This document shows, piece by piece, positions 1 to 32,667 of a DNA stretch of 32,667 nt. Position numbers and translations under genes: made by a program. The notes beneath the pieces were generated by a model. It was not told the DNA's origin, did no database searches, and saw nothing but the letters and a program-made list of their open reading frames with translations. The stretch covers positions 1-32,667 of the forward strand of contig DASUHM010000006.1 in NCBI GenBank assembly GCA_036273515.1. The letters are read 5' to 3'. Position 1 is the stretch's first letter. Each line of letters begins with the position of its first letter. The stretch comes from Gaiellales bacterium (GTDB lineage: Bacteria; Actinomycetota; Thermoleophilia; Gaiellales; JAICJC01).

Positions 1-219
1 GTCCTGCTCGCCCACGCCGTGCAGGCGGCCCTCGAGGACGGCATGCGCGAGTTCCGGTTCGGGCGCGGCGGCTCGGCCTACAAGGAGCGCTTCGCGACCG
101 CCGACCCGGGCATCGAGACGTACGGGCTCACGCGCGGCGCGCCGGCGTCGGGGATGCTGTCGGCGGCACTGGCGTTGCGCGGCCGCTCGCTCGGCGTGCG
201 GCGACTGCTCGACCGCTAG
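1..219 (+). CDS. C-terminal part of a CelD/BioF2-type GNAT acetyltransferase
   Basis: Only the last 72 residues are in the window; the frame is open from base 1, so the gene starts upstream. The segment FRFGRGGSAYKERF resembles the conserved RGxxxYKxRF stretch near the C-terminus of the CelD/BioF2-like acetyltransferase family (Acetyltransf_6). Members are found in cellulose and exopolysaccharide loci and are thought to acylate glycans or peptides using acyl-CoA. The gene converges on the hexapeptide acyltransferase gene, with only 45 bp between their stops. Its position at the edge of the exopolysaccharide region fits a role in glycan modification, but substrate and product cannot be read from this fragment. 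The GTG at base 19 is internal and is not the real start. Confidence 0.6.
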   Translation, partial: VLLAHAVQAALEDGMREFRFGRGGSAYKERFATADPGIETYGLTRGAPASGMLSAALALRGRSLGVRRLLDR

Positions 220-264
220 CGCTTCGCCTGATCACCAGCCGTCGTGCGTCCAGGCTCGCAGGAC

Positions 265-774
265 TTACCGATCAATCATCTGGGCGCGCGGCGCGAGGGC
301 GCGGGCCGGGTTGCCGGCCACCGTTTCCCCCGCAGCGACGTCGTGCGTGACGACGGCGCCCGCACCGACGAGCGCGCCGGCGCCGATCCGCACGCCGGCC
401 AGGATCACCGCGCCGGAGCCGATCGCCGCGCCCTGCTCGACGATCGAGCCCTCGAGCTCCCAGTCGTCCCCGGCCTTGAGCTCGCCGTCGTCCGTCGTCG
501 CCCGCGGCCGGCGGTCGTTCACGAACATGACGCCGTGGCCGACGAACACCTCGTCGCCGATCTCGATTCCCTCGCAGATGAACGTGTGGCTCTGGATCTT
601 GCAGCGGGCGCCGACGACGGCACCGGCCTGGATCTCGACGAACGGGCCCACGCGCGTCCCGGCGCCGATGCGGCAGCCGTACAGGTTCGTGAACGAGTGG
701 ACGAACACGTCGTCGCCGAACTCCACGCCGGAGATCAGCCGGTACGGGGCGTCGTTGGCCGGCTCAGGCGCCAT
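265..774 (-). CDS. Hexapeptide-repeat (left-handed beta-helix) sugar N-acyltransferase, WbpD/WlbB-like
   Basis: A 169-residue protein built almost wholly of hexapeptide repeats (GCRIGAGTRVGPFVEI, VVGARCKI, IGSGAVILAGVRIGAGALVGAGAVVTHDV), the left-handed beta-helix of acyl-CoA-dependent sugar acyltransferases. The ending GNPARAL is typical of the WbpD/WlbB/QdtC group, which acetylates the 3-amino group of nucleotide-linked amino sugars. The ATG at 774 lies inside the end of the upstream aminotransferase gene (11-bp overlap), so the two are probably translationally coupled. Longer same-frame readings upstream are a shadow of the aminotransferase. Family and start are clear from the sequence; the exact sugar is inferred from the neighbouring DegT enzyme. 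Confidence 0.88.
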   Translation of the reverse strand: MAPEPANDAPYRLISGVEFGDDVFVHSFTNLYGCRIGAGTRVGPFVEIQAGAVVGARCKIQSHTFICEGIEIGDEVFVGHGVMFVNDRRPRATTDDGELKAGDDWELEGSIVEQGAAIGSGAVILAGVRIGAGALVGAGAVVTHDVAAGETVAGNPARALAPRAQMIDR

Positions 775-1894
775 CGTCGAAGAACTCCCCGATCGCGTCG
801 CACACCCGGCCGATCTGCTCCTCGCCGATGCCGGGGTAGAGCGGGAGCGAGACCAGCTCGGCGCACAGGCGTTCGGCGACGGGGAACGCGCCGGGACGGT
901 GGCCGAGCGAGGCATAGCCGGCGGAGAGGTGGGGCGGCTCGGGATAGTGGCGGCCGGTGGCGATGCCGCGGTCGGCCAGATGCGTCCGCAGGCCCTCGGC
1001 GCGAGCGGTGCGCACCGGGTAGAGGTGCCACACCGGCCGGCTGCCGGCCGGCACGGGCAGCGCGCGCACGTCGCCGACCCCGGCCAGCGCCTCGCTGTAG
1101 CGCGCGGCGGCCGCGGCCCGCTCGCGGTTCCAGCCGTCCAGGTGCGGCAGCTTGCGCAGCAGCACGGCCGCCTGCAGCGTGTCGAGCCGGGCCGTGTAGC
1201 CGATCCGCTCGGAGCGGCGGCCCTCGCGCTCGCCATGCTGGCGCAGCGTGCGCGCCCGCCCGGCCAGCGCAGGATCGTCGGTCACGAGAGCGCCGGCATC
1301 GCCCATCGCCCCCAGGTTCTTGGTCGGGTAGAAGCTGTAGGCGGCAGCCGCCGAGAGCGCGCCGGGGCGGACGCCGTCGCGCTCGGCGCCGTGGGCCTGG
1401 CAGGCGTCCTCGACCATCCCGATCCCGGCGGCGCGGGCGACCTCGGCGAGGGCACGCATGTCGGCCATCTGCCCGTACAGGTGCACGGGCAGGATGGCGC
1501 GCGTCCGCGGGCCGGCCGCCGCTGCGGCCGCGGCCGGGTCGAGCTGGTAGTCGCTTTCGCCGACGTCGGCCGCGACGGGGGTCGCGCCGGCCTGGCTGAC
1601 GGCCTCGAAGGTGGCGATGAACGTGAGGGCCGGGACGACGACCTCGTCACCCGGGCCGACGCCGGCCGCGATCAGGCCCAGCCGCAGCGCGTCGAGGCCG
1701 CTCGCGACGCCGACGCATTCGGCCGCCCCCACATAGCCGGCGAACGCCTCCTCGAACCGCGCGACGTGCGGCCCGTTCGTGAACGCCCCGGCAGCCACGA
1801 TCTCGGCGATGTCGGCGAGCACGTCCTGCTCGACGACGGCGTTCACGTGCGAGAGGTCCACCAGGGGAAGTGTGCGGGCCGGCGCGTGGGACAT
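764..1894 (-). CDS. DegT/DnrJ/EryC1 (WecE-like) PLP-dependent sugar aminotransferase
   Basis: A 376-residue fold-type I aminotransferase. Residues 190-204 hold the family motif YPTKNLGAMGDAGAL with the PLP Schiff-base Lys192. Asp163 in VEDACQAHGA should bind the pyridine nitrogen, and the early GPHVARFEEAFAGYVG and FTNG segments are typical of sugar transaminases such as WbpE, QdtB and ArnB. It would move an amino group from glutamate to a keto nucleotide sugar in the cytoplasm. The overlapping downstream hexapeptide acyltransferase suggests that the amine, most likely at C3, is then acylated. The matching dehydrogenase candidate is the Gfo/Idh protein in the EPS operon. The start is ATG at 1894. 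A weak TAGTCT box lies 19 nt upstream (1914-1919), in the interval shared with the divergent glycosyltransferase gene. Confidence 0.9.
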   Translation of the reverse strand: MSHAPARTLPLVDLSHVNAVVEQDVLADIAEIVAAGAFTNGPHVARFEEAFAGYVGAAECVGVASGLDALRLGLIAAGVGPGDEVVVPALTFIATFEAVSQAGATPVAADVGESDYQLDPAAAAAAAGPRTRAILPVHLYGQMADMRALAEVARAAGIGMVEDACQAHGAERDGVRPGALSAAAAYSFYPTKNLGAMGDAGALVTDDPALAGRARTLRQHGEREGRRSERIGYTARLDTLQAAVLLRKLPHLDGWNRERAAAAARYSEALAGVGDVRALPVPAGSRPVWHLYPVRTARAEGLRTHLADRGIATGRHYPEPPHLSAGYASLGHRPGAFPVAERLCAELVSLPLYPGIGEEQIGRVCDAIGEFFDDGA

Positions 1895-1939
1895 GGCGAG
1901 GCGCTACGGCCGCAGACTACCCCACGTCGGCGGCGACCA

Positions 1940-1955
1940 GGGTGTCGCAACACCC
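1940..1955. promoter_or_regulatory. Inverted repeat in the divergent promoter region
   Basis: GGGTGT and ACACCC form a perfect 6-bp dyad around a 4-nt centre. Allowing one bulged C, it extends to CAGGGTGT/ACACCCCTG. It lies between the aminotransferase and glycosyltransferase starts and overlaps where a -35 box for the glycosyltransferase would fall, so it could be an operator. Function is inferred from position only. Confidence 0.4.
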
Positions 1956-1961
1956 CTGTGG

Positions 1962-1967
1962 TACCTT
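1962..1967 (+). promoter_or_regulatory. Candidate -10 box of a near-leaderless promoter
   Basis: TACCTT ends 9 nt before the GTG start at 1977. No Shine-Dalgarno sequence is visible, so transcription would begin at or next to the start codon. The same arrangement recurs upstream of five other genes in the window. Confidence 0.45.
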
Positions 1968-1976
1968 GCGCGCGCC

Positions 1977-3080
1977 GTGCGCATCCTGATCGTCTGCGAC
2001 TTCCTCTTCAAGTACGGATCGCAACAGGCGCGATCGTTGGTACACGCCGGCCATGACCTAGCGATACTTTGCCGGTCGCACGCGCTCGAGTTCGGCGGCC
2101 TCGAGCACGAGCGCGAGGAGGTGCACGACCGCCTGCGCGGAGACGGCATCCGGATGCTCGTCGTCCCCGGACGCGTGCGATCCGCCTCGGCGCTGCCCGC
2201 GCTGCTCGGCATCCGCCGCACCCTGCGCCGCTGGCGCCCCCACGTCGTCCACGTGCACGAGAACCACGACCCCCGTCTGCTCGCGCTCACGGCCGGCTAC
2301 CGGACGGTGCTGACCGTGCACGATCCGCTCGGCCACCCGGGTGCGCCCGAGCTGACCCGCAGCGAGAACTGGGCGTTCCGGCGCTGGTTCCACCGCGCCG
2401 ACCGCTTCATCGTCCACGGCCAGGCGCTCGTGCCCGAGCTGCGGCCGATCGTCGGCCCGCGCCGGCCGATCGCCGTCATCCACCACGGCGCCGACGCCCG
2501 CGCCGAGCCGCTGCCGCCACCGGCGGAGCCGGTCGTGCTCCTGTTCGGGCGGCTCGAGCGGTACAAGGGCGTCGAGGTGCTGGTGGCCGCCATGCAGCGC
2601 GTGTGGGAGCAGCGCCCGGACGCGCGCCTGGTGGTCGCGGGGGAGGGCCCGGCGGCCCAGCTCGTGCCCGACGACCCACGCACGACGCTCCTGGCGCGCT
2701 ACATCTCCGAGGCCGAGGTCGACGGCATCCTGGAGCGGGCCCGGCTCGTCGCCCTGCCCTACACGCAGGCCAGCCAGAGCGGCGTCGGGATGCTGGCGAT
2801 CGCCGCGGGCGTCCCCGTCGTCGTGAGCGACCTCGGCTCGCTGCCGGAGCTGGCCTACGACGACTCGTTCGTCGCGGCCGCCGGCGACGCGCGGGCGCTC
2901 GCCGACACGATCCTGCGCCACCTCGACGACGGCCCCGACGTCCGGGCGCGGGTGCTGGCGCACACCCGGGCCGAGTTCTCGTGGGAGGAGGCGGCCAGGC
3001 GGACGACGGAGCTCTACCGCGAGCTCGTCAGTGCGACGCCGTCAGGAGCGCAGGAGCACGACCCCGCTGGTCGCGGGTAG
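1977..3080 (+). CDS. GT4-family glycosyltransferase
   Basis: A 367-residue GT-B fold glycosyltransferase. The N-terminal domain starts VRILIVCDFLFKYGSQQA and includes VVHVHENHD and TVLTVHDPLG; the donor-binding domain has VLLFGRLERYKGVEVLVAAM and LVVAGEGP. The usual E-x7-E loop is altered to LPYTQASQSGVGMLAIAAGVPVV, as in some GT4 subfamilies where the first Glu is replaced. It would transfer a sugar from a nucleotide donor to a lipid-linked or soluble acceptor at the cytoplasmic membrane. I chose the GTG at 1977 because homology-like sequence begins there and the upstream reading is antisense to the aminotransferase. The 3-prime end overlaps the convergent GHL15 gene by 39 bp. Donor and acceptor are unknown. 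Confidence 0.85.
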   Translation: MRILIVCDFLFKYGSQQARSLVHAGHDLAILCRSHALEFGGLEHEREEVHDRLRGDGIRMLVVPGRVRSASALPALLGIRRTLRRWRPHVVHVHENHDPRLLALTAGYRTVLTVHDPLGHPGAPELTRSENWAFRRWFHRADRFIVHGQALVPELRPIVGPRRPIAVIHHGADARAEPLPPPAEPVVLLFGRLERYKGVEVLVAAMQRVWEQRPDARLVVAGEGPAAQLVPDDPRTTLLARYISEAEVDGILERARLVALPYTQASQSGVGMLAIAAGVPVVVSDLGSLPELAYDDSFVAAAGDARALADTILRHLDDGPDVRARVLAHTRAEFSWEEAARRTTELYRELVSATPSGAQEHDPAGRG

Positions 3081-4280
3081 CTTCACCGTTCGTACACGCC
3101 CGAGACCGGATCCGATATACGTCGAACCGAGATGTACTGCCCTCGTGGCGTTCGCATGCGGATTCACCAGAACGACACCACGACTGAAGTCACGCCGGTA
3201 GTCACCGTTACGTAACACGCGGTAGGGGCCGAGCGCCTTGCCGAGCCGTTTCGTCAGGTCGTACTCGGGCCACCAGACTTCCTTCGTGTAGTTCGTCGAC
3301 GCGTAGAGCGCGCTGTTGCCGTTCTCCGCGAGCAGCATCGTCGCGAGCGCGTAGCGGGCGCCGCTGCGGGTGCGGGTGACGGCGTGATCGAGGCTGAGCT
3401 TGCCGTGCTTCTCCGACCACAGGTTGTGGCCGAACTTCGCCGGCCAGAGGCCGTTGCGCACGGAATCTCGGCCGGCGCCGCCGTTCGTGTAGGACTCCTC
3501 CATGGCGCCGTCGAGGGGGCCGTTCCACTTCGGCCACAGGCCCTTCGTGACCGTCGAGCCGCCGATGTTCGCGACCACGAGCAGTCCGGCGGACCGCAGC
3601 TGCGGCGCCACGTTCTGGAAGAACGAGTAGACGGCCGCCTGCCAGGTCGCGTCGGTCGGGTATTTCACGCACTGGCTCGAGCCGCCCGCAATCACCCAAC
3701 GCAGCGACGCGTTGGCGTCGTCGAGGAAGATCCCGTCGAAGCCGCCCGCATGGGCGTCGGCGATCACGCGCGCGACGCCGATCTGCTGATAGTCGGGGTT
3801 GCCGACGTCCATCACCCGCGAGCTGGGGTAGTCCTCGAACACGAGCCGCTCGCCGGCGGGCCCCGTGAGGAACCAGTCGGGATGCGCCGTGGCGTCGTCC
3901 CACGAGGCCCAGTCGGCCTCACCGGTCGGGTCATTCGGGTCGGCGCTCATCATGTCGACGTACATGAACACCTTGAGGCTCGGGTTCTGGGCCTTGAGCC
4001 GCGCGACATCCGCCGCGTCGGTCCGGTGCATGACCATGTACGAATACCGGTCGCGCTCGCGGGCCGCGTTTGCGCGCGCGGGCGCCGAGCCGTAGAGGAC
4101 GCGGAAGAACGGGGTGCCGATCGGCGCGCCCGCGGCAGCAGCCAAGGCTCCCCTCGACGGAGGCGACTTGCCGTCGGTCGGACCGGCAAGCCAGAACGCG
4201 GCCGCCCCCAGCGCGGCTGCGCACAACACCGCCGACATCCCCCGACGGATTCCGATGCGGGCGAACAGGTGTGTTCCCAT
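3042..4280 (-). CDS. Secreted GHL15-type putative glycoside hydrolase
   Basis: From the ATG at 4280 the protein is 412 residues. It begins with a short basic segment and a hydrophobic stretch (MSAVLCAAALGAAAFWLAG), a signal peptide or membrane anchor. The body has a TIM-barrel-like series: FMYVDMM, DWFLTGPAG, VMDVGNPDYQQ, GFDGIFLDDAN with acidic residues suited to catalysis, LLVVANIGG, AMEESYTNGG and ALYASTNYTKEVWWPEYDL. This pattern matches the hypothetical glycosyl hydrolase family GHL15. A longer start at 4328 is open, but it would begin inside the promoter region; the 4280 start has GGAG a few bases upstream. It overlaps the convergent glycosyltransferase by 39 bp. Context suggests trimming or turnover of the exported polysaccharide; the substrate is unknown. 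Confidence 0.75.
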   Translation of the reverse strand: MGTHLFARIGIRRGMSAVLCAAALGAAAFWLAGPTDGKSPPSRGALAAAAGAPIGTPFFRVLYGSAPARANAARERDRYSYMVMHRTDAADVARLKAQNPSLKVFMYVDMMSADPNDPTGEADWASWDDATAHPDWFLTGPAGERLVFEDYPSSRVMDVGNPDYQQIGVARVIADAHAGGFDGIFLDDANASLRWVIAGGSSQCVKYPTDATWQAAVYSFFQNVAPQLRSAGLLVVANIGGSTVTKGLWPKWNGPLDGAMEESYTNGGAGRDSVRNGLWPAKFGHNLWSEKHGKLSLDHAVTRTRSGARYALATMLLAENGNSALYASTNYTKEVWWPEYDLTKRLGKALGPYRVLRNGDYRRDFSRGVVLVNPHANATRAVHLGSTYIGSGLGRVRTVKLPATSGVVLLRS

Positions 4281-4297
4281 CGGACTCCGGTGCCCGT

Positions 4298-4317
4298 CCG
4301 GCCGCACCTGCGGCCGG
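4298..4317. promoter_or_regulatory. Perfect 9-bp inverted repeat in the GHL15 5-prime region
   Basis: CCGGCCGCA and TGCGGCCGG flank a 2-nt centre. It lies between the candidate -10 box (TAATTT on the minus strand, 4332-4337) and the preferred start at 4280. It may be a repressor-binding dyad or a leader hairpin over the translation start. Confidence 0.45.
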
Positions 4318-4458
4318 AACACCGACATCGAAAATTAGCAGAGGCGGGAGGGCCATTTCTGTGGGGCAAATCGCGGCCCGCCGGGGCTACGCTGAAGCCT
4401 CCGTACCGTTCGCCTGGTCCCAGGGCGGGGCCCGGCTCCACGCAGGCAAGGGGGCGGC

Positions 4459-5301
4459 GTGCGCGCGACTCAGGTCTTCGACATCGACGCGGCGGTCTTT
4501 GCGGATGCGTTTGCCCGCAAGTCCATGACCGTTCATCACGAGCTGGCCGATCATCCACTGTTCACGATCGACGCGATCGCGGAGCTGGCGGACAGCCTGC
4601 CTCCGGAGTCCGTCCGGCGCGAGCGCGGCGACCTCCCGCTCGCAAACTCGGGGTTCGGGTACAAGGAGGTCGGGCAGGGCCCGCCCTCGGAGAGCATCCG
4701 CGCCGTCGAGGAGAACGGCTTCCGGATCACGCTGCGCGACATCCAGCAGTCGCCCGAGTACGCCGAGGTGATCAACGAGTGCCTCGACGAGGTGGCCGGG
4801 CTCGTGGAGGACCGCGAGGGCGGCATGACCCGCCGCGCGGGCTACCTCTTCATCTCGTGTCCGGCGTCGACGACGCCCATGCACTTCGACGTCGAGCACA
4901 GCTTCCTGCTCCAGGTCAAGGGCACCAAGCACGTGAGCGTCGCCTCCTACGGCGAGGACGTCGTCGCCCGCCACCGCGAGCTCGACCGCTACCTCGACGG
5001 CGAGGAGTGTGACTTCGAGACGATGCAGCGGAACGCGACGATGACCGTGATGGGCCCGGGCGTCGGCGTCTACCTGCCGTCGTATGTGCCCCACTGGGTC
5101 GAGACCAAGGCGGGCATCTCGATCTCGTTCTCGATCCCGTTCTTCACGGCCCACACGGAGCGGGCCGAGGGCGTGACGCGCATAAACGCCCGGCTGCGCA
5201 AGCTGCACCTGTCACCGAAGACGCTCGGTTCCTCCACGTCGTCCGACCGGGCCAAGGCAGCGGTGTTCCGCTCGATCCAGAAGGTGCGGGGAGGGCACTA
5301 G
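4459..5301 (+). CDS. Cupin_8/JmjC-like protein, putative Fe(II)/2-oxoglutarate oxygenase
   Basis: A 280-residue soluble protein with a JmjC/cupin_8-type double-stranded beta-helix. The metal-binding triad looks complete: His142 and Asp144 in TPMHFDVEHSFLLQVKG, and distal His212 in YLPSYVPHWVE. The segment FLLQVKGTKHVSV matches the family's strand carrying a 2-oxoglutarate-binding Lys. Family members hydroxylate proteins or small molecules. Here the neighbours are a glycan hydrolase and the EPS operon, so a surface-polymer or regulatory substrate is possible, but nothing in the sequence proves it. The GTG start at 4459 follows an AAGGGGG ribosome-binding site at 4448-4454, and a TACGCT box lies at 4387-4392. 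The gene converges on the EPS operon, with terminator hairpins between. Confidence 0.72.
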   Translation: MRATQVFDIDAAVFADAFARKSMTVHHELADHPLFTIDAIAELADSLPPESVRRERGDLPLANSGFGYKEVGQGPPSESIRAVEENGFRITLRDIQQSPEYAEVINECLDEVAGLVEDREGGMTRRAGYLFISCPASTTPMHFDVEHSFLLQVKGTKHVSVASYGEDVVARHRELDRYLDGEECDFETMQRNATMTVMGPGVGVYLPSYVPHWVETKAGISISFSIPFFTAHTERAEGVTRINARLRKLHLSPKTLGSSTSSDRAKAAVFRSIQKVRGGH

Positions 5302-5322
5302 CCTCTCGTAACGGGCTATTGC

Positions 5323-5338
5323 GGCGGGTATAACCGCC
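5323..5338. terminator. Hairpin downstream of the JmjC-like gene
   Basis: GGCGG and CCGCC are separated by a GTATAA loop, 21 bp past the stop at 5301. With the next hairpin it fills the convergent gap. There is no T-tract, as is common in high-GC actinobacteria. Confidence 0.45.
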
Positions 5339-5374
5339 CGCCCCACCCACCACGCCAGGCGAGTCGAGAGCAGC

Positions 5375-5392
5375 CCTGAGAGGCCGCTCAGG
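5375..5392. terminator. Hairpin at the 3-prime end of the EPS operon
   Basis: CCTGAG and CTCAGG form a 6-bp stem with a 6-nt loop, ending 5 bp beyond the stop of the last operon gene. It probably serves the minus strand, and possibly both strands. Confidence 0.45.
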
Positions 5393-5397
5393 CGATC

Positions 5398-6912
5398 TCA
5401 CAGCCGCCGCACACGCCGCCCCCCGTCGAGACACTCGTAGCGGGAGTCGAAGGTGTAGGTGTGCGTGCCGACGAGGCCCGGTAGCCAGTCGGGCTCGATG
5501 CGCGCGGCAGGGGTCTCGCGGTAGGCAGTCGGCGTGAGCAGGTCGACGCGGTTCAGGACGATGGCGCCGCCGTAGCGGCGGGAGCCATCCTGGGCCGGGC
5601 GGTAGTGGGCGCCGTCGCGCTGGTAGAGGCGCCCGGCCGGGCGCGAGCGGCCCGGGTCGGTCACGACCGGGTTGGCCGGGTGCGGCGTCCAGGCGGCGTC
5701 GAGCGCCGGCGCCGAGAAGAGGTGCAGGACGCCCGGATCGGCCGGCCCTTCGACCACGCTCGCGAACAGCCAGCAGGTGCCGTCGTCGGCGATGTGGAGG
5801 GTGGCGTCGTGCGCGGTGATGCCCTCGATCAGCACCCGCTCGAGCCGCCACGGGCCGGGCAAGCCGACGGCCGTGTGAAGCTCGATCCGGCCCGCCTCAC
5901 CGGTCTCCGGGATCATGTGAACGACGCCGCCGTGCGCGAACACGAACGGGTAGGAGAGGTGGTGGTCGCGCACGAGCACCCGTTCAGGCGGGCCCGGAGC
6001 GCCGCCGGCGCCGAGCTCGAAGGCGGAGATGGCGCCACGCCCCGTGGCGAGGTCGAGGTCCTCGCAGAAGACGAGGTGGCGGCCGTCCGCCTCGATGACG
6101 AACGGGTCGGCCAGATAGCGGCCGGGCGGGTTCGGGACGATGCGCGGCGGGCCGACGATGCGCCCGTCGGCCGACCGCTCCCGCACGGCGATGAACCACT
6201 CCTCCCGGCTCCACGCGCACCGGCCGCGGGCGGCGACGCCGCGAACGCCGGTGCGCGCGGCGTGGAGCGCCATCGCGGCCGGCGCCGCAGCCTGCACACC
6301 AGCGGCGGCCTCGGCGCCCGCCGGGGCGCCGCCGTTGCGGGCAGCCCGGCGCAGCGCCCGCAGCACGAGCCGCGCGCCGGCCCACGCCGCGGCGTCGCGG
6401 GTGCGCGTCACGGACAGCGGATCGGCGAGCGAGGTGCAGCGGTCGACGACGTGGGACGGCCCGTCGCCGTCCAGCGCGAGGAGCGTCGTCTCCGTCGGCG
6501 CTCGCAGGCCCACGTCGCGGGCCCGCTCGGGCGGGCCGCCCGGCCCGCCGTCGTCGAGCGGTGCGAGCGTCCACGTCCCCAGCCGCGGCGGCCGTCCCGG
6601 CCAGCCACGGCGTCCGGCGGGCAGGAACGAGACCACGACGTGCACCTCGCCGTCGACCGCGACGGGCTCGAGCCGGGCGGGCCGCAGGGCCGGCGCGGCG
6701 CCGAACACGCGGGCATCGAGCCGGTCGTACGCGGCGCGGACGCGCGCCGCCGTCCCACCGCCCCCACCGCCGCCCGGCGCCCGCACGACGGCGACCAGCT
6801 CGCACTCCTCGTCGGCGGCGATCCGGCCCGCCGTCCAGGCCACCCACTCCGGCACCGCCAGGTCGGGAACGACCAGGGCGACCCGCAGGGGCCGCGCGGG
6901 CTCAGGCGCCAT
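5398..6912 (-). CDS. Degenerate formyltransferase-like domain fused to a GINT1-like beta-propeller
   Basis: A 504-residue two-part protein. Residues 9-190 follow the layout of a formyltransferase N-domain (LRVALVVPDLAVPEWVAWTAGRI, EVHVVVSFLPA, LGTWTLAPLD, PTETTLLAL), but the Asn-x-His catalytic stretch is absent, so formyl transfer is unlikely. After an Ala/Gly-rich linker, residues 237-500 show five-blade propeller motifs: GRYLADPFVIEADGRHLVFCEDLD, SYPFVFAHGGVVHMIPET, TAHDATLHIADDGTCWLFAS, GRLYQRDGAHYRPAQDGS and GTHTYTFDSRYECLDG. These resemble the domain in plant glucosamine inositolphosphorylceramide transferase 1 and GH43-like folds. It is the last gene of the EPS operon; its ATG at 6912 overlaps the upstream stop by 11 bp. 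A longer reading start at 6966 lies inside the upstream gene and is less likely. Role in glycan transfer or modification is inferred. Confidence 0.72.
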   Translation of the reverse strand: MAPEPARPLRVALVVPDLAVPEWVAWTAGRIAADEECELVAVVRAPGGGGGGGTAARVRAAYDRLDARVFGAAPALRPARLEPVAVDGEVHVVVSFLPAGRRGWPGRPPRLGTWTLAPLDDGGPGGPPERARDVGLRAPTETTLLALDGDGPSHVVDRCTSLADPLSVTRTRDAAAWAGARLVLRALRRAARNGGAPAGAEAAAGVQAAAPAAMALHAARTGVRGVAARGRCAWSREEWFIAVRERSADGRIVGPPRIVPNPPGRYLADPFVIEADGRHLVFCEDLDLATGRGAISAFELGAGGAPGPPERVLVRDHHLSYPFVFAHGGVVHMIPETGEAGRIELHTAVGLPGPWRLERVLIEGITAHDATLHIADDGTCWLFASVVEGPADPGVLHLFSAPALDAAWTPHPANPVVTDPGRSRPAGRLYQRDGAHYRPAQDGSRRYGGAIVLNRVDLLTPTAYRETPAARIEPDWLPGLVGTHTYTFDSRYECLDGGRRVRRL

Positions 6913-8104
6913 TCGGCGCACCGAGCAGGCGCTCGTAGGCGGCGACCAGGCGCGGCCCGCCCGCACGCTCCCAGCTGATCCGCTCGCGGAAGCGCTCGCG
7001 CGCCGCCGCGCCCAGGCCGTTGGCCCGCTCGGGATCGGCGAGCACGGCGCGGAGGGCGGCCGCGAGCCCCGCGGCGGTCATGTCGGGCGCGTACTCGAGC
7101 GTCTCGCCGGCCAGCCGCTCGGTCTGCGGCAGGCGGTGAGCGACAATTGGCGCGCCCGCCGACATGTACTCGACCACCTTCACGAACGTGGCGAGACGGT
7201 TGAAGGCCGAGTCGGCCTCGGGCGCGACGCACACGTCGGCCGACCGCACGAGCGAGGCGATCCGGTCGCGGTCGCGCACGAAGCCGAGCCACTCGAAGGC
7301 GGCGGCGACGCCGCGATCACGGGCGCGGCGCTGCACCGTGTCAAGCGCCGAGCCGGCGCCGGCGACGACGACCTTGACCCGGCCCGGAAGACCGAGCTCG
7401 GCGACCGCGTCGACGAGGCGGTCGACGTCGTCCTGCTCGCCGATCGTGCCGACGTAGGCGAGCAGGTGGTCGGCGCCGTCGCCCCAGCGCGGATCGGCGG
7501 CCACGTCGGGGAGCGACCAGCCGTTCGGGACGACCTCGCTGTCGCCGCGCAGGAGCCCGTCCCGCTCGGCCCGGGCGCGGTACTCCGCGTTCGCAAAGAC
7601 GACCAGCCCGGCGGCCGCAAAGCTCCACCGCTCGATGCGCCGCGCCGTCGTCATCAGCGGCCGCCGAAGCGGCGTCTGCGGGAACTTCTCCTCGAGCAGC
7701 ACCGGCGCCGCATCGTGCTGGTCGAACACGAACCGGGGCGTCGAGCCCTGCACCGGCCGAAGCGCCCGGCGGGCGAGGAAGAAGTTGTCCGGCGGGTTGC
7801 CGGCGTGCACGACCGCGACCGGGGCCCGCCGCGCCGCCCGGCGCAGGGCAAGCAGCGCCCACGCCATCGCCTGCTGCTGCTCGCGGATCTGGCCGACGAC
7901 ACCCCGACCCTCGCGCGGCTGCGGGTAGAGCTCGAGGTTGACCCGCGCGCCCGTCATCGCCCGCACCGCCCCGGGCGAGCGGGAGCCGCCGACGAGCGTC
8001 ACCGTGTAGCCGGCCTCCGCCAGCGTCTCCGCCTCGCGGCGCGGGCGCAGGTCGATCTCGAGCGCCGCGTTCTGGTTCACGATCACGACGTGCGGGGCGC
8101 TCAC
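6902..8104 (-). CDS. GT4-family glycosyltransferase (WbuB-like)
   Basis: A 400-residue GT-B glycosyltransferase. The acceptor domain has VVIVNQNAALEIDLRPRREAETLAEAGYTVTLV, VVHAGNPPDNFF and FVFDQHDAAPVL. The donor domain has EVVPNGW, LLAYVGTIGEQDDVDRLVDAV, VKVVVAGAGS and PEADSAFNRLATFVKVVEYMSAGAPIV, the acidic donor-site loop of the WbuB-type GT4 group. The GTG start at 8104 overlaps the upstream stop in a 4-bp GTGA, and the 3-prime end overlaps the propeller gene by 11 bp, so it is embedded in the operon. It should add one sugar to the lipid-linked repeat unit on the cytoplasmic face; donor and linkage are not deducible. Confidence 0.87.
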   Translation of the reverse strand: MSAPHVVIVNQNAALEIDLRPRREAETLAEAGYTVTLVGGSRSPGAVRAMTGARVNLELYPQPREGRGVVGQIREQQQAMAWALLALRRAARRAPVAVVHAGNPPDNFFLARRALRPVQGSTPRFVFDQHDAAPVLLEEKFPQTPLRRPLMTTARRIERWSFAAAGLVVFANAEYRARAERDGLLRGDSEVVPNGWSLPDVAADPRWGDGADHLLAYVGTIGEQDDVDRLVDAVAELGLPGRVKVVVAGAGSALDTVQRRARDRGVAAAFEWLGFVRDRDRIASLVRSADVCVAPEADSAFNRLATFVKVVEYMSAGAPIVAHRLPQTERLAGETLEYAPDMTAAGLAAALRAVLADPERANGLGAAARERFRERISWERAGGPRLVAAYERLLGAPNGA

Positions 8105-9213
8105 CGGCCCACCGCCCCCAGCAGCTCGGCGTAGCGGCCGGTCATCGCGTCGATCGAGAACGCCCGCCGCTGGCGCTCGCGCCCCGCCCGTCCGAGCGCC
8201 CCGGCGCCATCGCGGTCACGGGCGAGCGCGACCAGCGCCTCGGCCATCTCCTGCGGCCGGTCGCGCGCCACGAGGATGCCCGTCTCACCGTCGGCGACCG
8301 CCTCGCCCACGCCGCCGACCGCCGTCGCGATCACAGGCCGCCCGAGCGACATCGCCTCGAGGACGGTCATCGGCAGCGCCTCGACGGCGCTCGTAAGGCA
8401 GAAGACGTCGGCGGCGGCGATCACGTCGAGCGCGTCGGCCCGGTAGCCGACGGCCCGCACCGCCCCGTCGCTGCGGCCCACGGCCGCGTCGACCGCTTGC
8501 GCGTCCGGCCCGGCGCCGACCACGATCCCGCGCACCGCCGGCTCGACGCGATGGGCCGCGGCGGCCTGCTCCACGAAGGTCACGGCCCGCTTCTCCGGCC
8601 GAAGCGCGGCCACGAGCACCGCCAGGAACTCGTCCGGGGCGACGCCGAGCTCGGCCCGCACCCGCTGGCGCGGGCGCACCGCCGGGTCGGGGGCGACGCC
8701 GTTTGGGATCACCCGGATCGCGCCGCCCGGATAGCCGTCGCGGACGAGGTGCTCGCGCTGGCTCCGGGCGACGGTGACGACCGCCGCCACGCGCGGACGC
8801 ACGGGCCGAAGCAGCGCCTGCTGGTGGCGGCGCAGCGGCCGCACGCCCAGCGGATCGGGGCCGAGATGCTCGGTGACGACGTGGGCCGCCCGCTGGCGAC
8901 GGGCGAGCGCATGGCCGACGACGTGCGCGCTCGTGCCGCGGCTGACGACGACGGACGAGCTCGGGCCGGCGAGGCGCAGGGCGCGGGCCAGGCCGGCCGG
9001 ATCGGCCCGGTGGCGCAGCCGGGCGCACGCCACGGGGACGCCGCCCGCCGCGAGATCGTCGAAGTACGCGCCGCGGCCGTCGAGCGTGACGACGCCGACG
9101 TCGAAGCCGCGCTCGGCCAGCCCGGGCAGGAGCGCGAGCCACTGCCGCTCGGCGCCGCCCGCCTCCAGGTTCGGGCACACGAACACGAGCCGGGGGCGGC
9201 CGTTGCGGGTCAC
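8101..9213 (-). CDS. GT4-family glycosyltransferase
   Basis: A 370-residue retaining GT4 enzyme. The N-terminus RLVFVCPNLEAGGAERQWLALLPGLAERGFDV is the classic GGAE acceptor-domain loop. VIPNGVAPD, LVAALRPEKRAVTFVEQAAA and GIVVGAGPDAQAV follow. The E-x7-E donor motif is intact in EALPMTVLEAMSLGRPVIATAVGG. The GTG start at 9213 overlaps the upstream gene by 4 bp and the stop overlaps the next gene by 4 bp, marking tight translational coupling within the EPS operon. It likely builds the repeat unit at the membrane; sugar specificity is unknown. Confidence 0.9.
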   Translation of the reverse strand: MTRNGRPRLVFVCPNLEAGGAERQWLALLPGLAERGFDVGVVTLDGRGAYFDDLAAGGVPVACARLRHRADPAGLARALRLAGPSSSVVVSRGTSAHVVGHALARRQRAAHVVTEHLGPDPLGVRPLRRHQQALLRPVRPRVAAVVTVARSQREHLVRDGYPGGAIRVIPNGVAPDPAVRPRQRVRAELGVAPDEFLAVLVAALRPEKRAVTFVEQAAAAHRVEPAVRGIVVGAGPDAQAVDAAVGRSDGAVRAVGYRADALDVIAAADVFCLTSAVEALPMTVLEAMSLGRPVIATAVGGVGEAVADGETGILVARDRPQEMAEALVALARDRDGAGALGRAGRERQRRAFSIDAMTGRYAELLGAVGR

Positions 9214-10184
9214 CGCGCCCGCCCGGCGAGGAGGCGGCGGTAGACCGCGAGGACGCGCTCGGCGATCGGCCGACGGCCGTACGCCTCCATCGCCGCGCGC
9301 AATCGCAGGTCACCGCCGGCTCGAAGGGCGTCCTCCACGGCGGCGGCCAGCGCGTCGGGCTCGCGCGCGGCAATGGCGCATCCCGGCAGGCCGCGGACGA
9401 GATCCGGCACGTCGCCCACCGCGACCGAGACGACCGGCGTCCCCGAGGCGAGCGCCTCCTTCACCGCCACCGGCGCCCCCTCCCGCGCCGAGGTCATCAC
9501 CGCCACGTCGGCAGCCCGCATCGCCAGCGCCACCTCGTGCCGGAGCAGGCCGTCCAGGCTGGCCGCGTGAGCGTCCGGGATGCGGCGGCGCACCCGCTCG
9601 ACCGTCGCGTCGAACACGTCGACGCGCTTGTTGGCCGCCTTCGAGCGGTCGCCGCGGGCGGCCGGGAAGAGGATGCAGGGCCCCTCCTGCGCCCAGCCCA
9701 GCCGCCGGCGGGCATCGGCCCGGTCGCCCGGGCGGAACAGGTCGAGGTCGACGGCGCACGGGATCACCGGCGCGCGGCCGTCGAGCCGAAGCGCTGCGGC
9801 GACCACCGGCGCGACCGCGATCGGCTGCGTCCGCCGCGCGACCGCCTGCGACACGCGCCGCTGCCACCGCACCCAGGCGTCGCTGCCGTGGAACGTCGTC
9901 ACCACCGGCGTGCGCAGCTGCGCCGCGGCGACCGCGCCGGACAGGCCGTAGTGGGCGTGGACGAGGTCGAAACGGCCACGGCGCAGCGCCCGCCGAAGCG
10001 TCCCGGCCGCCGCCAGATAGCGGCGCTTGTCGCGGCGGCCGTCGAACGCCTGCACCTCGGCCTCGGCCCCGAGCGCGCGCAGGTCCTCGACCTGGTCGCG
10101 CACGAAGCAGCCGACGTGCGGCTCGGCCGCCGTCGGATACATGTTCGTGAGCACCAGCACCCTGATGTCGCCGTGGCCTGGCAT
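9210..10184 (-). CDS. GT4-family glycosyltransferase
   Basis: A 324-residue GT-B enzyme starting IRVLVLTNMYPTAAEPHVGCFVRDQVEDL, a common GT4 opening. It continues with LVHAHYGLSGAVAA, VVTTFHGSDAW, VIPCAVDLDLFRPGD, an ILFPAARGDRSKAANKRVDVFDA donor-domain start and the E-x7-E motif REGAPVAVKEALASGTPVV. It is shorter than many GT4 proteins but has both Rossmann-like domains. The ATG at 10184 lies 23 bp after the dehydrogenase stop, the only real gap in the operon. It probably adds one residue to the lipid-linked saccharide; donor and linkage cannot be predicted from sequence alone. Confidence 0.9.
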   Translation of the reverse strand: MPGHGDIRVLVLTNMYPTAAEPHVGCFVRDQVEDLRALGAEAEVQAFDGRRDKRRYLAAAGTLRRALRRGRFDLVHAHYGLSGAVAAAQLRTPVVTTFHGSDAWVRWQRRVSQAVARRTQPIAVAPVVAAALRLDGRAPVIPCAVDLDLFRPGDRADARRRLGWAQEGPCILFPAARGDRSKAANKRVDVFDATVERVRRRIPDAHAASLDGLLRHEVALAMRAADVAVMTSAREGAPVAVKEALASGTPVVSVAVGDVPDLVRGLPGCAIAAREPDALAAAVEDALRAGGDLRLRAAMEAYGRRPIAERVLAVYRRLLAGRAR

Positions 10185-10207
10185 GGTGCGTCCGGCTCGC
10201 GCGGCGG

Positions 10208-11254
10208 TCAGGCCGCTCCCAGGAGCGACCCCTCGGCGGCCTCGATCATGCGCACGACGTCGAGGCCGAGCTGCGGCGAGGAGCGCGGGATCGAGCCGGA
10301 GCGGATCGCGTGGCAGAAGTCCTCCATCTGCAGGCCGATCGGCTCGGCCGGGTCGAGCCGGGGCGAGACGATGTCGCCGGCGCGGTAGTTCAGGAACTCG
10401 CCGAACGACTCCGGGTTACGAGGCACGACGCTCGAGTCGTAGACGCGCACCGGCTCGTTGCTGCAGTCGTCGTAGACCACCATCTTGCTCGAGCCGACCA
10501 CGGTCGTCCGCCGCAGCTTGCTGGGCGCGAGCCAGGCGAGCTCGATGTGCGCGATCGTGCCCGAGTCGAACTCGCAGCTGATGAACGCCACGTCCTGCTG
10601 GCCGGGCACGATGCACGCCCGCCCCATCGTCATCACCCGCGACGGCAGCTCCCCGAGCCAGTACATGAGGATCGAGAAGTCGTGCGGCCCGAGATCCCAG
10701 AGGACGCTCACGTCGGACTGGTGCATGCCCAGGTTCACCCGCGACATCGAGACGAAGTAGATGTTGCCGAGCTCGCCGGAGCGGATGAGGTCGCGGATCC
10801 GGATCACGGGCGGGCTGTAGAGGAACGTGTGCCCCGGCATCAGCACGAGGTCGCGCTCCTCGGCGGTGCGGATCAGCTCCCGAGCCAGCTCGGAGGACGG
10901 CGCCAGCGGCTTCTCGACGAAGACGTGCTTGCCCGCCTCGAGGGCGCGCATCGCGAGGTCGTAGTGGGTCGAGACGGGCGTGACGACGCAGACGGCGTCG
11001 AGCTCCGGGTCGTCCAGCATCTCGTCGAAGTCGCACGTCTGGCGGACGGCCGGGAAGCGGCGGCCGAGCTTCTCGAGCAGCCCGGGGTCCAGGTCGCACA
11101 TCCAGGCCGCCTCGGCCCCGTCGAGCTCGCTCAGGTTGCGCACCAGGTTCGGCCCCCAGTAGCCGAGCCCGACGACGCCGACGTTCACGGCCGGGCGCTC
11201 GGACTCGCCCCGGCGGGCCGAGACGACGTCCGGCTGGTGGAGGTCGAGCGTCAT
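10208..11254 (-). CDS. Gfo/Idh/MocA-family nucleotide-sugar dehydrogenase, WbpB/WlbA-like
   Basis: A 348-residue NAD(P)-dependent oxidoreductase. The Rossmann motif GLGYWG is at 29-34, and the family hallmark EKP at 114-116 in HVFVEKPLAPSSELA carries the catalytic-region Lys115. WDLGPHD (186-192) supplies the conserved His191 near the substrate. The enzyme probably oxidises a nucleotide-sugar hydroxyl to a keto group. In the WbpB/WbpE/WbpD route this is the C3 ketone of a UDP-hexuronate, which a DegT enzyme aminates and a hexapeptide enzyme acetylates; both partner types are encoded at 265-1894. The ATG at 11254 overlaps the upstream stop by 4 bp; the longer same-frame reading is a shadow of the upstream gene. 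Exact substrate is inferred. Confidence 0.85.
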   Translation of the reverse strand: MTLDLHQPDVVSARRGESERPAVNVGVVGLGYWGPNLVRNLSELDGAEAAWMCDLDPGLLEKLGRRFPAVRQTCDFDEMLDDPELDAVCVVTPVSTHYDLAMRALEAGKHVFVEKPLAPSSELARELIRTAEERDLVLMPGHTFLYSPPVIRIRDLIRSGELGNIYFVSMSRVNLGMHQSDVSVLWDLGPHDFSILMYWLGELPSRVMTMGRACIVPGQQDVAFISCEFDSGTIAHIELAWLAPSKLRRTTVVGSSKMVVYDDCSNEPVRVYDSSVVPRNPESFGEFLNYRAGDIVSPRLDPAEPIGLQMEDFCHAIRSGSIPRSSPQLGLDVVRMIEAAEGSLLGAA

Positions 11255-12756
11255 ACGGTCGCCTTCCGCTGGCGCAGCATCTCGGCGGGCGTGCGCAGGA
11301 TCAGCCGCAGATCGAGGCCGAGCGACCAGCTGCGCACGTAGGCGACGTCCATCTCGAGCGCCTCGGCGAACGGCGCGCGCGCCCGCGCCTTCACCTGCCA
11401 CAGGCCGGTCAGCCCCGCCGGCATCTGGAAGCGCTCGTAGTGGTGCGGCGCGAAGTGCTCGGTCTCGTAGTCGAGGCACGGCCGCGGTCCGACGAGCGAC
11501 ATCTCGCCGCGCAGGACGTTCCAGAGCTGGGGCAGCTCGTCGAGGCTCAGCCGCCGCAGCGACCGCCCCGTCGGCGTGATCACGTCGTGGCGGTCGAGCT
11601 TGTAGAGCTCGCCGGCGGCCGCGTCGCCGTTCATCGACTGGGCCACGAAGTCGCGATGCCCGGACGCGTCCGCGTCGGCGCTCATCGTGCGGAACTTGAG
11701 CATCGTGAACTCGTTCATATCCTCGCCGAGCCGGGTCTGGCGGAAGAAGACGGGGCCGGGCGTCTCACGCGGGATCCGCCACCACGCCCACACGAAGACC
11801 GGCGCCGCGAGCACGAGGCCGATGCCGGCGCCGACGATGTCGATCCCGCGCTTCACGAGCAGCAGCCGACGCGGGCGGCGGCGGGGCGAGAGGCTGACGA
11901 GCGGGATGCCCTCGACGTCGGGCAGGCCGAGATCGGGGCCGATGATCTCGAACATGCGCGGGACGACGTCGACGCGCACGTCCTGGCGCATCAGCGGGCG
12001 GACGTGGGTGAGCACGTCACCGTCGTTGTGCTTCGAGAAGGCGACGATGACGCGCTCGACGCCGCGCTCGCGGACGATCCGGGCGAGGTCGTCCATCACC
12101 CCGAGGACGGGGACGCCGGCGACCTCGCGGCGGACGCGCTTCGGCGGCGCGTCCACGAAGCCGACGAGTTCGATGCCGTACTCCGGGTGGTGCAGGAGCT
12201 TGCGGGCGACGAGCTGGCCGACGTCGCCGGCGCCGACGATCACGGCGCTCTGGGCGTAGGCGCTGCGGCGGCGGGCGGCCGCCCGCACGGCCATCCGGCC
12301 CGAGACGACGAAGACGACGGCGAGCGCGGCGAACACCACGAGGCGGGCGGTCGCGGGCTGGCCCAGTCCCGCCGGCCAGGCGATGGCGAGGACGAGCCAC
12401 GTCCCGACCACCATCAGCCGGCCGACGTTCGTCCACTCGCCGCCCCGCCCGAGCAGCTCGCGGCCCGGCTCGGCGGCGTAGAGCCCGTACAGCCGGGCGC
12501 CCGCGAACCAGCCCGGCAGGGCGAGGGCGAGGAGCAGCACGCCCTCGGCGTGGACGCCCGCCCGCCCGTGCATGGTGGGGATGGCCATGCTCGTGACCAG
12601 GAACGCCGCCACGAGCGCGATCCCGTCGCTCGCGGCCAGCAGCGGCACGATCGGGCCCGGTCGCGACCGCACGGCCGGGGCCGGCCCGGCCGGCACTGCG
12701 GCGGCCCGCAGCTCTGGCGGCTCGGCCGTCGCGGCGACGATCCGCTCCTCAGACAC
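11251..12756 (-). CDS. Polyprenyl-phosphate sugar-1-phosphate transferase (WcaJ/WbaP type)
   Basis: A 501-residue membrane enzyme that should start repeat-unit synthesis by moving a sugar-1-phosphate from a UDP-sugar onto undecaprenyl phosphate. Four hydrophobic segments lie in residues 36-160, followed by a CoA-binding-like Rossmann domain (VIVGAGDVGQLVARKLL, 173-188) and a further helix before the catalytic domain (about 300-501). Catalytic-domain motifs are complete: TMLKFRTM (351-358), LSLDELPQLWNVLRGEMSLV with the Asp406-Glu407 pair, GPRP (423-426) and GLTGLWQV (448-455). It overlaps its neighbours by 8 and 4 bp and is the second operon gene. Sugar choice (glucose, galactose or other) cannot be told from these motifs. 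Confidence 0.93.
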   Translation of the reverse strand: MSEERIVAATAEPPELRAAAVPAGPAPAVRSRPGPIVPLLAASDGIALVAAFLVTSMAIPTMHGRAGVHAEGVLLLALALPGWFAGARLYGLYAAEPGRELLGRGGEWTNVGRLMVVGTWLVLAIAWPAGLGQPATARLVVFAALAVVFVVSGRMAVRAAARRRSAYAQSAVIVGAGDVGQLVARKLLHHPEYGIELVGFVDAPPKRVRREVAGVPVLGVMDDLARIVRERGVERVIVAFSKHNDGDVLTHVRPLMRQDVRVDVVPRMFEIIGPDLGLPDVEGIPLVSLSPRRRPRRLLLVKRGIDIVGAGIGLVLAAPVFVWAWWRIPRETPGPVFFRQTRLGEDMNEFTMLKFRTMSADADASGHRDFVAQSMNGDAAAGELYKLDRHDVITPTGRSLRRLSLDELPQLWNVLRGEMSLVGPRPCLDYETEHFAPHHYERFQMPAGLTGLWQVKARARAPFAEALEMDVAYVRSWSLGLDLRLILRTPAEMLRQRKATV

Positions 12757-14299
12757 GGCTCGTGTCCTTGTGTCCGTTCGACCGGTACCCGTAGCCGTCG
12801 GAGTAGCCCGGCCCGCCCTCGCTCCCAGTGGCGATGAAGCCGAGCTTCTGGGCCGGGCAGGTCTCGAGGATGCGGCGCGTCTCGGCCAGCGTCACCCGCC
12901 GGATCGCATGCAGCTCGGTGACGACCACCACGGCGTCGGCGGCGGTCGCGATCGCCATCGCGTCACCGACCGCGAGCATCGGCGGCGAGTCGATCAGGAG
13001 CACGTCGCAGCGCTTCGTCAGCGCGCGCACGGCGTCGGTGACGAACCGCGACGAGAGGAACTCGCCCGGATCGGGCGGCGCCGCACCCACCTTCACGACC
13101 TCGAGGATGCCGGTGTCCGTCACCGAGGAGTCGGCGTGGACGTCGACCACGTTCAGCGCGTCCGCCATGGTCGCGTCGCCGGCCGCGACGCTCGTCAGCC
13201 CCGGCCGGCCCGCCAGGTCGAAGAAGCGGTCGACGCCGGGCTGGCGCACGTCGAGGTCGAGCAAGATCACGTGCCGCCCGGAGCGGGCCAGCGTCACGGC
13301 CAGATTCGCGGCGGTGGTCGACTTGCCCTCGCCCTGCATCGTCGACGTGATCACGATCGAGGCCACGCCGTGCTGGAGCCGGGTGATGTCGAGGCTCGTC
13401 CGCAGCATCCGGAAGGCCTCGGCCCCAGCGCCGGTCGGCTCCGCCAGCGCCGCCAGGCCGGTGCCGTTCAGATGCGGATCCGGCGGCGGCACGTGGCCGA
13501 GCAGCGGCAGGCCGAGCCGGTCGCGCACCTCGTCAGCCGAGCGCACCCGCGTGTCCAGCGCCTCGCGCAGGAACGCCAGCGCGACGCCGAGGACGATGCC
13601 GATCAACAGGCCCAGCGCGACGTTCCTGGTCGTCTTCGGCTGCACCTGCGTCGCCGAGCCGGCGGGGCCGACGACGATCGCGCTCGACCCGGCCGAGCGC
13701 ACGGTCTGCAGTGCCTCGAGGTCGCGCTCGTTGCGGGTCAGCTGGCGGAAGAGCGGTGACCTCCCCCGGCCGGCGGCGGAGAGCGTCGCCAGCCTCCGCT
13801 GAACGTCCGCGATCGCGGCCGTGAGCGCCTGGACGTCAAGCCGGCGGCGGTAGGCCGTGTAGGCGTGGGCGTAGGCGGTGGCGAGCTTCTCCGCCACGGC
13901 CGGGTCGGGATCGGTGACCGAGAACGAGAGCAGATCGGCCGCGGGATTCGCCGTGACGGTCGAGCTCGCCAGCAGCTCGCCGGCGGTCTTCCCCGGCACT
14001 CCCGCGGCGCCGACGGCCAGCTGCGCCACGGTGCCGACGCGGGCCAGCGCCGCCTGGGTGGCGGCGTAGCGGTCGGGCGGCCCCGTGATCTGCGAGTTCA
14101 GGTCGAGGGCCACGCCCGTCGCGCTCTGCTCGTTCACGAGCACGGTCGCCGTCGACTCGTACAGCGCTTGCTGCTGATGCGAGACGACCAGCGCGATGAC
14201 GGGCACCACGACGACAGCCGCGATCACGATCAGCCGCTGCCGCACAAGCATGGCGACCCAGTCGCGGAAGACTGACTCGTCGCTCCAACGTTCGCTCAA
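12749..14299 (-). CDS. Polysaccharide co-polymerase fused to BY-kinase (Wzz/Wzc-like)
   Basis: A 516-residue protein controlling export and chain length of the polymer. Two transmembrane segments (about 23-40 and 226-244) frame an extracytoplasmic Wzz domain. The cytoplasmic C-terminal half is a bacterial tyrosine kinase: Walker A TSTMQGEGKSTTAANLA with Lys326, Walker A-prime VILLDLD (Asp348/Asp350), Walker B VLLIDSPPML (Asp437). A short tail with Tyr499, Tyr503 and Tyr505 offers autophosphorylation sites, although it is less Tyr-rich than in Wzc. Kinase and Wzz parts are one chain, as in proteobacterial Wzc and unlike the split Firmicutes system. The TTG at 14299 follows GGGAG at 5-nt spacing. 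First gene of the EPS operon, preceded by a 270-bp leader region. Confidence 0.9.
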   Translation of the reverse strand: MSERWSDESVFRDWVAMLVRQRLIVIAAVVVVPVIALVVSHQQQALYESTATVLVNEQSATGVALDLNSQITGPPDRYAATQAALARVGTVAQLAVGAAGVPGKTAGELLASSTVTANPAADLLSFSVTDPDPAVAEKLATAYAHAYTAYRRRLDVQALTAAIADVQRRLATLSAAGRGRSPLFRQLTRNERDLEALQTVRSAGSSAIVVGPAGSATQVQPKTTRNVALGLLIGIVLGVALAFLREALDTRVRSADEVRDRLGLPLLGHVPPPDPHLNGTGLAALAEPTGAGAEAFRMLRTSLDITRLQHGVASIVITSTMQGEGKSTTAANLAVTLARSGRHVILLDLDVRQPGVDRFFDLAGRPGLTSVAAGDATMADALNVVDVHADSSVTDTGILEVVKVGAAPPDPGEFLSSRFVTDAVRALTKRCDVLLIDSPPMLAVGDAMAIATAADAVVVVTELHAIRRVTLAETRRILETCPAQKLGFIATGSEGGPGYSDGYGYRSNGHKDTSRV

Positions 14300-14378
14300 G
14301 GCCGCTCCCGCCCACGCACGCCCAAGCTGGGGCCGCGCGGGAGTTCTTGCTCACGCCGTCTTTTTAAGCCCCACTACC

Positions 14379-14478
14379 AGCCGTGCATTCTCCAGGGAGT
14401 TCCCTCTGTAGCACCCGGGTCCCTTGTACGCCCACCGGGACCCGCGGGCCAAGCTCCGAGACCGCGAGGTGCACGACT
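14379..14478 (-). promoter_or_regulatory. Possible structured leader upstream of the EPS operon
   Basis: The 270-bp gap 14300-14569 lies between the ChrA stop and the BY-kinase start and holds no convincing gene. On the minus strand, AGTCGTGCA (14478-14470) can pair with TGCACGGCT (14387-14379), 9 bp with one G-U. Inside is a perfect 7-bp hairpin GGGTCCC/GGGACCC (14443-14417), plus smaller stems CGCGG/CCGCG and AGGG/CCCT. A TAGCGT box at 14488-14493 could be the promoter. It does not match any riboswitch consensus I know. Part of it may instead terminate the ChrA transcript. Confidence 0.35.
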
Positions 14479-14569
14479 TCCGCAGGCACGCTAGCACCGG
14501 GTTTTCGCCCTCCGACGGGATCCATACCACGGAGGATCGGCCCGCGATGTGCTATGTCCGGGACCGCCC

Positions 14570-15706
14570 TTACCCGGGGATGTGCGCGCCGGCGAGGAGC
14601 GCCAGCTCGCCGGCGACGGCGGCCGCCAGCAGCACGGCGACGATGCTGCGCCGCGCCAGGAGCAGCGCCGCCGTCGCACCGGCGAGCACGACGTACTGCC
14701 AGTCCTCGCGCAGCTCGCCGGCGAGGAGCACGGACGACCCCGCGATCGCGCCGATCGCCGCCGGGCCGGCGCCCTCGAGGAAGGCGCGGGCCGTCACGTT
14801 CCCGCGCAGACGGTCGAACCGCGACCAGCCGGCGAGCATGAAGACGAACGACGGCAGGAACGCGACCAGCGCGGCCAGGAGCGCCGCGCCGACGCCCCCG
14901 GCGGCGTAGCCGACCGCCGCCACGGTCCCCACCACAGGCCCTGGCGTGACCTGGCCGAGCGCGACCGCGTCGAGGAACTGCGGCCCCGTCATCCAGTGAT
15001 AGCGGGAGACGGCGTCGGACTGCATGAGCGGGATGATCACGAAGCCGCCGCCGAAGCTGAGCGCGCCCACCTTGAACGCCGTCCAGGCGAGCGACCCGAG
15101 CCCGGCGGCGTGCGGCGCGACGGCCAGGCTGATGGGCCCGGTGCGACCGACCCGGATCAGCACCTCGAGGCCGCCGCAGCCCACGAGCGCGAGCACGACG
15201 AACGGCCCGGCCAGGGCGCTCGCCGCGAAGCCGGCGGCGACGTAGGCGATCCAGCGCAGGTGCCTGGCACCGTCGCCGGCCCGCCGCCAGGACGGCAGCG
15301 CCAGGTCGAGCGCCGCCCGCACCGCGACCGCGGCGACGGCCGCGCCGCCGCCCGCTCCGGCGGCACGCACCCAGTCCGGGGGCGACGACGAAAGGAAGAG
15401 CGCCGCGAGCGCGATGATGACGACGAGGCCGGGGACGATGAACCCCGCACCGCCGACGAGCGCCCCCGGCCGGCCGCCCACCCGGCCGGCGCAGAAGATG
15501 GCGAGCTGCGTCGATGACGGCCCCGGCAGCAGGTTGCACGCGGCGATCGCGTCCTCGAACTCCTCGGCCGGGATCCACTCCCGCCGCTCCACGCACAGCT
15601 GGCGCAGGAGCAGGATGTGCGTCGGCGGCCCACCGAACCCGATCGCCCCCAGGCGCCACCACTCCCTCGCGACGGCGCGGAGCGGCTCAGCCGTGCGCGG
15701 CGGCAC
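14570..15706 (-). CDS. chrA: ChrA-family chromate/anion transporter (two-domain)
   Basis: A 378-residue inner-membrane protein with about 10-12 hydrophobic segments and two CHR half-domains. The first carries GAIGFGGPPTHILLLRQLCVERREWI and NLLPGPSSTQLAI; the second carries GALSFGGGFVIIPLMQSDAV and ALGQVTPGPVVGTVA. These paired FGGP/FGGG and PGP motifs are diagnostic of the long-chain CHR family, whose best-known members export chromate. Many environmental relatives have no proven substrate, so resistance is likely but not certain. It starts with GTG at 15706, overlapping the SixA stop by 20 bp, and appears to end the CHAD-SixA-ChrA chain. Confidence 0.88.
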   Translation of the reverse strand: MPPRTAEPLRAVAREWWRLGAIGFGGPPTHILLLRQLCVERREWIPAEEFEDAIAACNLLPGPSSTQLAIFCAGRVGGRPGALVGGAGFIVPGLVVIIALAALFLSSSPPDWVRAAGAGGGAAVAAVAVRAALDLALPSWRRAGDGARHLRWIAYVAAGFAASALAGPFVVLALVGCGGLEVLIRVGRTGPISLAVAPHAAGLGSLAWTAFKVGALSFGGGFVIIPLMQSDAVSRYHWMTGPQFLDAVALGQVTPGPVVGTVAAVGYAAGGVGAALLAALVAFLPSFVFMLAGWSRFDRLRGNVTARAFLEGAGPAAIGAIAGSSVLLAGELREDWQYVVLAGATAALLLARRSIVAVLLAAAVAGELALLAGAHIPG

Positions 15707-16181
15707 GCAGCATCTTCGGCGTGGCGAGCCACAGGAGCACCGCGTCCGTGGCGTCGCCCCCCGGGGCGAGGGTGACGTCGAGGCAGGCGCACCCGGCCTT
15801 GCGCAGGTCGACGAACCCGAGCGGCCGGGTCGTGCACACCTGCTCCACGAGCTCGCTCAGCATCGGCTCGTGCCCGACGATCATGACGGTCTCCTCCGTG
15901 CGGACGGCGAGCGCCGAGAGCGCCGGCCCGGGGGGCCCGTCGGCGAGCTCCGCCATGACCTCGATCGGGCTGCCGAACGCCTCGGCGGCCGCGTCGGCGG
16001 TCTGGCGGGCGCGGGCCTTCGGGCTCGTCAGGATCACGTCGGGCGGGTCGGAGAACGCGGTCAGGCCGCGGGCGGCCTTGCGGGTGCGCTCGACCCCGTG
16101 CGGGGTCAGCACGCGCGAGGCGTCCGTGCCGTCTGCGGAGACGTCCTCGGCGATGCCGTGTCTGAAGACCAGGAGGCGCAC
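15687..16181 (-). CDS. sixA: SixA-type phosphohistidine phosphatase
   Basis: A 164-residue histidine-phosphatase-superfamily protein of SixA size. It begins MRLLVFRHGIAED, with the catalytic His8 in the RHG motif. LTSPKARARQTAD supplies the phosphate-binding Arg and Ser region, and VMIVGHEPMLSEL the second catalytic His. SixA removes phosphate from histidine phosphotransfer proteins or phosphotransferase components. The gene lies 2 bp after the CYTH-CHAD stop and overlaps the ChrA start by 20 bp. CHAD proteins bind polyphosphate, so linkage to a small phosphatase is suggestive of phosphate metabolism. The actual substrate is not known. Confidence 0.88.
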   Translation of the reverse strand: MRLLVFRHGIAEDVSADGTDASRVLTPHGVERTRKAARGLTAFSDPPDVILTSPKARARQTADAAAEAFGSPIEVMAELADGPPGPALSALAVRTEETVMIVGHEPMLSELVEQVCTTRPLGFVDLRKAGCACLDVTLAPGGDATDAVLLWLATPKMLRAAAHG

Positions 16182-16183
16182 GG

Positions 16184-17620
16184 CTACAGGAATACCCCAT
16201 CGGCGTCGCGTTCGAGGTCGCGCCAGGCCTTCGGATACGCGGCGCGGGCGGCGCGGCGGCGCTCGTGCTGGCGCTCGATGACCCGGCCGGCGGCGATCGC
16301 CTGGACGGCCGGAGCCCGCGCCGGGACGAGCGCCCGGATCCGGGCCTCGGCGACGGCGGCGTCCTGGTGGTCGCCGAGGACGTCCTGCAGCACCTTGGCG
16401 TCGCGGATCACGGCCGCGACCCCGCGGCCGACGGAGCGCTCGGCCAGCTCGGCGGCGTACCGGGCGCGCTTGACGGCGATCCGGGCGGCGTGCAGCTCCT
16501 CGTCGGGCGGGTTCTGACCGAGCGCCCGCATCGCCTTGCGCAGGCGGCGGAACTCGCGCGCGGCCAGATCGCGCAGCGACCGGCCGCTCTCGGCGAGCGG
16601 CGGCGACTTCGTGTCGGCGTCGAGCCGCTCGACCAGGGCGATGTAGCGGGGCTCGGCGAGGGCGGCGAGCATCGCGTCGCGATCGGCGGCCCGCTCCGCC
16701 TCGAGCTTGCGGACGAGGGCGAGGAACGCCTCTTCATCGGCGCCGCCGAGCGCCCCGGCGTCGGCCCGCAGGTGCTCGACCAGCACGTCCAGGTCGCGCA
16801 CCGGCCCGAGCGCGCCGCCGAGCCAGCCCACCTCGGCCCGCAGCTCGCGCACCCACTCGCTGTCGAGCAGCGGCCGGGCGGCGCGCAGGATGGCCCGCAT
16901 GCGCCGCGTCGCCACCCGCATCTGGTGCAGCTCCTCGGCGTCGCGGCCGAGGCGGGTGCCCGGGTCGTGGCCGACGATCGCGGCGTACTGGGCGCGCAGG
17001 GCGGCCGTCACGTGCTCCGCCGCGGACGCCGACCGGGCCGGCCGATCCGGCGGCTCCGGCGTCGGCAGGTCGAGCGCCTGGAAGAGCTTCGGCCGCAGGT
17101 CGGCCTCGACCGCCCCGGCCCGGCGCAGGCGGCGGACGATCCCGCGCAGGTCCGAGACGGTGCCGTCGACCAACTCGACCTCGAGCTCCTCGAAGCGGCG
17201 GGCGATGTGGCGGCCCTCGAACACGGCGACGCTGTCGACGACGACCTCGGCGATCGCCCGGCCGCCAGCGCGGACGAGCACGCCCGTGCGATTCGTCCGC
17301 AGGCGCGCCACCGGCACCGGCTTCACGCCGTGCAGGTGCGCGGTCAGGAGCGACATCACCTCGGCGGGCACGGCGCGCGCGCCGCCCTCGAACTCGAGCT
17401 CGAGCCGGTCCTCGCCGTGGGGCAGCTTCAGCTGCCAGGCGCCGCGGCCGCGCTCGACCCGATGGCGCAGCGTGATCCCCGCCGCCGCCAGCCGCAGACC
17501 GGGCGAATCGTGGTAGGTCGAGCTCAGCTCGCGCTCCGGGAGCGGCTCGCCCGGAAGGTGGGGCAGCAGGAACCCCGGCGGGGCGGTGAGCTTGCGCTCG
17601 CGCTCGAGCGTGGCTTTCAC
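16184..17620 (-). CDS. CYTH and CHAD domain protein
   Basis: A 478-residue protein. The N-terminal CYTH domain opens with KATLERERKL, matching the ExExK signature of triphosphate tunnel enzymes, and continues with STYHDSPGLRL, ITLRHRVERG, WQLKLP and ELEVELVDG. The C-terminal CHAD domain (about 215-478) is alpha-helical with conserved basic and His residues in EELHQMRVATRRMRAILRAARP and ELHAARIAVKRARYAAEL. CHAD binds inorganic polyphosphate; CYTH enzymes hydrolyse triphosphates. I prefer the GTG at 17620 because the CYTH motif begins there and a TACGAT box lies 6 nt upstream, whereas the longer start at 17680 would read through that promoter. First gene of the chain leading to SixA and ChrA. 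Confidence 0.9.
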   Translation of the reverse strand: MKATLERERKLTAPPGFLLPHLPGEPLPERELSSTYHDSPGLRLAAAGITLRHRVERGRGAWQLKLPHGEDRLELEFEGGARAVPAEVMSLLTAHLHGVKPVPVARLRTNRTGVLVRAGGRAIAEVVVDSVAVFEGRHIARRFEELEVELVDGTVSDLRGIVRRLRRAGAVEADLRPKLFQALDLPTPEPPDRPARSASAAEHVTAALRAQYAAIVGHDPGTRLGRDAEELHQMRVATRRMRAILRAARPLLDSEWVRELRAEVGWLGGALGPVRDLDVLVEHLRADAGALGGADEEAFLALVRKLEAERAADRDAMLAALAEPRYIALVERLDADTKSPPLAESGRSLRDLAAREFRRLRKAMRALGQNPPDEELHAARIAVKRARYAAELAERSVGRGVAAVIRDAKVLQDVLGDHQDAAVAEARIRALVPARAPAVQAIAAGRVIERQHERRRAARAAYPKAWRDLERDADGVFL

Positions 17621-17624
17621 GGCG

Positions 17625-17658
17625 CGATCGTACCAACGGGCCGATCGTCCCAACGGGG
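17625..17658. repeat. Two 17-bp tandem repeats carrying the CYTH-CHAD -10 box
   Basis: Two adjacent 17-bp units (17625-17641 and 17642-17658), of form CGATCGTnCCAACGGGn, match at 15 of 17 positions. The first includes TACGAT on the minus strand (17627-17632), 6 nt before the CYTH-CHAD GTG. The location suggests a duplicated operator or promoter element. Confidence 0.6.
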
Positions 17659-17682
17659 CGATTCCGCGCACCGGCGACATGG

Positions 17683-17688
17683 CAGAAT
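17683..17688 (+). promoter_or_regulatory. Candidate -10 box for the ParA-like gene
   Basis: CAGAAT ends 6 nt before the GTG at 17695, with no Shine-Dalgarno sequence between. This fits a leaderless transcript. Confidence 0.45.
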
Positions 17689-17694
17689 GGCGGC

Positions 17695-18576
17695 GTGCAC
17701 GTGATCGCGGTGGTGAACCGGAAGGGCGGGGTCGGCAAGACGACGACCGCCGTGAACCTGGCGGCGGCGATGGCGCTCGAGTCGCGCAGCGTGCTGCTCG
17801 TCGACCTCGATCCGCAGGGCTCGGCCGGCGTGGCGGTGGGCGTCCCGGTCGCCGCCGAGGACGGTGCGGGCGGGATGTTCCGGGGCAAGCCGCGCTGGTG
17901 GGCGCGGCGCTCGCCGGTGACGACGCTCGAGCGGCTCGGGGTCGTACCCGCCGATCCGCGGCTGGCGGCCGAGGAGGCCGCGGCCCACGGCGACGGCCAC
18001 CGCCGCGGCCGCTTCGGCGCCGCGCTCGCAGGGGCGAACGAGGAGTGGGAGGCGGTCGTCGTCGACACGCCGCCCGGCCTCGGCGGCCTCAGCGCGGCGG
18101 CGTTGCGCGCGGCCGATGCCGTCGTCATCCCGGCGGGGGCCGACTTCCTCTCGATCGACGCCCTCCAGGGCACCATCGAGGCCGTGCGCACGATCGAGCG
18201 CGACGCGGGCCGGCGGTACACGCCGCTCGTGCTCCTGCCGACGTTCGTCGACGCCCGCCGGCCGGGGGCGCTGGCCGCGACGGCGCTCATGCGCGAGCGC
18301 TTCGGCGACCTCGTCTCGCCCGCCCAGATCCCGCGCAGCGCCCGCCACGACACCGCCGCCCTGGCCGGATCGCCCGTGGTCGCGAGCTCGCCGCGGTCGT
18401 CGGCGGCGGCCGCCTACCGCATCGCCAGCGACGACCTCGTCGCCCGGCTGGGGCGAAAGCCGTCCAAGCGCCACGGCGCGCTCAAGACGTTCGTGCGCGC
18501 CGACATGCGCGAGGCGCTGCTCGAGATGCGCCGCCGCCGCCCCACCGAGGGCGAGGCGGCGGCCGACGGCACATAA
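17695..18576 (+). CDS. Orphan ParA/MinD-like Walker ATPase
   Basis: A 293-residue P-loop ATPase. The deviant Walker A NRKGGVGKTTTAVNLAAAM has Lys10 and Lys15, LLVDLDPQGSAG follows at about 35-46, and VVVDTPPGLGGLSAAAL is Walker B. These are features of ParA proteins that form ATP-dependent dimers on DNA or membranes to position chromosomes, plasmids or complexes. No ParB or parS-like partner is visible nearby, so it may position another cargo or act in trans with chromosomal ParB. The C-terminal tail is Arg-rich (ALLEMRRRRPTEGEA), possibly DNA- or polyanion-binding. It is divergent from the CYTH-CHAD gene. GTG start at 17695. Confidence 0.87.
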   Translation: MHVIAVVNRKGGVGKTTTAVNLAAAMALESRSVLLVDLDPQGSAGVAVGVPVAAEDGAGGMFRGKPRWWARRSPVTTLERLGVVPADPRLAAEEAAAHGDGHRRGRFGAALAGANEEWEAVVVDTPPGLGGLSAAALRAADAVVIPAGADFLSIDALQGTIEAVRTIERDAGRRYTPLVLLPTFVDARRPGALAATALMRERFGDLVSPAQIPRSARHDTAALAGSPVVASSPRSSAAAAYRIASDDLVARLGRKPSKRHGALKTFVRADMREALLEMRRRRPTEGEAAADGT

Positions 18577-18577
18577 C

Positions 18578-18605
18578 CGGGGTCTGACCCCGAACGGATC
18601 CCGTT
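18578..18605. terminator. Paired hairpins between convergent genes
   Basis: CGGGGT/ACCCCG around CTG (18578-18592) is followed directly by AACGG/CCGTT around ATC (18593-18605). The second hairpin overlaps the stop codon of the phosphoesterase gene. They likely terminate transcripts from both sides. Confidence 0.6.
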
Positions 18606-19509
18606 ACAGGTGGAATGGGATCCGAAGGCCCTTCACGAAGCAGGCCGCGCCCACGCACGGCAGGTGCAGCATCGACTCCCACGACCGCAGGGCGCTGAAG
18701 TGGTTCAGCGGCCGCAGCACCACGTGCCGCGGGGTCGACGGCGAGATGACGATGAACGGGAGCGGCGTCTCGACGTCCCCCGTCTGCGACGAGGAGTCGA
18801 ACCAGATGAACACGGCCGTGTGCCCGCGCGTGTACGGCGCCCGGTGCAGCAGCCCGTGCGTGCCGCCCAGGAACGCCTGCAGCCATGCGCTGGCCTGGGC
18901 CGGCGTGCCGTCGTGCATGTCGTGCTGCAGGTTCGGCACGATCCAGGTGAACTTCCGCCGCAGCTTGATCCGGGTTGCCGGGAGCGGCGCCACGTCCACT
19001 CGGCAGGTCGCCTGCGGGATACGCGTGTAGTAGAGCGCCGGCGCGTGCCGAGAGACGTAGAGCCCGGTGTTCCCCCGATAGCACGGCCGCGGCATGGACT
19101 CGCCGAGCAGGCGCCAATTGCGCCCGCCCAGCTGGCTGAAGATATTGGCCCGCGTGCTCTGACAGCCGGGCCCCGGCAGGCAGTCGGCCGTCGTCACGGT
19201 GCGGCCGCCGGTGGCCCCGAGGTAGTTCGGCAGGCTGCGCGGGAAGTGCACCGCCCGGTAGTCGACGGCTGACCCGCACTTGGACGCCAGCGTCTTGAAG
19301 TAGCTGGGTGGCGCCTCGCGGCCGAGAATGTCCTTGTAGGAGTGGTTCTCGAACGCGATCACGACGATGTGCCGCCAGGACGGGTGCCGGCTGACGTGGC
19401 CGCACGGTGAGCTTGCAAATGCGCGCCCCGGCGCGGCCAGCGCGACGGCGGATGTTGCCGCGAGCGCAGCCGCCGCCACGCAGGCGAGCAGCATCGGACG
19501 ACGATGCAT
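18604..19509 (-). CDS. Secreted phosphoesterase (PF04185-like acid phosphatase/phospholipase C family)
   Basis: From the ATG at 19509 the product has 301 residues. It starts with a signal peptide (MHRRPMLLACVAAAALAATSA, AxA-type site near PGRAFA). The mature part opens with HIVVIAFENHSYKDILG; Glu54, Asn55 and His56 form the ENHS metal-binding motif of PF04185 phosphoesterases. SLPNYLGATGG and the later IVPNLQHDMHDG and FIWFDSSSQTGD segments also fit. Such enzymes hydrolyse phosphate mono- or diesters outside the cell. Several cysteines suggest disulphides. A longer start at 19554 precedes no signal-like sequence and would include the promoter. A TTGCGT-N16-TATGGT promoter lies upstream. It converges on the ParA-like gene. 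Confidence 0.8.
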   Translation of the reverse strand: MHRRPMLLACVAAAALAATSAVALAAPGRAFASSPCGHVSRHPSWRHIVVIAFENHSYKDILGREAPPSYFKTLASKCGSAVDYRAVHFPRSLPNYLGATGGRTVTTADCLPGPGCQSTRANIFSQLGGRNWRLLGESMPRPCYRGNTGLYVSRHAPALYYTRIPQATCRVDVAPLPATRIKLRRKFTWIVPNLQHDMHDGTPAQASAWLQAFLGGTHGLLHRAPYTRGHTAVFIWFDSSSQTGDVETPLPFIVISPSTPRHVVLRPLNHFSALRSWESMLHLPCVGAACFVKGLRIPFHL

Positions 19510-19536
19510 GATTGGACCCCCTACCCCTCGTTGCCT

Positions 19537-19548
19537 GCCCGCGCGGGC
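19537..19548. promoter_or_regulatory. Perfect palindrome at the phosphoesterase transcription start region
   Basis: GCCCGC joined to GCGGGC makes a 12-bp perfect palindrome just downstream of the predicted -10 box on the minus strand. It may bind a regulator; nothing else supports that. Confidence 0.35.
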
Positions 19549-19549
19549 C

Positions 19550-19577
19550 ACCATAGCGCCCGGAGATTGGAACGCAA
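19550..19577 (-). promoter_or_regulatory. Promoter of the secreted phosphoesterase gene
   Basis: On the minus strand TTGCGT (19577-19572) and TATGGT (19555-19550) are 16 bp apart, a good sigma-70-type match about 40 bp before the ATG. Confidence 0.55.
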
Positions 19578-19582
19578 GCGGC

Positions 19583-19616
19583 TATGCTCGCCGCAGAATT
19601 CTCACGATCGAGGAGG
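19583..19616 (+). promoter_or_regulatory. -10 box and ribosome-binding site of the class III aminotransferase gene
   Basis: TATGCT at 19583-19588 is a likely -10 box. GAGGAGG at 19610-19616, 8 nt before the ATG at 19625, is the strongest Shine-Dalgarno match in this part of the window and fixes that start. Confidence 0.6.
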
Positions 19617-19624
19617 CGTTCCAG

Positions 19625-20953
19625 ATGGCGACGGTGCACGAGGGCGTCGATGCTCTGCGGGAGGCCGCGGGCAGGGAGTGGTTGTCGTGGACGCGGATGG
19701 CGGACTTCGACGGCGCGGCTCCGCCCATCCTGGTCGGAGGCGAGGGCCCCTACGTCATCGAGGCGGACGGCACCCGGCTGCTCGACGCGATGTCCGGCCT
19801 CTTCACGACGCAGATCGGCTACTCGCACGGCGCCGAGCTCGGCGAAGCCGCCAAGCGGCAGCTGGAGTCGTTCGGCTTCTACCCCAACTGGGCGGCGACC
19901 TCCCCGGCGCCGGTGGAGCTCACCCGCCGGGTCACCGACCTCGCCCCCGAGAACCTGACCCGCGCGTTCTTCACGTCGGGCGGCTCGGAGGCGGTCGAGT
20001 CGGCACTGAAGCTCGTGCGCCAGCACTGGCTGGGCCGGGGCGAGCCGCTGCGGCGCAAGGTGATCGCCCGCCGCGGCGCCTACCACGGCTGCACGCTCGG
20101 CGCGCTCTCGCTCACGGGCATCCCGGCCGCGCGCGCGCCGTTCGAGCCGCTGTTCGGCGACGTCCGCCACGCGGAGAACACCGACCGGCGCAACTACCGC
20201 CAGGCCGTCACCGAGGAGGAGTGGGCCGACGCGGCGGTGACCGCGATCGAGCGCACCATCGTCGCCGAAGGCGCGCACACCGTCGCGGCCGTGGTCGTCG
20301 AGCCCGTGCAGAACGCGGGCGGCTGCCTCGCCCCGCCGCCGGGCTATCCGCAGCGGCTGCGGGAGCTGTGCGACCGCCACGGCATCCTGCTCTGGTGCGA
20401 CGAGGTCATCACCGGGTTCGGCCGGCTGGGCGCCTGGTTCGGCTCCGAGCGGCTCGGGTTCGACGCCGACATCGTCACGTTCGCCAAGGGCGTCACGTCC
20501 GGCCAGGCGCCGCTCGGCGGCGTCCTCTTCACGGACGAGGTGGCCACGCCGCTGCTCGACCAGAAGGCCGTCTACGCGCACGGCTTCACGTTCGGCGGCC
20601 ACCCGCTCTCGTGCGCCGTGGCGCTGGCGAACCTCGACATCATGGAGCGGCTGGACGTGCTCGCGAACGTCCGCGCGCTCGAGGATCACCTCGGCAGCGT
20701 GCTTGATGAGGTCGCGAGCGGCTCGCCGATCGTCGTCGAGGCCCGCGGCTTCGGCTTCTTCCGCGCGATCGAGCTGCGCGACGCCGGCATCCTCGCCGCC
20801 GCCCGCGACGCGATCCGGGCGGAGGGCGTGATCGTCCGCCTGGACGACCGCGTCAACCCGTGCCTGGCGATCTCGCCGCCGCTGATCTGCACGAAGGAGC
20901 AGATCGACGAGGTGGGCGCCGGCATCGCCGCCGGCCTGCGCCGGGTGGCGTAA
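19625..20953 (+). CDS. Class III (omega-amino acid:pyruvate type) PLP aminotransferase
   Basis: A 442-residue fold-type I aminotransferase of the aspartate aminotransferase family/omega-transaminase group. FFTSGGSEAVESALKL (115-130) binds cofactor phosphate, and LLWCDEVITGFGRLG supplies Asp259 for the pyridine nitrogen. IVTFAKGVTSGQAPLGG contains the Schiff-base Lys288, and FTFGGHPLSCAVALAN is the conserved dimer-interface loop. Such enzymes transaminate beta-alanine, taurine, putrescine, GABA or similar amines; the substrate cannot be chosen here. The ATG at 19625 is set by a strong ribosome-binding site; the longer reading from 19367 runs antisense through the phosphoesterase gene. It converges on the TrpB2 gene across a strong terminator. 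Confidence 0.9.
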   Translation: MATVHEGVDALREAAGREWLSWTRMADFDGAAPPILVGGEGPYVIEADGTRLLDAMSGLFTTQIGYSHGAELGEAAKRQLESFGFYPNWAATSPAPVELTRRVTDLAPENLTRAFFTSGGSEAVESALKLVRQHWLGRGEPLRRKVIARRGAYHGCTLGALSLTGIPAARAPFEPLFGDVRHAENTDRRNYRQAVTEEEWADAAVTAIERTIVAEGAHTVAAVVVEPVQNAGGCLAPPPGYPQRLRELCDRHGILLWCDEVITGFGRLGAWFGSERLGFDADIVTFAKGVTSGQAPLGGVLFTDEVATPLLDQKAVYAHGFTFGGHPLSCAVALANLDIMERLDVLANVRALEDHLGSVLDEVASGSPIVVEARGFGFFRAIELRDAGILAAARDAIRAEGVIVRLDDRVNPCLAISPPLICTKEQIDEVGAGIAAGLRRVA

Positions 20954-20958
20954 GCCTC

Positions 20959-20995
20959 GGGGCCTGGCCCCGCCGTGAAGGCGGGGCCAGGCCCC
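20959..20995. terminator. Strong bidirectional terminator hairpin
   Basis: Two perfectly complementary 16-nt arms (20959-20974 and 20980-20995, GGGGCCTGGCCCCGCC and its complement) flank a 5-nt GTGAA loop. It fills the 49-bp gap between two convergent stops. Confidence 0.8.
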
Positions 20996-21002
20996 AGCTT
21001 CC

Positions 21003-22376
21003 CTAAACCGTCGCCGGCTTCGGCAGCGGCTCGATCGCGCGCAGCGCCCGCTCGATCTCGTCCTCGGGCATCTCGTGGTCTTCCAGCCGGCCGTGCAGGT
21101 AGGCGTCGTAGGCGGCCATGTCGAAGTGGCCGTGGCCGGAGAGGTTGAACAGGATCACCTGCTCGGTCCCGGCCTCGTCCGCCCGGCGGGCGGCGTCGGC
21201 GACGCCCTTGATCGCGTGAGCGGTTTCCGGCGCAGGCACGATCCCCTCCGAGCGGGCGAACTTCACCGCCGCCTCGAAGACGTCGTTCTGGCGGTAGGCC
21301 TCGGCCCGCAGGAGCCCGTCCAGCATGAGCTGGGAGACGATCGGCGCGGCGCCGTGGTAGCGCAGGCCGCCGGCGTGGATGCCCGGCGGGATGAAGTCGT
21401 GCCCGAGCGTGTGCATGGCCACCAGCGGCGTCAGCTGGGCGGTGTCGCCGAAGTCGTAGGCGAACGGCCCGCGCGTGAGCGTGGGGCACGAGGCCGGCTC
21501 GCAGGCGATCACCTCGATGTCGGCGCCGGCGATCTTGTCGCGGATGAACGGCAGGGCCAGGCCGGAGAAGTTCGAGCCGCCGCCGACGCAGCCGACCACC
21601 ACGTCGACGCCGCTCTCGCCGGCGAGGTCGAGCTGGCGGTGCGCCTCCTGGCCGATCACGGTCTGGTGCAGCAGGACATGGTTCAGCACCGAGCCGAGCG
21701 CGTAGCTCGTGTCGTCGTGCGTAGCGGCGTCCTCGACCGCCTCGGAGATCGCCATGCCGAGGCTGCCCGGCGAGTCGGGGTGGCGCCCGAGCATCGCCCT
21801 GCCCGCGTTCGTATCGGGCGACGGGCTGGGCACGACCGAGGCGCCCCACGTCTCCATCATCATCCGCCGGTACGGCTTCTGGTCGTAGGAGACGCGCACC
21901 ATGTAGACCTTGCACTCGAGGCCGAACGCCTCGCACGCGAACGCCATCGAGCTGCCCCACTGGCCGGCGCCCGTCTCGGTGGCGATCCGGCGGCGGCCGG
22001 CGCGGGCGTTGTAGAACGCCTGCGCGACGGCGGTGTTCGGCTTGTGCGACCCGGCCGGCGAGACGCCCTCGTACTTGTAGTAGATCCGCGACCGCGTCCC
22101 CAGGGCGCGCTCGAGCCGATGCGCCCGGTAGAGCGGCGTCGGCCGCCACAGCCGCAGGACGTCGACGACCTCCTCCGGGATCGAGATCTCGGCGTCGGTC
22201 GAGACCTCCTGCAGGATCAGGTCCATCGGGAAGAGCGGGGCGAGGTCGTCCGGGCCGATCGGCTGGCCCGTGCCGGGGTGCAGCGGGGGCTGCGGCGGCG
22301 ACGGGGCGTCGGCGAGGACGTTGTACCAGGAGCGCGGCATGTCGCGCTCGTGCAGCAGGATCTTGGTGTCGGCCAT
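21003..22376 (-). CDS. TrpB2-type PLP enzyme (tryptophan synthase beta-like)
   Basis: A 457-residue fold-type II PLP enzyme. It has the long N-terminal extension of the TrpB2 group ([30 protein letters not shown]), GRPTPLYRA-like [14 protein letters not shown], and [16 protein letters not shown] with the catalytic Lys112. TGAGQWGSS and [10 protein letters not shown] (phosphate-binding loop) complete the set. TrpB2 enzymes make tryptophan from indole and serine, or act on related substrates, often without TrpA. There is no other trp gene in the window. The ATG follows AGGAG at suitable spacing. It lies 55 bp after the diguanylate cyclase gene on the same strand, so they may share a transcript. 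Role in tryptophan synthesis versus indole scavenging is open. Confidence 0.92.
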
Positions 22377-22431
22377 GGCGGTCTCCTGCGGTCAGCGGTG
22401 ACGGACGCCGCCTCCCGGCGGCCGCACGATC

Positions 22432-23745
22432 TTACGCCGACAGCTGCTTCAGGTACCGCTTGTGCACGTACATGGCCTGGTCGGCGCGCTCGACGAGCTC
22501 GTCGGCCGTCGTCGCCGGCGGGCTCATCGCCGTGCCGACGGCGGCGCCGACCCGCGCGACCGTCCGGGCGATCGAGAACGACGGCGCGAACACCTTCACG
22601 ATCCGCTGCTTCATCAGGTCGATGACGCGCGCAGCCGCAGCAGCCGGGAGCAGCGGCAGCAGGATGACGAACTCGTCGCCGCCCACCCGGAAGACGGGAT
22701 CGCTCGTGCGCACGACGCTCACGAGCCGCTGCGCGGCCAGCTGCAGGAGGGCGTCGCCCGCGGCGTGGCCGAGGGTGTCGTTCACCTCCTTGAAGCCGTT
22801 CAGGTCGCAGTAGAGCATCCCCAGCACGTGGTCTGGCCGGCGCCGCTCGAGCTCCTCGGCGAGGCGACGCCCGAACGCCGCCCGGTTGGGCAGGCCGGTG
22901 AGCTCGTCGTGGCTCGCGTCGTGCAGCGCCCGCTGCTCGCGCCGGCGCATGGCGGTGATGTCGGTGAGGACGACGACGCGGGCGAGCTCCCCGTGGAAGC
23001 GCGCCTCACGCACCTGAGTCGAGTACCAGCGGCGGGTGCCGCTGCGATGCATGCCCTCGATCTCGAAATCTCCGGTGACGTCCTGGGCCAGCCGCTCGGC
23101 GGCGAGGGCGAGCGACTCCGGTGCGATGTAGTCCTCGGGACGCAGGCCGACGGCCTCCTCCGGCGACCATCCGAACTGCTCGCAGAACGCCCGGTTGACC
23201 TCGACGATGACGCCGCCGGCGCGGACGATCACGGAGTCGCGCGAGGCCTCCGAGAGCAGCCGGAACCGCTCCTCGGACTCGCGCGCCTCCTCCTCGGCCC
23301 GCTTCATCGCGGTGACGTCGGTCTCGACGCCGCGCACCCGGCGCCGGCCGCTGTGGTCGGTCGTCAGCCGGGCGACGCTCGAGAGCCACACCACCGCGCC
23401 GGTCGTGCTGAGCGCGCGATAGGTGACGCGGGCGGCGCCACGGGTGAGCACCTCCTGCTCCGAGGCCAGGAAGGCCGCTCGGTCGTCCGGGTGGACGATC
23501 TGCGTGCTCCAGAACTCCGGCTCGGCCACCATGTCCATCGGGTCGTAGCCGAGCAGGTCGTGGACGCGGTCGTTGACGAACTCGATGGTGAACGTGTCGG
23601 CGTCGGCCTGCCACACGATCGAGTCGATGTCGCTCAGGAGGTCGAACAGGAACCCGCCGATGTCGCCCGTGAACGAGATCGGCACCGACGCCCGCCGCTG
23701 CGGGGTCGGCGCTCGGTACTCCTCTGCGGGATCGATCGAATCCAT
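22432..23745 (-). CDS. PAS-PAS-GGDEF diguanylate cyclase
   Basis: A 437-residue cytoplasmic signalling protein that should make c-di-GMP from GTP. The first PAS/PAC unit (about 35-150) has IEFVNDRVHDLLGY and HPDDRAAF; the second (about 158-268) has VNRAFCEQFGWSPEEAVGL. The GGDEF domain (about 275-437) starts ALHDASHDELTGLPNRAAF. GGDEF is intact at 355-359, and RTSD at 346-349, five residues before it, is a proper RxxD inhibitory site, so the enzyme should be active and product-inhibited. There is no membrane segment or EAL domain. The PAS ligand is unknown. c-di-GMP often controls exopolysaccharide output, so a link with the EPS locus is plausible but not shown. Confidence 0.93.
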   Translation of the reverse strand: MDSIDPAEEYRAPTPQRRASVPISFTGDIGGFLFDLLSDIDSIVWQADADTFTIEFVNDRVHDLLGYDPMDMVAEPEFWSTQIVHPDDRAAFLASEQEVLTRGAARVTYRALSTTGAVVWLSSVARLTTDHSGRRRVRGVETDVTAMKRAEEEARESEERFRLLSEASRDSVIVRAGGVIVEVNRAFCEQFGWSPEEAVGLRPEDYIAPESLALAAERLAQDVTGDFEIEGMHRSGTRRWYSTQVREARFHGELARVVVLTDITAMRRREQRALHDASHDELTGLPNRAAFGRRLAEELERRRPDHVLGMLYCDLNGFKEVNDTLGHAAGDALLQLAAQRLVSVVRTSDPVFRVGGDEFVILLPLLPAAAAARVIDLMKQRIVKVFAPSFSIARTVARVGAAVGTAMSPPATTADELVERADQAMYVHKRYLKQLSA

Positions 23746-23813
23746 GGGGGCACAGGTCCGTCGCCGGTTTTATCGGCGCTGCGCGCCCGCGCTTGACCGC
23801 TCCCGCAAACGAA

Positions 23814-23839
23814 TCGGGGCCCCGCGAACGGGGCCCCGA
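23814..23839. terminator. Terminator hairpin after the secreted beta-propeller gene
   Basis: TCGGGGCCCCG and CGGGGCCCCGA are perfect 11-bp arms around a CGAA loop, 27 bp beyond the stop at 23866. No T-tract follows on the minus strand. Confidence 0.7.
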
Positions 23840-23865
23840 GTGTGGCGCTCATGCGTCGTTGCTGC

Positions 23866-25023
23866 TCAGGGTGTGAACTGGGCGTAACCCTGCTGCTTGC
23901 GCAGCCCGATGCTGGTGAAGTCACCGCCTGCGAGCACGTCGCCATTGGAGGCGACGCCGTAGAGGGCGAAGACGCCGAGCACGCTGTTCGCGCCGGGAGC
24001 CCACGACGTGAGGTTGCCGGTGCCCTCGTCGACGGCGAGCAGCTTGTCCCGGGCGATCGGGGCCGTGCATGTGTGCTGCCCGCGCTGCGGTCCGCAGTAG
24101 ACGTGGAAATGGCCGCCGACGTAGACCTCGCCGCCGACGACGCTGATCGCCTGGACGTTGCCGTTCGTCCCGCCGAGCCAGTTCTGGGCACCCGTCGCCG
24201 GGTTGAACGCGGCGAAGTTGCCGCCGCCGCCGGCGCCGGCCACGTAGACGCCGTTCGCGTCGGAGGCGAGGCCGATCACGTTGTACGTCGTGTGGTCTCG
24301 CCAGGGCAGGCTGTTCCCCGTGTCGCCGTCGATGGCGCCGATGTGGTTGGCCGAGCTGCCGTTGATCGTGGTGAACGAGCCGCCGATCACCATGCGGGGG
24401 AAGCCGAGCAGGCGGATCGCCCGCACCTGCCCGTTGACGGCCGGCGCCCACGGCAGGATCGCACCCGAGACGGTGTCCACCGCGGCCATGTTCGGCTGGG
24501 CGACGCCGTCGACGGTGCCGAAGCCGCCGCCGAGGAACAGCGAGTTGCCACTGGCCACGACGGAGAACACCTCTCCGCTGGCCGACGCCTTGAACGCCGA
24601 GATGACCGCTCCCGCGCCCGTCGCCTGCACCGCGGCGACGCGCGTGTGCGTGGCCCCGCCGACCTGGGTGAAGGCGCCACCCATGTAGACCGTCGTCCCG
24701 ACGACGCGAAGCGCCCGCACCGTACCGTTCGCGTTCGGGTTCCACGGCAGCAGGGCGCCGGTCGTCAGGCTGACCGCCGCCGCGTGGTTGCGGGTGACCT
24801 CCCCGGTGCCGGCTGCGGCTCCGGGCGGCCGCATGGAGGTGAACTGGCCGCCGAGGTAGGCGACGTTCCCCGACACCACGATCGCATTCACACGGCCGTT
24901 CGTCTGCCAGGTCGGCACCGGGTGCGGCTGCACCGGGATTGCCTGCGCGACGCCTGCCGTTCCCAACCCCATCGCGGCCACGAAGGCAGCCGCCAACCCG
25001 CTTCGACTCTTTCGACCCAGCAT
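23866..25023 (-). CDS. Secreted seven-repeat beta-propeller protein (delta-60/DUF5122-like)
   Basis: A 385-residue exported protein. The signal peptide is MLGRKSRSGLAAAFVAAMGL with an AQA site near residue 28. The mature chain has seven degenerate repeats beginning near residues 43, 100, 149, 198, 249, 288 and 350, each of form V-x-A-h-x-V-x-G-x-x-h-Y-h-G-G-x-F-T. This is the delta-60/DUF5122 repeat and predicts a seven-bladed propeller. One Cys pair (310, 319) may form a disulphide in the loop YCGPQRGQHTC. No catalytic motif is visible; binding or scaffolding outside the cell is the best guess. The ATG follows GGGGGAG, and a strong TTGACT-N16-TATGTT promoter lies upstream. The codons and flanks are less GC-rich than the neighbours. 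Confidence 0.82.
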   Translation of the reverse strand: MLGRKSRSGLAAAFVAAMGLGTAGVAQAIPVQPHPVPTWQTNGRVNAIVVSGNVAYLGGQFTSMRPPGAAAGTGEVTRNHAAAVSLTTGALLPWNPNANGTVRALRVVGTTVYMGGAFTQVGGATHTRVAAVQATGAGAVISAFKASASGEVFSVVASGNSLFLGGGFGTVDGVAQPNMAAVDTVSGAILPWAPAVNGQVRAIRLLGFPRMVIGGSFTTINGSSANHIGAIDGDTGNSLPWRDHTTYNVIGLASDANGVYVAGAGGGGNFAAFNPATGAQNWLGGTNGNVQAISVVGGEVYVGGHFHVYCGPQRGQHTCTAPIARDKLLAVDEGTGNLTSWAPGANSVLGVFALYGVASNGDVLAGGDFTSIGLRKQQGYAQFTP

Positions 25024-25059
25024 CGAATCTCCCCCAAAGGTTCGTATGACTCGGGATCC

Positions 25060-25087
25060 AACATACGGTCGGAATCCGTCAAGTCAA
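25060..25087 (-). promoter_or_regulatory. Sigma-70-type promoter of the beta-propeller gene
   Basis: On the minus strand TTGACT (25087-25082) and TATGTT (25065-25060) are separated by 16 bp, close to consensus. The predicted leader is about 30 nt and contains the GGGGGAG ribosome-binding site. Confidence 0.7.
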
Positions 25088-25123
25088 GCCTCGCGAACGA
25101 CGGTAACTCCAATCCGAGTCACT

Positions 25124-25756
25124 TCAACTGTGAGGATTTGCCAGCAGCAGCTCGCCGGCGAAGGTCGCATAGAGGTCGTCCGCCGTCTCGCGCAGGCGCG
25201 CGTGCGCGCGGCATGGTAGGCGGCGCGCCGGGCGCCCTTGCGCCGCTCCTTGTGGGCGGACGGGCGCGCGGCCCGGTCTTCGGCCACAGCCGCAGTCACG
25301 GCCGGATCGGCGGCGGCGGCGCGGCGCTCCAGCTCGGCGTACGGCACGAGGCCCGCCAGGAAGTCGTGGATGGCGCCGCGCCAGGGCGGCCGGCGGGAGC
25401 GCATCTCGATCGGGTCGAAGGCCTCGCGCGTGCGCTCCGGCGTGCGCTCCGGCGTGAGCTCCGGAGGAGCGAACCCTGTGCCGAAGCGCTCGTGGAAGCG
25501 GGCGTAGGCATCGAGCCCCTGCGGGATCGTCACGTACGGCTCGCGGACGACCAGCGAGAGCACCGTGTCCTCGGGCGGGCGCACCGTCCGGAGCACCGGC
25601 ACCCAGGCGCACGGCCTGGATGATCTGGCCGGGGGCGTGCAGGTGGTGGCCGATCCGGACGAGCCGGGGCTGGGCGAGCTGGAACGCCACGACGGCGAAC
25701 GTCGGCGCCGACCTGGTGAAGCCGTCATACGGCTGCGCTCCGTCGAGCGCGCATGC
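25124..25756 (-). pseudogene. Frameshifted remnant of an unrecognised protein-coding gene
   Basis: No single frame gives a normal protein. Frame A (minus strand, from about 25756) reads YDGFTRSAPTFAVVAFQL and RIGHHLHAPGQIIQAV. Near 25606 coding character shifts by one base to frame B, which reads PVLRTVRPPEDTVLSLVV, YVTIPQGLDAYARFHERFG, WRGAIHDFLAGLVPYAEL and KERRKGARRAAYHAAR. Near 25195-25210 it shifts back to frame A: RLRETADDLYATFAGELLL, stopping at 25124. The two shifts compensate (one extra base, one missing base), so either the gene has decayed or the assembly has two errors. No proper start codon is found in frame A. I do not recognise the family. It directly follows the histidine phosphatase gene and may have been co-transcribed with it. 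Confidence 0.6.
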
Positions 25757-25805
25757 CGGACGCCTCGCGTGACGCGCGCGCCGAGCCCCCGCCCGCCTGC
25801 CTGGC

Positions 25806-26501
25806 TCACACGGCGCGTTCGGTCAGGATGACCGGTGCGTCGGCAGCCTTGCGCGGATCGGACTTGCTGCGGTCGACCTCGGAGACCAGCGTGATCTCGT
25901 CGCCGTCGACATCGAACACGATGGCCTTGCCGGTTGGCATCGCAAACTGCCAGTCGGCGTCGGAGGCGCCGGCGACGCGAAGCACCGCCAGCCGCAGCAT
26001 CACGCCATGAGACACGGCGGCGATGCTCTGGCCGGGATGCTGCCGGGCGATCGCCCGCAGCCCCGCGACGACGCGGTCGGCGGCGGCGGCGACGGCCTCG
26101 CCCTCGGGGCACACGGCCTCCTCGGGGGCGCCGGTGTAGGCGGACCAGGCGACGGGGTCGACCGCGGCCGACTCCTCCTTCGTGAGGCCCTCCCAGGCGC
26201 CGTAGTCGAGGTTGATCAGGTCGGGCTGGTCGCGGACGGCGCCCACGCCGTTCTTCACCGCGATCGCCTCGGCGACCTCACGCGCACGGCCAAGCGGGCT
26301 CGTGTAGACCGCGACGATCCCCGACCCCACGAGCGCGCGAGCGGCCTCCCGGGCCTCGGCGCGGCCCACCTCGTTCAGCGGCACGTCGAGACGGCCGCGG
26401 AACCGCACCTGCGCGTTCATGATCGTCTGCCCGTGACGGACGAGATGGATACGGCAAGCCTGCCGGTCTTCGGCCGGTGCCGTGGGGGTGTCGTGCTGCA
26501 T
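25806..26501 (-). CDS. Histidine phosphatase family protein (phosphoglycerate mutase-like)
   Basis: A 231-residue member of the histidine phosphatase superfamily. IHLVRHGQTIMNAQVRFRGRLDVPLNEVG carries catalytic His23 and the RHGxT-x-x-N signature. YTSPLGRAREVAEAIA holds the phosphate-binding Arg, LINLDYGAWEGLTKEE the acid residue region, and AAVSHGVMLRLAVLRV the second catalytic His. Its length fits cofactor-dependent mutase-like broad phosphatases such as CobC, GpgP or PhoE rather than a glycolytic enzyme, but the substrate is not clear. ATG at 26501 with AAGGGAG upstream. Its own strong promoter lies in the gap after the flippase gene. The decayed gene follows downstream. Confidence 0.88.
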   Translation of the reverse strand: MQHDTPTAPAEDRQACRIHLVRHGQTIMNAQVRFRGRLDVPLNEVGRAEAREAARALVGSGIVAVYTSPLGRAREVAEAIAVKNGVGAVRDQPDLINLDYGAWEGLTKEESAAVDPVAWSAYTGAPEEAVCPEGEAVAAAADRVVAGLRAIARQHPGQSIAAVSHGVMLRLAVLRVAGASDADWQFAMPTGKAIVFDVDGDEITLVSEVDRSKSDPRKAADAPVILTERAV

Positions 26502-26580
26502 AGGGTTGCTCCCTTGGTGGTCGTGCCCGCACCGTGCGGAGGCCTCCTACCAGTCCGCTCGGTACACCAAATGTTCACCA

Positions 26581-26609
26581 AGTACACCGCCACCGACCAG
26601 CGTTGTCAA
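26581..26609 (-). promoter_or_regulatory. Sigma-70-type promoter of the histidine phosphatase gene
   Basis: On the minus strand a perfect TTGACA (26609-26604) is 17 bp from TGTACT (26586-26581). Just downstream, TTGGTGAAC and TTGGTGTACC repeat the same core, which may be a regulator site. Confidence 0.7.
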
Positions 26610-26625
26610 GCGAAAACACCCAACT

Positions 26626-26639
26626 CCCCCGTTCGGGGG
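26626..26639. terminator. Terminator hairpin of the flippase gene
   Basis: CCCCC and GGGGG flank a GTTC loop, 9 bp past the flippase stop on the minus strand and just upstream of the histidine phosphatase promoter. Confidence 0.6.
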
Positions 26640-26647
26640 GCCACCCA

Positions 26648-27961
26648 CTAGGGACCGGCCGTCGCCGGATCGGGTGCAGGCGTCACGGGAGCCCCGCCGG
26701 CGGCGCGTCGCTCCTCCTCCTCGGTGACGGCCAGGCCGAGCTGGTGCCACCACTGGATCCCCCCGATCCAGAGCCCGAGGGCGAGGCCGGTCGCAGCGCC
26801 GACGGCGCCCGACGTGGCCGCCCCGACCGTGCCGCCGGCGACGGCGAGCACGCCGGTCACCAGCCGCGAGCGCAGGCTGCGCTTGGCCGCCGCCATGGCC
26901 CGCAGGCCGACGGTCGCCGCGGTCAGCATGCCCTGGGCCGCCATCACCGCCGTGTAGGCGGGGATGACCTCGTGCGCCGGCTGCCACGACCGCTTCAGGA
27001 GCGCCTCGCCGACCGAGTCGGGGAGCAGGTAGACGACGACGCCCCAGGCCACGAAGACGACGACGAGCGCAACCGCCAGCAGCTCGACGGCGCGCATCAT
27101 CCGGCGGGGCGAGCGGCGGGCGATCCGCACCGACTCGGCGACGCCCGGCGCCGTGATGCCCATGTTCAGGATGTTCAGCGGCCCGAGCACCACCTGGGCG
27201 CCGCGCAGCGCCCCGGCGGCGGAGAGGCCCGCGAACGCCGCGGTGGCATACATCGCGCCCGACTGGGCGGCGTTACGGGCGATGAACTCCACCAGGTAAC
27301 GCGGGCCGAGGTCGCGGTGGCGCGAGAGCCACCAGCGGGTGCGGCCGGGACGGGGCACGAGGCCCGCCTGGAGGATGCCGTAGAGGCCCGCGACCGCCGC
27401 AGCCGCCGCCCAGGCGGCGATGAAGGCCGGCGCGGTCCGCATCCCGGCCACGAGCACGACCGCCACCAGCACGACCTGCGCGATCGCCCAGACCAGGTCG
27501 TTGGCGAACGCCGCCCGGCCCTGCAGGCGGCTGAAGAAGGCGCTGCGCCAGGCGTCCTGCACGATCAGGCCCGGCATGCCGATGCCGAGCACGATCAGCG
27601 ACGGGCGCAGGGCACCGCCGAAGAAGAACGCGGCGCCGACGCAGACGACGCCGGCCAGCACGCCGAGCACGAGCGCCACGCCCGTCGCCGCGGCCGTCCC
27701 GTCCCGCCACTCCGGCTCGCCGGTGGCGCTGTAGCGGACGGTCAGCGGCTCCTGGCAGAGCGCCCGGGTGGCGCCGAGCGTGATCGTGTACGTCGTGAAG
27801 GCGAGGCCGAACGCGCCCAGCGCAGACGTGCTCACCGACCGGGCGACGAGGATCGCGAGCGCGAAGTTCGTCATGCTCGAGAGCGCCTGGTCGGCGAGGC
27901 CCCAGCCGAGCCGGCGGACGCCGCCGCCCGCGCCCGTGCGGATACCTCTGGGCGTGCTCAC
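26648..27961 (-). CDS. Polytopic membrane protein, probable polysaccharide flippase (Wzx/MATE-like)
   Basis: From the GTG at 27961 the product is 437 residues with about 12 hydrophobic segments spread evenly along it, the layout of MOP-superfamily lipid-oligosaccharide flippases. The opening GGVRRLGWGLADQALSSMTNFALAILVARSVSTSALGAFGLAFTT is typical of Wzx-like proteins, with GLADQ-x-x-S-x-x-N in the first helix. It would move the undecaprenyl-linked repeat unit across the membrane. The cluster around 5-14 kb lacks a flippase, so this could serve it in trans. TACGAT lies 6 nt before the GTG, supporting a leaderless start; longer readings to 28060 pass through that promoter. Function is inferred from topology and opening sequence. 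Confidence 0.75.
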   Translation of the reverse strand: MSTPRGIRTGAGGGVRRLGWGLADQALSSMTNFALAILVARSVSTSALGAFGLAFTTYTITLGATRALCQEPLTVRYSATGEPEWRDGTAAATGVALVLGVLAGVVCVGAAFFFGGALRPSLIVLGIGMPGLIVQDAWRSAFFSRLQGRAAFANDLVWAIAQVVLVAVVLVAGMRTAPAFIAAWAAAAAVAGLYGILQAGLVPRPGRTRWWLSRHRDLGPRYLVEFIARNAAQSGAMYATAAFAGLSAAGALRGAQVVLGPLNILNMGITAPGVAESVRIARRSPRRMMRAVELLAVALVVVFVAWGVVVYLLPDSVGEALLKRSWQPAHEVIPAYTAVMAAQGMLTAATVGLRAMAAAKRSLRSRLVTGVLAVAGGTVGAATSGAVGAATGLALGLWIGGIQWWHQLGLAVTEEEERRAAGGAPVTPAPDPATAGP

Positions 27962-27967
27962 GGGAAG

Positions 27968-27973
27968 ATCGTA
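27968..27973 (-). promoter_or_regulatory. -10 box of a leaderless promoter for the flippase gene
   Basis: TACGAT on the minus strand, 6 nt before the GTG at 27961. Box and spacing are the same as for the CYTH-CHAD gene. Confidence 0.55.
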
Positions 27974-28047
27974 ACCCCCAGCCCCGCCGCCGGATATCAT
28001 GCCCGCGGCGTGCCGGGAAGGCTGGTCGGCGTGGAATCGACGCGCCC

Positions 28048-28992
28048 ATGTCCACCCCATTCGCCGCCCTCCTCTTCCTGATCTCCCTCGCCGCGACGCT
28101 CGCGGCCTCGGCTCTGTTCGCCCGCCGGCTGGACGCGCTCGGCGTCCGGCTCGGCATCCCCGAGGCGCTCCTGGGGCTGCTGACGGCGCTCGCCGCCGAC
28201 GGCCCTGAGCTCTCCTCCGGCCTGACCGCGATGGTGCGCGGGCAGAACGGCGTGGGCGTCGGCGTGCTGATCGGCTCGAATCTCTTCAACCTCGCCGCGA
28301 TGGTCGGCCTGAGCGCGCTGCTCGCCGGCAGCGTCCGCCTCGACCGGCCGGCGCTCACGCTGGAAGGCGCGTTCGCGCTGTTCGTGATCGCGGTCGCCGG
28401 CGGCGTCCTGTTCGGGCCGCTGGGCGCGTGGCCGGCGGTCGTGCTCCTCGCCGCCGCGGCGATCCCGTACCTCGTGCTCCTGGGCCGCGGGACGTTCCAC
28501 GGCGCGCAGGCGCCGCGGCCGCCCAGGGAGCATTCCGCCGCCGCGATCGCCGGCCTCTTCGCCCGCGAGCTGCCCGCCGTGGCCGTGATCATCGCCGGGA
28601 GCGTCGGCATGGTCTACACCGCCGTCCTCCTGGCCGACCGGGTCGGCCTGCCCCGGCCGCTGGTCGGGCTCCTGCTGCTGGCGACGCTGACGAGCCTGCC
28701 GAACGCCGCGACCGCGATCCGGCTCGGGCTGCGCGGACGCGGCGAGGCGCTCGTCAGCGAAACGCTCAACTCGAACACGATCAACCTCTCGATCGGCATC
28801 CTCATCCCGGCGGCGCTGGTCGGCCTCGGAGCGGGCGCCAACGGCCTGGGGACTGACTACGCCTGGATGGCGGCGGTCACCGTCGCGACGCTCGTCCTGG
28901 TCGGCCGCCGGGGCGGGGCCGGCCGGCTCGCGGGGGGCGCGATCGTCGTCGCCTACCTCGCCTACGTGGTCGTCAGGGTCGCCGTGGCGTGA
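28048..28992 (+). CDS. Sodium/calcium exchanger family membrane protein
   Basis: A 314-residue protein with about 10 membrane segments and the two inverted alpha-repeats of the CaCA cation antiporter superfamily. The first is LLGLLTALAADGPELSSGLTA with LIGSNLFNLAAMVG; the second is LLLLATLTSLPNAATAIRLG with TLNSNTINLSIGI. The usual GTSLPE of the first repeat is changed to AADGPE, keeping the acidic residue that coordinates cation. It should exchange Ca2+ or another cation for Na+ or H+. The ATG at 28048 is the only good start; a TATCAT box lies at 27995-28000. The last 31 bp overlap the convergent CtaG gene. Ion specificity is not certain. Confidence 0.85.
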   Translation: MSTPFAALLFLISLAATLAASALFARRLDALGVRLGIPEALLGLLTALAADGPELSSGLTAMVRGQNGVGVGVLIGSNLFNLAAMVGLSALLAGSVRLDRPALTLEGAFALFVIAVAGGVLFGPLGAWPAVVLLAAAAIPYLVLLGRGTFHGAQAPRPPREHSAAAIAGLFARELPAVAVIIAGSVGMVYTAVLLADRVGLPRPLVGLLLLATLTSLPNAATAIRLGLRGRGEALVSETLNSNTINLSIGILIPAALVGLGAGANGLGTDYAWMAAVTVATLVLVGRRGGAGRLAGGAIVVAYLAYVVVRVAVA

Positions 28993-29795
28993 CTCCGGCG
29001 CAGCTGCAGCAGGAGCACGACGAAGCAGGTGCCCAGCGTGAGCAGCTGTTCGGCGGCCATCACGATGCCCGCGAGCCGCTGGTCCGTGAGCGGCGAGATG
29101 CCGAAGAGCCGGCCCGGGCGGTCTGCGTAGGCGGGGTAGTAGGCGTGGAACGAGAAGACCAGCGCGTCGGACAGGAGCTGGCCGGCGAAGAACATCGCCA
29201 CCGTGAACGCCAGCCGGCCCGTGATCCCCAGGCGGCCCGAGCCCGTCGGGTCGATCAGCTGCGTCCAGGCAAGCAGACCGGCCAGCACGAACGAGAGGTG
29301 CTCGACGGCGTGCAGGGCGGGATGGGTGAGGGCGCGGTCGTAGACGGCCGGGATGTGCCAGGCGGCCACGACCGCCGCCCACAGGGCCAGGGTCACGGCC
29401 GGGCGCAGCAGGAAGGCGCCGATCGCGGGCAGCGGCGCCGGCACCGGCCACGGCAGAAGCGACCGGGAGATCGGACCGCGCACCGAGAGCACGAGCAGCG
29501 CGGCGCCGGCGTCGGCCAGGAACACGTGCTCGAGCATGTGCGCCGAGAGGAGGTAACGCTCGCCGGCGACGTTCAGCGGCGAGACGAGCGGCACCACCAT
29601 GACCGCGAGCCCACAGGCGAAGATGCCCGCGCGCGACCACGGCGCCCGGGCGGGATCGCGCCGCCGCACCCGGGCGAAGGCCGGGGCGAAGGCCGCCGTC
29701 GCGACGAGGGCGAAGAGCACGGGCGCCAGGTGCAGGTGCCACGCCCCCGCGATCGCGGAGGCCGGCACGTCGTGTGCGGCAAGGAGCGGCGGCAT
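28962..29795 (-). CDS. CtaG-family (caa3-type) membrane protein 1
   Basis: A 277-residue polytopic protein with about seven membrane helices of the Caa3_CtaG family. WHLHLAPVLFALVATAAF, SPLNVAGERYLLSAHMLEHVFLADAGAALLVLSV, AWHIPAVYDRALTHPALHAVEHLSFVLAGLLAW and FFAGQLLSDALVFSFHAYYP give the conserved His pattern. Family members assist cytochrome c oxidase maturation or copper handling. It lies 6 bp after a second, divergent CtaG paralogue in the same operon; this copy has the shorter PTGSGRLGITGRLAF loop. It converges on the Ca2+ exchanger gene, overlapping by 31 bp. Whether it serves a caa3-type oxidase or copper uptake is not shown. Confidence 0.85.
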   Translation of the reverse strand: MPPLLAAHDVPASAIAGAWHLHLAPVLFALVATAAFAPAFARVRRRDPARAPWSRAGIFACGLAVMVVPLVSPLNVAGERYLLSAHMLEHVFLADAGAALLVLSVRGPISRSLLPWPVPAPLPAIGAFLLRPAVTLALWAAVVAAWHIPAVYDRALTHPALHAVEHLSFVLAGLLAWTQLIDPTGSGRLGITGRLAFTVAMFFAGQLLSDALVFSFHAYYPAYADRPGRLFGISPLTDQRLAGIVMAAEQLLTLGTCFVVLLLQLRRSHATATLTTT

Positions 29796-29801
29796 GGCGG
29801 G

Positions 29802-30614
29802 CTAATCCTCTCGCGCCCGCGGCGCCCGCGCCGCCTCGCGGGCGAGGGCGACGGTCGCGTCGCGGTCGGCCCGCTCCTCGTCCTCGTCGAGGAGCCGCAG
29901 CAGCGTCAGTGCGACGGCGGCGAGGAACACCGCCGACTGCTCGGCCGTCATCAGCACTCCGCCCAGATTCTGGTCGCGCGCGGCCGAGATGCCCCACAGC
30001 CGCGGCGCGTGCACGTAGTAGGGGTAGAGCGGGTCGGGGATGAACGTGTATGCCAGCCCGAGGAAGGACGCCGCCACGAAGGCGCACAGCAGGTAGAGCA
30101 CCGCCACGCCGGACCCCATCCGGCGGGCGCCGGGGACGATCACGGGCCACCAGAAGCACAGGCCGATCAGGATCAGGAACGCGTGCTCGAGGTCGAGCGC
30201 GTAGGGGTGCTCGAGCGCGTAGGTGTACGGCCGCTCCAGGTGGACGCTGTACCAGCCGACGACCCACAGCGGCCAGCTCAGTCCGGCGTGCGTGAGCCGG
30301 GACGCCGGGCCCAGCCGGCGCAGGATGCCTGCCCCCATCGCCGGCGTCAGGCCGAGCAGGATGAGCGGTGGCGCGATGTCCGCGATCAGGGCGTTCTGGA
30401 CGAGGTGGCCCATCAGCAGGTAGTGCACCGCGACCGTCTCGAGCGGCGAGTTGAGCGTGCAGGCGATCAGCGCGGCCCCCGCAACGAACGACGCGCGCCG
30501 CCAGCCCGGCACCGCCTGGCGGTGGGCGGCGGGCAGGTAGGCGACGACCGCGACCGCCGCAGCCACGGCGAAGATCGGCTCGAACGTGAACGAGCTCGCC
30601 GGGGGCGCGCTCAC
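29802..30614 (-). CDS. CtaG-family (caa3-type) membrane protein 2
   Basis: A 270-residue polytopic protein from the GTG at 30614. Its opening FEPIFAVAAAVAVVAYLPAA and LNSPLETVAVHYLLMGHLVQNALIADIAPPLILLGLTP match the CtaG core, as do WSVHLERP-like WYSVHLERPYTYALEHPYALDLEHAFLILIGLCFWWPV and RLWGISAARDQNLGGVLMTAEQ. The latter (GIS...DQ.L.G..M..EQ) is shared with CtaG 1. The GTG overlaps the stop of the small upstream gene in a 4-bp GTGA. The much longer reading frame upstream is a shadow of the divergent peroxidase gene. Likely helps assemble or metallate a membrane oxidase; its exact partner is unknown. Confidence 0.85.
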   Translation of the reverse strand: MSAPPASSFTFEPIFAVAAAVAVVAYLPAAHRQAVPGWRRASFVAGAALIACTLNSPLETVAVHYLLMGHLVQNALIADIAPPLILLGLTPAMGAGILRRLGPASRLTHAGLSWPLWVVGWYSVHLERPYTYALEHPYALDLEHAFLILIGLCFWWPVIVPGARRMGSGVAVLYLLCAFVAASFLGLAYTFIPDPLYPYYVHAPRLWGISAARDQNLGGVLMTAEQSAVFLAAVALTLLRLLDEDEERADRDATVALAREAARAPRARED

Positions 30615-30790
30615 CGCTCGAGCTTGGCGCGTCGGCGGCGCGCGGAGCGCGCCTCCTGCCAGGCGGCGAGCTCCTGGTCGTCCAGGTCGGGGGGCGGCGC
30701 GGAGCGCATGTGCCACCAGAACCAGCCCAGGAATCCCAGGCCGGCGGCCGCGGGGATCAGGTGCGGCAGATGCTCGACGATCAGCTGCAC
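30611..30790 (-). CDS. Small single-pass membrane protein
   Basis: A 59-residue product starting at the GTG at 30790. A hydrophobic helix (about 7-27, PHLIPAAAGLGFLGWFWWHM) is followed by a basic, acidic mixed tail (PDLDDQELAAWQEARSARRRR). There is a TACAGT box 7 nt upstream and no ribosome-binding site, so it looks leaderless. The stop overlaps the CtaG 2 start by 4 bp. Small membrane proteins of this kind often accompany oxidase assembly or haem/copper factors, but I recognise no specific family. Longer readings to 30964 run through the divergent promoter and into the peroxidase gene. Confidence 0.6.
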   Translation of the reverse strand: MQLIVEHLPHLIPAAAGLGFLGWFWWHMRSAPPPDLDDQELAAWQEARSARRRRAKLER

Positions 30791-30797
30791 TCGATGA

Positions 30798-30803
30798 ACT
30801 GTA
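30798..30803 (-). promoter_or_regulatory. -10 box of the small membrane protein/CtaG operon
   Basis: TACAGT on the minus strand, 7 nt before the GTG at 30790, in the 62-bp divergent gap. Confidence 0.5.
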
Positions 30804-30837
30804 GATCCGTCGTCGTGCCGAGCGGCGCGGCTCACGG

Positions 30838-30843
30838 TAGAAT
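30838..30843 (+). promoter_or_regulatory. -10 box of the haem peroxidase gene
   Basis: TAGAAT, 9 nt before the ATG at 30853, with no Shine-Dalgarno motif between; a leaderless or near-leaderless start. Confidence 0.5.
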
Positions 30844-30852
30844 CCCGCCTGC

Positions 30853-32025
30853 ATGAGCCGGCCGATCTCGCGCAAGCATCTCCTGCGTCTGGCTGGAGCG
30901 GCGGGTGGAGGCCTTGCGCTGGGCGCGGCCGGGTACACCCGTCTCGACGGCGGATCATCGGCAAGTGCCGAGTCCGATGTCGAGCCGTTCCACGGGACGT
31001 ACCAGGCAGGCATCGTGACGCCGCAGCCGAAGTACCTCCAGTTCGGCTCGCTCGACGTGACGGCGACCGGCAAGGCCGGCCTGCGCGACCTGATGCGGTC
31101 GCTGACGGCGACGGCCGCCGACCTGACCGCCGGGAAGTCCGGCAGCGAGGCGTTCGATCCGGCGCGGCTCACGATCACCTTCGGCCTCGGGGCAAGCGTG
31201 TTCGACGCTCGCTTCGGCATCGCCGCACGCCGCCCGCCGGCGTTGGTGGACATGCCCGGCTTCCCGCACGACCGGCTGGAGCCGGACCTGACCGGCGGCG
31301 ACATCGGCGTCCAGTGCACCGCGACGAGCCACGAGGTGGTCGACCGGGCGCTGCACGCGGTCGTGGCCGCCGCCGACGGCGCGGCCACGCTGCGCTGGTC
31401 GCAGTATGGCTTCGTGCGCGACCCGTTTCCCGGCGAGAAGGGCGAGACGCCCCGGAACATCGTCGGCTTCAAGGACGGGACCAACAACCTCAAGGTCGAT
31501 GACACGGCCAAGATGCGCTCGAACGTCTGGGTGAACGCGGGCGACGGGCCGGGCTGGATGACGAACGGCACCTACATGGTCACCCGCAAGCTGACGGTGT
31601 TCGTGTCCAACTTCCTGACCGAGCCGCTCGACGTCCAGCAGTACGCGTTCGGCCGTTACAAGGCCACCGGCGCCCCCTTCGGGCAGAAGCGCGAGTTCGC
31701 CCCGGTCAACGTGAGCAAGGAGCCGCCGGACTGCCACATCATGGTCGCGAATCCGCGCAAGCCGGGCAGCGAGGCCGAGCGCATCCTCCGCCGCAGCTAC
31801 ACGTTCACCGACGGCTACGACGCCCAGATCTCGAATCCGACCGGCGGGCTCTTCTTCATCGCCTTCAACCGCGACCCGCGGCGGCAGTTCATCCCGATCC
31901 AGCGGCGGCTCGCGACCCACGATCGGTTCATGGTCGAGTACCCGGTTCCGCGGGGCAGCGCCATGTACGCCGTCCCGCCGGGGACACGTCCGGACGGCTA
32001 CGTGGGCGAGTCGATCCTGGCGTGA
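30853..32025 (+). CDS. EfeB/DyP-type haem peroxidase, Tat-like exported
   Basis: A 390-residue dye-decolorizing peroxidase of the EfeB/YcdB branch. The GFKDGTNN motif (205-212) carries catalytic Asp208; CHIMVANPRKPG has the proximal haem ligand His295, and ILRRSYTFTDGYDAQISNPTGGLFFIAFNRDPRRQFIPIQ holds the distal Arg region and the EfeB-like tail. The N-terminus ISRKHLLRLAGAAGGGLALGAAG is a Tat-like signal with Arg-Lys in place of twin Arg. EfeB acts outside the membrane, linked to ferrous iron or haem handling; no EfeU or EfeO is present here. It is divergent from the CtaG operon. ATG at 30853. Confidence 0.88.
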   Translation: MSRPISRKHLLRLAGAAGGGLALGAAGYTRLDGGSSASAESDVEPFHGTYQAGIVTPQPKYLQFGSLDVTATGKAGLRDLMRSLTATAADLTAGKSGSEAFDPARLTITFGLGASVFDARFGIAARRPPALVDMPGFPHDRLEPDLTGGDIGVQCTATSHEVVDRALHAVVAAADGAATLRWSQYGFVRDPFPGEKGETPRNIVGFKDGTNNLKVDDTAKMRSNVWVNAGDGPGWMTNGTYMVTRKLTVFVSNFLTEPLDVQQYAFGRYKATGAPFGQKREFAPVNVSKEPPDCHIMVANPRKPGSEAERILRRSYTFTDGYDAQISNPTGGLFFIAFNRDPRRQFIPIQRRLATHDRFMVEYPVPRGSAMYAVPPGTRPDGYVGESILA

Positions 32026-32528
32026 CGGCGGCCTCGGTGCAGGTCGCGATCGCCGCCCTCGGCCCCGGCGACTGGGACGACGTCGCCCGCATCTACGCCG
32101 AGGGCATCGAGACGCGCCTGGCGACGTTCGAGACCGAGGTGCCGTCGTGGCAGGCGTGGGATCGCGCACACCTGCCGGAGCATCGCCTCATCGCCCGCGA
32201 GCACGGCCGCGGCGCCGGCTGGGCGGCGCTCGCGCCCGTCAGCTCGCGGTGCATCTACGCGGGGGTGGCCGAGGTGAGCGTGTACGTCGCCGCCAAGGCA
32301 CGCGGCCAGGGCGTCGGCACGGCGCTCCTCTCCGCCCTCGTCGCCTCGTCCGAGGCGGGCGGCGTCTGGACGCTCGAGGCCGGCATCCTGCCCGAGAACG
32401 AGGCCAGCGTGCGGATGCACGAGCGGTGCGGGTTCCGCGTCGTCGGCCGCCGCGAGCGGCTGGGCCGGATGGACGGCGAGTGGCGCGACGTCCTCCTGCT
32501 CGAGCGGCGCAGCCGGGTGGCCGGCTAG
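32022..32528 (+). CDS. PAT-like GNAT acetyltransferase
   Basis: A 168-residue GNAT acetyltransferase resembling the phosphinothricin N-acetyltransferase group: IYAEGIETRLATFETEVPSW, GWAALAPVSSRCIYAGVAEVSVYVAAKARGQGVGTALLSALV with the acetyl-CoA loop RGQGVG, and LPENEASVRMHERCGFRVVGRRERLGRMDGEWRDVLLLERR. PAT-family proteins acetylate phosphinothricin or, more often, methionine derivatives and other small amines. The GTG start overlaps the peroxidase stop by 4 bp, so translation is coupled. The natural substrate is uncertain. Confidence 0.87.
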   Translation: MTAASVQVAIAALGPGDWDDVARIYAEGIETRLATFETEVPSWQAWDRAHLPEHRLIAREHGRGAGWAALAPVSSRCIYAGVAEVSVYVAAKARGQGVGTALLSALVASSEAGGVWTLEAGILPENEASVRMHERCGFRVVGRRERLGRMDGEWRDVLLLERRSRVAG

Positions 32529-32558
32529 ATGGTTGATTCCGATTCCCGTGACGTCCAA

Positions 32559-32583
32559 GGTGCAAGCCCTGCGGGCTTGCACC
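32559..32583. repeat. Perfect 11-bp hairpin after the acetyltransferase gene
   Basis: GGTGCAAGCCC and GGGCTTGCACC flank a TGC loop, 30 bp past the stop at 32528. First of three hairpins; may terminate transcription. Confidence 0.65.
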
Positions 32584-32587
32584 GGTC

Positions 32588-32620
32588 GGAGGTGATCTGC
32601 GATCACGCAGGTCATCCTCC
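32588..32620. repeat. Second inverted repeat in the 3-prime tail
   Basis: A 14-nt arm beginning GGAGGTGATC pairs with a 15-nt arm ending TCATCCTCC, with one wobble and one bulge, around ATCA. An alternative stem GTGATC/GATCAC with a TGC loop is also possible. Confidence 0.55.
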
Positions 32621-32622
32621 GG

Positions 32623-32639
32623 GCTGCGAACCGCGCAGC
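32623..32639. repeat. Third inverted repeat in the 3-prime tail
   Basis: GCTGCG and CGCAGC form a 6-bp stem around AACCG. No gene is visible between here and the window end at 32667. Confidence 0.5.
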
Positions 32640-32667
32640 GCAAGGACGCAGGGAGCGGTCATAGTTG

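What the first reader, a model, noticed from the sequence alone, without database searches (positions are those of the whole stretch)
5398..6912. GINT1-like beta-propeller fused to a formyltransferase-like head without catalytic residues
The last EPS-operon gene joins a formyltransferase fold that lacks the Asn-x-His active site to a propeller resembling the one in plant glycosylinositolphosphorylceramide glycosyltransferases. Placed with three GT4 enzymes and a DegT/acyltransferase route, it may be a glycan-tailoring or lipid-glycan transfer enzyme of unknown chemistry. The link to the propeller family is from remembered motif similarity; the missing triad is seen in the sequence.
Basis: partly seen in the sequence, partly recalled or inferred. 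Interest (0 to 1): 0.62.

Follow-up and report, generated by a model that had tools for sequence, protein, structure and literature searches.

The report
Formyltransferase-relic head on sugar-enzyme propeller
The last gene of this polysaccharide operon encodes a worn-out formyltransferase fold joined to a five-bladed propeller of a widespread but biochemically uncharacterised sugar-building family, whose only genetically tested relative is needed to finish the outer sugars of Acinetobacter lipooligosaccharide.

Summary
Window 5398-6912 (-) is an intact 504-aa gene. Residues 263-468 match Pfam GINT1_N (E 2e-26), and the AlphaFold model (pLDDT 91) is a five-bladed propeller closest to GH130/GH159/GH43/GH62 enzymes (Z about 20-22). 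The head modelled alone matches formyltransferases (Z up to 11.6). Its Asn-x-His is Thr-x-Ala; the aligned Asp (D148) remains. Even the least degraded relatives (27 of 65 headed proteins) have Ser-x-His, and intact and degraded heads are intermingled on the propeller tree, best read as repeated loss. The propeller keeps an essentially invariant polar set (D269, E284, H318, S320, E336, D369, H411, R424, R438, Q441, H484, D496), also in head-less members. So the propeller is the working part and the head a relic scaffold. The family lies in polysaccharide clusters of many bacterial phyla and archaea. Acinetobacter baumannii ghy/orf1 ('2898') is a propeller-only member, a link I found in no paper read here. 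Published disruption shortens LOS and clean deletion partly loses two outer HexNAc residues, arguing against degradation. Best reading: a cytoplasmic glycan-assembly enzyme, probably a propeller-fold glycosyl transferase; chemistry unproven. The plant-lipid reading is not supported: no GT64 domain.

The parts
5398..6912 (-). 504-aa protein P0001: degenerate formyltransferase head (about 1-200), helical linker (211-234), five-bladed GINT1_N propeller (235-504)
6310..6888 (-). head domain, residues 9-201; Thr115-Leu-Ala117 (window 6562-6570) stands where formyltransferases have Asn-x-His; Asp148 aligns with the triad Asp
5401..6210 (-). propeller domain, residues 235-504; near-invariant polar set D269 E284 H318 S320 Y321 E336 D369 H411 R424 R438 Q441 H484 D496
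6902..8104 (-). GT4 glycosyltransferase, overlaps the start of the propeller gene by 11 bp
8101..9213 (-). GT4 glycosyltransferase
9210..10184 (-). GT4 glycosyltransferase
10208..11479 (-). Gfo/Idh/MocA oxidoreductase (ORF; true start probably inside)
11251..12756 (-). Bac_transf initiating sugar-phosphate transferase
12749..14299 (-). Wzc-type chain-length/BY-kinase-like ATPase (Pfam ParA/AAA_31/CbiA)

Best explanation
A two-domain, apparently cytoplasmic glycan-assembly protein. The C-terminal five-bladed propeller (GH43/GH130/GT108-like fold) is the working part: its essentially invariant acidic and basic residues, placed on the inner and second strands of the blades, form a sugar-binding active site that works in the synthetic direction. 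Most likely it transfers a sugar, or helps transfer one, to the growing repeat unit made by the adjacent GT4 enzymes. The N-terminal head descends from a formyltransferase domain. It has lost the Asn-x-His, so it cannot work by the known formyl-transfer mechanism, and in this protein it is most likely only a scaffold or a nucleotide-sugar/partner-binding relic. Shown: both folds by model, family membership, residue conservation, gene context, and the published LOS phenotype of a relative. Inferred: catalysis, the direction of the reaction, and the role of the head.
For: Invariance or near-invariance (41-43 of 43 in degraded-head rows at every polar position named except Glu466) of the propeller polar set regardless of head state, in headed members and in head-less ones. 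Intact and degraded head motifs are intermingled on the propeller tree: 17-20 changes on the best tree, at least 3-5 forced by strongly supported branches. Clan fold match to carbohydrate-active enzymes, Z about 20-22; 36 of 70 members also match Pfam GH43 at E<0.01. Genes lie in polysaccharide loci in many phyla. A. baumannii ghy/orf1 is a member: GINT1_N E 7e-34, 35% identity over 240 aa, position and orientation match OCL1. ISAba1 insertion in ghy gives truncated LOS (PMC4110982). Clean deletion of 2898 partly loses the two outermost HexNAc residues (PMC10936431). Precedent that five-bladed propellers can be glycosyltransferases: GT108 (PMC8476585, PMC8950772).
Against: No member has been assayed, as far as I found. 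The delta-2898 phenotype is partial, and the gene is also conserved in strains without HexNAc in the outer core (PMC10936431), which a simple dedicated HexNAc transferase does not explain. The ISAba1 insertion may act through an opposing promoter (PMC4110982). Residue-level correspondence with GH43/GH130/GT108 catalytic residues could not be established: profile alignments slip by blades. The tree is a quick one and its deep branches are weak.
Confidence: 0.5

Rival explanations
1. Non-catalytic adaptor: the propeller binds the acceptor glycan (lectin-like) and hands it to, or stabilises, a partner glycosyltransferase such as the GT4 encoded next to it.
For: Partial rather than complete loss of sugars in delta-2898 (PMC10936431); overlap with a GT4 gene; GT4 genes are the most frequent neighbours.
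Against: About a dozen near-invariant polar positions spread over all five blades across bacteria, including acidic and basic groups, is more than a lectin site usually keeps.
Confidence: 0.22
2. Editing glycoside hydrolase: a cytoplasmic GH43-like enzyme that removes wrongly added sugars from lipid-linked intermediates, so that loss leaves blocked, partly truncated chains.
For: Weak GH43 profile similarity in half the members; fold; the partial truncation, and the conservation of 2898 in strains without outer-core HexNAc, would fit.
Against: P0001 itself does not reach Pfam GH43; the mBio authors doubt a hydrolytic role; no obvious export signal in P0001, so a degradative role is unlikely.
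Confidence: 0.15
3. The head is still an acyl/formyl-type transferase with altered chemistry and the propeller is its substrate-binding module.
For: In 27 relatives the head keeps a W-S-x-H-H-x-D...R-G-x-P...E...D pattern that is invariant or nearly so; a DegT aminotransferase and a hexapeptide acyltransferase gene are in this window.
Against: Here the motif is gone; 38 of 65 headed relatives lack it and head-less members exist; DegT genes are not enriched with intact heads (3/17 v 6/28).
Confidence: 0.08

Closest known systems
Acinetobacter baumannii Ghy/Orf1 (OCL1-3; locus '2898' in ATCC 17978)
   Same: Same GINT1_N propeller, 35% identity over 240 aa, all key polar residues present, in a surface-glycan locus; mutants make shorter LOS (PMC4110982, PMC10936431).
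   Different: Propeller only (296 aa), no formyltransferase head; Gram-negative LOS rather than an EPS operon.
Plant GINT1 (glucosamine inositolphosphorylceramide transferase 1), N-terminal domain, PF24793
   Same: Same Pfam domain, well above cut-off.
   Different: Plant GINT1 carries a C-terminal GT64 catalytic domain (general knowledge); P0001 has none. P0001 has a formyltransferase head instead.
Formyltransferases (FMT, ArnA N-domain, PurN, sugar N-formyltransferases), PF00551
   Same: Head fold (Z 9.3-11.6); relatives' heads align to FMT/ArnA by sequence.
   Different: Asn-x-His replaced by Thr-x-Ala; no Pfam match for P0001.
GH130 mannoside phosphorylases/hydrolases and GT108 mannosyltransferase-phosphorylases
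   Same: Five-bladed propeller; GH130 chains are the best structural matches (Z 19-22). GT108 is the precedent for a transferase with this fold.
   Different: No detectable sequence relationship to a small GH130 profile; about 10% identity; catalytic residues not mapped.
GH43/GH62/GH117/GH159 hydrolases
   Same: Fold; weak GH43 profile hits in 36 of 70 relatives.
   Different: P0001 below threshold; hydrolysis implausible for a cytoplasmic assembly gene.

Membership tests
Pfam GINT1_N (PF24793) | Profile score above curated cut-off | tested here: met
   93.1 bits v 27, E 2e-26; all 70 aligned relatives match
Plant GINT1 (GT64) enzyme | C-terminal GT64/exostosin-like catalytic domain | tested here: not met
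   Only GINT1_N found in P0001 at E<=1; the protein ends with the propeller
Formyltransferase (PF00551) | Formyltransferase Rossmann fold | tested here: met
   Head-only model, formyltransferase folds at Z 9.3-11.6
Formyltransferase (PF00551) | Catalytic Asn-x-His (with Asp) | tested here: not met
   Thr115-Leu-Ala117; Asp148 aligned with triad Asp
Formyltransferase (PF00551) | Pfam gathering score | tested here: not met
   No hit for P0001; 8 of 70 relatives match at E<0.01, and L015 scores 21.2 v 26.1
GH43 | Pfam gathering score | tested here: not met
   No hit for P0001 at E<=1; the relatives whose scores are shown reach 11-27 bits v 32.2
GH43 | Asp base, Asp modulator, Glu acid in register | tested here: inconclusive
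   hhalign prob 91% but the register slips between blades
GH130/GT108 | Five-bladed propeller fold | tested here: met
   GH130 5b0p Z 21.9, rmsd 3.1, 244 aligned; GT108 itself is not among the rows shown
GH130/GT108 | Sequence profile similarity | tested here: inconclusive
   hhalign with a 9-sequence GH130 alignment, prob 0.3%; no GT108 profile at hand
GH130/GT108 | Phosphorylase or glycosyltransferase activity | not testable with these tools
   Needs purified protein
Acinetobacter Ghy/Orf1 group | Homologous propeller with same invariant residues in a surface-glycan locus | tested here: met

The most novel reading that the evidence does not exclude
GINT1_N propellers are a glycosyltransferase family of their own, spread over bacteria, archaea and plants, with a five-bladed propeller fold outside GT-A/GT-B/GT-C. 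The plant GIPC enzyme would then carry a second, unrecognised active site, and the formyltransferase head of the bacterial members would be a decaying partner domain.
Probability: 0.35. Interest if true: 0.78.

Novelty: new variant of a known kind. Interest (0 to 1): 0.52.

Why it matters
It ties an orphan bacterial fusion protein, a plant sphingolipid-enzyme domain and the 'cryptic' Acinetobacter LOS gene ghy/2898 (called unclear as recently as 2024) into one family with a shared, testable polar site. If the propeller transfers sugars, it adds a rare fold to the glycosyltransferases and explains a gene that many polysaccharide loci carry without annotation. The repeated decay of the fused formyltransferase head also shows which domain selection keeps.

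Tried and rejected
Single-sequence searches: no PDB match for P0001 and no NCBIfam family. The genome-contig scan with P0001 alone found nothing confirmed; an alignment-based scan then gave at least 556 relatives. A viral-contig scan gave none; phage records gave two partial matches. Asparagine-synthase-like amidotransferase genes looked linked to intact heads (10/17 v 2/28, p 0.0003), but this was exploratory, not phylogenetically independent and not seen in a new sample (0 of 5 intact-head loci), so it is not claimed. DegT aminotransferase enrichment with intact heads: none. Mapping GH43/GH130 catalytic residues by profile alignment failed because the blades slip. GT108 entry 6q50 is not among the 50 VIA rows shown, which says nothing either way. 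The neighbourhood control is small (15 random 20-kb stretches), and several query proteins were taken from the tested loci; with window-derived queries only, 18 of 60 loci v 0 of 15 controls, p 0.016, and GT4 alone is not significant.

Full report
CHECK OF THE OBSERVATION. The reading frame is as stated: 504 aa on the minus strand, 6912 to 5398. Its ATG overlaps the last 11 bases of the upstream GT4 gene, so it is the last gene of an operon that also holds three GT4 genes, a Gfo/Idh/MocA oxidoreductase, an initiating sugar-phosphate transferase and a Wzc-like ATPase. The next gene downstream is convergent (cupin/JmjC). The gene is single in its genome and absent from the four other genomes of its family that are held: it is an accessory gene.

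PROPELLER. Pfam GINT1_N matches residues 263-468 at E 2e-26. The full-length AlphaFold model built on 70 homologues has pLDDT 90.9 and pTM 0.90. It shows a five-bladed propeller whose first two strands (235-259) probably join the last blade (blade assignment is my reading of the strand list). Structural matches are all carbohydrate-active five-bladed propellers: GH130 phosphorylases (5b0p Z 21.9, 9gph Z 21.7), GH159 (7zei Z 21.6), GH43 and GH62; Foldseek puts GH117, GH43 and GH130 first. Half of 70 relatives also give weak Pfam GH43 hits.

HEAD. P0001's own sequence gives no formyltransferase hit. Modelled alone (221 aa, pLDDT 83), it matches only formyltransferase folds at the top: Z 11.6 for the 10-FTHFDH hydrolase domain, 10.9 for FMT, 10.6 for ArnA. 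A profile of 24 less degraded heads from relatives hits FMT and ArnA at E 3e-6 to 5e-6, and that profile aligns over nearly its full length with the profile of degraded heads that includes P0001. The printed alignment places FMT's N-V-H against S-Y-H of the relatives. P0001 against the full-length relative L015 (36% identity) places T115-L-A117 there. The triad Asp aligns to D148. So the head is a formyltransferase fold with Asn and His gone. No head in the family sample examined has the canonical Asn: the least degraded ones are Ser-x-His-His-x-Asp.

WHICH DOMAIN MATTERS. At least 556 stretches in genome contigs encode relatives; 80 loci were read. Most are about 550 aa, head plus propeller. 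Of 65 headed proteins in the 70-row set, 27 keep the S-x-H-H motif and 38 have lost it. On a tree of the propeller alone the two states are intermingled: 17-20 changes on the best tree, at least 3-5 forced by well-supported branches. Since the motif is shared with true formyltransferases, repeated loss is the simplest reading. In contrast D269, E284, H318, S320, D369, H411, R424 and R438 are invariant in all 70 rows, and Y321, E336, Q441, Y447, H484 and D496 are nearly so. Propeller-only members of about 330 aa, common in one Bacteroidota sample (54 of 345 genomes with any match) and sometimes starting with a hydrophobic stretch, keep the same set. By the model's secondary structure these residues sit at the starts of the innermost strands or the ends of the second strands of all five blades, where propeller enzymes have their active site. 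I had no coordinates to measure this; it is inference.

CONTEXT. Relatives lie in polysaccharide loci of Proteobacteria, Bacteroidota, Gemmatimonadota, Acidobacteriota, Chloroflexi, Actinomycetota and haloarchaea. Frequent neighbours are GT4, GT2, asparagine-synthase-like amidotransferase, sugar epimerase, DegT, Wzx, Wzc/Wzz and Poly_export. Any of these lay within about 10 kb in 48 of 60 loci against 2 of 15 random stretches. Because several query proteins came from the tested loci this is biased; with window-derived queries only it is 18 of 60 against 0 of 15 (p 0.016).

EXPERIMENTAL ANCHOR. A tblastn hit in A. baumannii is the gene known as ghy, later orf1, in the LOS outer-core locus: it lies between ilvE and aspS and runs opposite to the gtrOC genes. 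It scores GINT1_N E 7e-34 and is 35% identical to P0001 over 240 aa. Literature: an ISAba1 insertion in ghy goes with clearly shorter LOS than in near-isogenic strains, with the caveat of an opposing promoter (PMC4110982). Kenyon et al. noted an earlier GH43 link and a best outside hit to a 'putative formyl transferase', and changed the name to orf1 (PMC4172580); it was still 'hypothetical' in 2023 (PMC10327509). VanOtterloo et al. [quoted passage not shown] The equation of 2898 with ghy/orf1 rests on locus position, annotation and the shared OCL1-3 module described in PMC4172580.

MECHANISM. Most likely the propeller is a glycan-assembly enzyme. The synthetic direction follows from the mutant phenotype of the relative, from the lack of an obvious export signal in P0001 and from coupling to GT4. 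The GT108 family shows that this fold can carry glycosyl transfer (PMC8476585, PMC8950772). The head is best read as a relic scaffold. Rivals are a non-catalytic acceptor-presenting adaptor, which fits the partial phenotype well; an editing hydrolase that clears misadded sugars, which fits conservation in strains without HexNAc; and a head that still works with altered chemistry, least likely for this copy.

NOVELTY. The domain family is known to Pfam, the fold is known, and the Acinetobacter gene has a published phenotype. What I did not find in the papers read here is the link among them, the formyltransferase ancestry of the head with its repeated decay, and the shared polar site. The library holds open-access papers only, so prior description elsewhere cannot be excluded.

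Noticed in passing
window 4459-5301 (+): A 280-aa cupin/JmjC_2-like protein (E 5e-7) convergent with the propeller gene; possibly a 2-oxoglutarate-dependent hydroxylase next to the EPS operon.
   Followed up: no
window 3042-4241 (-): Protein of the 'hypothetical glycosyl hydrolase 15' family GHL15 (E 2e-33), possibly exported, beside the EPS operon.
   Followed up: no
window 14367-22149 (-): Several long ORFs (14367-15662, 15160-16200, 18485-20689, 20689-22149) without any Pfam family; the first may be the EPS polymerase or flippase, others may be non-coding frames of this GC-rich DNA.
   Followed up: no
L015, L023, L048, L070: In several intact-head loci an asparagine-synthase-like amidotransferase gene lies next to the head-propeller gene (8 bp away in L015). 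Enriched over degraded-head loci in the first sample, not in the second.
   Followed up: partly
L163, L190, L226-L237: A distinct propeller-only GINT1_N subgroup of about 330 aa, some with an N-terminal hydrophobic stretch, common in a Bacteroidota sample and often near GT4/GT2 genes.
   Followed up: partly
L011 8107-9858: A haloarchaeal (Halorussus plasmid) member with an intact-type head in a polysaccharide locus, so the fusion spans Bacteria and Archaea.
   Followed up: no
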